From NCBI GenBank assembly GCA_015143295.1, contig CM026551.1:50642034-50706033 (forward strand): DNA of 64,000 nt. Reading direction: 5' to 3'. Source of the DNA: Tetracentron sinense. Lineage: Eukaryota; Streptophyta; Magnoliopsida; Trochodendrales; Trochodendraceae. Of the stretch, positions 1-64,000 are shown piece by piece (within the stretch, counting starts at the first letter, position 1; each line of letters begins with the position of its first letter). Made by a program: the position numbers and the translations under genes. The notes below the pieces were generated by a model. The model ran no database searches and was not told the DNA's origin. It saw nothing but the letters and a program-made list of their open reading frames with translations.

Positions 1-880
1 GTATTGTTTAATTCCTGCAATATTGAAATCATAATTTAGAAATTTGAAATTTAAACTCTGTAATTTTAAATTCTACTATTCTAATTTCTGAAATAGAATT
101 CTCAAATTTGCATATGAAAGATTTCTGCAATTTGTAAAACTTGCAATTTAAAATTCAGAGATCTGCAATTGATATTCTATAAATACAATTCTGCAATATA
201 GAATCTGGCTTTTAAATTCCACATTTTGTAATTTCATATTCTATACATTTTAATTTCTGCACAATTTTAGAAATTATGCACAACTTTAATTTCTGAAATA
301 TGAAATTACAATTTTGAATCTGAAATTCTGCATGTTGAAATTTAAACACTGTAATGCTAAAATTCTGCATGTTTGAAATTCTAAAATCTGTACTATTTCA
401 AAATTCTGCAATCTTTAAATTCTGAATTTGATATTCTGGAATTAGATTAATGTAATTTAAAATTCTGAAATCTGTAACTTGCAATTCCAAATTCTGAAAT
501 TTAAATACTGCATTTTAGAAGTCTGACTTTAGAATTCTGAATTCTGCACATTAGAATTCTGCATTCTGCACTATTAAATTCTACACTGAATTTCTGCAAG
601 TCTAAAATCTGCATTCCGTTATTCTGACTTTCAAAATTCTGCATATTGTTTTGCAATTGAAAAATCTGCACCTGCATTTCAAAATTCTGCATATTGTATT
701 TTTCTAATTTCTACAATTGGAATTCTGAAGTTTGAATTTCTGCAATTCTGAAATTAAAGTCTTCATTCTATTTTTTATACTTTCTGAACTAAGATATCTG
801 CAATTTAGAATTCTGCACTATTAAAATCTGAATTGCACTAGTAATCTTCATTCCTGTGATTACTTAAGAGTCTAGAAACT
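1..880. repeat. AT-rich degenerate short tandem-like repeat
   Basis: The stretch is built from imperfect copies of a motif like AAATTCTGCAATTTGAA, recurring every 15-30 bases with no strict period. No protein is encoded; the open frames found there are by-products of the repeat. It sits directly before the start of a copia gag reading frame at about 915, so it may be a decayed LTR or leader of that element. That link is inferred from position only. Confidence 0.55.
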
Positions 881-914
881 TATTTTCTATTATTGTTTTA
901 CATTCAAAACATAT

Positions 915-2255
915 ATGATTACCGAAAAGACTATTGTTCCTACCCCGGTTGTGGCACAAGTGCCAACTATCCACACTGCAGGCCCCATTTCTCATGGTGA
1001 AAACCTGAGAAATTTAATGGGATAGATTTCAAGAGGTAGCAGCAAAAGATGCTGTTTTATCTGATCACCTTGAATGTAGCAAGATTCTTGCAAGAGGATG
1101 CCTCTACCCTGAAAGAGGGTGAATCAAATCGGATGACAATTGATGCAATTGAAGCATGGAAACATGCTGATTTTTTGTGCAAGAACTATATCTTGAACGG
1201 CTTGGACAATGCATTATACAATGTATATAGTCCAATTAAAACCGCTAAAGAATTATGGGAGTCCTTGGATAAGAAATACAAGACTGAGGATGCCGGGATA
1301 AAGAAATTTGTGGTTGGCAGATTTTTTGATTTCAAAATGATTGATTCAAGAACTGTGATAAGCCAAGTCAAAGACCTCTAATTGATCATTCATGAGATCC
1401 ATGCAGAAGGAATGATAATAAGTGAATCATTCCAAGTTGCTGCTGTAATTGAGAAGTTGCCTCCATCTTGGAAGGACTTCAAAAATTACCTTAAGCACAA
1501 ACGAAAGGAAATGAGGGGTAGATGACTTAATTATCCGACTCAGAATTGATGAAGATAATAGAGTATTTGAAAAGAAGGCTGAAAAACAAGTTCTTGAATC
1601 AAATGCCAATGTGGTAGAACACAAGTCCAAGAAGAGGAACCATTCTGAAGCAGGTCCAAGTCAGAAGCAAAAATGCAAGCAACAGAAAAGGTTCAAAGGC
1701 CTTTGCTACATCTGTAACAAGCCAGAGCATGTGGCTAAAAACTGTAGAAACCGGAACTTCCAAGAGAAATCCAAGAAGAGATCAACTTAGGCTCACATTA
1801 CTAAAATAGAGAACATCACTGATGATGTTTCTGATATGCACTTATCAACTGTTGTTTCAGAGGTAAATATGGTACTGAATCTCAGACAATGGTGGATAGA
1901 TATTGGAGCAACTCGACATATCAGTTCAGATAGGAGTGCATTCAGTAACTATCTTAAAGTTACTGAAGTAGAAAAACTCTACATGAGAAACTCATCTACT
2001 TTTACTGTTCAAGGATCTGGGAAGGTTGTTTTGAAGATGACTTCTGGAAAAGAGCTGACTTTAAATGATGTCCTGCATGTACCAGATATCAGGAAGAACC
2101 TTGTTTCAGGAGTATTTCTTAGTAAAAATGGTTTCAAGTTAGTTTTTGAGTCAGACAAATTTGTTCTGACTAAAAATGGTATGTATGTTGGCAGAGGCTA
2201 TCTCTGTGAAGGTTTATTCAAATTAAATGTTACTGGAAAAGGTTTGGAAGTTTAA
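915..2255 (+). pseudogene. Ty1/copia gag-protease remnant
   Basis: A broken gag-pol start of a Ty1/copia retrotransposon. The gag N-terminus begins near the ATG at 918. A segment of the type KPEKFNG..DFKR..QQKMLFYL is recognisable, with a stop (TAG) where the family has Trp, at about 1037. A long gag stretch follows at 1049-1381, then a stop, and a frameshift lies near 1520. A CCHC zinc knuckle (C-x2-C-x4-H-x4-C) is at 1704-1745. The protease region at 1836-2255 has [12 protein letters not shown], where copia proteases normally have D-S/T-G-A; the change to DIG would inactivate it. Integrase, reverse transcriptase and RNase H are absent. It is a dead truncated copy. Confidence 0.85.
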
Positions 2256-2524
2256 TAAGAATCTTCTTTTAAGGTTACTTTTGGGTGCCTTTGGGTTTTA
2301 TTTATTCCGAATTTAATTGTCGAAAAGGGCTTAAAATATTAACTTTTTCAATAATTCTGTTTGTATAACAAGTGATTTAATCAATTCTATCACTATCATA
2401 TTAATTCTATCTTAAACTACTCAGACCTGTTTGATTGCTAGATTAAGAAACTAAAATCCTAGAAGATCGAATTCCTCTAAATACTTTTCTTTTGGAAGGG
2501 CAGATCTATACACGAAATTCCATT
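2256..2524. other. AT-rich spacer
   Basis: No gene is seen. The part from about 2280 (GGGTGCCTTTGGG followed by AT-rich sequence) resembles the left end of a Tourist-like MITE, but no matching right end was found. Confidence 0.3.
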
Positions 2525-2559
2525 GAGTCCCCCCCAATCAAAGGAGGGCTTGGAATACA

Positions 2560-3260
2560 AACGTGAAGGTGAGCAATTTTCAACAGGGTTTAAGAAGTTG
2601 ATGTGGAACATTGCATAAAACAAAGATCTGCTTTGGACCAAATGCTTAAGCATAACAACTTCTGGTCTGGGCATATCAGCTGAAGGGAGATGTGTTGTGT
2701 CCAGGGTATCATTTCCAAAAAACATTTATATACAATGTTTCAAGATATGAAGGCCGGATCATTTGTTAGGGTGCCTACTACCGATGACAAATTACCTCCT
2801 AAATCAGCTTGTGAAGTAACCTGGTGGAAGTTTCCTAAGGTGGAGGTGTTATGCTATTCATTCATACAAAATTCCTCCTTCGATTCCTTCTAGCCGAGCC
2901 TCTCATCTTTCATTAATCATTATACCTCAAGATGTAGAAATATTTAGTGATCTGAAGGGGAATATTTGCACAAGAACACTCCTTGGGCTGCTCTGTCATT
3001 GAAATCAAAGTGTCTTATGTTGGAGACACTCGGAGTACTCTGACCACTTATTTTTATCATTGCTATTCCAAAGCATATGAAAAGAACTATTGTAGATGTT
3101 TGAGCTTGATTCATAGAAGGATTAATTCAAGGGTTAGAAAGGGTAAAGTGGGCAGCATCAAAGTTTAATGGAGATGAGTTTAAAGCTACCACTAATAATG
3201 TTGCATTCAGTGCAATGATTTACCAAATTCGGATGGAACGAACAGAATCTTTCAATTCAA
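2560..3260 (+). pseudogene. LINE (L1-type) ORF2 3' remnant
   Basis: Broken reading frames resemble the C-terminal reverse-transcriptase zinc-binding region (zf-RVT) of plant LINEs. Near 2590-2680 the translation gives KKLMWNIA..NKDLLWTK, a typical 'LW.IA..KD.LWVKW' block with a stop in it. Near 3130-3250 it gives WAASKFNGDEFKAT and then a ..YQIRMERTESF segment, which matches the family's '..WKGKS....A..VY.IWRERN' ending. Several stops and frameshifts intervene. The assignment rests on motif shape, and the exact ends are unclear. Confidence 0.55.
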
Positions 3261-3769
3261 ATCCAAATCTGACTCTTACAAGAGCACACTCAAAGATATT
3301 GAGATACTTAATACCCTCATCGAGAAAAACCTCTCCGATGATAGCCACACTCAAAACACTAGGAGCATACGGCCTCTGGAACAATGCAAAAACCCCACTC
3401 TTGCACAGTTGCAGAAAATTCAAGGTCCTTTTACTCAATTCACTAGCGATTCACTAGATTGCTAATTAGGTATGACAAGAAACTCTCCAAAAACTTCATA
3501 GAATTTGATAAAACCAATAATGTGATTTTTAAGGTTCATTATTTGATCATCCATATCCTCAAGGAAACATAGTTTCAGCTCCATCATCTTGAATATACAT
3601 ACCTTGCTTCTCCACCATTCTCTCTTGTTTAGTGCCTTTATGTAGGTTTCAGCATCTGATTATAACACGATCGCATACAAAAGAACTGAGCAACAAGCTC
3701 AAAAACTAAGGAATGGTGTTCTAGAGAATCTAGCTAAATTAGGTGTATATATGGCCAAATAGTCACCTC

Positions 3770-6700
3770 CAGTTAAAAGTCACAACTTCACTTGGGTTAT
3801 TCAAATATATATATATTTTGTTTCTGTTGCCTGTTTTCTGGTCTTTCTTCTTACTCTTTAATATGACCCATATATGGTTTGAGCGTGTTATTATACTTTT
3901 GAAATATTTTACAACCTTAGAGATATGTTGACGACCTTGTAAATCACTAACCTGAAAACGGAAAATAAAATAAGAGAGTTTTAAATTCAAAGTACAATTT
4001 GCGTGTAGGGAAACATCGGCCTGTGGGTGCTCCTCTGAACATCAACCTTCAAAATAAAGAAAATGAGGCATCTAATCTTTTCAATTTCTTATATCATTTC
4101 CTAGATAATGAATTTAAGATACATTTGATAGAAAACCTATACCTACAAATACATCCAAGCTCAATGCATGCATTAATATTCAGTGCCTACTATGTTGAGT
4201 ACATATCAAAGAGAGAATGTAGGATTCTCCGAATTTTGTGATTTAAATAAGAGCAGAAAGAAAGAACAGGATCATGGAAAACTGTAGCTTTGTGTTTGTG
4301 AGTCTTTTTTCTTCACCTTGGTCCTGATAGAAGTGAAGGCAATAATGGAGCCGAAGCACCCCACTCTACCTCTTTGTGAGTTACCGTTGTCATTTGTGAA
4401 GGTGGCAGAGTTGAGAAGCTATAATCTAGGTTGGGTTCGACATCCATCAGACCCTCTAAGACCTTCACCACTACTGACATGGAAGGCCTCCTAGCGAAAT
4501 CACTTTGTAAACACCATGTTGCAACCTTCATCACCTCCATGGCTTCTGCTGCATGTAACTGCAGATCTTCACTGGTTTTGTCAAGCAAATCAAATAATTG
4601 TTCCTCCTCTGCCTTTCTTTTGAATAAGCTGAGCAAATGCATACTTTCTTCGGGCTGAGAGCGATCCAAATTTTTCCTCCCACACAACATCTCCATGACC
4701 ACAATCCCAAAGCTATAAACATCTACTTTTTCCGTGATTACTGAGCTCAACCATTCAGGAGCCAAATACCCAGGAGTACCTCTCATTGTGGTCATAATTT
4801 GGCTCTGGTCCCTATCAATTAGCTTAGACAAACCAAAATCAGAAACCTTAGCATTGAAATTGCCATCCAAGAGGATATTTTGAGGTTTTATATCTAAGTG
4901 GACTATTTTCTGTCTGCAATCTTCATGTAGATAGACTAATCCCTTGGCTATGTCGATGATGATTTTTCGTCTGGATTGCCAATCAAGAACATGCTCTTGA
5001 TTTTTGTGGAAGATCCAATTATCCAAGGACCCATTGCACATATACTCATAAACTAAAAGCCTGTGCGATTTCTCCGCACAAAATCCAATCAGTCTTACCA
5101 AGTTGACATGATGAATGCTGCCAATAGTCTCAACCTCGGCTAAGAATGACTTCTTCACCTGGCCTAAACCATCCAGGCGCTTCACTGCAACTTTGGTGTC
5201 ATTACTTAGAACCCCTTCGAAAACTGATCCAAATCCTCCTTGTCCAAGCTTCCTATTAAAATTCTCTGTTGCAATTTTCAAATTTTCAAAAGAGAATCTT
5301 GTGGGCATCCCTGGTACTTCATCTAAATAATCCTCCTCGTCCTCCCTGACATCTCTTTTCTTTCGAAAAAGAATAACCCATATGCTAATTATAAGTAATA
5401 CACCAAAGAAAGCTCCGAGACTGGATCCCAATATTACTGTAGACCGTCTTGTTTTCTTTCCAGAAGGGAGAGGAGTAGAAGAGGCGTCCGATGTGGGAGG
5501 CTGTGCAATTGAGGAAATTTGCACCTTCATGAACGCAGATGAGTTATAATGAGTCATTTCCTTCACATTGTTCATCAGCGAGTAGAGTTGAGATGGTAAA
5601 ATGCAATTGCCACTCGAAGAATTGTCACCGTACCGAAACAGAGCGGCTTTGCAGGAACAATTATTCAAACATGCCTGCTTGCAAGTCTCCATATCTGTAA
5701 TAAATATAAGATCCCATGGCAAAGAGAAGTAAGTAATGTCCTTGAGCTCAAGAAAGTTGTGATTCTGAGAGGCTCCGCAAGACAAGGGAGTAACTTCGGA
5801 ACACCCGAGTTTAGGTTGTCTATCATTTATTTGTCTAAAATAGGTTGCTTCACTAGTAGTTGCTCCGGGACAGCTGCACTGCCCATTCGAGCAGATACCA
5901 TAATTCCCGCAGACCATAGGATAATCACACTCACCCAAATAGCCTGTCAAGAGATCGGCCACCACCGTCCACCCTCCTGACTGTAGATAGTCATAAACTC
6001 TAAAATGGCCGTCCGGCCCGAATTTCACGTACTGAGCCGATGATGCCACAGGCACCGTAATCTCATCATCTGGCCGGTTTGGCTCAGCAGACAATATGAA
6101 AAGTGCAAGACTTCCATTCAGAAATCTAACATAGCTTGGTTCTGTACTCACTTTCGTCCCTGTAGTCGTGGAATTGTAATAGACCTGGGGAGGATTGGAC
6201 CCAATGGAAGCAATCAAACCTTGACTAGTAACAGAAAGTGAAAATAGACCTCCTTCAGTCCAATTGAATTCTGACACACTAGGTGTGAGCCTATGCCCTG
6301 CAACCAGTTTCTGCCCGGGAACTAATGAGTCTGTCGGATGATCAAATGACTGCCAAACGGTGCTGTTGTTTCTGTCAAAGAGCACAAGATTTCCTGGATC
6401 AGTCATGTTTAAGCCAACTACGGACTTACCACTTGTGTTAGTAGACCAAACCAAAGTACCGTCGACATCTTGCAATATCAAATCTCCTTCTCCGGTGAGT
6501 TGCAAAGTTGCATTTGCTCTAACGGGATTGTTTCGATTGGCTGACCAGACTACTTGAGGGAAACCTATAGCAGGAGAGGTAATGCCAGATCCACTGTTGG
6601 TTTGTACTATGAAGACAGCAAAGAGGTAATAATCGCAAGTTCCGTTGCAGTAGAAGCCACAGGCAAAACGTGGGCCAAAGCTTCCTCTGAGAAGGATGGA

Positions 6701-7340
6701 CCTCACCATGGACCCGTCTGTGAAATTCACAGAATGTTCAAGGGAGGGATTGTTGGTCCATGAAGTGGAGAGGTTGGCGATGGGATAGTCGTAAGGTTGG
6801 GCTTTGATGGAGTTAGAAGAAGAGATTAGAAGAATGAGAAGGTGAACCAAAATCCAACAAAGCCTCCTCCATCCTAATTTCATTGTTTCTGCTGATAATG
6901 AGACACTACTGAAACAAAGTTTAAGAGGAGGACTGCAGAGGAAGAACAGAGACACAGAGTGAGATGGAATGGTACTTGTGAGTTGTGAGAGAACAATGCT
7001 ATAGGAGGAATGCTAGTAGGGACTACAAGAAAACTACATATTAGTGACAGAACAATGAGCAATCTAGCACTCCTCTTGCTATAAGCTCAGTGAAAGTTTA
7101 AAACTGTGAATTTTATCTGCCTTTTTCAAAACCCAACAAAGGATTGGAGACTTTTTCTTATGCATTCATGAGGCCATCAAACTCTTCCAAGCACACCAGA
7201 AACAACGCGTTGTATCCCAACTCATTGAAGTTTCATGGAAGGTCCCAATCCAGACCCATGGAAGTCAAAGTCTTGCCTTATTAACTGTTTCTTTTATCTT
7301 CCTTCCACTATAATGGCTTCTTAAAATAACGCGTTTGTTG
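3770..7340. repeat. Segmental duplication, copy A (receptor-kinase block)
   Basis: This block and 10540-13760 are diverged copies in the same orientation. Shared sequence covers the 3' flank (for example TTTTACAACCT..ATATGTTGACGACCTT near 3910 and near 10600), the region after the stop codon (AACATCAACCTTCAAAA at about 4037 and 10732), the whole kinase coding sequence, and the 5' flank (GGAAGGTCCCAATCCAGA near 7240 and 13640, and AACGCG further out). It arose as a tandem gene duplication about 6.7 kb apart. Confidence 0.85.
4313..6883 (-). CDS. G-type lectin S-receptor-like Ser/Thr kinase (SD2-5-like), copy A
   Basis: Single-exon gene, 856 residues from the ATG at 6883. An in-frame ATG upstream at 6955 would add 24 residues, but the paralogue starts at this Met and a signal peptide follows it, so I prefer this start. 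Order of parts: signal peptide 1-29; bulb-type mannose-binding lectin domain about 105-185 (VVWSANRNNPVR, NLVLFD, WQSFDHPTDS); EGF-like Cys cluster about 319-339; PAN-like Cys-rich region about 377-435 (METCKQACLNNCSCKAA); transmembrane helix about 483-506 followed by RKKR; kinase 546-815. Kinase motifs are GQGGFGSV 547-554, Lys568, HLD 662-664, DFG 682-684 and APE 708-710. The residue before the catalytic Asp is Leu, not Arg, so it is a non-RD kinase, a class often linked to immune perception. No ligand can be inferred. The frame is intact, so it is probably functional. Confidence 0.93.
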   Translation of the reverse strand: MKLGWRRLCWILVHLLILLISSSNSIKAQPYDYPIANLSTSWTNNPSLEHSVNFTDGSMVRSILLRGSFGPRFACGFYCNGTCDYYLFAVFIVQTNSGSGITSPAIGFPQVVWSANRNNPVRANATLQLTGEGDLILQDVDGTLVWSTNTSGKSVVGLNMTDPGNLVLFDRNNSTVWQSFDHPTDSLVPGQKLVAGHRLTPSVSEFNWTEGGLFSLSVTSQGLIASIGSNPPQVYYNSTTTGTKVSTEPSYVRFLNGSLALFILSAEPNRPDDEITVPVASSAQYVKFGPDGHFRVYDYLQSGGWTVVADLLTGYLGECDYPMVCGNYGICSNGQCSCPGATTSEATYFRQINDRQPKLGCSEVTPLSCGASQNHNFLELKDITYFSLPWDLIFITDMETCKQACLNNCSCKAALFRYGDNSSSGNCILPSQLYSLMNNVKEMTHYNSSAFMKVQISSIAQPPTSDASSTPLPSGKKTRRSTVILGSSLGAFFGVLLIISIWVILFRKKRDVREDEEDYLDEVPGMPTRFSFENLKIATENFNRKLGQGGFGSVFEGVLSNDTKVAVKRLDGLGQVKKSFLAEVETIGSIHHVNLVRLIGFCAEKSHRLLVYEYMCNGSLDNWIFHKNQEHVLDWQSRRKIIIDIAKGLVYLHEDCRQKIVHLDIKPQNILLDGNFNAKVSDFGLSKLIDRDQSQIMTTMRGTPGYLAPEWLSSVITEKVDVYSFGIVVMEMLCGRKNLDRSQPEESMHLLSLFKRKAEEEQLFDLLDKTSEDLQLHAAEAMEVMKVATWCLQSDFARRPSMSVVVKVLEGLMDVEPNLDYSFSTLPPSQMTTVTHKEVEWGASAPLLPSLLSGPR

Positions 7341-8540
7341 CACCAGCCGGGTTTGACCATTGCATGTGCTTAAGATGGTCAGCTAGATCCAAATAATGGT
7401 ATACTCTTATTCCATAGGACAAGGCACACAAAAAAGATGGGTGAGACCCCCCCTACTCGACCCGACATGGTCCTTAAAATCATCTGATATTTTGAATTAT
7501 AATTGCAAAATCCAAGGTCAACCCATCAAATGGTGGGTTCCAGCCCTTTCATATATAAATCCAGATTTTTTTTTAAAATAAGTAATTAATAAGATACTAA
7601 TAATGAAAATGTAAACAAATATATTTCATATATTATATAGTTATTTGCGACTTTTTGAAAGATTAACGAATATTTTGCAATATTCATATATTAGATATTA
7701 ATTTGCGGGCTTTTGAAAAATTTATGAATAATTTGCAAAATTATCATAATTTTTTTTAAAATTGCGATTTTTTCAAACATAGATAGGACTTCTTGATTTT
7801 TTTCCTGAGACTACAAAAATGTTCTGATTTTATGTAATCTTGGTTGTTTTGCTTTTATAGTGCATTTTGTAGTTTAGTGACATGAATTTCATCAAGATAC
7901 CTCATGATTTCCATTGAAGGAAAGCAGTTAGTGTTAGTTGTCTTTCCAATTGAGAAAGTTGGATTTTGTTGTTTGATAGTAATAAAATGTTTTACTTGCT
8001 GTTTATGGTTGCGATCTACGATTAAAATTTGAAACCTAGGTTGGATAATGACAGAAATAACTTGAGAAACAAACGAATACTACACCTATGAGACTCATTA
8101 TATTGTTAGAATCTAAAGAATGTGAAGATAGTTGGCTATTTATGATTGCGTATACTAGTTTTATGAGAGAGAGTTGCAATATAATAATTGGATTTCGCTT
8201 TGGAGACCGTATATGGCTGAGACCGGGACGGCCAACACGGGATTCAAATGTTTGAAAAAAGATGAGAAAAAAAACAGCTCAGGATTCGATAAACCTTTGA
8301 ATCCCGCGCTGGTCTCAGAAGCAAAATCCAAAAAAGTTAGTGTAGTTATATGAGAGAAACAGTAGTTTTTGTGCACGGTGGATAATGCCTCATGACAGAG
8401 AATGGAAGAATACAAAGATATGGGCACAAATGATCCCTTGACGGAGTTTTGAAGGTTTGGTACTTCACTGTGGAGATCAGATTTGATCTGGCCCTCGTGC
8501 AAAATCGTTTGCCCTACTCACAAATCCTCTTCAACTGCTT
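7341..8540. other. Intergenic, AT-rich, no gene seen
   Basis: Upstream region of kinase copy A. AT-rich stretches around 7560-7780 repeat a loose TTTGCGACTTTTTGAAA / TTTGCGGGCTTTTGAAA motif twice. Near 8200-8330 a region with GAGACCGGGACGG...CCCGCGCTGGTCTC looks weakly inverted. I see no protein or RNA gene that I can support. Confidence 0.3.
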
Positions 8541-8544
8541 TATT

Positions 8545-8690
8545 AACTCTTATTAACAAGTTTTAACCCTTAGAGTAAATATTTATTTTAAAACCAAGAT
8601 TAGATGGTTGAAGCCTAAGGGTTAGTGAATCTTAAACACTGTTAATGGGTAGTAAAAGGGAACATGTTGACCTGTGGGACGGGGCCGGAT
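8545..8690. mobile_element. Arm of a Mutator-like foldback MITE
   Basis: AAGGGTTAGTGAATCTTAA followed by GGGAACATGTTGACCTGTGG matches the right arm of the foldback elements at 51152-51643 and (partly) 46136-46570. The left arm here is degraded. Confidence 0.45.
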
Positions 8691-8705
8691 CAAATCCTAT
8701 TCCTT

Positions 8706-8824
8706 TTGGGGGTGGCAATTGGGCCGAGTTCGGGCTTCAAAGCCTTTGAAAATTTGTTGGGCTTTAGGCCGGGCCTATTAATGAAACACCAAAATTCAAG
8801 TCCAAACCCGGCCCATTGCAACCC
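8706..8824. mobile_element. Small hAT-like MITE
   Basis: A 120-bp element with inverted ends GGGTGGCAATTGGGCCG and CGGCCCATTGCAACCC. Flanks TATTCCTT and ACTTCCTT are a plausible decayed 8-bp target duplication (6 of 8), as expected for hAT. It has no coding capacity. Confidence 0.55.
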
Positions 8825-9782
8825 TAACTTCCTTCCCAATGAGGTTCCATCAACAAAAATGAGTAGGTGGGTGTTGTTATGTATCCATCGTAAAGGCCTT
8901 TGTCTTGTAGAAATGAAGAGAACAAACACACACAAAAACACAGCAGATTTATGTGGTTTGGAGTTGTGCATTATGTCCATGAATTCACTATACTACTCTC
9001 AAAGAAGAATTATAGCAGTTTTCACCTTGGCCCTTGCATAAAACATAATTTGATACCAACTGAAAAGGTTGGGCTTCATGGGGTATGAGGAGGAGCAGGT
9101 TGGGCTTCATTAGTTCCCTATTGAATGGACTTTATTCTTTTTCTTCGGCTTGGGACCTTGTTAGACAATAAGCTTTATCTCTCTTCTTCTCTCCTCTCTC
9201 CTCTTCTGGGTTTTGGGACTGGAGCAGGGCATTTTCAACCAATTATTATTCACACCACATGGACTACGATTTTCACATGTGTATGAGCCTAAAAAAACAA
9301 GGTTAAAAAATCAAAGCTTATTTAGGAGCAAGGTTAAAACATTAAGCCTATTTAGGGAAAACCCTTAAAAAATGCCTCTGAAGCTTTTTGTGTATGTGTA
9401 GCAAATAACCTTACAATAAGATCCCTTTATAAGCGAGTGTAGTGGCAAGAGAGGAAGGGCCACACGAGCATACCTGAAGGGTTTTCACAAAAGACAAATG
9501 ACAAAGGTTCGAATCGAGGCAAGATGTTTTCTAGCTCGAAAATGTCAAACAAGCTAGAAAATTTTCATTGGAATTGCTTATAGATATGGTGGGGGATTCA
9601 ATCAATAGAAGCTTTTTATCCGTTTCTGTTATCCTTTTTTTCTCTTTCCATATTAATCATGTTGCACAAAGAAAATGAATAGTTCAAGTTATGTGTGAAG
9701 TGTATCGTTCTCTATCCCCGAAGATACATTGTAAAATTGTTGAGAGGTTTGTAATATTAACCAAATTGGATTAGATGTCCGG

Positions 9783-9971
9783 ACACCCTGGGAATAGCCC
9801 AGTGGTAGGTGTATCCCTTCCTTAGGAAGGAGGTTCCGGGTTCCATTCCCAAGAGGGTGAGAGTGTTGTACTCTCCACCCGCCCTTAACTTAGAACATAT
9901 ACTAACTTCTAACTTCTGACTGGGGTTGAGGCCTAACCGCGTGTCTCAATACCCAAAAAAAAAGAAAAAAA
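9783..9971 (+). mobile_element. tRNA-derived SINE, family 1, with perfect target duplication
   Basis: The head has Pol III box A-like (AGCCCAGTGGTAGGTGTAT) and box B-like (GGTTCCGGGTTCCATTCCC) motifs. The body ends in an A-rich tail. It is flanked by a perfect 14-bp target-site duplication GATTAGATGTCCGG (9769-9782 and 9972-9985). A second full copy is at 17648, and old minus-strand copies lie at 49600-50105. The good duplication points to a fairly recent insertion. Confidence 0.9.
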
Positions 9972-9985
9972 GATTAGATGTCCGG

Positions 9986-10539
9986 TAACAAATTGGATAT
10001 TGTGGCATAGGTAAGAAATTTTGATATGTATATATTTTTTTCGGTCAAGACAACAACACCACAGGGCGAAGCTGTAGTCATTCCAAACAATTCAGATTGT
10101 TCTTGCTATAATGTGCAATAATTTCCTTTTGAACCATAAATTTTTTCACTTTTTTTTTTAATGGTTGCTTGAACTTATCAAATGAGTGCAAACAATTCAG
10201 ATTGTTCTGAATCAAGAGTTCTCATTTTTTTAAAAGTCAAATGCTTGGACTTATCCATAGTTTTTGATTGCCTTGGATTGATCATGATGCACCCCAAAAT
10301 GATATTTTCAGTCAGGAACTCCAGTTTGATTATCAAAGATGGGCTGCCCTCAAGAAATATGGGCTACACCTACACACCTATCTTAGTTTACCTAAATGTT
10401 ACCAATCTTAGGTTGAGGCCTATAAAATGGTTGGCCAAGCATATGAACTGGTGTTGATTTTCTTTTTGGCCAACAGACAATTAAGCGTTAGGACTCTTTT
10501 GTCAAGACTAGTCCAAAGAAGCTGGTGCGGCTCAAATAA
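9986..10539. other. Intergenic, no gene seen
   Basis: Contains a short repeated phrase, CAAACAATTCAGATTGTTCT, at about 10086 and 10190. There is one small open frame (10182-10457) without recognisable features. Nothing else can be supported. Confidence 0.3.
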
Positions 10540-13500
10540 CACAGCTGCACTTTGGTTATTCAATATGATTTGAGCATGTTACTGTACTTTTGACAATATT
10601 TTACAACCTAATATATATGTTGACGACCTTCTAAATTACGTACCAAAAAATTGAAAATAAAATGAAGAGAAAGTTTCAAAGCCAAAGAAAAATGTGTGTA
10701 GGGAAACATCCGCATGTGGACGCTCCTCTAAACATCAACCTTCAAAAGACAAAAAAACAGAGGCATCTAGTTTTTCCATTCCATTTCCACTTTCATTTTC
10801 TTTCCTCACTTCGTAGATAATGAAAGTAATACATTTTGGATACAGAGCCTATACCTACAAATACATCCAAGCTCACTGCATGCATATTCAGTGAATACTA
10901 AGAATGTGGATTTTTCTGAATTAAGTGAGATAAATAAGAGCAGAAAGCAAAGAAACGGATCATGGAAAACTTCAGCTTTGTGTTTGTGAGAGTCCTTTTT
11001 CTACCTTGGTCCTGATAGAAGTGAAGGCAATAATGGAGCCGAAACATTCAACTCTGCCTCTTTGCAAGTTACTGTTGTCATTTGTGGAGGCGGCGGAGTT
11101 AAGAAGCTATAATCTAAGTTGGGTTCAACATCCATCACACCCTCTAAGACCTTCACTACTACTGACATTGAAGGCCTCCTGGCGAAATCATTTTGTAAAC
11201 ACCATGCCGCAACCTTCATCACATCCATGGCTTCTGCTGCATGTAATTGCAGATCTTCACTCTTTTTGTCAAGCAAATCAAATAATTGTTCCTCCTCTGC
11301 CTTTCTTTTGAATAAGCTGAGCAAATGCATACTTTCTTCGGGCTGAGAGCGATCCAAATTTTTCCTCCCACACAACATCTCCATAACTACAACCCCAAAG
11401 CTATAGACATCTACCTTTTCCGTGATTACTGAGCTCAACCATTCAGGAGCCAAATACCCAGGAGTACCTCTCAATGTGGTCATAATTTCGCTTTGGTCCT
11501 TATCAATTAGCTTAGACAAACCAAAATCAGAAACCTTAGCATTGAAGTTTTCATCCAAGAGGATATTTTGAGGTTTTATATCTAAGTGGACTATTTTCTG
11601 TCTGCATTCTTCATGGAGATAGACTAATCCCTTGGCTATGTCGATGATGATTTTTCGTATGGATTGCCAATCAAGAACATGTTCTTGATTTTTGTGGAAG
11701 ATCCAATTATCCAAGGACCCATTGCACATATACTCATAAACTAAAAGCCTATGCGATTTCTCGGCACAAAATCCAACCAGTCTTACCAAGTTGACATGGT
11801 GAATGCTGCCAATGGTCTCAACCTCGGCTAAGAATGACTTCTTCACCTGCCCTAAACCATCCAAGCGTTTCACTGCAACTTTGGTGTCATTACTTAGAGC
11901 CCCTTCAAAAACTGATCCAAATCCTCCTTGTCCAAGCTTTCTATTAAAATTCTCTGTTGCAACTTTCAAATTTTCAAAAGAGAATCTTGTGGGCATACCT
12001 GGTACTTCATCAAAATAATCCTCCTCGTTTTCCTTGGCATCTCTTTTCTTTCGAAAAAGAACAACCCATATGCTAATTATAAGAAACACACCAAAGATAG
12101 CTCCAAGACTGGATCCCAGTATTACTACGGACCGTCTTGTTTTCTCTCCAGAAGGGGCGGTTGTAGGAGAGGCCTCCGATGAGGGAGCCTGTGCAATTGG
12201 TGAAATTTGCACCTTCACGAACGCAAATGAGTTATAATGAGTCATTCCCACGTTGTTCATCAACGAGAAGAGTTGAGATGGCAAAAAGCAATTGCCGCTT
12301 GAAGAATTTGATGAGTACTGAAAAAGAGCAGCTTTGCAGGAACAATTATTCGAACAGGCCTGCTTGCATGTCTCCATATCTGTATCTGTAAGATCTGAGT
12401 AATTGAAAGAGAAGTAAGTAATGTCCTTGAGCTCAAGAAATCTGTGATTCTGAGATGCTCCACAAGACAAGGGAGTAACTTCAGAACACCCGAGATTAGG
12501 TTGCCTATCATTTATTTGCTTAAAATAGCTTGCTTCACCGGTAGTTTCTCCGGGACAACTGCACTGCCCATTCGAGCAGATACCGTAATTCCCGCAGACC
12601 AAAGGATAACGACACACACCATAATAGCCCGTCAAGAGATCAGCCACCTCCTTCCAATCTTGTTCTTCTGTCCAGTCATAAACTCTCAAATGACCGTCTG
12701 ATCCGAATTTCATGATCTGAGCTGATGATCCCGGAGGCACTGTGATCCGATCAATTGGCTCTTTTGGGTCAGCAGACAATATGAAAAGAGCAAGACTTCC
12801 ATTCAGAAATTTAACATAGCTTGCTTCTTTAGTCGCCCAATTTTGGCTATCGTAATAGACTTGGGGAGGATTGGACTCAATGGAAGCAACCAAACCTTGA
12901 CTAGTAGTATAAGAAAGTGAGAATAGCCCTCCTTCAGTCCAATTCAATTCTGATGCACTCGGTGTGAGCCTCTGCCCTTCAACCAGTTTTTGCCCGATAA
13001 GTAAAGAGTCGGTCGGATGATCAAAAGACTGCCAGACGGTATGGTTGTTTCTGTCAAAGAGCACCAGATTTCCTGTATCAGTCATGTTTAAGCCTGCGAC
13101 GGACTTGCCACTTGTGTTAGTAGACCAAACCAAAGTACCGTCGACATCTCGCAATACCAGATCTCCTTCTGGGGTGAGCTGCAAAGTTGCATTTTCTCTA
13201 ACGGGGTTGTTTCGATTGGCTGACCAGACTACTCGAGGAAGAGGAGGAGATCGCATGGTGATTCTAACGGCGACGATGGCCAAGATGAAATTATCGCAAT
13301 TGCCATTGCAGTAGAAGCCACAGCCAAAACCAGGTCCAAAACCTTCTGATTCTCTGTAAAGGAGGAACCTCACCGTGGATACATTGTAGAAATTGGGAGA
13401 GTAGTCAATGGAGGAGGGGTTGTTGGTCCATGAAGTGGAGAGGTTGGCCATGAAAGGTTGGGCTTTGATTGAGTTTAGAAGAATGAGAATGAGAAGGTGA

Positions 13501-13760
13501 ATCAGAACCCAACAAAGGCTCCATCCTAATTTCATTCTTTCTAGTTTCTGCTGATATAATTCAATTCAAATTTCAAGGAGATGAAGAGACACTACTGAAG
13601 CAACGTTTAAGAAGAGAGGATAAGAGCACTGCAGAGAAGGAAGGTCCCAATCCAGATTCCAGACCCATAAATGTCAAAGACATGCCTAATCAACTGATTC
13701 TTTTATGTCCCCACAAATGGTAATGGCTTCTCCCTCCAAATAACGCGTTGTTGGCCTTAT
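10540..13760. repeat. Segmental duplication, copy B (receptor-kinase block)
   Basis: Partner of the block at 3770-7340. Homology continues through both flanks of the kinase gene, so the unit duplicated as genomic DNA and not through an RNA copy. Confidence 0.85.
11001..13535 (-). CDS. G-type lectin S-receptor-like Ser/Thr kinase (SD2-5-like), copy B
   Basis: Single-exon paralogue of copy A, 844 residues, starting MKLGWSLCW. Same architecture: signal peptide about 1-25, bulb lectin domain (VVWSANRNNPVR, WQSFDHPTDS), EGF-like Cys cluster (CGNYGICSNGQCSCP), PAN-like region (CKQACSNNCSCKAA), transmembrane helix about 471-494 followed by RKKR, and kinase about 534-803 with GQGGFGSV, VAVK, HLD, DFG and APE, all intact. 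It is also non-RD (HLD). The kinase halves of A and B are nearly the same, while the extracellular halves differ clearly in the N-terminal 110 residues and at 230-315, including short indels. This fits recognition domains diverging on a conserved signalling module. No frame lesion is seen. Confidence 0.93.
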   Translation of the reverse strand: MKLGWSLCWVLIHLLILILLNSIKAQPFMANLSTSWTNNPSSIDYSPNFYNVSTVRFLLYRESEGFGPGFGCGFYCNGNCDNFILAIVAVRITMRSPPLPRVVWSANRNNPVRENATLQLTPEGDLVLRDVDGTLVWSTNTSGKSVAGLNMTDTGNLVLFDRNNHTVWQSFDHPTDSLLIGQKLVEGQRLTPSASELNWTEGGLFSLSYTTSQGLVASIESNPPQVYYDSQNWATKEASYVKFLNGSLALFILSADPKEPIDRITVPPGSSAQIMKFGSDGHLRVYDWTEEQDWKEVADLLTGYYGVCRYPLVCGNYGICSNGQCSCPGETTGEASYFKQINDRQPNLGCSEVTPLSCGASQNHRFLELKDITYFSFNYSDLTDTDMETCKQACSNNCSCKAALFQYSSNSSSGNCFLPSQLFSLMNNVGMTHYNSFAFVKVQISPIAQAPSSEASPTTAPSGEKTRRSVVILGSSLGAIFGVFLIISIWVVLFRKKRDAKENEEDYFDEVPGMPTRFSFENLKVATENFNRKLGQGGFGSVFEGALSNDTKVAVKRLDGLGQVKKSFLAEVETIGSIHHVNLVRLVGFCAEKSHRLLVYEYMCNGSLDNWIFHKNQEHVLDWQSIRKIIIDIAKGLVYLHEECRQKIVHLDIKPQNILLDENFNAKVSDFGLSKLIDKDQSEIMTTLRGTPGYLAPEWLSSVITEKVDVYSFGVVVMEMLCGRKNLDRSQPEESMHLLSLFKRKAEEEQLFDLLDKKSEDLQLHAAEAMDVMKVAAWCLQNDFARRPSMSVVVKVLEGVMDVEPNLDYSFLTPPPPQMTTVTCKEAELNVSAPLLPSLLSGPR

Positions 13761-13767
13761 CACGGTT

Positions 13768-15276
13768 GAGCTGTCAACGGAGCGGATTCGAAGCGGGTAG
13801 GGGTATATCCGTATCCGATCCGATTATATTTTTGATATCCGTCCGCTGGATAGTGAAACATGGTATCCGTATTCGATTCCGACTAAATAAATCGGATTAT
13901 CCGAATATCCGATTAGAGACTTGGAAAGGAAAAGACACAGAGAAGATGAGACTGTATCAAACCAAGATTTGAAAGGAAAAAAACCAAACATAAGTAGATG
14001 CTCATCGAAACCAAGGAAAAAAAAAAGAGAAGTGAAGAGAACAAAAATAAGAATAAAAGTAAAGAAACAATTCATAGACCAAGATCCAGATCTAGAACTG
14101 GAGGAGGATCGGACTGAAGGTAAGTTTACCTGAGATTAAGGGGCATTGGGAGAAAAGTGAGCCGTTGCCATTACTGGTGATGAGCTGCGGCCACCGGAGA
14201 TGGGCTGCTGCTGTTGGTTGCATGTTTGGAGTTGCAAATCTGGTGTGAAATTGGGTGATCAAGCAGCTGGAGTTGTGACTCCTACTTAGAGAAAGAGAAA
14301 ATAGAGATGGGCAGTATCCCAAGTCCCAACAATGGTTTTTCTATACAATGGTTTTAAAAAGGCACACGGTTTTGTCTAAAAGGTGGTTTTAAGTATCTGG
14401 TTTTAATTTTTAATATTTAAAGGCTTTGTTTGTACCTTATAACCCAAACCGTTTGTTTACCCTCTCCCTCTCATGGTTTGAGAACGGATTCGAGTCGAGA
14501 GTGCGGTTTTCATTTTCGTAAACCATAGATTTCATTTTCATAGAGCGCGGTGACCCACAAAGCTCGTTCTCGTCCATTTTTCCCCGTTCTTTGAACTTTC
14601 CACTTTTACCCTTTCTCATGGGTTAAAGCATACGAAAGACATAAAAAGTCTTTTCATTTTTCATTTTTCTTTTTCTACATCAATATGTGATGTGTGACAA
14701 TGTGATTGTGAATTGCAACAGGTACCTATGTACATTATAAGTCTCCTTTTCAACCCTTATTTTTTCTACATTAATTTTTTTATTATTCTGTATTTTTTAA
14801 TCTACCGAGATCTTAATTCTTCGCCAATTGTGATTGAACTCTCCATAAATTCAATCACACTCGGAGGCCAATACAATGTCTCTTTTAATCTTTATTAAAT
14901 TTGATTAAGATTCTTTAATTTTTAAGGTTCAATAATATAATATTAAATTTTTTTAAAAATGTAAATATTATTTATATATATACGGGCGCTCCGGAGGCGC
15001 TCTCGACCATATCTAAAATTAAAATTTGACGCTCTCCCGCTCCCGCTCGCCGCTTTGGTTACTTAGGTTTGGACTATCGGATTAAGCATAAAATCATTTA
15101 AAAAAAAAAGGCTAACACTTTGTAACTCGGTGGAGCGGTTATTTAGCAAAGTGGATATAAAAATATCCGACTCCGGTCCGATTATAAACGGATATTCTAT
15201 TATGTTATCCGAATCCAATCCGCCGGATATTGTATTTGGATATTATCCGTCGGATTCAGATATCTGTTGACAGCCC
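13768..15276. mobile_element. Large non-autonomous hAT-like element (about 1.5 kb)
   Basis: Starts GAGCTGTCAACGG and ends CTGTTGACAGCCC, the same terminal motif as the three compact hAT MITEs in this window. Subterminal ATCCGATCCGAT-type motifs lie at both ends (13800-13920 and 15160-15260). The interior shows no transposase; it holds AT-rich DNA and an arm-like stretch near 14820-14940 of the Mutator-like foldback family. No clear target duplication was found, so the exact ends are tentative. Confidence 0.5.
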
Positions 15277-15500
15277 ACCAGTTTGAGCCGCCGTAGAAAA
15301 TCATTTCACTTGGAATATTATATTAGAGTTTGAAATGCCGCTTCTGTTCATCGTTTGAAGGAGTATTCGGATATTATCTGTCGGATTCGGATATCCGTTG
15401 ACAGCCCACCAGTTTGAGCCGCCGTAGAAAATCATTTCACTTGGAATATTATATTATATTATAGTTTGAAATGCCGCTTCTGTTCATCGTTTGAAGGAGT
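15238..15500. repeat. 131-bp direct tandem duplication at the hAT element end
   Basis: Unit 1 is 15238-15368 and unit 2 is 15369-15500. Both carry the last 39 bases of the hAT-like terminus (GGATATTAT..GTTGACAGCCC) plus about 92 bases of the flank (CACCAGTTTGAGCCGCCGTAG and on). Unit 2 has a few ATTAT repeats more and one fewer changes in the TIR. Confidence 0.85.
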
Positions 15501-15945
15501 TGATCAGAAGAAACAAGTGCTTCGTGGTGGCAACTAGGGCTTTAAACGGATGGGATTCGAATCATATTCAACAAATACTGCTTTGGGTGCCAATTCACTC
15601 CATTCAGACCTAACCCTGCTTCTAGCCATTGATTTTGGTGTCCAGTCTTCCTATACTTAGTTGTCTCTAGTACAAATGGTTAGAGCTCCATAACCCGCAA
15701 GTTTAATCTCTGGCATCAATACCCTGAATTTGAAGCCGATTAGTTTTGCAAAGACCAATTAGATGTCAAGTAGGCCCTCTTGAAAGCATAAAGAGACCAC
15801 AGAAAGCATAAAAGCATAATAGAGGGAGGTTTGGAATGTAATGACATGGAGCTACCTATTCGGGCCTGGCCAGAATTAGCTAGGGCCGAAATTGCTAGTC
15901 TACTCTTATAATCCCCTTAAAAACATTTTTATGGGTGGTGCTAGG

Positions 15946-16364
15946 TAGGGCTGTCAACGGGTTGGATTCGGATCGGATTTGCCTAAATCCGATTAAGAAT
16001 CTGACATATCCGAATCCGATCCGAGATCCGTCGGATCATAAAGTAATCAATCCGAATCCGATCTGATTATATTTTGCAAGATCCAAATCCGATCTGATCT
16101 GATCTGAATAAGGTTAATTTTTTTTTAAAAAATCTATTTTAATAATATAAAATCTAATAATACCTTAATTAACTCTAATTAATGTTGAAATGATTTTAAA
16201 AAATTATTTTAATCGGATCAGATCACCCTATATCCAGATCTAATTTGATTATAATCGGATTCCACCGATACGATCCGAATCCGATCCGACGGATCATATA
16301 TAGGGTTCAAAGTTTGTCTGATCGGATCGGATCCGGATCATGATCCGATCCATTGACAGCCCTA
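15946..16364. mobile_element. hAT-like MITE 1 (TAGGGCTGTCAACGG family)
   Basis: A 419-bp near-palindromic element, TAGGGCTGTCAACGG ... CCATTGACAGCCCTA. Both subterminal regions are packed with GGATCGGAT / ATCCGATCC motifs. The flanks GTGCTAGG and GTGCCAAG form a decayed 8-bp target duplication. It encodes no protein. Confidence 0.85.
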
Positions 16365-16590
16365 GTGCCAAGCAGAGCTAAATGGGGAATACTAATTTGA
16401 AAAAAAAAAGAGTTTCTTATTGTAATAATAGGGGCAGAGCCAGGAATAGGGGCTCTAACCTCTCCTCCCCTTAAACTTTCGAGAATAAATATATTCTTTA
16501 CAAACGGACACAAACAAACGCGATAAACCTGTGAACTTGGGCCCCCTCAAAGAGGCTCCGCACCTGGGTGGTGCACTGGATAGTGTGTGT

Positions 16591-16591
<1 letters not shown>

Positions 16592-16622
<31 letters not shown>
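16592..16622. repeat. (GA)n microsatellite
   Basis: About 15 GA repeats. The open reading frames crossing it are artefacts of the repeat. Confidence 0.9.
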
Positions 16623-16627
<5 letters not shown>

Positions 16628-16935
16628 AAGGGGTCGTGACAGAATTAATCGAGCAGGATCTCGCTACAACCCATTGTTGCAGCAAAATGGAGTTGAACCC
16701 ATTTGGGAAGGCTAGATCAGAGACATCAGTCAAACCATTTTAAAAAAGACGACAAAATGAAAAGGCAAACAACTATGATTAAAAATAAAGAAGGCGACTC
16801 TGACACACTTAAATGACTTTTCAATAGTAGGGACCATAATTCAATAAAAGGTGGCTTCCAACCCCCAACCCCACCCCCTAGGGTTCCATCACAACGCAAC
16901 TTGAGTGAAACTTCCGTGCAACTATATTGACCTTA

Positions 16936-17347
16936 GGGTGTCTTCCGTTGGTGGATAAATTTGTGAAAGTGGATAAATTTGTGAAAGAAAAGAAAGTGAA
17001 GTAAAGTAAAAAATTATATAATGTATAAATTCTCATGTGTGTTTAATTTGAGAGAAAAGTATTTGTGAAAACTATAAATTTTTCTAAAATTACCATTTGC
17101 TTTCTTTTGAAATATAATCATACAAAATTGTAGATTTGGAATAGTGAATTTTTACTTTACTTCCTTTTACAATTCCATTATTTTGGTAGAATAAGGTTTG
17201 GATGAAAGTGAGAGAAAGTGGTATACTATTGAGAAAGTTGAAATTTCACTTTCTACCTCAAAATCCCTAAAACCAAACAGGGTGAAAGTGAGAGTTTCTC
17301 CCACTTTCACCTACTTTCCTTCACATTCCTCTCAACCGAACACACCC
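16936..17347. mobile_element. Tourist-like (PIF/Harbinger) MITE
   Basis: A 412-bp element bounded by TTA target duplications (16933-16935 and 17348-17350). The inverted ends are GGGTGTCTTCCGTTGG and CAACCGAACACACCC, the classical GGGTGTGTTCGG Tourist terminus. There is no coding capacity. Confidence 0.8.
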
Positions 17348-17647
17348 TTATAGATTTATAGAAATTAAGTAATGGTGCATATTAATTTTGATGAAAAAAT
17401 GTTTGATAGAACTATAGAAATATATATAATGGTGGTCTGTTAACGACAAATATTATAGGATATTTTCAATAAATCGTTCAAAGATGTCTTGTCTCATTTT
17501 TTGTGCCAGATCAGTTAAAGATATTGCTAAATCAATAATGGAGAAGATTTTATGTCCTTAAATTTTGATATCATCCATCTATGTAAAAGAGGGAGTTTAA
17601 TTAACAATGAAAGAGATGAGAAAGAAGGGGCTAAGTACACATCATGG

Positions 17648-17859
17648 GTGAGAGTGTTTTACTCTCTACCCACCCTTAACTTAGAACAGGGGTTGTGGCC
17701 CAGTGGTAGGTGTATCCCTTCCTTTGGAAGGAGGTTATGGGATCCATTCCCGAGAGGGTGAGAGTGTTGTACTCTCCACCCGTCCTTAACTTAGAACAAA
17801 TACTAACTTCTAACTGGGGTTGCGGCCTAACCGCGTGTCTCAATACCAAAAAAAAAAAT
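17648..17859 (+). mobile_element. SINE family 1, partial dimer
   Basis: A full SINE (head at about 17690, A-rich tail ending at 17859) is preceded by an extra 40-bp piece of its own middle (GTGAGAGTG..CTTAGAAC). The whole composite lies between one 14-bp target duplication, AGTACACATCATGG (17634-17647 and 17860-17873). The dimer therefore inserted as one unit. Confidence 0.88.
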
Positions 17860-17982
17860 AGTACACATCATGGTTGAAAAGTTTATGAGGAAGTTTGCAC
17901 TCCCATAAAATATCAATAATAACAGTAAACTTTTTTTATAATGATTTTCTTTAATTAAGTCCTTATTATAATATAAAGAGAA

Positions 17983-18178
17983 TAACTATGAACAAGAGCT
18001 CCGGTTGAACAGTTGACCGGAACAATCCAAAATTTGTCTTGTGAAGGGATATTTATGAAAAAAAATTACTAGTAAGATGTACCCTTCTTTGTGTTCATAA
18101 TTACTAAACTACCACTTCCCAAGACAAATTATGAGTTTCTCCTATTGACCATTCAACTGGAGCTCCTGTTCATGGTTA
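17983..18178. mobile_element. 196-bp inverted-repeat MITE
   Basis: Ends TAACTATGAACAAGAGCTCC and GGAGCTCCTGTTCATGGTTA are inverted repeats of about 30 bp. The superfamily is unclear because I could not find a convincing target duplication. Confidence 0.65.
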
Positions 18179-18220
18179 AAATCTAATATAAAACGATTAT
18201 CACTTAATAGCTTCCACGCA

Positions 18221-18331
18221 TAAAACGGAGTTCCCCATTTCAAGTGACAGTCCTGTAATTATGAGAAAAGACAGTTCTAGTTTTGTTCTCTCATAATTAC
18301 AGAACTACCATCACATGCACATGAAATGTAA
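18221..18331. repeat. Hairpin-forming inverted repeat, about 110 bp
   Basis: AGTCCTGTAATTATGAGAA and CTCTCATAATTACAGAACT pair, and outer bases GGAGTTC / GAACTCC extend the stem. It is probably a small MITE; its size and fold would also suit a small-RNA precursor. No evidence separates the two. Confidence 0.45.
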
Positions 18332-18346
18332 GTGAACTCCAATGAC

Positions 18347-18640
18347 TCACATGATGATGTCCAACGTTTTCCTTCTCTCAGCATCACACAAATAAAGATT
18401 GGCAAAGGAATCTAACCAAGCTCGATCCTCTTCTATCTTAAGGAGTTGTAGATAATCTTTAAAAAGCTTCTGTAGTATGTTATCTTTTGTGGGGATAGGA
18501 GATTGGTATGCAAGATCACAACCATTAATAAGATCATGATCTTCATCTTCATCAGTAACAAGAAGCTTTAGAATCTCGATTACAGAAGGCTTGGCTCTTC
18601 TTCCTTTTGGCAAGTCGTTAGTAGTGTTTATTTGTTGCTG
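18347..18640 (-). pseudogene. Unrecognised coding-looking exon, minus strand
   Basis: An open frame on the minus strand ends in TGA at about 18347 and encodes roughly 96 residues (INTTNDLPKGRRAKPS ... ERRKTLDIIM). The composition is protein-like: charged, no low complexity, an acidic patch DEDEDHD, and an amphipathic segment LFKDYLQLLKIEEDRAW. A possible splice acceptor (..TTGACAG) lies just upstream at about 18640. I do not recognise the family. It may be the last exon of a gene whose earlier exon is at 19650-19910. Whether the gene is live or broken is unknown. Confidence 0.3.
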
Positions 18641-19147
18641 TCAAGCAGAAGAGCAGCCAAGAGCACTTCAGACTGCAACAGAAACTGGGTTTCAACGACA
18701 CTTCAGAATAATGGTGGTATTAATAACCTCTCAATTCCTTCTAATTTATTTGAATGTTTCTTATCTCAATTCACCTCCAACCAAATAGAGCATTATTTTG
18801 ATCATGGTCAATCTATTTGAGCTCCCAAGGGATATCCTCTCAAGCATTTTTAAGTACCCGTTGAGTACTCTCACCAAATATAGAATTAGAACAATATATA
18901 TCTTCCCCCAGGTTTCTAAGGTTTTTCCAATGGGGGAATATTGATAGTCATGGCATCTTTTCGGAATCCAGAATGCTGTTTGTTGAGTCTAGAGAAAGGA
19001 AGACCTAGAAATATTGATGTTTCGGAACATCTCTTGCAACATTTTATGGGCAAAGGGACTTGGGGCAAATTCAGGCTTCTTGAGATTTTAACAAGACATG
19101 ATGGAAATCATTACTTACTTTGAAGATGGCCCACCTACCATTGGTCT

Positions 19148-19632
19148 TAGGGCTGTCAACGGTCGGATTCGATAGGACTGTCAACGGTCGGACTTGGACC
19201 GGATCTGCCTAGATCCGAATCCAATCCGACAGATCCGAATCCGATCCGAGATTCGCCAGATCATAAATTAATCGAGTCTGAATCCGATCCGATTATATTT
19301 TTAAGAACCGAATCAATCTGATTAAGGTTAATTAAAAAAACTCTATTTTAATAATATAAAAATCTAATATTACCTTAATTAACTCTAATTAATGTTAATT
19401 TTTTTTAAATTAATACTTTATGTATAAAAAATCTATTAAATATGTTTTAAATGATTTTAAAAAGTTAATATAATCATATCGGATTTTAATTGGATCGGAT
19501 CACCCTATATCCAGATCCGATTATAATCGGATTTCACCGATCCGATCTGAATCTGATCCGACAGATCACACATAGGGTCCAAAGTCCGGCTAATCGGATC
19601 GGATCATATGATCTGATCCATTGACAGCCCTA
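19148..19632. mobile_element. hAT-like MITE 2 with doubled left terminus
   Basis: A 485-bp member of the TAGGGCTGTCAACGG family with target duplication ATTGGTCT / ATTGGTCC (19140-19147 and 19633-19640). The left terminal repeat is present twice in tandem (TAGGGCTGTCAACGGTCGGA, then TAGGACTGTCAACGGTCGGA 25 bases on). The right end is single. Confidence 0.88.
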
Positions 19633-19640
19633 ATTGGTCC

Positions 19641-19910
19641 CACTTGTAATCTAGAGAAACCAGTTTCAACATTTTTAATGGCATGGCCGCATTCATCTAT
19701 CAGGTTGAATTTAACTCCATGACAACTCCAATAAATACTGGGGCCAGATTCCAGCTTCTTGTCCTGCCCAGTGCACAGAATCCCTTCCTGTCCATATTGC
19801 AGCACCCATGGGAGGCCAAACACCAGTCTCAAGCTCGACAGCATAATGTAGTGTAACGTAAAATAAGAGTAGCGTTGCATGCTATTCTCAACATGGGCAT
19901 ACCACATTGG
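19641..19910 (-). pseudogene. Unrecognised coding-looking exon next to hAT MITE 2
   Basis: On the minus strand 19907 down to about 19641 gives a protein-like frame (..FGLPWVLQYGQEGILCTGQ.., ..GPSIYWSCHGVKFNLIDE.., ..ETGFSRLQVGP). When the MITE and one target duplication are left out, the frame runs on about 9 codons and reaches a GTAAGT splice donor near 19130. So the MITE may sit in an exon. I do not recognise the family. A link to 18347-18640 is speculative. Confidence 0.3.
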
Positions 19911-20191
19911 TGAAAAAATTTACTGGTGGGTATCACTAACTCTGCATAAGATGAGACTATAAAGTCGAAACAAAGCAAAAACACTTACATTTTATGAACA
20001 ATATAGCAGTAAACTATGAAAATATATTTTGGCAATCAAATGCCAAAGGTCTAACTGTCAATTTCTAGCCCATGAGTTCATTAGCAGGCTTGTCACAGAC
20101 ACCATAAGTAAAGTATACGTATCCATTCACAAAAACTGTATCCATTCACAAAAACTAGGTCTACTATTTGCATCCAAACCTTCAATCAGAT

Positions 20192-21695
<1,504 letters not shown>

Positions 21696-21875
21696 TTAGG
21701 GCTTTGATTTGGGGTGGGGTGGGGTGTTAGATATGATCCTTCCTTTATTAGTACTTAGTAAAAACCCCGTGCGTTGCACGGGATAAGAAGAACATCCTTA
21801 AAACATTGGGAATGGAGTACCAATCTGCCGTTAAGATCCATCTTTACGCCTAGGCTTCAAATGCTAACCAAGTCA

Positions 21876-22375
21876 TAGGGCTGTCAATGGACCGGATCAT
21901 GATCCGGATCCGATCCGAATCCGATCCGATTAGCCGGACTTTGGACCCTATATGTGATCCGTCGGATCGGATTCGGATCGGATCGGTGGAATCCGATTAT
22001 AATCGGATCGGATCTGGATATAGGGTGATCCGATCCGATTAAAATCCGATCCGATAATAATAATAATTTTTAATTATTTTAAATATATTATTTAGATTTT
22101 CTATGTATAAAATATTAATTTTAAAAAAAATTAACATTAATTAGCATTAATTAAGGTATTATTAGATTTTTTATTATTAAAATAGATTTTTTTTTAAAAA
22201 AAATAACCTTACTCGGATCGGATTCGGATTGGACGATATATAATCGGATCGGATTCGGATCGGTTACTTCATGATCCGACGGATCTCGGATCGGATTCGG
22301 ATCAGTCGGATTCTTAATCGGATCGGATTCGGATCTAGGCAGATCCGATCCGAATCCGATCCGTTGACAGCCCTA
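21876..22375. mobile_element. hAT-like MITE 3, nested in Helitron H1
   Basis: A 500-bp near-palindrome, TAGGGCTGTCAATGG ... CCGTTGACAGCCCTA, with dense GGATCGGATTCGG motifs in both halves. The flanks AACCAAGT and AACCAAGA form a 7-of-8 target duplication, offset by two bases on the left. It is the longest and cleanest of the three copies. Confidence 0.85.
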
Positions 22376-22734
22376 AACCAAGAGAGTAGAGTAACAAAAT
22401 AATAATACTAATAATTACCACTAAATTGCACACATTTGCTTAAATTTTATTAATAATCCATCTATAGATGTTAGGCATCTAACAATAGATACTAACTCCA
22501 CTAATTGAGAGAGTAGAGTACCAAAAAATAAAAAATAATAAAAACCATTAAGTTACACAAATTTGTTTAAATTTTGGGGAGCTTTTTTTCTAAATAATTA
22601 ATAATAGAATAATATATTTATAATAATTAATTAATAATAATGTATTAAAGTAGTTAATCTCTAATAAACATCTAATAAAACTATTCTCTAATATAATAAT
22701 CTATATATAATAATGTATTGAAATAGAGGAGTGC

Positions 22735-22880
22735 TAGCCCCAATCGCACATACTCCAAAGTTTCCATAGATGCAAGATGCGCCTAACACGTGGAGATCTT
22801 TCATTATTTTAATAGTTTAAAAAGTAAAAGTAAGGATGTTTGACATTTGTAGTGCCCCATTTGCGTCTTTGGAAGATTTG
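22735..22880. repeat. Dispersed repeat, also at 48715-48835 (inverted)
   Basis: GGAGTGCTAG..CATAGATGCAAGAT..CTAACACGTGGAGAT and a following TTTGACATTT segment recur in reverse orientation at 48715-48835. It is probably a degraded MITE; ends and family are not determined. Confidence 0.55.
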
Positions 22881-23280
22881 CTACTAGGGCTAACAAAATT
22901 CATTGAATATCCAAATATTTATTTGTCTAAAATATATTTATTGTTAGATAGTAAATAATAGTATGTTTTAGTAACCCAGATATTCTTTTTTTTTTTTGGG
23001 AGATAACCCAGATATTCTAGGTCGATTAATCAGGTCATCTATATATAATTGCATACCATGTAAGCAACCATGCTAAATAAACCTTAAAACCCAACACATA
23101 CACACATGGGTTGAGTTGAGATTTGAGAAACGATGAAAGGGGACGTAAAATTGATAAAATATACCATGACAAAGAGGAAAGATTGAGTGTATAAGGGTAA
23201 ATGATATATAGACCATCACCTTCTCTTACCTTAACGCCCATAAAGGGATAGTTGCGAATAACAAAGTTCAAAAAATCACC

Positions 23281-23394
23281 CGGGTCGATGTAGGTACGCC
23301 CCCTAAGTACGCTTACATGGTTCTCGATACCGGCAACAATATCGTGAGATCCAATGCTAGAGTAACCTCTACACTTATCAATCCAAAGGAATGA
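23281..23394 (+). pseudogene. Captured aspartic protease (pepsin A1) fragment in Helitron H1
   Basis: The frame from 23281 reads RVDVGTPPKYAYMVLDTGNN and runs to a TGA at 23392-23394. The part VGTPP-x5-YMVLDTG is the N-terminal active-site region of plant pepsin-like aspartic proteases, with the catalytic Asp at 23326-23328. The residue after DTG is Asn where the family has Ser or Thr. Similarity stops after about 22 residues, before the usual Trp. It lies on the strand opposite to the Helitron, a typical gene-fragment capture. It is not expected to be functional. Confidence 0.7.
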
Positions 23395-23984
23395 AGAGTC
23401 TAATATTGTTTTAGAGGCTTTGTTACATAGAGAAGGATTATGGTGTCTTGGATCTGAAGTGTGAGAGAGTGCTCATTGTATAGCACCCTTAGGTTTAAGG
23501 CTTTAATCAACAACCATCACGATCCTTTTATAATGTGCCAACCCGGGTTTCATGAAATTGATGGAGTTCTCCTCATTCCTCATTTTTGGGAAGACCTTGA
23601 TTATTTGTAGAGAAGGTGAAGGATGTAATTGCTTGAGCATTGAGAGAAGGGAAGACCTTGAGTATTTGTAAAGAAGGCGAAGGATGTAATGGCTGGATGG
23701 GGAAGAGAATAGGTGAAAGATCTTTCACCATTTATGTAGCCCTTTCACCATTTATTAAGGAGACGAATTGAGGGATGAATGGGGTAGGGATATGAATGAG
23801 GGAATGAGAGAGACAAAAGGAGTGGGTCCCACTTGCTTATTTTATTTTGGTGATGTGGCCTTACAAATGAAGAGAAGTCCTATATGGCATCAAGAGGAAG
23901 ACATAGGTGGCATCAAAAGAGAGGTTTTAACTGTGTTTTATAATAGTAGATAGATAGATAGATTGATAAATGTGAATATTATGA

Positions 23985-24120
23985 ATCTTCCCACGTTCTG
24001 CATCGGGAGTATCCCGCCCCATACAACCGATATTGAGGGGACTATCAAGGGGAGCCCAAGAATTGACCTCAAGACCTCCGGGTTTACCATCCTTTGGCCA
24101 CTGAGCTACACACCCGAGGT
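23985..24120 (-). mobile_element. Old tRNA-related SINE-like element
   Basis: On the minus strand a tRNA-like head TGTAGCTCAGTGGCCAAAGG is followed by GTAAACCCGGAGGTCTTGAG, which resembles a Pol III box B region. No target duplication was found. It is not a tRNA gene because the sequence does not fold as a complete cloverleaf. Confidence 0.5.
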
Positions 24121-24305
24121 TAGATAAGGTCCTTATTGAGAGCCCAAAAATAACCCCAAGCCCATTTTAATGTTTTTTTTTTTTTTTTGGTGGTTTATGC
24201 TAAAGATAATCTTAATATTAAAGATACTAATCTAAGATTATCTATGAGATCTCGTGCATCTCATTGATATTACATCATTATTCTCTAACATAATATTTCC
24301 TTTAG

Positions 24306-24375
24306 GGTGCGTTTGCATTTATGGAATTGAGGAACAGAATTATCAATTCCATCACACAATACTAATTTTATCATT
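24306..24375 (+). mobile_element. Left-end fragment of a Tourist-like MITE
   Basis: TTAGGGTGCGTTTGCATTTATGG is the inverse match of the right end at 47345-47372 (CCATAAATCTAAACGCACCC). The element is cut off where the Helitron H2 5' region begins. Confidence 0.4.
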
Positions 24376-25269
24376 TGGGACACATCTATCTATCTATATC
24401 TATATCTATACTACTACTATAAAACACAGTTAGTGTACCTCTATGGATGACACCTAATCATTTCTCTTGATGCCATGTAGGACTCCTCTTCACTTGTGAG
24501 GCCACATCATCAAATCAAAATCAATTAGTGGGACCCACAATTATACATGATCCTAAATCCTAAGAGTTCTATCAATAATTTCCCCTCATTAATCTCATTC
24601 ACACGTTCCAAACTTTTAGGAATTCTATTTCAATAATCTCTCTCATTAATCTATATCTATATATATCTATACTACTATTACAAAACACAGTTAGTGTGCC
24701 TCTATGGATGACTCCTAATCATTTCTCTTGCTGCCATGTAGGACTCCTCTTCACTTGTGAGGCCACATCATCAAATCAAAATCAATTAGTGGGACCGACA
24801 ATTATACATGATTCTATCAATAATTTCCTCTCTCATTAATCTCATTCACACGTTTCAAACTTTTAGGAATTCTATTTCAATAATCTCTCTCATTAATCCC
24901 CCACCCCTCATTAATCTGACCAATTACTACTTATTATGAAACCCCAATAAGTTAGGTGGACATGTGGCAACTTACATGTGGCAACTTTAGACTACTTTTA
25001 GGACACATGACACATGGCAATTGTTGAGGACCTCTTACACTTTCTATTCCACAATCATAAATTTTCTCCCACTAAACAGGTGATAATAGCTTCAAAAACG
25101 GATGGGGGCATTTATTCATGAAGAGGAAAATAATAGCTTCAAAAACGGATGGGGGCATTTATTCACGAAGCCTTTCCTCTTATATCAATGATATATTAGG
25201 AAGGGGAGTCAGTTTGAGTTAGTGAGGGGGCATGAGAGACTGAGTTTAGTGGGGGTGGGGGGGTCATTA

Positions 25270-25738
25270 CATAGTATTAAAACTCGGCGAGTTGACTCGA
25301 AACTCGGCCGAGTCGACTCGACTTGGTCAGGTTTCGAGTCGAGTTTGAGGCAAAACTCGGTTTTGATACTGAAAACGGAGTAACTCGCCTCGACTCGCCA
25401 GAGTTTTGCACTTTTTTTGTTAAAACAAAAAATTGAGTAAATTGCCTACCCGATTGACTAAATTATGTTTTTTTTCTTTTTTTTAACACACCACACCTAC
25501 TCTTAAGTATAAATACAAAACAAAAGGGGTTTGTTTGGTATATATTGAATTATATATCTCATTTTAGGTATGGTTTATCATTAATTTTGAATTTATATCA
25601 TATATATAGTATTAAAAAAATATTATATATGTCCGAGTTTTAGGTGTCATTACTCGGACAAGTTTTGCCCGAGTTTCCGAGTTGACTCTACTCAGCAAGT
25701 TTCCGAGTCGAGTCGAGTTTTGGGGTTTTAAAACACTG
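25270..25738. mobile_element. hAT-like MITE (CAnTGTTTTAAAA family) with perfect target duplication
   Basis: A 469-bp element with ends CATAGTATTAAAACTCGG and TTTTAAAACACTG. It is flanked by a perfect 8-bp duplication GGTCATTA (25262-25269 and 25739-25746). Its subterminal regions are rich in GAGTCGAGTCGAG / ACTCGACTCGG motifs. It is a different family from the TAGGGCTGTCAA elements. Confidence 0.88.
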
Positions 25739-25829
25739 GGTCATTAATTGCCGACCGTTACACTCTATTAAAATAATCACTGTAACAGAATTTTTAATTT
25801 TTTAAATATTATTGGGAAAAAGAAAGACT

Positions 25830-26188
25830 GGTGATCTTCTCCAGTTGTGACCGATTTTTGACAAAACCGGTTACTCCCCTGTGGTCACCAAATGTCCCTT
25901 TTTACACCTCTTAACTGTGGTTAAGATTCACCTACCCTTAGGGTTCACCCACCTATATTTGGTTTTTAGAAAAAATGTATAAAATAAATTAACCCTAGGA
26001 GTTGGTAAATTTTAACCACGGTTAACAAAAAAAATTTATATTTAAAAAAAAAACCAAGATAGGTGGGTGAACCTTAGGGGTGAGTGAATATTAACCATAG
26101 TTAAGAGGTCTCAAAAGGGACATGTGGCCACCTCAGGGGTGTAACCGGTTTTGGCAAAACCGGTTACAACTGGAGAGGAAGAGGTGCC
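25830..26188. mobile_element. Mutator-like foldback MITE
   Basis: Long inverted arms run from GGTGATCTTCTCCAGTTGTG to CACAACTGGAGA-type sequence ending GAGGTGCC at 26188. Both arms contain AACCGGTT blocks and GGTTAAGATTCACC / GGTGAGTGAATATTAACC. It is a relative of the element at 32481. The target duplication is blurred by A-rich flanks. Confidence 0.7.
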
Positions 26189-26205
26189 AAAAAAAAATTG
26201 GACCA

Positions 26206-26353
26206 TCAATGGTCTCCTCTATATAACGCCCAAAATTGGGCCCATACTCTCTCTAATTCGCTAATTGGGGTTGCAAGAAAAATTAAGGCGCATTAATGGT
26301 CTCCACTTTATAACGCCCAAAATTGCGCCCATACTCTCTCTAATTCATTCCTC
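26206..26353. repeat. 87-bp tandem duplication
   Basis: AATGGTCTCC..ATAACGCCCAAAATTG.GCCCATACTCTCTCTAATTC is present twice, 87 bases apart. It is non-coding. Confidence 0.75.
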
Positions 26354-28950
26354 TTCGTCTCCCAACTAATTCCCTGTATCTCTCTCCTCCAATTCCTCTA
26401 CCCAATGAATCATATCACCATTTGATTATAATAATTTTATGTGCAGGATATGTCTCAACTCTCAAATGTCTATATTTTTTTGGTTTGATTCACTTGACAC
26501 TACTTATTATGGATTTTTGGTGTCATCTATTATTTTTATTATACTATACGTACATTATATTCTGCTATATTTATTTCCAGTGAAGAACAACATGCATCTT
26601 GGTATCAATATGCACATTGGTGCATCTAGACCATCCATTGTACTGACTTCAATCCTTTATGTTTGTGTCTCTATATTATGAACAAGAAGAACCCTAAGAT
26701 AAAATTCTCTTCAACTTTTGCAGAGAGAAGAAGACGAAAAAAGTACCCTTTTTCAATCTTCAAAAAGTGTTTTTTATAGAGTTGTTCCCTAATTTTCCTT
26801 AATTATTAGAGGGATGGTCTAATTTAGTGTTGGCAAGTACTTTATAAATTAAAAACATTTTTTGGGGCTCAGGTTTAGGGTGGTGGTTCTGGAGCAAAAT
26901 CCATTATTAAATATCCACCTTTGATAAAGAAGACAAAAAATTGGACAAGATAGGTTTTAGGGGTGCAATTTCTAACAGATCCATCAGTCCGCCAAGGATT
27001 TTATTTTATTTTTGGCAAGAACCCGTCTGATATTTCATGAGTCCGTCAGTTTTTGAATTCAGGGATTGTGATTTCTTAGCCGTTGCAATATGGCCGTGGG
27101 TTTAAGTTTTGGAAAGTTCTCGAGTTTTCACTTTAAAACGTTTTCGATAAGTGTCATGTTAGATGCATGGCAAACATATCTCTTCAAATAAAATTTTGCT
27201 AGGTGGCTATGGGATTGGGATTATGATGGAATCGGTGCTAGGTGGGATGTGGGCGGGGATTAGGCCTTTAGAATCCGTTTGTTGGTGTACACATTATATA
27301 AGCTAAGGTAGTCTCAAGTCTAAAGTTTTTTAATAATTTTAATTTTTCCAATTCCTAAAACCAATACTTATATATTAATATATTATGTAAAAGCCTTGTC
27401 TGCACGAATATGAAGGCTACAAAAGTTAACTTATGTATCATGTAAGGCTGATAAGCAGTGACTATTATTTTTATATAAATTAAAATATCCTCAAAATCCA
27501 ATACTAATTTATAATTGTTGAATCTACTTATATCATTCTACTAATAAAAGTACAACGAGTAACCTAAACTTTATGTAGACAAAATTAACCTTCCTTACTT
27601 TATTGTTGATAAAGAAAACATAATATTAATAATAAAGAGAGAAGTTTAGGTCTAATTTTTATAGTAGTTTTTAAGGATGGTATGACCATTATAAATTTCA
27701 TTAATGGCATTCTATTTAAATGATGAGCAAATAAATTTAAGAAATTTTACTCTTTAACAGGATTTTATTCAAATTAGAATTCCATTTACGTATACACATG
27801 TAATGAGAAAACTTCATTCTATTTAGTCTTTAGATATATACATGTGAGTTTAGAAAGTTTGTTGTTCCCAAACGTCTCTTAAGTAGTTAGGCAATCTCTA
27901 TATCCTAAGGAGGACTCTTAAGTGAAAGTCATCTTCCTCCTATTGAAGCCTATTTATGGTGACGATTTTTTTTAAGGGTTCCATGAATTAAAAGCTTCTC
28001 TTCTATTAAGTGCGATGATGTGTTCTCCTCGCCCCCCAAAATAAAGAGCTACGTACGACGACTTTCTTGGGAATTTCGGTAATACATATACGAAATTAAA
28101 GAGTTCAAGTAGGAAGGGAACGGAAAAGAAGATAAAGATGTGTCTGGTTTTAATGATTTGATAACAGAGTTTGGTGAGAGCAGTCCTTTATGAGTATTTT
28201 CTTCTCTTGTATACCATGATAATGTCCCGAAATATGACGAGATCACATCCGAGTTGATCTGGGAATGGAGAGACTAAGCTACATTCCGGAGTCGCGTGAC
28301 CGGTGTAGCCGCATGATATGGTGCATGAACTATATATATTCTTTTTCTTTTGTTTTTGTTTTAATTTTTGGGGTCTTAACACTCTTATATATAATTATTA
28401 TTCTTATAATAATTAATTATGTTTTAATAAAAAAAAAGTAATGCGTGCAAAAGCACGTGCACATTTACTAGTATTATGTAAAAGTGTGAATTAGCAACAA
28501 CCATATTGTAACCACCCAAAAGGCTATTGCAACTTGTCTCCTCAAAAAATTGAGGCCGGGTCCTCTCTGGCAAAAGATAGAAAATGTTAAAAGTGTCAAT
28601 CCTAGGGTTAAAAATACTCAACCATAGTTAGAAGGACATGTGTTGAGTTGTAAAATAAGTCATCCTAAATTTGAATATTCTCTATTTGGGCTATAGGCAA
28701 CTCAAAGAGTATGAGAATTCAATTTCACATAAAATGTTTGGAACGGAAATGGTCAGCAAGCCTTGATTGATGGGCAACATAATTTTTGCAAAAAAAACTT
28801 TTTAAGAGCAATAAAACGAAATTAAGGAAAAGAAAACTACCCAAACAACGAACGACTCATGAGAAAGTGCATTGAATGCATCATAATCCATAGACACTGC
28901 GGTGTCATGTTGATGTTTATGTGCTAATCTATGCAAAATTAGTATTCCTA

Positions 28951-29151
28951 CCTAACCCCAAAGGGGTGGACCAGTGGCTCTGGGCCTTTCCCCAAACGGG
29001 ATGTCCTGGTTCCATTTCTCACTCCCCTTTTGGGGCCGGTCCGCCCAGATTTTTCGGACTTTACTGTTGGGCAGGTTGCGGGCTCTGGTCACATCCCCCG
29101 GGGACTTAGTCCTGACCCCAAGGGTTGGGACACCTCCGATAACCCAAAAAA
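28951..29151 (+). mobile_element. tRNA-derived SINE, family 2
   Basis: Starts ACCCCAAAGGGGTGGACCAGTGG and ends with CCCCAAGGGTTGGGACAC and AACCCAAAAAA. The same family is at 31337-31491. A possible target duplication is TTAGTATTCCTAC (28939-28951) and TTAGTATTGCTAC (29185-29197), which would imply a 33-bp tail after the A-run. Confidence 0.75.
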
Positions 29152-29265
29152 GAGGAACTTATTTATTTGAGTAAACTTGATCTGTTAGTATTGCTACTCA
29201 ACTTATATACTAAATAAATTAATGTAATCATTATTAATGTTTCCCTTTTACCACAGCCATTTGAA

Positions 29266-29375
29266 GCCAAATTTTATAAGAAAGTAAAGAATTGAAAAAA
29301 ATCTAGTTGGAAAAAAACCAGCCAAATTTTATAAGAAAGGAAAGAATTGAAAAAAATCAAGTTGGAAAAAAACCA
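29266..29375. repeat. 55-bp tandem duplication
   Basis: GCCAAATTTTATAAGAAAG ... TTGGAAAAAAACCA occurs twice (29266-29320 and 29321-29375) with two or three differences. Confidence 0.85.
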
Positions 29376-29680
29376 TTTGAAAACGCGTTTGAGATAAAGA
29401 TCAATAAACATGAAAACTAATAATTAAAAACATAGAATACACAACGCAGGAGGTTTGAATAATAAACAAAATTGATGGGTATGATCTCAAGATTGAATTT
29501 TGGAATTTTTTTGAAAAGGTAATAATCATCGGCAAGAAAAGAAGAAGAACAATGTAAAGCGCCAAACCCGACCCTGTTGACACAAAAGAAATCGTTTCCG
29601 GATGGATGGATGGTTGGACGGACATGATTGCATAAACCTTACGCATAAAAGATCACCAAAGCTCTGAACTCTGGAGCATC

Positions 29681-29944
29681 ATGGATAGAGTTGCCGGCTT
29701 CCGGCTGTTGTCACGTAACAGAGACCACGAATTGGAGAATATCAGAGGGTTTGTGGAGTCTCAAGAACAGAAAATCACCGATTGGCAGTTGGCGGCACTC
29801 CGTTCTGCTTCGTCTAATGCGCATAGTAAACTGAAAAGTAGAAGGAAGAAGTTATTAGTATTTGATTACCAGTCAAGACAAAATCTAGATATTGTAACAA
29901 AATCAGAAACTACAAATACAATTCTGCCTACGTTTAGGGGATAA
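29681..29944 (+). other. Unrecognised open frame, 87 codons
   Basis: ATG at 29681 opens a frame with protein-like composition (MDRVAGFRLLSRNRDHELEN ..., ..KITDWQLAALRSASSNAH..). The first 50 residues look like real protein; the end does not. It lies in Helitron-derived DNA and may be a captured exon. I cannot name a family. Confidence 0.25.
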
Positions 29945-31018
29945 GAGGGCCAAGAAGGAAGAGAGACCCATTCACGGGAATGAGGAGAATGGAATACAAA
30001 TTAGTGAAGGGTTTTCCGCAATAGGTATGCCGCTTGAGATCCTACGATGATTATTATTTTGTGAGTGATTTGGGTGCGTCTAGAACAACCTAGCCTTGTG
30101 AAGACAGAGACGGGCTCAGAATGCTGGATCATCATTCATTAAAAAAATATATAAAATTAAAGAAAAAACAAAGAGAAACAAATACGAAGAAAGAAAAATA
30201 TGTAAGACTCAAGAATTTACCCTTCTCCCTCTTCTAAACATTTCTTTTCGAGTTTTTTCATAAGCGAATGAACCCCTTATGTGATTCTCAAGAGTTTTTA
30301 AAAAAAAATGCATTAAACCCTAAAGTCGAAATGAAATACTCAGCAATCCAGAATAAACTAACATTGCAAAAACTCAAAGAAAACCCCTGAACTGGAAAAC
30401 CCGATAACGAATTACCACTGAAATCTCAAGTGCCGTTCTCTTCATACAATATTCCCAACCTGATAACATTTGTCGAGTTCGGGATTTGTAGGTTAGTTGC
30501 AGGAAAAAAAATTAAATTTGCACAAACTCAAAGAAAACCATAAATAGATAACTCAACAATTATCTGGAAAGAACCCTAGGGAAGAAAAGCAATAAGAAGA
30601 AAGAATAGGCGTCGGATGGTAGGGGTTCTTATAATCCGTTGGTCTTTTCCTGTTTGGGTGATGCTTCGGGAGATGGAAGAACGGTGACACTTCGAGAGAG
30701 GCGAGTACTTGGGTTACGTGGGAGAATGGGAGAAGTAGGAAAAGGTTCGGATAAATTGGGAAAATAAATGGGTTCGGATAAATTGGGAAAATAAATGGGT
30801 TACGTGTCATAATATGGTAAGATGGTGATCCTACGGCAAAAGGAGATGGGGGGAGAAAAAAGTCTGGATTATGAAAGGTGATAAAAATTGTAGATCCCCT
30901 TGGATTCCTTTATTGTGATGATGTGGCCTCATAAATGAAGAGGGGTCTTACGTGGCATTAATAAAGACGCATAAGTGTCAATCAAAGAGATAGTTTAATT
31001 ATGTTTTATATTGTTAAA
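29945..31018 (-). mobile_element. Helitron H4, 5' part
   Basis: On the minus strand a Helitron 5' end (TTTAACAATATAAAACATAA) starts at 31018, directly after the 3' CTAG of Helitron H3. The subterminal block (TTAAACTATCTCTTTGATTG, ATGAGGCCACATCATC, GGATCTACAATTTTTATCACC) matches the other copies. A 27-bp duplication (GGTTCGGATAAATTGGG...) is at 30744-30797. No 3' hairpin plus CTRR was found at lower coordinates, so the lower boundary given here is arbitrary and the element is probably truncated. Confidence 0.55.
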
Positions 31019-31336
31019 CTAGTAAGAAGCCCATGCAATACAGAATTATTAATGAGAAAAAAAAGGAAAGTATATGACAATAAATAAAGACGTGATGGAA
31101 GATATATGACAATAATAAAGTAATTTCTAAAAAAACTAATTTTTATAGTTTTCAAAAATACATTTGCCTAAGTAAAAATTTGTTTTCATTATATTTATCA
31201 CTCATCTAGCTCAGACCGGCTCAAACGAAAACAACCTGTTGCCTCACCTGATCATCCTTGTAATATAATGAACCCTAAAAAGGTGCTCCTTTTATGTAAA
31301 TAATAATGTAACCTTAGTGTATAATATGACTTTCAT

Positions 31337-31491
31337 CTTAACCTCAAAGGGGTGGATCAGTGATTCATGGGACTTCTGTCTCATGAAGTGGAAGGTCTCA
31401 ATTTCAACTTCTCGCTACCCCTTTAGGGCAAGCCCCGCACAGGATTAGTCCTGACCCGAAGGGTTGGGATACCCAAAGTTTCCAAAAAAAA
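31337..31491 (+). mobile_element. SINE family 2 inside Helitron H3
   Basis: Starts CTTAACCTCAAAGGGGTGG, ends GGGTTGGGATACCCAAAG plus an A-run. Target duplication ATGACTTTCAT at 31326-31336 and 31492-31502. The homologous Helitron H5 has the unfilled site (CATAGAAGTCAT on its strand, about 44211-44222), which confirms the insertion. Confidence 0.88.
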
Positions 31492-32480
31492 ATGACTTTC
31501 ATGTTCCTTATACATTCCATCGTCAACTTTCAAGAGAAATTATTATGGATATTTCGCTTCTTAGTAGTGGTTTGGTTCCCACTACAATGAATTTTTTTTT
31601 TGTTATTCCACCAACCATAAAACAACTTTCTACCCCCACCAACCATAACACCTATACTCAACTCCTCTCCCGACCAATCACCTCAAACCCCAATCATCTC
31701 AGAAGATAAATCAGTCCTTATATTTGCAAAAATAGAAATATATAGTTTGAGGTGGAAGATTAAACAATCTCATACAGAGATGTAAAAAATCAACGATATA
31801 CATTCATAGAAGAAAAGATATATGAGATGGAAGTTACAATTTCATAGAAGAAAAGATCTATGAGATGGAGGTTACAATTCCTTGGTTTTCGAGTAATCGG
31901 GTGGTCTATCATCTATTCTATTGTGCTCATTAGTTTGATATTTTTTTATTCATTTGGTATTTGAATCTATGAATTGATAAAGTAACAGGATTGGATCCCC
32001 CCTCAAGCAAAAAAGAGCCTCTGAAACAAACTTAGAAAAAAAAAATCTCAACTCTGTAAGTGGGGCATGTGTACATTGATGAATGAGATTGAAAGTAGTG
32101 GTCGTTGGGTTGTATAAAGCTTCAACATCTTCTCTTTAGGATTCTGATATTGGGCCAGCAACTTCTTAATGCATTTGTGCATTTTTCTCAGTCAAAATCT
32201 TCTTCTTGCAGTACAACTCCCCAATCAATCTAATACTCCCCCAACATCTGATTTCGTGCCTGGGTCTTCTTCACCTCCATTTTCTCCACTGGTTGTTTAA
32301 TCTTTTCACCTTCCCCTACACAATCAACTCTATTAGCTTTTGGACGATTTCATTGGGGCCTTTGTTTCCTCTTATAGTCATTTTAAAGAATTTATGAAGG
32401 AAAGCTAAAAGGAGTGACAGATTGAACTGTTGCAAGGGCTTAGCTTGTAACCGAATAAAGACGTGAGACATTTTAGAAAT

Positions 32481-32781
32481 GGAGTCAAATCCTCTACGGT
32501 GATAACCGGATTTGGCAAATCCGGTTATCACCCTAGAGGTCGCCACGTGTCTCCTTTGACACCCCTTAACCATGGTAAGATTCACCCACCCATCCTTCGG
32601 TTTTTTTTTAACATTAAAAACAGTTTTTTAATTAAAAAAAAAATCAAAGATGGGTGGGTGAACCCTAGTGGTGGGTGAACCTTACCCATGGTTAAGGGGT
32701 GTCAAAGGAGACACGTGGCAACCTCTAGGGGTAATCATCGGATTTTCCACATCCGGTGATAACCGTAGATGATTTGGCTCC
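32481..32781. mobile_element. Mutator-like foldback MITE with 9-bp target duplication
   Basis: A 301-bp element, GGAGTCAAATCCTCTACGG ... CCGTAGATGATTTGGCTCC, flanked by a perfect 9-bp duplication TTTAGAAAT (32472-32480 and 32782-32790), the size made by Mutator-like transposases. The two arms pair over about 130 bases each, leaving a short AT-rich loop near 32600-32640. The arms include TTAACCATGG and ACACGTGTC / GACACGTGG. It has no coding capacity. Confidence 0.9.
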
Positions 32782-34590
32782 TTTAGAAATAACTCTGGAG
32801 GGATTTACACGATTTTGTAAAAATAAGAAAGACAGACGTGGGTGGGGAATTAACGTGGGCAGGTAGGTAATTAACGCGGGTAGTGGAGAGGCAAAGGTTG
32901 AGAGAAAGAGAGAGAGAGATTAATGGGGGTGTTTTGTCCTGCCAAAATTTAGTATTAATTAATGTTTTGCACACTGTGGGAGACGTTAGAATTATTTGGA
33001 GAGTAAAGAAAATAGAAACGTATAAGGGGAAGTTAATGGGAGAAATAAAAGGAGGAGATGAAAGGTGAAAAAATTGTGGGTCCCACCAATTAAAAGTAGT
33101 TTGATGATGTGACATCACAAATGAAGAGTAATCCAACATGGCATCAAGAGGAAGACAAACGTGGCATCCATAGAAAATGTTAACCGAAAAAAGAGGATAT
33201 TTAAATGTTGGGAAGATCATTAAAAAAAAAAAATTTGTCCAAATCTGCGGTTAGCGGAGGGAGATAAATTAGGAGGATTAAATGAGAGAATTATGAAAGG
33301 TGGTAAAAATTGTGGATCCTGTAAGCACCCAATTTTTACACCCTAATTAACCATGGTTAACCTCCGTTAACCATAGTTGTCCCCGACCAAACCCTAGTTT
33401 AACCCTAGGTAGCGCCTAAACCTTAGACCAAATCATAAGCTAACCTTAGTTAAACCCTAGGTCTAACCCTAGGTAAACCCTAGACCTAACCCCAAGCCTA
33501 GCCCTAGCCCATACCCTAATGCAAACCCTAGGCTAGCCCTAGTCTAAACCCTAGGGTAAGATACCATGGGCTCAAGGCCCGTTTCAAGTCCAAAACTCAA
33601 AAAAAAAAAAATAGCATAGATAAAATCCTATTTTTCGGCCTAAATAAGGGCCCACGAGGCCCAATCCGAGTGGGACCAACAATGCTTTTTTTAATTTTAA
33701 ATTTTGGGAGCTAATTCCCAAGATGACAAAACCACTTTTGGCTTTCCCCCCACACATGTGGTGGTTGGGCCCAAAGTAAGGAACCAAACAACCAAAAAAA
33801 AAAAATTGAAAAAATATATAAAATGGGGGTTTGAAAGCTTGGGCGCCAACCCCTTGTGGCAAGGCCCACATACGGTGTAACGCCCCGAAATACCCCCTAG
33901 GAGTTTAGGGATATTTTAGGTATCACACTACGTACTTATCAAACCATCCTGTAATGCATAAGATAAAATACAGTACTAACAACGATAATCAGAGCGCGGA
34001 AGCTAACATATATGCGGAAGCGTAAACAAATTTTCCTTTCTTCTAATGATCCAAAATAGTATTCCAAGTTAACATAAATACAAGACATGTCTAAGTCTAA
34101 GGTGGACAGGCCCACCTATCAAAATATCAAAATACACAAGACTCTCTCATACTCTCCACTCAACAGTAGTCGAGATATGGCCACCCATCGAGGTCTCGGT
34201 CCGCCTGAGACTGAAATGGAATAGCCGGCTCTCTCTCCTCTATATACTCTTCCTCGACCCAAGGCTCCGGGTCGAGGGCTCCCTCAGTACCTGCCGACAT
34301 GAAAGTACGGCTGAGCATGGAATACTCAGCGAGTACAAGCTACTAGCAGACCATAACAATAATAAAAACACACCATAGTAATATCATACAAGCAGTAATA
34401 GAAACATCACAAAAGAAACACTATAAGGCAAGATACAATATAAGCATCCTGACGTGCGTACATGAATCCGAAAACGCCGATAAAACTCATGCTTGAAAAC
34501 TCATGTCATGTCCCGGTATGCCTCGTAGAAATCATGTATGCGTGCATGCATGAATGCATGATCATCATCTTGTAAACCTCTATCTCGTAA

Positions 34591-34985
34591 CTTGTGAGTC
34601 AGAGGCTAGCACCCGAATCTCCCTGGGCTGCCAACCTCCTTGATATGCAATGCACTTGTGAGCCAGAGGTTAGCACCCGAATGTCCCTAGGCTACCAACC
34701 TCCTTGTTATGAAATGCACTTGTGAGCCAGAGGTTAGCACTCGAATGTCATTGGGCTACCAACCTCCTTGTTATGAAATGCACTTGTGAGCCAGAAGTTA
34801 GTACCCGAATGTCCCTGGGCTACCAACCTCCTTGTTATGAAATGCATGGTTTTCTTGTGAGCCAGAGGTTAGCACCCGAATCTCCCTGGTCTACCAACCT
34901 CCTTGACAATAGGTGATTTAGGGGTTATCTTGTGAGCCAGAGGTTAGTACCCGAATGTCCCTGGGCTACCAACCTCCTTGACATG
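34591..34985. repeat. Tandem array, six copies, 64-75 bp unit
   Basis: Copies start at 34591, 34655, 34719, 34783, 34854 and 34929. Core: CTTGTGAGCCAGAGGTTAGC ... GGGCTACCAACCTCCTTG. The first four are spaced exactly 64 bases; the last two have longer linkers (71 and 75). Lies in the solo LTR. Confidence 0.95.
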
Positions 34986-35963
34986 CAATATTTTCTTGTT
35001 GTTTATTATATGCACATGCTCTTGAAATCTCGGTTCATGCTATCATGTGTGCTCACGTGCGTGCCAATAATAACAATCGTGGGAATGCGCTTAACAAAAG
35101 AGATATGGCATTACAATTCAATTCATAATATTAGCATAGGTAACTTAAGTAATTCACATGACATTGGATCAATTCATCGTCTATAAGAACACATGCATAA
35201 AACCTATTTCCATTTTCTTCATCTAAGTCGTTTATTCATAGTTTAGGCATTTTTTCAAACGCAACACATGCAATGTTTCTTAATAATTCATCGTGTTCTT
35301 CTTAGCGCATATTTTCCATCCAAACATCAAGGTAAGTTCATTATTGGTAAAATACTCATCCACTATTTCCATCGCACACATCACACAACATACATCTCGG
35401 CATCCCATCGCCACATCCAACATTCCATCCACACATCCACACATTTTCCATTATCTTGTTTATATTTAATGGGGCACATTTCATAAGGAGGAAAACATAA
35501 TATAAAGAATCACATCTTTATATAGAAAACCTAGATCTTTGCTAGGGTAAGTTAGTAGGGTGAACTAATCTTAGATCAAGGCTTGATCCTTGGTAGAAAC
35601 CTTGATTGAAGCTCCAACTTGAAAGAAAAACACCTTTGCTTGAAGGAGACTTGAGTTGGGGAAGAAACCCCTTTCAAAAACGTGCTTGGGTTGCTGCCCT
35701 AGCTTGGAGAACGCTCTCCACGAGTGCTTGAGCCGTGATCTTGGAGAAAAACCGGACTTGAAGTGATCTAGGGTCTCAAAACCCCTTTGATTTTTCTCCA
35801 AAAGCAAAACCCTAGCTTAAGAAACCCTTTCTCCTCTCTTCTAATCCCCCAAATCCTCTAAGTGTTGAGAATGAGCCCTAAGGGCTCGGGTTAAACTCTT
35901 AAGGTAAGAGTGAAACGACCAAAAGACCATAATACCCTTACTGAAATTTCTGCAAAAACACGA

Positions 35964-36190
35964 GTGCCGAACACGTTGAGCTGTGAATAGTGCCAAACAC
36001 GTTGTGTTGTGAATAGTGCCGAACACGTTGTGCTGTGAATAGTGCCGAACACGTTGTGCTGTGAATAGTGCTGAGCTCGTTGTCCGTTGTCTTATGTACA
36101 ACGTGCCCGTCGTGAGCTGTACAACGTACACGTTGTTTGCTGTACAACGTACCCGTTGTCTGTTGCACAACGGACGCACAACGTATACGT
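35964..36190. repeat. 26-bp tandem array followed by ACGTTGT-rich region
   Basis: Unit GTGCCGAACACGTTGTGCTG+TGAATA starts at 35964, 35990, 36016, 36042 and partly 36068. Downstream to 36190 the sequence keeps reusing ACGTTGT and its complement ACAACGT (at least eight times), giving many small hairpins. Lies in the solo LTR. Confidence 0.9.
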
Positions 36191-38715
36191 TATCAGAGTA
36201 CGTTGTCTGAGCTACGACCTTAGTGCCTTCCGAGCTACGTCTTTAGTGCCTTCCGAGCTACGATTGCCTGCAGGTCCAGACTGTTTTGGCCATATCTTTT
36301 GACTTGTTCGTCCGATTTTGACGATACAACTTGCGTTGGGTTCGTACTTCGAAAAGGAACATTTCTGACGTTTCATAATTTCCAATTTCTTCCTTATTTA
36401 TTAATTAAACTACAAAAACAGCCAATTAGCTACGAATGTGCTATTCATTAAGGATGAAAAAGTCCGGGGTGCTACATATGGGTTGGGCCCAAAGTAACAA
36501 ACCCAAAGCAAAAAAAAAAAACCAAATGGAGAAGACACTGTTCATTGTCTTCCCCATTGGACCGTGCGTACAGCAGGCTACTAGCCATTGCAGCTCCCTT
36601 GGCTCCCCTACCGCCCTACTCTTCTATTTTCCCTCCAAAATTCCAAATCGAGCTCCTTGAGATTAAAGGACAGCAAACCAAAGGGGGCGGGGGGGCGGGC
36701 AGTCCTATTTTCATGAAAAATCACCTCATACCACCTGTGCGCACGCACCCACCATTGACCACCAATCACAACCTTCATACCTCACTCGTATCTTCATACC
36801 TCACTCTTATCCCTTCCCTCATCCTCTATTTAAATCCCCTTGCACCCTCGTTTTACGGCGGACCCGGTTTTGAGGGAAACTCAAAAAAAAAAATTTGTCC
36901 AAGGCTACTGTAGTGCTCGGCCAATCCATCTTCTCCTTTTCTCCCCTTTTCTCCACCACTTTAGTCAGGCCCCCCCACATAGTTTCTAAGTGCTCTTAGG
37001 CCGTCCCCTAAGCCTCCACCCTCCACTGCTCAAAAAAAAAAAAATTGTAGGTTTTTTTTCGGGTTACAGTACCTTCAGCCCTACCCCACTTTGCCTGAAC
37101 ACCCACCACTTCATCTCGGCCCATCCCTAGGCCTTCCTCAAACTCCTCAGGCCGCACCGCACTCGCCACAGTCACCACCACGCAACCACCCCTCCCAACT
37201 CGCCACTGTCGCCACTATAGCAAAAGGGTATACCTCCACCCTTTTTCTTTCTTTGCTGCTATCCTCATTGTAAGGGACCCCTAATCTCATTACAAGGGTT
37301 CCATTTCATTTTTTTATTCCTTATTTATTTCGATTACAGTAGATGCAAAACCGTGGGAGGTCTCGGACTAGGTGCATGGCCATGGGTTCCACCACTTCCC
37401 ATCACCGATCACGGTCACTCCCAGGGATCTAAGGGGTCCTCAATCCATGAGAAACCCCCTGGATTCCCATGAGTAAAACACCACAGCACCTTTTTGAAAA
37501 AAAGAAATAAAATTTTTTCAAAAACAAAACAGATTGGGTCCGTTGCCTATAACCCATGTTTAACCCCAGTTAGACTTGCCCCTGGTCGAAACCAGGGCTA
37601 TGGTTAGACTTTCCACACATAGGGCTACTCCACTATAAATTTTCAGCCTTTGACTCCGCCATTAACCCGAGTAAAATCGACCCCAAAGTATGGTCAACAC
37701 AGTGCAAAAAAATATATGCGGCAGAATAACTTTACACCTCTGTGGGGCCCACATCCGAACTCCACTTGGGCCCCACAAAGGCTCAAATTGTTCTCCTCTT
37801 TGCCAACTTTGCAATGATGGTCTCGGATCCCCATGAGGTTGAGCCAAACCGTGGCAAAATTGCAGCAAGAATCACCAAAAAACTGTTTGGGTCTTGTTAT
37901 TAAAAATCTATCATTTTATATGGTCACTTTTGGGCCGACTTTGGACCCATGTGGGGCCCACCCACGACATCATCTTGGGCCCCACAAGAGCCCAAATTGT
38001 TCATTACTCTTCAGGCTACCCCCTGATATTCTCGGATTCCCGGCATTCACCCTTTAACCATGGTTAAACTCGTATTAATCATGGTTAGAATTTGGATAAA
38101 ATATGGGGTTTTTTAACATATGCTGGACTTTGTGAGGGCCCAGCCGGGCAGGAGGCCATTCTAGGCCCTGCCATGAACCCTGTGCCCATTTTTGCTTTAG
38201 TCGGACCCTTAACCATGGGTAAACTCATTCGTAGTTAATATTTAACCATGGTTAAGCAACCCATGACCTCAGAAAATTCTGAAAAAATCATTAAAAAAAT
38301 CAAAAATATTTCATGGATTCTAAAAATATTTTTTGTGATTTTTTTCATTAGGGTTGGGACCCTTAACCACGGTCAAAACCCCCATCCGGGTTGATTTTTA
38401 ACCATGGTTAAGCGACCCTTAATCAAAGAAAATCTGGAAAAATGATCAAAAATTCTGAAATAATCTGAGAAACCCAAAAATGGTTTCACTCGGCCATTTA
38501 ACCATGGTTAGCACCCTAAGCATGGTCTAACCATGGTGACTAACCACTCTTAACCATGGTTAACCAGTCCTTAACCACTGGGAAAATCTGGAAAAAAATC
38601 CCAAAAAAAATCCATTGACCAATGCCTAAGGACCTTAGACTGTTTGGACCTTGCCCAACCTCAGTTAGCAATCCTAACCACAGTAGAACCCGTTTAATTC
38701 TGGTTGAACTCTCTT

Positions 38716-38935
38716 GGCCTACCGGGCCCAATCTTAGCCTACCGGACTCAATCTCGGCCTACTGGGCTCACCCTTGGCCTACTGGGCCCAATCTCGACCT
38801 ACCAGGCCCAAACCCTAGCCTACCGGGATCACCCCTGCCCTACCGGGCCCAACCTCAGCCTACTGGGCTCAAACCCTAGTCTACCGAACTACCCATTCGC
38901 CTACCGGGCCCAATATCGAGCCCGGTCAACCATCC
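38716..38935. repeat. 21-bp minisatellite (unit A)
   Basis: About ten copies of a GGCCTACCGGGCCCAATCTCA-like unit. A second set is at 40970-41190 in unit B. Proline-rich open frames here are repeat translations and not genes. Confidence 0.9.
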
Positions 38936-39372
38936 CTAACCTCCCGACTAGACCTTAAGCTATCCTTGGTGCACACACACACCCCTAGCCTTGGAACGGG
39001 TTCATGTGCCAGAACTACGCTAGGTCTGATCTCACCCTAATGTGAATACGTAGGCAACCAAACTCAGGTTCGACCCTAGTCTAGGATTTTCTCCTTCTTA
39101 GATTAGCATTACATTAAATAATAAGGCATCTAATTAAAATTAAGATTGACTTAGCTCAATCCTAGCAAGTAGGGAACCACTAAAAAGTGGAAGTACCGAG
39201 GTGCCTAACCTCTTCCCCAGACTTAACCGAACTTCTTACCCTAATCTCAATCGCAAACCAAGACCTTATCCAAATCCTGGGGAGTTATCCCTTCTGAATG
39301 AATAGGTGGCGACTTTAAATTCTCCCCGTGAGATTCAAATCAGGGTTTTCCCGAAACCCGTGCTCACAGCTC

Positions 39373-39390
39373 TGGCGACTCTACTGGGGA
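39373..39390 (+). other. Primer binding site (unit A)
   Basis: TGGCGACTCTACTGGGGA starts four bases after the LTR end. TGG at this place is complementary to the CCA end of a tRNA, and the rest fits a tRNA 3' end of the type ...GAGTCGCCA, probably tRNA-Arg as in Ogre-like elements. The tRNA identity is from memory of the family and unverified. Confidence 0.65.
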
Positions 39391-41625
39391 TTTTTTTAAT
39401 CAAGGTTCAACCCGGAACCTAGGTTTAAGCCAAACTAAACATCAAATTAATCAATTGTCTTAGTATTTAACCTAATGCTAATCACTTTACATCTCTTTGG
39501 TGATTTGTGTATTGTGCATAGCATAGTTGTATAATCAACCCAATACCCATTAGACAGGCTTATTACGTTCACGGTTGCTAGATGACTATCCTCAATGACA
39601 GTGACTTAACAGTCTTGGAGGTCCGCAGAACTTTGTCTTGAGTGACTATCCCCAAGAAACGATTCTGAACGCTCTCACTTACACCAATCGTCCATTTTAG
39701 GGAGTCGCATATACGGTATTAAGTGATCCCCCCACCCTTAGGAACATGTTTGCATCAACCCAGCATGCATACATATAGTTTAGGTTAGGGTATAGTCTAC
39801 AAGTAACCCACGTTTAACCCCAGTTAGACTTGCCCCTGGTCGAAACCAGGGCTATGGGTAGACTTTCCACACATAGGGATACTCCACTATAAATTTTCAG
39901 CCTTTGACTCCGCCATTAACCCGAGTAAAATCGACCCCAAAGTATGGTCGACACAGTGCAAAAAAATATATGCGGCAGAGTAACTTTGCACCTCTGTGGG
40001 GCCCATATCCGAACTCCACTTGGGCCCCACAAAGGCTCAAATTGTTCTCCTCTTTGCCAACTTTGCAATGATGGTCTCGGATCCCCATGAGGTTGAGCCA
40101 AACCGTGGCAAAATTACAGCAAGAATCACCAAAAAACTGTTTGGGTCTTGTTATTAAAAATCTATCATTTTATATGGTCACTTTTGGGCCGACTTTGGAC
40201 CCATGTGGGGCCCACCCACGACATCATCTTGGGCCCCACAAGAGCCCAAATTGTTCATTACTCTTCAGGCTACCCCCTGGTATTCTCGGATTCCTGGGAT
40301 TCACCCTTTAACCATGGTTAAACTCGTATTAACCATGGTTAGAATTTGGATAAAATATGGGGTTTTTTAACATTTGCTGGACTTTGTGAGGGCCCAGCCT
40401 AGCAGGAGGCCATTCTAGGCCCTGCCATGAACCCTGGGCCCATTTTTGCTTTAGTCGGACCCTTAACCATAGGTAAACTCATTCGTAGTTAATATTTAAC
40501 CATGGTTAAGCAATCCATGACCTCAGAAAATTCTGAAAAAATCATTAAAAAAATCAAAAATATTTCATGGATTCTAAAAATATTTTTTGTGATTTTTTTC
40601 ATTGGGGTTGGGACCCTTAACCACGGTCAAAACCTCCATCCGGGTTGATTTTTAACCATGGTTAAGCGACCCTTAATCAGAGAAAATCTGGAAAAATGAT
40701 CAAAAATTCTGAAATAATCTAAGAAACCCAAAAATGGTTTCACTCGGCCATTTAACCATGGTTAGCACCCTAAGCATGGTCTAACCATGGTGACTAACCA
40801 CTCTTAACCATGGTTAACCAGTCCTTAACCACTGGAAAAATCTGGAAAAAAATCCCAAAAAAATCCATTGACCAATGCCCAAGGACCTTAGACTATTTGG
40901 ACCTTACCCAACCTCAGTTGGCAATCCTAACCACAGTAGAACCCGTTTAACTCTGGTTGAACTCTCTTGGCCTACCGGGCCCAATCTTAGCCTACCGGAC
41001 TCAATCTCGGCCTACCGGGCTCACCCTTGGCCTACTGGGTCCAATCTCAACCTACCAGGCCCAAACCCTAGCCTACCGGGATCACCCCTGCCCTACAGGG
41101 CCTAACCTCAGCCTACTGGGCTCAAACCCTAGTCTACCGAACTACTCATTGGCCTACCGGGCCCAATATCGAGCCCGGTCAACCATCCCTAACCTCCTGA
41201 CTAGACCTTAAGCTACCCTTGGTGCATACACACACCCCTAGCCTTGGAACGGGTTCATGTGCCAGAACTACGCTAGGTCTGATCTCACCCCAATGTGAGT
41301 ACGTAGGCAACCCAACTTAGGTTCGACCCTAGTCTAGGATTTTCTCCTTCTTAGATTAGCATTACATTAAATAATAAGGCATCTAATTAAAATTAAGATT
41401 AACTTAGCTCAACCCTAGCAAGTAGGGAACCACTAAAAAGTGGAAGTACCGAGGTGCCTAACCTCTTCCCCAGACTTAACCGAACTTCTTACCCTAATCT
41501 CAATCGTAAACCAAGACCTTATCCAAATCCTGGGGAGTTATCCCTTCTGAATGAATAGGTGGCGACTCTAAATTCTCCCCGTGAGATTCAAATCAGGGTT
41601 TTCCCGAAACCCGTGCTCACAGCTC

Positions 41626-41643
41626 TGGCGACTCTGCTGGGGA
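41626..41643 (+). other. Primer binding site (unit B)
   Basis: TGGCGACTCTGCTGGGGA, one base different from unit A. This is the one directly upstream of the gag start. Confidence 0.65.
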
Positions 41644-42482
41644 TTTTTTTAATCAAGGTTCAACCCGGAACCTAGGTTTAAGCCAAACTAAACATCAAAT
41701 TAATCAAATGTCTTAGTATTTAACCTAATGCTAATCACTTTACATCTCTTTGGTGATTTGTGTATTGTGCATAGCATAGTTGTGTAATCAACCCAATACC
41801 CATTAGACAGGCTTATTACGTTCACGGTTGCTAGATGACTATCCTCAATGACAGTAGCTTAACAGTCTTGGAGGTCCGCAGAACTTTGTCTTGAGTGACT
41901 ATCCTCAAGAAACGATTCTGAACACTCCCACTTACACCAATAGTCCATTTTAAGGAGTCGCATATACGGTATTAAGTGATCCCCCCACCCTTAGGAACAT
42001 GCTTGCATTAACCCAGCATGCATACATATAGTTTAGGTTAGGGTATAGTCTACAAGCAGCCCACCTGGAGGGATACTCTAAACCCTAACCTGCTTGCACC
42101 CTATACCTGTCCTCAGTTATGGTTGACTACCTGCGCACACTCTATCCGGATAATCACCCAGGGGCATATGATGAGTCAAACTTGTGCTTATAATAAAACA
42201 CATCCTACCCCACATCCTGACATAGCACATGAGATCCAAATCCCCGGCATATAGGTCTTCACTTAGACATATCTCTTGTCTTGACTTGATAGACCCCTTG
42301 TCCCCAACAACCCGGGTAAAGCATACCAGACCTCTATCCGACTACCCTATCGGGGCACATGTGTCATGTCACACCCTAACGAAAAATCAAAAAAAAATTA
42401 CAACCTTCATTTACATCATCATTGCATCTTTCACCTGCATACACAGTGCACTTACACAAAGTCTGTATATTTGTCCAGGTAG

Positions 42483-42861
42483 ATGGCATGTCCGTTAGGA
42501 ATTGTTTCACCAAATGGTCAGCCTCCTCGGCCCATGTACCTGACCTTCCAGGGGGCATGTGATAAAACCCTTCATAATACAATTGAGGCCCTAACTCGGG
42601 ATCAACGTTTCGCATGGGCCCAGTACTACAGACTGGGAAACACCCTAGACCTGTCCATGGTTAAGCCAGACTAGCGCCTCATAAATGCAGTCATCTAGTG
42701 TTGGAACCCAACCTACATAGTATTTCATTTTGGTAAGAACGAGTTGTGTCCAACACTAAAGGAGATACAGAGCATTCTCGGCTTAAACATGGAAGGCGAT
42801 GCCATATTATCGCGCTATAAGACAAACTTCTAGGCAAACCTCTCAAAGTTCTTACGAGGAC
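42483..42861 (+). pseudogene. Gypsy (Tat/Ogre-like) gag start, broken
   Basis: ATG at 42483 opens a 63-codon frame to a TAG at 42672-42674. In the same frame the similarity continues past two more stops (..CWNPTYIVFHFGKNELCPTL.., ..KEIQSILGLNMEGDA..). The WNP...F.FG..EL.PTL pattern is the N-terminal gag/plant-mobile-like region of Tat-lineage gypsy elements. The frame ends abruptly at about 42861 where Helitron H5 sequence begins. No protease, RT or integrase is present. Confidence 0.6.
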
Positions 42862-44978
42862 AGTTAAACTATCTCTTTGAATGACACCTATGCATCTCTA
42901 TTGAATGACACAGAGGACTCCTCTTCATTTGTGAGGCCACGTCATCACAACAAATGAATATGAGTGGGACCCACAATTTTTACCACCTTTCATAATTCTC
43001 CTAATTTATCTCCCTCCACTAACCGCATTTAAACAGATTTGGACAATTTTTTTTTATGATCTTCCCAGCATTTAAATAATCTTCCACTTTTCATCATGCT
43101 CTAAATTTTTCAGTTACAATTTTTTTGCCTTTTGGTTTCAGTGGTTACACTCCTAATTTCTATCATTTACACTCCTAATCTCTTTATTTGTTGCTATTTT
43201 TATTTTTTAAATGAAAGATATAGGATCTGCTATTTTTATTTTTTAAATGAAAGATGTAGGAGCTTGGATACGTGGGGAGATAAAGTGATGTGTGGGAGTT
43301 ACAGGAGCCAGAAGGGTTGAGATACGTTAGAGAGTGGTGTGGTACAGTTATAGAGGGCACTTCAATATACTATTTTCATTGATGGAATGCAATTAAGTTT
43401 AGAGGTGACTATAAAAGAGAAAGGCACCCACCACTTTGATTGAAATGTGTTTGCAGAAATTTTGGATTCTGTTTTAGACCAAAGAATATGTGAATTAAAA
43501 GTGTGTGAACAACCCAACTTATTAGGCACTTTTTACTGGAAGAAAATGCAAGGTGGGTTTCTTTATTTTTCCTTTCTTCTTCGGTTTGTTTCTTGACAAA
43601 TATTCTTAAAGTAAGACTGGACGGTCAAGAAGGAACAATTGAGTATCGAAAAAGAAATTTAAGTAGAAGTGGAGCCAATGGAGGTGGAGATTAAATTAGA
43701 TAGGCTGATGGAGCATCTAAAATCATGATGACTGATTTCCATGTCGAGCTTCCCACTAGAATCCAGAGCGACTTTGATTCCTTATCTATTTCAACCTTCA
43801 GGACTACGCCCAGCACTCATATGAGTGCTTGATCTTTCTGCCAAAGAGAGTGCTTGAACTTTATCTTAACCTCCCTCGCCGCAATTCTCTTGATATCAAT
43901 GATTCATTATATCTACAACAAATATCAGAATTTTGATTTTTTTTTCCAGTTAATTATTTTAGCTTTTTTTTTTAATTCCTTTGAAAAAGGAAGAGAGGAA
44001 ATGGATGGCATCATACTAAATTGTTTACCAGGTATATATGGCACCAACATTTTTTATAACTAGAAATTATAGAGTTTTCAAGGTTTTTTTAGTCCTCCAA
44101 ATAAAACTATATCTTTCTATTTTTGCAATTATAGGGCATTTGGGACCCTTCGATCGAGAAGGGTACTATATACAATTCTCTTGAAAGTTGATGGTGGAAT
44201 GTATAGTTTACATAGAAGTCATACATGAATCATGTATATAAAAGGAGCGCCTCTTTGGTCTGGCTGCCATCTTTTACATGTAAAGCGGAATGATTGAGAA
44301 TTACGTAAAAATGTGGGCTTGCATGAATTTAACTACAACTTATGGTCTTCAACCAAATAGATTCCAATACATAAAATACTTTGCAATGCTTCTTTATGCT
44401 ACTAGCGTTTTCCAATTAACATATGGAATTTCGTCTCTCAATTAATGGTCCATTAATTACACTTTTATTATACTCAAATGTGATTTCTTTAAGATAAATA
44501 CTGTATGATTTTTCAATTTCCAGTTGCAAGTACACATTATAAATTTCTCTTTTTAAGTTTAGTTCTTGAAGGGAACACTAATTTGTGAATGAGTTAACAC
44601 TAAACATATGGAGCTAAATGAAATATATTCATATCTTCCACGGCCAATATAAATATAAATATATATGTATATATACAAAGTATACAATGGATTTTGATTG
44701 TCATGGAAATAAAGTGTAATCTTTAGAGTGCTTATTTTGTTGGAAGGATGACCAGAGGGATCAACGGGTTATATTCCTTTGAGTATGTCTTGATCGGATT
44801 GGTTGAGTACATAATATAATGAACATAAACTTTTTACTAATGCAAATAGTTTCTAAGACTACTGGAAATAATTTTATGTTATTATAAAATATTTTCTCTT
44901 TAGTCACCTTTTAATATTGTCATACACTGTTATTTTTCTCTATTGACATTTCTGTGCATTGCACGGGCTTCTTACTAG
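42862..44978 (+). mobile_element. Helitron H5 (about 2.1 kb)
   Basis: The 5' side begins GTTAAACTATCTCTTTGAATG, then ATTTGTGAGGCCACGTCATC and GTGGGACCCACAATTTTTACC. It lacks the first 15-20 bases of a Helitron 5' end as seen in H4, so the junction with the gypsy gag is not a clean insertion. The 3' end is intact: hairpin CTGTGCATTGCACGG plus GCTTCTTACTAG before T at 44978. It is a plus-strand homologue of H3 without the SINE. No recognisable host gene or Rep/helicase. Confidence 0.7.
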
Positions 44979-46135
44979 TTGTCTCTTGATTTACCTCTTA
45001 AATTATCATCATCTAAAATCTGTTGGTGGGATCCACCCTTTTTCACTCTCTTTCCCTTCCATTCATCTACCCCCACCCACCCACCCACACACACGTTTCC
45101 ACAATCTTAAGTGAGACAATAAAGGTGATAAATATGCATGAATAAAAGTGCCCCCACTACTAAAATAGTTACCTCAATATTATCATTGAGAAGTTGAAAC
45201 TGTTGAACTTCCATATAAACAAAATCTAAAATGGTATGAATTGGCACATGACAGACTTTATTATTTATGATGAGTCCCAGCAAATCCTCTCTCTACTCCC
45301 ATTCTTCTTCCCACTCAATTCATCCTCAACTATACCGATTTGTTTAGAGATTGGATTTGGCTAATTAGGGTTTGTTATTTTTCTTTGAGATCGGATTTAC
45401 CAACTTATTTTTTGGTTGGTCTGATGGAACCATTCGAGAAATATAGTCAGAAGGAGTTAGGGGGGCATTCTATATAAATGAGTTTTCATTGAAGGGAGAA
45501 AATCGAAAAATATTTCTTTTATTTTGTTCTTTGTGGTCAGTTTTTACCTAAAAAGTCAGGAAAAAATGCAGAAACAAAAAACTGCTCTTGCAAAACAGCT
45601 TAATTTTGTCTTTGCCAGGTAGAGTTGAGTCAAAAGAGAAGAGCAAGGTCTGTTCATCATTTGTTTATTTATTTTTATTAATAACAATTTTATGGGTTTT
45701 GATTTAATTTATAGAACAAAGTTGAAGCAAAGGGAGGTAGATTGCAAATATTTAAAATAATGCTATGATTTCCACTCATAAAAAAAATATGAGACAACAA
45801 AAGGGACTAGAAAATTGAAGACCTTGATGACTTCGCTATCTTTCTACATGCAACTCCCTGCTACCACCCTCATCATGTGCCCCTCTTGCGAACGCGTTTC
45901 CACAACCTCCTCCACCATGACCCTCAAAGTTTACCACTTTTTCTTCATGGGAGCAATCATTCTTTGTGATGGATTTTAGGTTTGATCTGTATGGAGCTTT
46001 TTGCTTAATTTTAATTATTGGGGATTCTGAAGTTGGGCATAGGGAGGAGAGACAGATTCAGAGACTAAAAAGAGAGAAATTACTAATATAAACATTTTCA
46101 ATTTTTATTTATACTATATTTGTAGAGATTGAATC

Positions 46136-46570
46136 ATAGCCAAACGCGATTGAGTTCAATCGTACTCACAGGTCAACACCAGTCTCTTTTAACCTTTATT
46201 AATTGTGGTTAAAATTTACTAACCCCTTTATAGTTCAATAATCTAGCTTTGGTTTTTAGAAAAATAATATTAAAATTTTTTTAACCCAAGGGTCAAAAAA
46301 TTTAAACCTTAAGGTTAATTTTCCAAAAAATATAATCTAAAAACCAAGGTTAGATTGTAAAACCTTAATACTATGTTTGGTTGCCGAGAAAATAGGTGAA
46401 AATATGGAAAAGAAAAGAAAAATTAATATTTCTAACACAATTCTTAGCTGTGTTTTGTCTAATTTTTTTTTCTTTTCCATGTTTTCACTAATTTCCGTAG
46501 AACCAAACATAGGGTAAGAGTTGGTGAATCTTAATCGTGGTTCGTTTGCAAGCGGAGCGTCCGTTAATCA
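46136..46570. mobile_element. Mutator-like foldback MITE, interrupted
   Basis: Left arm CGATTGAGTTCAATCG..CAGGTCAACACC..CTCTTTTAACC; right arm GTTGGTGAATCTTAATCGTGG, then cut short. It belongs to the same family as 51152-51643. A small Tourist-like MITE sits in its right arm. Confidence 0.6.
46369..46513. mobile_element. Nested Tourist-like MITE
   Basis: Inverted ends CTATGTTTGGTTGCCGAG and GAACCAAACATAG with flanking TAA on both sides (46366-46368 and 46514-46516), a PIF/Harbinger-size duplication. Removing it restores the host arm (..AAAACCT-TAA-GAGTTGGTGAATC). Confidence 0.75.
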
Positions 46571-47090
46571 AAACTCTTTTTTTTTTTAGCCCAATCAATA
46601 ATTATTTCAAAATAATCTTTTTCCTTTTTCTGTTTGAGTAGAGGGTGAGAACATAAAGTTATAGGTTACACCGTATTTGTAACGAATAAAGAATACACCT
46701 CTATTTTTTCGGCAACATAGCCTTGGCATGGAATATGTCTTGATTTACAATCTTAAACAACTCGTATTAGATACAGATGGAGGGAAGTTGAGTTTGAGCG
46801 TAGCTTTTTAGACGCTGAATAATTTATGTCCTGAAGAGTTCTATTTTTGACAGGTGAGGAACCCATTAATCAGTAATATCTATCGGTGGTTTGTAGTTTA
46901 CTGTGCATCCATCCTTTAAGCAAACTATACCAACAATTGTGGACTTCAAATTTAGCTTATTCAAGCTTAAGACCATGTTTGTTCCACGCCCTTCCTCATT
47001 GTCTACACTCGCTTTCCCCATCTAATATTAAATAGACATTAAACTTTTTTTTTTTGCTCCTTTGCATAGCACGGGGTCATTGCTAGTTAT

Positions 47091-47370
47091 ACATAGGGTG
47101 AAATTAGAATTTTTTTAATTCAAGTAGTGAATTTAAAGGCAAATTTATGAGATTCAATTCCATAGTAAAATGGTCTTATTTAACAAATTCACCCTGCTGT
47201 GGAATTTAAAAACAAAAGAGAAGCCTAAAGGTTTCATTTCTCCAGGAATTTGATAGTGCATCCAAACGATAGAATTCTGAATTTCGTGGAATTTAATTCA
47301 GTGGGTTTTAATTTCATGGAATTCAATTCTTTGGATCAATTTCAATTCCATAAATCTAAACGCACCCTAA
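47091..47370. mobile_element. Probable Tourist-like MITE
   Basis: GGGTGAAATTAGAATTTT at the left and AATCTAAACGCACCC at the right, with repeated AATTCAATT / GAATTTAATT motifs inside. The left end is a weak match. The relative at 24306 supports the right end. Confidence 0.4.
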
Positions 47371-47486
47371 TATTCCCCCCTCAAACAAATGAGCATCGAG
47401 ATCTTTATGGTTTACCACAAGTCGAGTACTCCTCACCTTTGATATTATTTGATAATTTGTTGACGAATAATTGAAACTTAGAACAT

Positions 47487-47732
47487 TCAACTGTGCTCCA
47501 TTGAAGTGGCTTCCCTTACTGGTTGTGTTTCCAGGACGGTAGTTGGCTCCATTTCATTGATAAAAGAAAGACGTTGTGATGGAGAGCAGTTATGAAATGG
47601 CCATGCTCGGAACAAGGGAATATGAGAGATTGCATCTGAATATCTAATACATGAAGGATCAAAAGGGTGTTCTATATATCCAGAATACAGATAGAGAGAG
47701 AGAGAGAGAGAGGATGAGGACGGCGATTCCAC
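47487..47732 (-). other. Unrecognised open frame ending in a GA microsatellite
   Basis: Minus-strand frame of 81 codons. The first part translates a (GA)n repeat at 47693-47713. The rest (HPFDPSCIRYSDAISHIPLF..., FINEMEPTTVLETQPVREAT) is protein-like, but I cannot assign a family. It may be part of a gene fragment. Confidence 0.2.
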
Positions 47733-49239
47733 TGGTCAAAGAGAGAGAGGAGAGGTGATAGAAGCATGTCATAGCTGGAGATGAGCCGTCGGAGAAGTCG
47801 CCAGGAAAAGGTCACTGGAGATTTCCATCGAGATCGAAAGTGCCAGAGAAGTCGCTAGAAAAAGCCGATGGAGATTTCCGGCCATCCGTGCGTGGTTGTG
47901 TGATACAATGGAACCCTTACTCCTGGATGGAGAATCCGTACTTTTACTCTAAAGCAACAAATAGTTCTAAAAACTAAAAAAAGTTATTCCTCATTTTTTT
48001 TATTCCCAGCTGAGATTGTTCGAGGGAATTATTCTGGATTATATGTCATCCAAACAGGTTTCTTGGGTTTTATTTTTGGGGAATAGAAAATTGTTCTCCG
48101 GGAGTGATGCGAAACATTCCCTAAAATATCTCATAATTTAATTCTTGTGTTTTTTTTTTTGACAAAATAGTTTCAGTATAAGTTAGGTTTATGGGAAACA
48201 GAGAGAACATATAGTAGAAACGATTAATTTTAACAATATGTTCCAGCAAACAAAGCAAATGATGCACAAAAGAGTTCATGTGTAGTCACACCCTTAAGCC
48301 CATATTTCTCTTACATCCATAATTTCATTTCAACAGAAAGTTTGTATAAAAATTCTTCTTTGTAGAGAATAAAAGCTCGGAGCCAAGCTCAAGTTGATTC
48401 ATTTTCCACGAGCTGAGCTTGAACACACCAATAGTTTTGTGAGCCTAGACATCACTCAACTCGACTCGGCTCGGTATCACCCCTATGGCTATATTGGGGA
48501 GGGAGGCGACATGAGCTAACTTATAGGAATGCCAACTCCAATCACCCCTATGGCTCTATGGGGGAGGGAGGTCAATCTGGCCTGGCTGATTATAGAATTG
48601 CACTATCATAGTAGTTACAAATCTTTTTTGGATTTCTAAAGTCCAATCACGTCAATCATTAATGATCTCAAAAGAAATAAGGATTTTATTGGTCCCAAAT
48701 GTATATCTCCTAAAGACATAACTAGGTGGCTAAAAATGTCAAACATTTTCTGATTTTTTACTTTTTTAAACCGTTAAAATATAAAACATCTCCATGTGTT
48801 AGCTCCAATCTTGCGTCTATGGGGTAGCACTCCTAAAGAAATAATTAAATATTTTTTGGTGGCCCTATCACCAGTGACCATTATTGATTGACTATTTTCT
48901 TTTTAAGGGGTGATTAATATTTGACGCCATCCACGTTGGTACTCCCCTTATTTCAATTTGGATTAAGTTAAGTAAGACTTCACCTTTTAACCTTACAACA
49001 CTTAAAGTTATGGTACAAAATAACTTGAATTATGCAACATATAATTTTTATGCTACTTATAAAATGCATAATACTTAATTTTTTATCTTGTTGCACATAA
49101 AATTATATGTGTCATATAAAATTGCTTGCTTTAATTATTTGAAGATTGTGTTGAGGTAGTCCCGCTCTCATTAACCCTAAAATGCCCTAGGAGGATAGGA
49201 TCGTGCATAAACAAAGTCCTATTGTTACTATGGATTTTG
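47733..49239. other. Intergenic, no gene seen
   Basis: Contains a 65-bp duplication around ATCACCCCTATGGCT (48476 and 48541) with GGGGAGGGAGG. The end of a CTCGGCTCGGTATCACCCC element is near 48470. The inverted copy of the 22735 repeat is at 48715-48835. The rest is AT-rich without support for a gene. Confidence 0.3.
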
Positions 49240-49348
49240 CTTGTGAGACTGTATGTCCCTGGGAACTTACCTTACAACACCTTATTTTAGGGCATTGTGG
49301 ATTCTAAGGCAAGGTCTCTGTGATTGTGAGACCATACGGTCTCACAAG
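49240..49348. mobile_element. Very short MITE-like inverted repeat
   Basis: CTTGTGAGACTGTATG (49240-49255) and CATACGGTCTCACAAG (49333-49348) are inverted repeats matching at 15 of 16 bases around a 77-bp centre. No clear target duplication. Confidence 0.55.
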
Positions 49349-49594
49349 TTTTATCCCTATTACCATTACTGTCATCGTCCTAATATCTGAAGCCTTTGTT
49401 GCATGTGTTTTTTTTTTATGTACTATTGGCAGAGCAACAGTGGTTATGGAATATAATTGGACATACATGGAGTAGTGAGTGGAATAAATTTACAAATTAA
49501 CATGAATTTTTGGTTGCTCTTTTTTCTTCCTATTTTTTATTCCTATTTTTCTCTACTTTTATTTACTAATTTATTTATTTTGGATTTTTGATGA

Positions 49595-49745
49595 TTGATA
49601 TACGGTTAGGCCACAACCCCAGTTAGCAAGATTAGTATTTGTTCAAGGTTAGTTGGCGGGTGAATTTTTCAACATCACACCCTCCCAGGACTTGATCTTG
49701 GGTCAAGCGAGTAGCCATGCACACTCAACCAATAGGGCAAGCATT
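49595..49745 (-). mobile_element. Old SINE family 1 copy
   Basis: Reads as the reverse complement of the family: CGGTTAGGCC.CAACCCCAGTTAG, then TTGGCGGGTGAA..CACACCCTCCC. The head is strongly diverged. Confidence 0.6.
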
Positions 49746-49934
49746 CCTTTCAATTATTCACTTGTTTGACTTCAGTCATGAATAGAATGAGTTAGCTTAA
49801 AAAACGTGTTATTATCTTCTATTAAGAGAATGATGTGTTTTGAATTAACACTTGGTCCACTTAACAAACCTTTCTTAAGTCATGCCATTTTAGAGTGGTT
49901 ATGTGAGTTTACCCTAATGGCATCGTAGTGTACC

Positions 49935-50100
49935 TTGAGTCTTTTTTTGGTTCGAGATATACGTTTAGGCCGCAACGCCGGGTAAGTGTTAGTATCTGTT
50001 CAGTTAGTGGGTGGGTGGAGAATATACAAACTCCCACCCTTTTGGGAATGGAACCCGGTACCTCCCCCAAAGCAGGGGATACACTACCACTAGGACAAAG
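49935..50100 (-). mobile_element. SINE family 1 copy
   Basis: Minus strand: ACGTTTAGGCCGCAACGCC, GGGTGGGTGGAGAATA, GGGAATGGAACCCGGTACCT, then CACTACCACTAGG. T-rich at 49940 marks the A-tail. It is better preserved than its neighbour 200 bases away. Confidence 0.7.
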
Positions 50101-50207
50101 AGTCTGATGTGTGTGTTTGATTACCTCTTTAACCAAAAAAAATTCTTAGTAGTGTTGCAAGCATTATTCTTAAAAAATGCAACAAGGTTATTTTCCTAAT
50201 CTTCTCC

Positions 50208-50410
50208 GAAAAAATACAATAATATTATTTTCCTAATTTTTTCATTCGGGGATATCCAAATCATTATAGAGGTGTCTTTGGTTTGAATGGAGAAAAATAT
50301 GCAAAAGATTGCCTTATTGATTATGGAACTACCGGCAAAGTTGCTAGCTTTATTGCTAAAGCTATCCAGGATATACATAATACAATTGATCTATTCGTTA
50401 TATATTTTTT
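50208..50410 (+). other. Unrecognised open stretch
   Basis: One plus-strand frame stays open over about 67 codons and looks protein-like (RGYPNHYRGVFGLNGEKYAK.., ..GTTGKVASFIAKAIQDIHN..). No start, splice context or family can be given. Confidence 0.2.
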
Positions 50411-51150
50411 GTAAAACAGTAAACGTACTCAGGGTTCCTATTTTATAACAAAAGGACCGGTCCTCATTGCTCCATGCCCCAATTTTAAATGCTTACCTAC
50501 TGTGGTTAATATTAATTACTCTTTGGATTGATCAATTTAACCATGGTTTAAAAAAAAAAAAAACCCAAAATCTTAGTTTTAATTTAATTAAGCTTAATAA
50601 AGGTTGAAGGGGTTGTTAAGAGACACACGAGTACATGGCTAAGATACCAAACGGATCCATGGGTCTGTCGAGCATTGCTCATATTTTTGTTGTTTTAAGG
50701 AAAGTGATTGAAAACTGAGCTTCGTCGTCCAATTAAAAATAGAACGGTTTTGAAAGGCACTCATTCATGAATGTGGCCCCACTTGATGCTTAGCTCCGTT
50801 GGATTGTCAATCCATTGGCCTAGGTCTCAATAGTAGGTCGAGAGAGTTTTCAATATTTTTTATTAGATTCTTTTATGGCATTTCATTTCTTTTTTTTTTT
50901 TAAATAAGAAGGGAGTGATTAAAAACACTCTATAGAACTTACTATGGAGTGTGGAACCCCTTTTTTGGGGAGACCTCAAGATTTGTGCTTAAAGTGACCG
51001 AGACATACCCTTTACGAGCTTAGGCATTTAGTCAGCTTGGCTTAAGAATATGGCTCAAGCACAATTCTATTACCTCTATTGAGTCTCTGTCTCTTTTTTG
51101 TTTGCATACGGCTCATTCTCTCACCTCTTTGTGAACCATTCTTTCAATAC
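50411..51150. other. Intergenic, no gene seen
   Basis: AT-rich. The part 50500-50650 resembles one arm of the foldback MITE family (GTGGTTAATATTAA, TTTAACCATGGTTT). Nothing else is supported. Confidence 0.3.
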
Positions 51151-51151
51151 C

Positions 51152-51643
51152 GGATCACAGTCAATTGCGATTGAGCTCTCTCTGACTTTAATGTACCCAT
51201 AAGTCAACACGTGTCCCTCTTAATCTATATTAACTATGATTAAGATTCACTAACCCTAATGCTATGTCTGGCCCTAATGCTATGTTGGTTGTCAAGAAAA
51301 TAGTCGAAAACATAGAAAAGAAAATAAATGTTTTAATTTTTAGTACAATTCTTACTTGTATTTTGTCTAATTTTCTTTTATTTTCACTTATTTTCTCGGC
51401 AACCAAACATAGGTTAGGGAAATACGAAAGAATAATACAAAAAATATTAACTCTAAGAGTTCAAATTTTTTAACTTGAGTTATTTTTAAAAAAATATATT
51501 TTTTCTTAAAAACTAATGTCAATTGTTGAACTTTAAGGGTTAGTGAATCTTAACCACAATTAATATGGATTAAAGGGGACACATGTTGACATATGGGTGA
51601 GATTGAACTTGGGAAGAGTTCAATCGCAATTGAATGTGATCTA
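51152..51643. mobile_element. Mutator-like foldback MITE with nested MITE
   Basis: Arms GGATCACAGTCAATTGCGATTG ... CAATCGCAATTGAATGTGATCT. Inner arms carry GTCAACACGTGTCCC / GGGGACACATGTTGAC and TTCACTAACCCTAA / TAAGGGTTAGTGAA. A Tourist-like MITE (about 51280-51413, CTATGTTGGTTG ... CAACCAAACATAG) is inserted in the left arm. Confidence 0.75.
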
Positions 51644-52591
51644 GTGTCAATCATTCTAGGTTACATTCTATTAACCCCTGGGGTTAATCTAACCCAATTT
51701 AGATTATAGTTTTGTAAGCTCCAATCGGACGATCCACACTTTTCTGATCATCGTAATTTTTGCCACTTGAAAGGAAAATGAGACTTCTACTTGGGATATT
51801 TTTTGTACACCCAAAAGAGTGCCACATGGCATATTTTGAGAGGTAGTTTGTAAAAGGTGACTTTTGCACAGCTCCATTGAATGCTCACTCATGTGTTCTC
51901 TTATATACCTGTCAGACCCCAATTGATACACCTCCATTGCATTAATGCAAATGGGTTCTTTTGGTGAAAAAATCACATTCATAAAATAATGTAGTAAAAA
52001 AATCTTTTAGCTATTTATATTATATATATATATTAAGTCATTGAGAAGCACCCACTAACCAAATTCTAACTGTGATGACTATGACTTTTAGTCAAAGAGT
52101 ATTTACAAATTCTACAAAACAAAATTGGCTGAAGCATAAAACTAACTGCTAGTAAATGTTCGGGCCATGAACTAAGTTGACATTCGGTAAGTGTATTACA
52201 AAAGACTATCATTACAAACTTCATCCCGTGCACATAAATAATTAGTCGAAGTCATGAACAAAGTTGTTGACTTAACAACTTTTTCTAAGATAAGCACAAA
52301 AAGTGTTTGCTCTAAATCTTAAAAGAAGAAAGTACCACCCTTTAAAAAGTACATTAAGCAAAAAAATCTTCATTTTTACTATTACTTTGACATCTTTACC
52401 TCCATGTTTACTATTCATTTGGCATCATTAAAGCTTATATCTCTTTACTTGTATTTTAACTATTCTTTTGAAATCAAAATATATTATCAACTCAAATTAT
52501 AAAAATTTCCTCAAGTCCAAGTAGATAATGAATAACAGTATTATTAAAATAAAAATAAATAAATAAATAAACTGATTAGGACCATTGAGAT
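51644..52591. other. Intergenic, no gene seen
   Basis: AT-rich. A 92-codon minus-strand frame at 51704-51982 has no recognisable features. (AAAT)n-like sequence lies at 52550-52570. Confidence 0.3.
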
Positions 52592-53480
52592 TGTAAGTAC
52601 CCCATTTTTGCACCTCGAGCCCATAGGAGTCCTTAAATTTGAGAGAGTCTTTCGCCAAAACACCAAGTCCATTACCCATTCCATAAAATCTACAAGCCCA
52701 CTCACATAATCCTAAACTCATTCACCTAAACCAAGCCCATCATCCTAGGCCCATCACCTTGAACCCATACCTAAACTCATTTCACAAAACCCATAACCCT
52801 AACCTTGACCAAGGGGACCAATGAGATGGTTTCCCCTTCTCATTTAAAAATTCTCCAAAGAGATGGAAAACCCCATACCAAAGACCACCTACAATTGGAG
52901 GAATCTCACCTATTCTCTGTCCCTTACTTCTCACTTTAGGTAGACCACCTCATTTAGTCCCCACTTTCTTCCCCTTGTCTCTAAGAAGATGTTAGCGCAC
53001 ATGAAAGTTTCTCCTCATAAACCTACTACTACACCTTTAACTTCCATCTCCCCCAAAATTACTAGGTTTTTTTTTTTTTGGTCACTACCCCAAAATTACA
53101 AGTTGCAGGAAAGGAGAAAAAGCTTTTCTAAACAAGGGTACAAACCTTACCTTTTTTATCCTCTCCCTTGTCTCATCCTCCCACTTTTGTACCTAACCAG
53201 TAAGTGTACCTAACCAATAGGAGAAGACCAGCTTTGAGTCCATGAATGGAATGGATGGAAGACAAGTACCCCAAGATGAGTGCAAGTCCTCTAGTTGGCA
53301 CCTAATACCAAAATTGGTATTAGGGCCCACATGTTCAATAAAATATTGACAACTCGCGTAGCTTCATTTAATGCACTAAAGTTCCATCATAACAGGGTTT
53401 CTAAACGCTTTGTTCACATAATGAGTAAATTAGTAAATGACTATTAGTTTTGTTTAAGCACCTTCGTATTGCCTTTGGTA
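52592..53480 (+). mobile_element. LTR start fragment, gypsy type
   Basis: TGTAAGTACCCCATTTTTGCACC is a close relative of the LTR start at 33320 (TGTAAGCACCCAATTTTTACACC). The following GGCCCATC / ACCCATACC-rich sequence fits an LTR. No LTR end, primer site or internal region was found. The right boundary is a guess. Confidence 0.45.
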
Positions 53481-53553
53481 ATTCACGATTGAACTGGCCA
53501 AATGTCCCATTCATCCTCCTTTAATGTGTTTTTTTACACCCACTAACTATGGT

Positions 53554-55426
53554 TGTAAACACCCTAATTTTGCATTTCTTTAGTCTCGTTGCACACCTTT
53601 AAAAATCTCTCTTTTAAAATCCTCTTTTCACATGCTTCGATTTCTCAAAACGCCCCTGAGGTTAAAAAAAAGATCAAAATATCCCTGAATTGTAAAATGA
53701 TCAAAATACCCCTGAAAAGTTTTGAAAAACTCATATTTTATCTAAAGTATTTTTCTGGATTTTATCAATTCAAATTCAGTTGTTTTGGGGATCAAATCGG
53801 CCTAAAACAGAAAAATGACCAAATATGACCCCTATGGTGAAAAATGACAAAAATACCCCTGAAAAGTTCTCAAAAGTTATTTTTTTCGACATAATTTTAC
53901 AAATATTTCAGTTCAATTTTGACTATTTTCAGAGTCAAAACGGGCTTCAAATGCAAAAATCAGCTTTTCGGCGAATCGGAAAATAACACATGGCACAAAA
54001 ATAGCCAAAAAAAAAAAGATTTAACCCTCAAGCTGGGTGCTACTTCAAGTAGTGCCCTCATGAAATTACAATTTTGCCCCTCCCTTTAACTAGTCAAACC
54101 GCGATGTCAGGAAGTTTGAAATAGCGCCCACCCTATTTGCACCCTCTTTGTCGCCCTACTGTTTCCCACCGCCTTACTTTTTGGGGGTTTTATCTACATG
54201 AGCGCTACCTGTAGTAGCGCCCCTATGTTTTTTGAAACCTATAAATACCCCAATCCTCTTCTTCATTTTTCATTCAATTTCAAAAACCTTTGCTCTCTCT
54301 CCTCTTTGACAAAACTCATTTCTTTGTTTTTTTAGTGATTTGGGATTCCCGGGAAAATCGATTGTGAATAGTCGATTCTCAGGACTTCTTTCAAAAATCT
54401 TTTCAAATTTCTCAGAAAGTAATTTTGTCTCTAACCCTGACTTTTGTTTTGTTTTTTAGTAGTTTAATTACTTTTTAAAATTGTTTTAATTGTTTAGACT
54501 GCTTTATCAAACCTACCCTGTCAAACCCCTGTCCGAACTTCGGTTCAAACTTAGCCTACCCTGTCGAACTTCTGCCCAAACTTTGGTTCAAACTTAGCCT
54601 ACCTTGTTGAACCTCTGCCCGAACTTCGGTTCAAACTTAACTTACCTAGTTGAACATTTGCCCGAACTTCTGTTCAAACTTAGCCCACCTAGTCGAATCA
54701 TTGCCCGAACTTCGGTTCAAACGTAGCTTACCCTAGTCGAATCTCTGTCCAAACCTCGGTTAAAACTCTGGTTCAAACATTACCACTCTTGTTGAACCCT
54801 TATTCGAACCTCTGTCTGAATCTCAGTTCAAACCCTAGTCAAACTCATTGCTCATTGACACGAGCATAAAAAGTTCAAACACTCCTGAATATGAGTTTAA
54901 ATCATTCAAAAATATTCTAACATGTAAAAGACATATTAGCCTTTCAAACACCCACAATCCAAACAATCCAGACAAATCATCAACTACTCTCTTGAACTAC
55001 GTGTGATTTGATTCCACTAACCGTAGATACGTAGACAACGCTGATCGGGTTCAACTCACCTAGGATAAAGCTCTTGTCCTGTCCCTGCTTATTTTAAACA
55101 TGTACATTACTATTCATATAATACATGTCAAATATATAGATGAAATATAAGCTTTTCTTATTGTTTCCCCTACTTTAATTCAGACTTAGGGAAAAAATAA
55201 CTATCTTCAGATGAGAGCTTAGGAGTGCCTAATGCCTTCTCCTAATTCAAATGAATCCTTACCCTGAATCTCTAATTTTCCGACTAAAGCCTTATCTAAC
55301 CTTCAGAGACCTATTTTCCCTCACAATCTAAATAGGTGGCGACTCTCTATTTTTTTGTTTTTTTTAACACTATTTCTCCTCTGGTTCAATTCTGATTGGG
55401 AGTGGGATTAAAATCCCGGGTCTACA
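53554..55426 (+). mobile_element. Solo LTR, 1.87 kb, with perfect target duplication
   Basis: TGTAAACACCCTAATTTTGC ... CCCGGGTCTACA, flanked by ATGGT on both sides (53549-53553 and 55427-55431). It lies in a foldback-MITE core; removing it joins CACTAACTATGGT to TAAGATTCATTCACCC. The sequence AGGTGGCGACTCT near 55335 is LTR 3' sequence also seen near 39307 in the other gypsy LTR. The minisatellite 54538-54790 is inside. Confidence 0.9.
54538..54790. repeat. 43-bp minisatellite in the solo LTR
   Basis: GGTTCAAACTTAGCCTACC-type units start at 54542, 54585, 54628, 54671, 54714 and 54758. Confidence 0.9.
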
Positions 55427-55431
55427 ATGGT

Positions 55432-56040
55432 TAAGATTCATTCACCCTTAGAGTTCATCTATTTTACCATAGATTTTAGAGAAAAAAAAAATTAACCTTA
55501 GTTGATAAAGCTTAATCATAGTTAAAAGGGACTTTACAAACCTTTCCCTTTTAATACCTACTACCTCTGGCTAAGATTCACTCACCCAAGGGTTTATCCA
55601 TCTAACCTTAGTTTTTAAAAGAAAAAAAATATTAATCTTAAGTTGATTATACTTAACCACAGTTAAATAGGCCTTTACAAGCCATCATGTGTACCATTTA
55701 ACACCCACTAATTGTGGTCAAGATACACTCACTCCTACTATTCATTTTAGAAAAAATTAAAAAACATATTAACCTTAGGTTGATTGTGCTTAACCACAAT
55801 TAAAGGGGGCCTTACAAACTACCACATATCTCTTTTAACACCCACTAACTATGGTGAAGATTCACTCACTCACCCCTAGGGTTTATCCCTCTAACCTTAG
55901 TTTTTTTTAAAATATTAAAAAAATATTAACATTTGGTTAATTATGTTTAACCATAGTTAATTGGGCTTTACAAGAAACCATATGTCCCTTTTAACCATAG
56001 ATTAATTATGCTAAACCATAATTAAAGGTGTTGAATCATG
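55432..56040. repeat. Tandem array of foldback-MITE cores
   Basis: Three and a half to four units of 137-147 bp. Each contains CACCCACTAACTATGG, AAGATTCACTCACCC, an A-rich middle and TTAACCACAGTTAAA..CTTTACAA. Anchor positions are 55432, 55572, 55719 and 55856. The first unit is split by the solo LTR. Confidence 0.8.
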
Positions 56041-56389
56041 AAGTCGAAACGCCAAATAAAACTGCTTAGTGGTCATTTATTAATTTACCATTTGTTTGAA
56101 CAAAACGTCTGGAAACACTGTTGGAATCTTGTGATGGAGCTTTTGTGCATTAAATATAGATAGGTGAGTAGTCAACATTTCATTGATCATGTGTTCCCTT
56201 AATACCAATTCTGGTATTAGGAGCCGAACGGAGGATTTGCACTCTCTCTCTCCTCACTGGTTCCCATATTCTCTTCTTTCCCTCTTTATTTTTGGTGGAA
56301 ATGTTATCATGTATAACACACACATATTCTTCTTACTCTCTTTATTCAAACTCTATAAGAGAGTTCCTTCCCCTTAACCAAATCCAAGC

Positions 56390-57056
56390 CGAATCTTTCT
56401 CTCTCCCTCTCTCCCTTTGCCTTCTCTCTTCTCTGTGAAGAGGGAAGATGGGGAAAACCCCTTTCTAGTGTAACAAGAAGAAACGAAGGAGAGGAAGTTC
56501 TTCTCTCCCATCTCCTTCCCTATGGCAGGTAAACCCTCTATCCCATTCTTCTTTTCTTTCGCAATTTAAGTTTAGATTTGTTAGATAATATTTTTAAGTT
56601 TTGATAGTTTTAGATTAGTTCTAGTTAAATAAAACACTGTTTTTTTTTTTAAGAATAGATTAGTCTAAATGCTAGATTAGTTTCAAATCTGGGTTTATTA
56701 TGTCGATTAATCTTGTTTTGTTAGTTTTAAAATCCCTTTTAAATTCTGAAATTTGATAGTTAGGTGCATGATTAGATTTAGTTGTAAATTCTGATATCTC
56801 TTAGTTCAATCTATCTTTTTAGTTTAGTTTGTTTAGCTACTTAAAAATCTCATTCTAGTTTTATGTTTAGGTTGGTTTCTAGTCCACTTACATTCTGATT
56901 ATTAGTTTAATTCAGGTTAGATCTTAAGTTGGTTAGTTTTAAATTATTTGATACAATCTTTAGGTTTGTTTTAAACTTAAATAGGTTAAAATTTAGGCTA
57001 GTTTTCTAAACTCTGTTTTTTTAGTTTAACATTGGGTAATCTTTAGGTTAGTTTCA
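56390..57056 (+). repeat. Leader repeat L1
   Basis: Homologous to 58110-58790 (offset about 1,713) and in part to 61380-61500. It starts with a purine/pyrimidine 5'-UTR-like stretch, has GTGAAGAGGGAAGATGGGG and GGCAGGTAAACCCTC (a possible splice donor), then a long T-rich intron-like region. It is probably the 5' end of a gene I cannot identify. It is cut at 57056 where the kinase fragment starts. Confidence 0.75.
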
Positions 57057-57869
57057 AGTTCAGCATCCTTATTGCCTCTTCTTTGGAGTATTTTTCTCCA
57101 AGGATAGGATCGACAAGTTCTAGGAGATTTTCCTGCTCTTGTAAGACATAGGCCTGCAATTTCATGTATGGAACAACAAGTGTCGTTATTGTCCCATAAT
57201 TATTTTCCAACCAAGATTTGCAAGTGTAAGATATGTATTTAGAGAATACGTAAATAAAAGCAGTGAGGAAAGAGCACAAAAGCAAATGATTAGTATCATC
57301 ATAAATTTTGATTTTGATTTTGATCAGATTTCGAGCTTCAAATACCAGGCTTAGTAAGTTATTGAACTGGGTTTTACTTTACATTACCTTTGTAGACATG
57401 ACACGACATGGGTATGGGTATTGGATCCGTCTCACAAATAATGAATCAGTTGTGAATATTGGAATTAAAAATATACTTAAAATTCATAAATGTTTCAAAT
57501 TAGGGGAAAAAGAATAATTGAAATACTTTTTCAGTTATATATATATATATATATATTGAGAGAGAGAGAGTTGTGTTCCTGTGCCCCAAAAATTTGCTCA
57601 TTTCTAAAGTAAGAAAAATATCAGTTCATAGTGTCAACTGTAAAGGGTTGACCAAAGATTTTGTGCAGAAAAGACATCATACTTCATAATGTATAAACTT
57701 CGATAATAATTAGATTACCCAATCGAGAAGATAAACAAACTCCTCCCTCGGCCTATAATTTGTGTTGCTCTTCCCATTGACAATCTCCAAGGCGACAATT
57801 CCAAAGCTGTAAACATCTGTTTTATCAGTCAAGTAACCCCTCATTGCATATTCAGGAGCCATGTATCCT
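57057..57869 (-). pseudogene. LRR-RLK (subfamily VIII-like) kinase fragment, two exons
   Basis: Exon 57869-57719 (minus) encodes [19 protein letters not shown].. and ..[17 protein letters not shown].. to LLDW, then a GT donor. Exon 57153-57057 has an AG acceptor and encodes AYVLQEQENLLELVDPILG..., ..EEAIRMLNL. These are kinase subdomains VIII-X of receptor kinases of the LRR VIII type. The second exon is cut in the middle by repeat L1, and no upstream kinase exons occur before 58000. It is a fragment with no function expected. Confidence 0.8.
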
Positions 57870-58109
57870 CTAAAAAAATCAAAATTTATGGTCAGACATT
57901 GCATCAGATCATTAGTAAGTTGTGAGCCACTAGGAGAAGGCCAGCTTTGAGTCCATAAAGGGAAGGGATGGAAGACAAGCACCCCAAGACCATCCATCTT
58001 TTAACTACTGTGGCCCTAAACACACCCACTCTCTCTCTCTCACGGGTTCCCCTTATCTTTTTCCCCTCTTTATTCAAACACTACAAAAAAGAGAGTTCCT
58101 TCCCCTTAA

Positions 58110-58790
58110 CCAAATCCAAGCCTTAGACCCCTAACCGAATCTTTCTCTTCCACTTCTCCCTTGCCTTCTCTGTTCTCTGTGAAGAGGGAAGATGGGGAAA
58201 ACCCCCTGCACATAGGATCACCATCTCCTTCCCGGTGGCAGGTAAACCCTCTATCCCATTCTTCTTTTCTTTTACAATTTAAGTTTAGATTTGTTCGATA
58301 ATATTATAAGTTTTGATAGTTTTAGATTAGTTCTAGTTTTGATAAAATACTGTTTTTTTTTATAGATTACATTAGTCTAAATGCTAGATTAGTTTCAAAT
58401 CTGAGTTTATTAGGTAGATTAATTTTGTTTTGTTAGTTTTAAAATCCCTTTTAAATTCTGAAATTTGGTAGTTAGGTTCATGATTAGAAATAGGTGTAAC
58501 TCTTAGTTCAATCTATCTTTTTTAGTTTAGTTTGTTTGGCTACTTAAAAACCTCATTCTAGTTTTATGTTTAGGTTGGTTTCTAGTCCACTTAAATTCTG
58601 ATTGTTAGTTTAAATTCAGGTTAGATCTTAAGCTAGTTAAAATCGGTAGGTTAGTTTTAAATTATTTGAAACAATCTTTAGGTTAGTTTTAAACTTAAAT
58701 AGATTAAAATTTAGGCTAGCTGTTGAAACTCTGTTTTTTTAGTTTAACATTGGGTAATCTTTAGGTTAGTTTTAAGATAAAATTTAGAGT
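58110..58790 (+). repeat. Leader repeat L2
   Basis: Second copy of the L1 sequence, running on into the tandem unit that starts at about 58667. Carries CCCGGTGGCAGGTAAACCC and the same T-rich region. Confidence 0.75.
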
Positions 58791-59958
58791 AGCTCTAATC
58801 AACTAAGTTCTGAATTTTTAGTTAAATGTAGATTAGCTTAGATTTCTAATTGTTAACTAATGCTAATTTTAATTATTTCGGATAATTTTAGTTAATCTGA
58901 TTTTTAGATTAGTCCTTAAAGTTAGTTTTAGTTTAGTTTCTTTTAGCCTAAATTCTAATTTAGATGAAACCCTAACCCTAAACCCTCATGTTCTCCTGCT
59001 TCTATCAAGCTCATTGCTTTCATCTCAGACGAAACCCTAACCCTCTCTGTAAAGCTCATTGCTCTCATTTCATATACGAAATCCAGTCCACCATTGCAGA
59101 ACTACTTTTCTCGGAGGATCGACATAGCTCACGAAGTCGAGCAATCAACACTCCACAAAGTCACGACAGCCATAGTTTTTGAGTTATATTTGGACGGATC
59201 TGAGAAGATTGGTGAAGTATTTGTGGAGATTATAGTTGGAAAGAAATGATAGTCATGGAGCGAGATTTCGTGACTTCAATTCTGCTCTAGTTGTTTCTAG
59301 TATATAACCCATTAGCGAGGATCTTTTCTAATATGGAAGGTATGTATTGAGATCTAGCCATTTTCATGATGTTCTCTAAGACTTAAGATCATTGGTTTTT
59401 TTTTTTTTTTGTTGCGAGTTCCTTTGGTGTTGATTTGAAGAATGAGCATCTGTTAAAATGATTTTATGATTGATTGGCATGGGATCAAGATTAAGGAAGG
59501 CAAATGAGTTTCTTGAGTTGTGATAGTGATATTTTCGTCTCTTTTCCCCCTATTGCTGAATATGATGAAAAAGAGCGATAAATTGGGTTGATTTGGTAAT
59601 GTGGTTGCTGATCTTCTTTGCTCAATTCGACTTGTTTTGGAATTTTACCATAAAATCCCAAATCTGATTGTTGATACTGTGATATTGTTTCTTTTGTTAA
59701 GTATTTGTTGTTGTTATTATCTGAATTGTAAGTATTTGTTGATTTGTTACAATTTGATATTGAATTATTCATTTATTCTTCAATGACAATTTTTTAATTG
59801 CTTTTCCTTCCCGCCTTGCTCGACCCTTGCTCTTGAGGGCATGGTTAGGGCCTAGTCAATGCAGGCCCTTGAAGGACTAGGGTAGGGTTAGGCCACTACT
59901 CTTATAGGTAACGGCAGGGTTAGGGCTGACCCCTACCCTACCTCAACCTGACCCTTTT

Positions 59959-60390
59959 AAGGATTCTAAGCATGTCAAGTCCATAGAGTGACACATAAGT
60001 TTTGGTTAGAAGAAATGAATGCATTAACACTATTGATTTAGAGTAAAGAATCAGAGGTCCTCACATAAAAAATCGCGCATCACATCTTGTTGGATAATGT
60101 GATTGGACTTTGGAGTGTTGAAATATTAGAGAGATTGTTGTAATTGGAAACAATGTCTCAATTCTACACAATATGACTTTAGGGTACCGGTAAGACGTCT
60201 AAAGAGAGACATTCTAAGATAGGTGATGAAATGTTAGTAGTTGTCGGGAACAATGTATTGGTAAATATCAGAATTAAAGATTTAGCTAAAGTTAGTGCAG
60301 AGTTGGTCGTTCTAAAGGAAGTAGTTCAAGAATCACTGTCATTGGAAACCTTGCTAGACCAATGAGAGGAAATGATGTAGCTTCTGCATC
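59959..60390 (+). pseudogene. Serine acetyltransferase (SERAT) pseudogene, plus arm of unit 1
   Basis: Serine acetyltransferase makes O-acetylserine in cysteine synthesis. This copy shows degraded remnants of the catalytic left-handed beta-helix: ILLD..IG, ETMSQFYT, then HSKIGDEMLV, IRIKDLAKV and VVLKEV, spread over frames with several stops and shifts. It pairs with the minus arm at 60921-61350. Confidence 0.75.
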
Positions 60391-60920
60391 CCATTAACTT
60401 AATTTTTTATGAAAATCCTTTTAAAAAAATGTATGAAAAAATGGATATTAAGTATGATGCAAACAACTCTTATAGGAGATAAAATAAGTGACTCGAAGGC
60501 ATGCAAACAAGCATTGAGAGTGATTTTGATGCATGGACGTTGGTCGTACCTTAGAATATATATGCAAAATTGTGATGTATTTTTTTTTACAAGTATCTTA
60601 TATTTTTATTGATTTTAATTATAAAATTCGTTGTATTTTAAATTTAAAATACAATTGGATTTAAAATTAGTTGTATTTTAAACTTGATTTAAATACAACT
60701 AATTTTAAAATTAAAATCACTAACAACAACATAAGATTCTTGTATAAAAAAAGAGTATATCACAACCACTGCACCAAATCACTTCCCATGCTTGCTTGCA
60801 TTCATTCCAACCACATATTCCAACTTGTATATGAGCCGCTTACATCATAGTTACCATGCATTTTATTTTTCTTCATACATGCTTTTGTAGGACTCCCAAG
60901 AAAATTTGTAGTCATTTGAA
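60391..60920. other. Spacer between SERAT arms, unit 1
   Basis: AT-rich, with an inner self-complementary block at 60640-60710 (TAGTTGTATTTTAAA / TTTAAATACAACTA). It would form the loop of a hairpin. No gene. Confidence 0.6.
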
Positions 60921-61350
60921 TGAAGAGATCACCTCATTTCCTTCCATCAGTTTAGCAGAGTTTCCAACGACAGTAGTTCTTTGAAGTTCTTCCTTTAGGA
61001 CTATTTATCTTGCACCAATTTTAGCCAAATCCTTAATTTTAATATTTTTTAATACATTGTTCCCTGTACCTATTAACACTTCATCACCTTTCTTAGGATG
61101 TTTGTAAACAGACGTCTTGCATGTATCCCCAAAGTCAATTGAGAGTTTTAGACATTGTTTCCAATCACAGCGGTCTCTCCAATCACAACTTTGGTCGCGT
61201 GATCCAACATAATTTCATGCCCGATCTTTGCTCCTAGATGTATAACTACTGTGAAGATTTTTGTTACTCTATTCTAAATCAATAGTGCCAAACACATTTT
61301 TTCATTTTGACTACAATTTATGTGTCACCCTATGGTCTTAGCATTCTTGG
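60921..61350 (-). pseudogene. SERAT pseudogene, minus arm of unit 1
   Basis: Minus strand gives HLGAKIGHEIMLDHATKVVI, GETAVIGNNV, then a frameshift and IKDLAKIGAR-like sequence. These are the hexapeptide-repeat and catalytic (LDHATxVVIGETA) blocks of serine acetyltransferase. The His of the LDHA motif is present, but frameshifts and stops break the frame. Confidence 0.8.
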
Positions 61351-62679
61351 AACCATAGTTACCAAGTTGTTTAAAACAATCTTTAGGTTAGTTTTATAGT
61401 TAAATAAATTCAAATTTAGGCTAGTTTTGAAACTCTGTTTTTTGAGTTTAACATTGGGTAATCTTTAGGGTCGTTTTAAGATAAAATTTAGAGTAGCTCT
61501 AATCAACTAAGTTCTGATTTTTAAGTTAAATGTAGGTTAGTTTAGAATTCTAATTGTTAACTAACGCTAATTTTAGTTAATTCCTAGGATAATTTTAGGT
61601 AATCTGAGTTTTAGATTAGTCCTTAAAGTTAGTTCTAGTTTAGTTTTTTTAGTCTACATTCTAATTTAGATGAAACCCTAACCCTAAACCCTCTTGTTCT
61701 CTCTTTCTTCTATCAAGCTCATTGCTCTCGTCTTAGACGAAACCCTAACCCTCTATCTAAAGCTCATTGCTCTCATCTCATAGACGGAATCCAGTCCACC
61801 ATTGCAGCACAACTTTTCTCAAAGGTTCGACATAGCTCACGAGCAGTCATGGCAGCCACGGTTTTTGAGTTGTATTTGGACGGATCTGAGAAGATTGATG
61901 AAGTATTTGTGGAGGTTTTAGTTGGAATGAAATGATAGTCATGGATTGACATTTCGTGACTTCGATTCTGCTCTAGTTGATTCTAGTATTTCACTCATTA
62001 GCGAGGATCTCTATAAATATGGAAGGTATGTATTGAGATTTAGCCATTTTCATAATGTTCTGTAAGACTTAAATCATTGTTTTTTTTTTGCGAGTACCTT
62101 TGGTGTTGATTTGAAGAAATGGGCATCTGTTCAAATGATTTTATGATTAATTATATGATATTGATAGATGTGGGATCAAAATTAAGGAAGGCTGATGAAT
62201 TTCTTGAGTTGTGATAGCGATATTTTCCTCTCTTTTTTCCCCTATCGCTGAATATAATGAAAAAAGAGCAATAAATTGGGTTGATTTGGTAACGTGGTTG
62301 CTGATCTTCTTTGCTGAATTTGCCTTGTTTTGGAATTTTACCATGAAATCCCAAATTTGATTGTTGATACTATGATGATGTTTTTTTTGTTAAGTATTTA
62401 TTGCTGTTATACTCTGAATTGTAAGTATTTGTTGATTTGTTATATTTGATATTGAATTATTCTTTTATCCTTGAATGACAATTTTTTTATCGCTTTTCCT
62501 TCCCGCCTTACGGCTCTGCCTGGCCCTTGCCTTTGAGTGCATGGTTAGGGCCTAGTCAGTGCGGGCTCTTGAAGGGTAGAGTTAGGCCCCTACTATTATT
62601 TTTAAGGGTCGGGTTAGACCTAACTCCTGACTCTACCAGGCCTTTTGACAGTATCTAATTAGGAAAGTATCACTAGCAT

Positions 62680-63288
62680 AGAACAAGAGCCATCTTGGAG
62701 CATTATTATTTTACTACTATGTTATCTCATATTTCATTATATTCTACACTCGCAAATCAACTGACTATGAGATTGGACAATTCAAAATTCAATATTAATA
62801 TCTTGGTAGAAGTTTTTTCAAGCGTTTTTGTTAAGGATAAAGGGATTAGAAGAACCGTGCGAAATGATATAAAAACTGCAAAAGAAAGGAACTCGTAATG
62901 TATCAGTTATATATACTATTTCCTCAATTTTAAGGGTTTCCAAGCATGTTGAGGCTATAGGGTGGCATATAAGTTATGGTTAGAAGGAAGAAATGTGTTG
63001 ATACTATTGATTCAGAATAGAGAATTAGAGGTCCTCGTAGTAGGTATCCATCTAGGATTGAAGATCGGGCATCACATCTTGTTGGATCATGCGACTGGAG
63101 TTGTGTTGTGAAATATTGGAGAGACTTTTGTATTGGAAACGATGTCTCAATTTTACACAATGTGATTTTGGGGTTACAGGTAAGATGTTTGAGGACATAC
63201 ATTCTAAGATATGCGATGAAGTGTTAATAGATATCAGGAGCAATGTATTAAAAAATATTAGAATTAAAGATTGGACTAAAATTGGTGT
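62680..63288 (+). pseudogene. SERAT pseudogene, plus arm of unit 2, with N-terminal domain
   Basis: The most complete copy. 62690-62898 encodes the N-terminal SATase domain (HYYFTTMLSHISLYSTLANQ..., ..RNDIKTAKERNS). Then, after a stop, come FLNFKGFQAC, GYRVAYKLWLEGRNVLILLI, ..HLGLKIGHHILLDHATGVV and, in a shifted frame, ETMSQFYT. No intron is seen across this stretch. At least two stops and one frameshift make it non-functional. Confidence 0.82.
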
Positions 63289-63678
63289 AATGTTTCCAAT
63301 GACAATAGTTTTTTGAGGTACTTCCTTTAGGACTACTGACCCTGTAGCAATTTTACTTAAATCCTTAATTATAATATTTTCCAATACATTGCTCCTTGCA
63401 CCTATTAACACTCAATCACCTATCTTAGGATGTCTATCCATAGACGCTTTACATGTAACCCCCAAAGTTACATTATGTAGAATTGAGATATTGTTTCCAA
63501 TCATAGCGGTCTCTCTGATCACAACTTTGATCGCGTGATCCAACATGATAACATGCCCGATTTTCGCTCTTGGATTAATATCTATTGTGAAGATATCTGA
63601 TACTCTATTCCAAATCAATAGTGTCAACATTCATTCTTTCTGGCCACAACTTATGTGCCACCCTATGGACATGACATC
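63289..63678 (-). pseudogene. SERAT pseudogene, minus arm of unit 2
   Basis: Minus strand: LLIWNRVSDIFTIDINPRAK, IGHVIMLDHAIKVVIRETAM, IGNNISILHNVTLGVTCKAS, DRHPKIGD, a stop, then VLIGARSNVLENIIIKDLSK and ATGSVVLKEVPQKTIVIGN. This is the catalytic beta-helix with one in-frame stop. Changes from the family include Gly-Gly to Gly-Val in the TLGGTGK motif and Gly-Glu to Arg-Glu in IGETA. It is the best-preserved arm. Confidence 0.88.
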
Positions 63679-64000
63679 CTTTTTTTTGATCAATAACTCA
63701 TTTTATTCAAACGAAAGAGAAGGAAACAAAAACAAAACCAAACAAAGAAAAAGGCCACCAAGTTTACAAGCGAGTAAACTTGGCTCCTACCACTAAATAA
63801 CCTGAAACATCCCCCTTCAGCTTCTACACATAATTCTGAATTTCCTCCCTGGTACAATATAACCCGACCCACTCCAACACTACCAAGCGTATGCGCTCAC
63901 AAATCCTCGGCACGGGAGAATTTTGATCGTCAAATACTCTACGGTTTCTCTCTTTCCAGAGTATCCAAGAAATAGCCCCCGGAATGACTTCCTAAATCCT
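63679..64000 (-). mobile_element. LINE 3' end, running off the window
   Basis: A T-run at 63679-63687 marks the poly(A) tail on the minus strand. Upstream of the tail (higher coordinates) the minus-strand translation gives WILWKERNRRVFDDQNSPVP, then ICERIRLVVLEWV, which is the conserved ending of plant LINE ORF2 (zf-RVT region, 'ISW.IWKERN.R.F'). The frame is shifted at the window end. It inserted at the outer end of the SERAT minus arm, or the arm ends there. Confidence 0.75.

Follow-up and report, generated by a model that had tools for sequence, protein, structure and literature searches.

Small-RNA genes have been proposed to arise from inverted duplications of other genes. Among the PAI genes of Arabidopsis, PAI1-PAI4 is the inverted pair, and the PAI copies are near-identical. 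Several systems of this kind are described. Methylation of the PAI genes is tied to small RNAs and their silencing was measured (PMC3203196), siRNAs, cleavage, and methylation were measured for the inverted gene pair VIM4-VIM2 of Arabidopsis Cvi-0 (PMC13213937), and inverted adjacent paralogous pseudogenes of rice yield hairpin siRNAs (Guo et al. 2009, PMC2708354). Inverted duplication is also discussed as a route by which MIRNA genes arise (PMC3237417), and a hairpin locus in a maize relative targets a pollen gene (PMC11390486). Hairpin transgenes with C-to-T changed sense arms keep G:U hairpins and escape self-silencing (PMC9263138).

The locus described here lies in a 64,000-nucleotide stretch of the Tetracentron sinense genome (C1:50642034-50706033; hereafter, the window). 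It contains four degenerate copies of serine acetyltransferase (SERAT): each of two tandem units, about 2.7 kb long, holds one inverted pair. Like the rice pairs, these are neighbouring inverted pseudogenes of one parent that are capable of forming a duplex; the SERAT arms are longer (about 350-700 bp, compared with 185 nt at 83% in the first rice example), more diverged, and doubled in tandem (PMC2708354). With VIM4-VIM2 the array shares inverted paralogues, a palindrome, and a possible read-through hairpin acting on family members, whereas the VIM arms are genes with measured effects and the SERAT copies are dead (PMC13213937). The PAI family likewise involves a duplicated metabolic gene with an inverted pair, and the small-RNA methylation found there is suspected for the SERAT array, which gives a mutational hint where silencing was measured in PAI (PMC3203196). 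As in the model of MIRNA origin by inverted duplication (PMC3237417), the foldback derives from the would-be target gene, but the window had no match to any Rfam family (0 matches at gathering scores). One search of a literature library for SERAT together with inverted repeats and siRNA retrieved no relevant report.

Layout and origin of the array

The genome assembly searched comprised 1.16 Gb in 1,479 contigs. Features are listed in Table 1, in which the plus and minus arms of units A and B are called Ap, Am, Bp, and Bm.

Table 1. Features of the SERAT array, its leader, and the intact SERAT frames (window numbering unless a contig is given; identity refers to the C3 coding sequence).
Feature	Position	Strand	Details	Identity to C3 gene
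Leader copy 1, repeat part	56503-56883		Matches elsewhere in the genome cover much of it	
Leader copy 2	58027-58776		89% to copy 1 over 58221-58776	
Presumed SERK-type receptor-kinase fragment (broken exon 1 and start of intron 1)	59175-59666	+	Repeated at 61859-62359	
High-copy repeat	59783-59958		With 40 of 1,125 candidates scored, the leader query listed 47 matches, 41 of them here	
Ap, SERAT pseudogene, sense	59955-60390	+	Residues ~194-338 of C3 protein	73.4% (residues 194-338)
Inner part of unit A palindrome (earlier "spacer")	60391-60920		Centre near 60662	
Am, SERAT pseudogene, antisense	60921-61352	-	Residues ~338-197 of C3 protein	76.0% (residues 197-338)
Unit B leader	61364-62637	+	Tandem copy of 58659-59942	
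Bp, SERAT pseudogene, sense	62683-63288	+	Residues ~112-312 of C3 protein	72.1% (residues 112-312)
Bm, inner piece, SERAT pseudogene	63289-63681	-	Residues ~329-199 of C3 protein	77.7% (residues 199-329)
LINE 3' part	63682-64000, on to ~64831 beyond the window	-	zf-RVT domain in the part outside the window	
Bm, outer piece, past the window end	~64841-65197	-	Residues 198-84 (tblastn)	69.1% (residues 58-198)
Long open SERAT frame over family cut-off	C3:59027327		401 residues stop to stop	
Long open SERAT frame over family cut-off	C1:62724647		403 residues stop to stop	
Long open SERAT frame over family cut-off	C9:41785701		356 residues stop to stop	

The inverted SERAT-derived arms and the 2.7-kb tandem units proposed in the initial annotation were both recovered. 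In self-comparison, the four SERAT stretches lay at the places and in the orientations given there, and 58659-59942 matched 61364-62637 at 85.6% identity. The arm alignments scored 512 in unit A and 323 in unit B (maxima of 58 and 53, respectively, in 100 single-base shuffles), and all four copies were identified as SERAT by tblastn with the intact C3 protein. The arms of each inverted pair were 74-75% identical to one another. Being adjacent, non-coding, inverted copies of one parent gene, they form inverted paralogous pseudogene pairs. An assembly artefact behind the array is unlikely: palindromes or duplications created in error should show almost no divergence, and the arms differ by about 25%.

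The 530-bp spacer previously assigned to unit A turned out to be inner arm. When this stretch was aligned with its own reverse complement, 60401-60536 and 60906-60766 were identical at 100 of 133 aligned bases, and 60401-60654 and 60906-60671 at 175 of 222 (score 174, shuffle maximum 55); the core at 60570-60765 was also part of the inverted self-homology. Unit A is one continuous palindrome of about 1.4 kb with no real spacer. Its inner part had one weak match elsewhere in the genome (C8, 76% over 85 bases), and a MITE in the spacer was ruled out by this single match and the inverted homology on the flanks. Unit B is without the inner arm ends, and its arms abut at 63288/63289 with no spacer, as originally described. 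The outer limits had to be moved: the plus arm starts near 62683 (residue ~112-114 of the C3 protein), not at 62932, and the minus arm does not end at 63678 but resumes at ~64841-65197. Beyond residue 84 (to 58) the minus arm is supported by DNA alignment alone, tblastn beginning at 84. Three breakpoints fell within about six codons, which counts against the explanation favoured below.

In unit B, a LINE fragment of about 1.15 kb interrupts the minus arm after 63681, and the repeat gacatcctt (63673-63681 and 64832-64840), a target-site duplication, borders the fragment on both sides. The LINE has an open frame of at least 308 residues with a zf-RVT domain (E 4e-23); that the frame is still open points to an insertion younger than the arms.

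A genome search with the family TIGR01172 gave ten matches: the three long open frames, five pieces of the array, and a further two on C24 that look like exons. The closest intact relatives of the arms were the intronless C3 and C1 SERAT genes, the copies being 69-78% identical to the C3 gene overall. The four copies clustered in the tree (99.9/100, SH-aLRT/bootstrap) and were placed beside the C3 gene (90.6/88). No arm homology to the 3' flank of the C3 gene was found, and the alignment ended within the coding part. Differences at codon positions 1, 2, and 3 numbered 32, 39, and 34 for Ap/Am, 54, 47, and 44 for Bp/Bm, 24, 25, and 16 for Ap/Bp, and 29, 25, and 23 for Am/Bm, compared with 48, 42, and 123 for the intact C3/C1 pair. 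Since the copies differ evenly over the codon positions, they were probably non-coding already when they separated.

The leader, which had been described as UTR/intron-like and as a possible source of a promoter, is not a SERAT promoter but chimeric: it combines LTR-like sequence, a fragment of SERK-type exon 1 and intron 1, and a high-copy repeat. With 56240-57060 as query and 40 of 77 candidates scored, 46 matches were listed, 20 of them at other places in the genome. The part at 56630-56883 falls inside the direct repeats of an element on C9 (at least 1,262 bp, 99.6% alike), and a gag frame lies between these repeats (Retrotrans_gag, E 2e-14; Ty3_capsid, E 4e-5). Because direct repeats enclose a gag frame on C9, this part of the leader looks like LTR sequence; the other three of the four regions examined had no such direct-repeat pair within 8 kb each. 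LTR sequence of this kind could supply a promoter. The receptor-kinase fragment matched C24:16524402 (79%), C2 (72%), and C5, and LRR exons of the SERK type, a name that we take from our reading of the exon sequences, followed downstream on C24 and C2, with none downstream of the C5 match by the same scan. The high-copy repeat is presumably hAT-like. The SERAT flanks were rejected as a leader source, since a search of the 9 kb surrounding each of the C3 and C1 genes gave no match to the leader at E 0.001.

Hairpin folding, near matches, and mutation pattern

Array transcripts were computed to form a long RNA duplex, and the strong hairpin potential that had been proposed was borne out on either strand. 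For unit B (62890-63690), the plus-strand RNA folded at -371.6 kcal/mol (z -27; 20 shuffles, mean -183.4) and the minus-strand RNA at -316.5 kcal/mol (z -24), and the 1,421 nt of unit A gave -532.8 and -554.6 kcal/mol for the two strands (computed without shuffles). Two other palindromes in the window (345 and 308 nt) folded at z -21.4 and -22.0, so the z values are not special to the SERAT array.

Upkeep of stem pairing is expected of a hairpin-RNA locus that is kept, although it does not strictly define one. Arm identity within units was 295/400 (0.738) in A and, over the shared region, 259/343 (0.755) in B, and across units 286/375 (0.763) and 267/340 (0.785). The arms were no more alike within than across units, which argues against pairing maintenance. 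With G:U pairs counted for a plus-strand transcript, the values were 337/400 (0.843) and 298/343 (0.869) within units and 316/375 (0.843) and 303/340 (0.891) across them. G:U asymmetry towards plus-strand transcription was seen in unit B (66 vs 41, P 0.01), in unit A (42 vs 29, P 0.08), and across units for Bp/Am (36 vs 10, P 8e-5), the other cross-unit pair giving 30 vs 28 (P 0.45); among polarised changes, C>T on the plus strand reached 113/411 and G>A 85/406 (P 0.03). A same-orientation pair showed the like (15 vs 31, P 0.013), and selection for hairpin pairing via a G:U excess was set aside as unspecific.

Excessive divergence of the arms from every intact SERAT gene, named earlier as an obstacle to targeting, was not found. 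Among the 21-mers, 43/370 of inner Bm, 54/586 of Bp, 17/412 of Am, and 28/411 of Ap differed from the C3 or C1 coding sequence by two bases or fewer. Targeting of the intact genes by array RNA would be possible. Exact matches occurred in Bp only (9/586), and 17 of the 370 Bm 21-mers had at most one mismatch. For the C9 SERAT gene, no 21-mer of the copies came within two mismatches. Mismatches were then permuted along each alignment 1,000 times. For Bp against C3, windows with 0, ≤1, and ≤2 mismatches numbered 5, 33, and 71, with 0.5, 5.0, and 22.8 expected (P 0.04, <0.001, and 0.001); C1 gave a similar result, the two tests not being independent as the C3 and C1 genes are related. Near matches of Ap and Am, and those of Bm to C3, were about as frequent as permutation gives, Bm had a marginal excess to C1 (P 0.045 for ≤1 mismatch, and 0.085), and four copy-copy controls had none. 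At 24 bases each, the longest stretches of Bp that match C3 and C1 exactly lie near each other, and one stretch that was kept or turned similar, by chance or by conversion by an intact gene, may cause the Bp excess.

A single duplication giving rise to both arms and leader would make them of equal age. Between units, however, differences stood at 123/1,243 sites of the leader (K 0.107) and at 70/343 and 71/385 sites of the arms (K 0.246 and 0.216). Transitions per C/G site were about twice as frequent in the arms (96/289 vs 67/437, P 2e-8), with excesses in the CHH (73/237 vs 41/347, P 2e-8) and CHG contexts (16/28 vs 11/46, P 0.006). No arm excess was found for CG transitions (7/24 vs 15/44, P 0.79), where site numbers are small, and transversions did not differ significantly (45/728 vs 56/1,243, P 0.11). 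Relative to the leader, the arms had 1.85 times as many non-CG transitions per transversion (bootstrap interval 1.14-3.14). When the arms were compared with the SERK part of the leader alone, the transition:transversion ratio did not differ (P 0.28), but transitions per C/G site did (P 2e-5). Against intact parents, arms and SERK fragment differed less (CHH-to-transversion ratios of 2.1-2.6 vs 1.3-2.2), and the context effect in the arms was weak when polarised by intact genes. In other repeat pairs the CHH-to-transversion measure ranged from 0.5 to 11; three other inverted repeats were low (1.4, 1.4, and 2.2) and two high (6.2 and 6.9), and several direct repeats were also high. In view of these last comparisons, which count against it, the non-CG transition excess is taken as a hint, one in keeping with siRNA-directed methylation of non-CG sites in the arms alone.

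Competing explanations and probable order of events

The locus is probably a decaying palindromic SERAT pseudogene array, a relic of inverted duplication that is perhaps silenced in cis. An intronless SERAT copy, kin of the C3 and C1 genes, would have become non-coding and then have been duplicated in inverted orientation. Over residues 194-338, the tree grouped Ap with Bp (95.4/95, SH-aLRT/bootstrap) and Am with Bm (70.9/67, a weak node); plus thus groups with plus and minus with minus, which places the inversion before the tandem duplication. The unit and its chimeric leader would then have been duplicated in tandem, with breakpoints in the leader and the minus arm as judged from the junctions. 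Am ends where the leader of unit B starts and Bm runs on, as a single tandem duplication broken within the minus arm would predict. Unit A would have shed outer and unit B inner arm parts, and the LINE, to judge from its target-site duplication, would have split the minus arm of B later. A read-through transcript is predicted to fold into a long imperfect hairpin, which would most likely be diced and act chiefly on its own locus through siRNA-directed methylation, the sole hint of this last step being the non-CG transition excess in the arms.

A stronger form of the cis reading takes the arms as a fossil of self-silencing, in which methylation directed by hairpin siRNAs struck non-CG sites of the arms alone and raised C-to-T change to about twice the leader rate, turning G-C pairs into G:U pairs that break the DNA repeat and keep the RNA hairpin. 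This is quite unlikely; if true, it would parallel in nature the engineered G:U hairpins (PMC9263138). That the array is an inert relic whose arms were never specially methylated, the leader looking younger through gene conversion or re-duplication, is also unlikely, if less strained. Locally, the leader occurs in at least three copies of unequal divergence (K 0.066 and 0.107), so that repeated exchange is plausible, and the transition:transversion ratios of arms and leader differ only at P 0.03; conversion should, however, cut changes at CHH sites, changes at CG sites, and transversions to a similar extent, and only CHH and CHG differ significantly.

It is decidedly unlikely that the array is a working hairpin-RNA locus of the proto-MIRNA type, with siRNAs that act in trans to repress the intact SERAT genes. 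The hairpin z values of -24 to -27, the exact Bp 21-mers, the Bm 21-mers with at most one mismatch, and the Bp excess over permutation, which suits guides from a minus-strand transcript, point that way, as does a pairable fraction in unit B raised by G:U to 509/588 if the plus strand is transcribed. Yet similarity between the arms of a unit was not kept up, one arm is split by the LINE, two other palindromes in the window also fold strongly, and the G:U asymmetry is not specific to hairpins; moreover, Ap and Am are without a near-match excess, that of Bm is marginal and to C1, and the exact Bp matches lie in one short patch, for which a single similar stretch could suffice. A transposon that captured SERAT and has the arms as its terminal inverted repeats is extremely improbable. 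The leader is indeed of multiple sources, but an arm query (60125-60300) found the four local copies and two intact genes only, in a candidate list that can miss common repeats, and the unit A spacer has one weak other match. SERAT-derived transposon ends were rejected, as no further genomic copies with the same ends were found.

The pseudogene array is real and well resolved, an inverted and tandem example of an already known kind, and any regulation of SERAT by it would be hypothetical. A role in cysteine synthesis, suggested in the initial annotation, is not needed to explain it. The array offers an ordered series of events and, in the co-duplicated leader, an internal control for the mutation rate of an inverted repeat, and it lends itself to asking if siRNA-directed methylation speeds up mutation in inverted repeats.

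Repeats and receptor-kinase-like sequences in the window

The domain make-up of the two large open frames was that of a G-type lectin receptor kinase, and DNA resembling these frames was also observed upstream, within 10 kb of the window's start. The short kinase-like stretch, read by eye without a family call, reads like an activation segment, and stop codons were present in a range there. The two copies of the tandem duplication differed by 49 transitions and 11 transversions.

Features located in the window
Feature	Position	Strand	Details
Large open frame	4313-7012	minus	B_lectin, PAN_2, kinase domains
Large open frame	11001-13565	minus	B_lectin, PAN_2, kinase domains
Inverted repeat, size similar to the SERAT one	19173-19604 / 21919-22375
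Inverted repeat, size similar to the SERAT one	25835-26179		fold z near -22
Inverted repeat, size similar to the SERAT one	32477-32784		fold z near -22
Tandem 2.26-kb duplication	37550-39811 / 39804-42064		97.3% identity
Short stretch	57720-57870	minus	resembles kinase activation segment of LRR receptor kinase

Breakpoints in the SERAT copies

The start of the sense copy of unit A (Ap, 59955), the end of its antisense copy (Am, 61352), and the LINE insertion in the antisense copy of unit B (Bm, 63681) all fell within about six codons of a single SERAT motif, at about residues 193-199 in the C3 protein.

Similarity of Bp to intact SERAT genes

Exact and near-exact 21-mers shared between the sense copy of unit B (Bp, 62683-63288) and the intact C3 and C1 SERAT genes exceeded the permuted-mismatch expectation, unlike those of Ap and Am. 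The excess in Bp may have arisen from conversion by an intact gene, or by chance.
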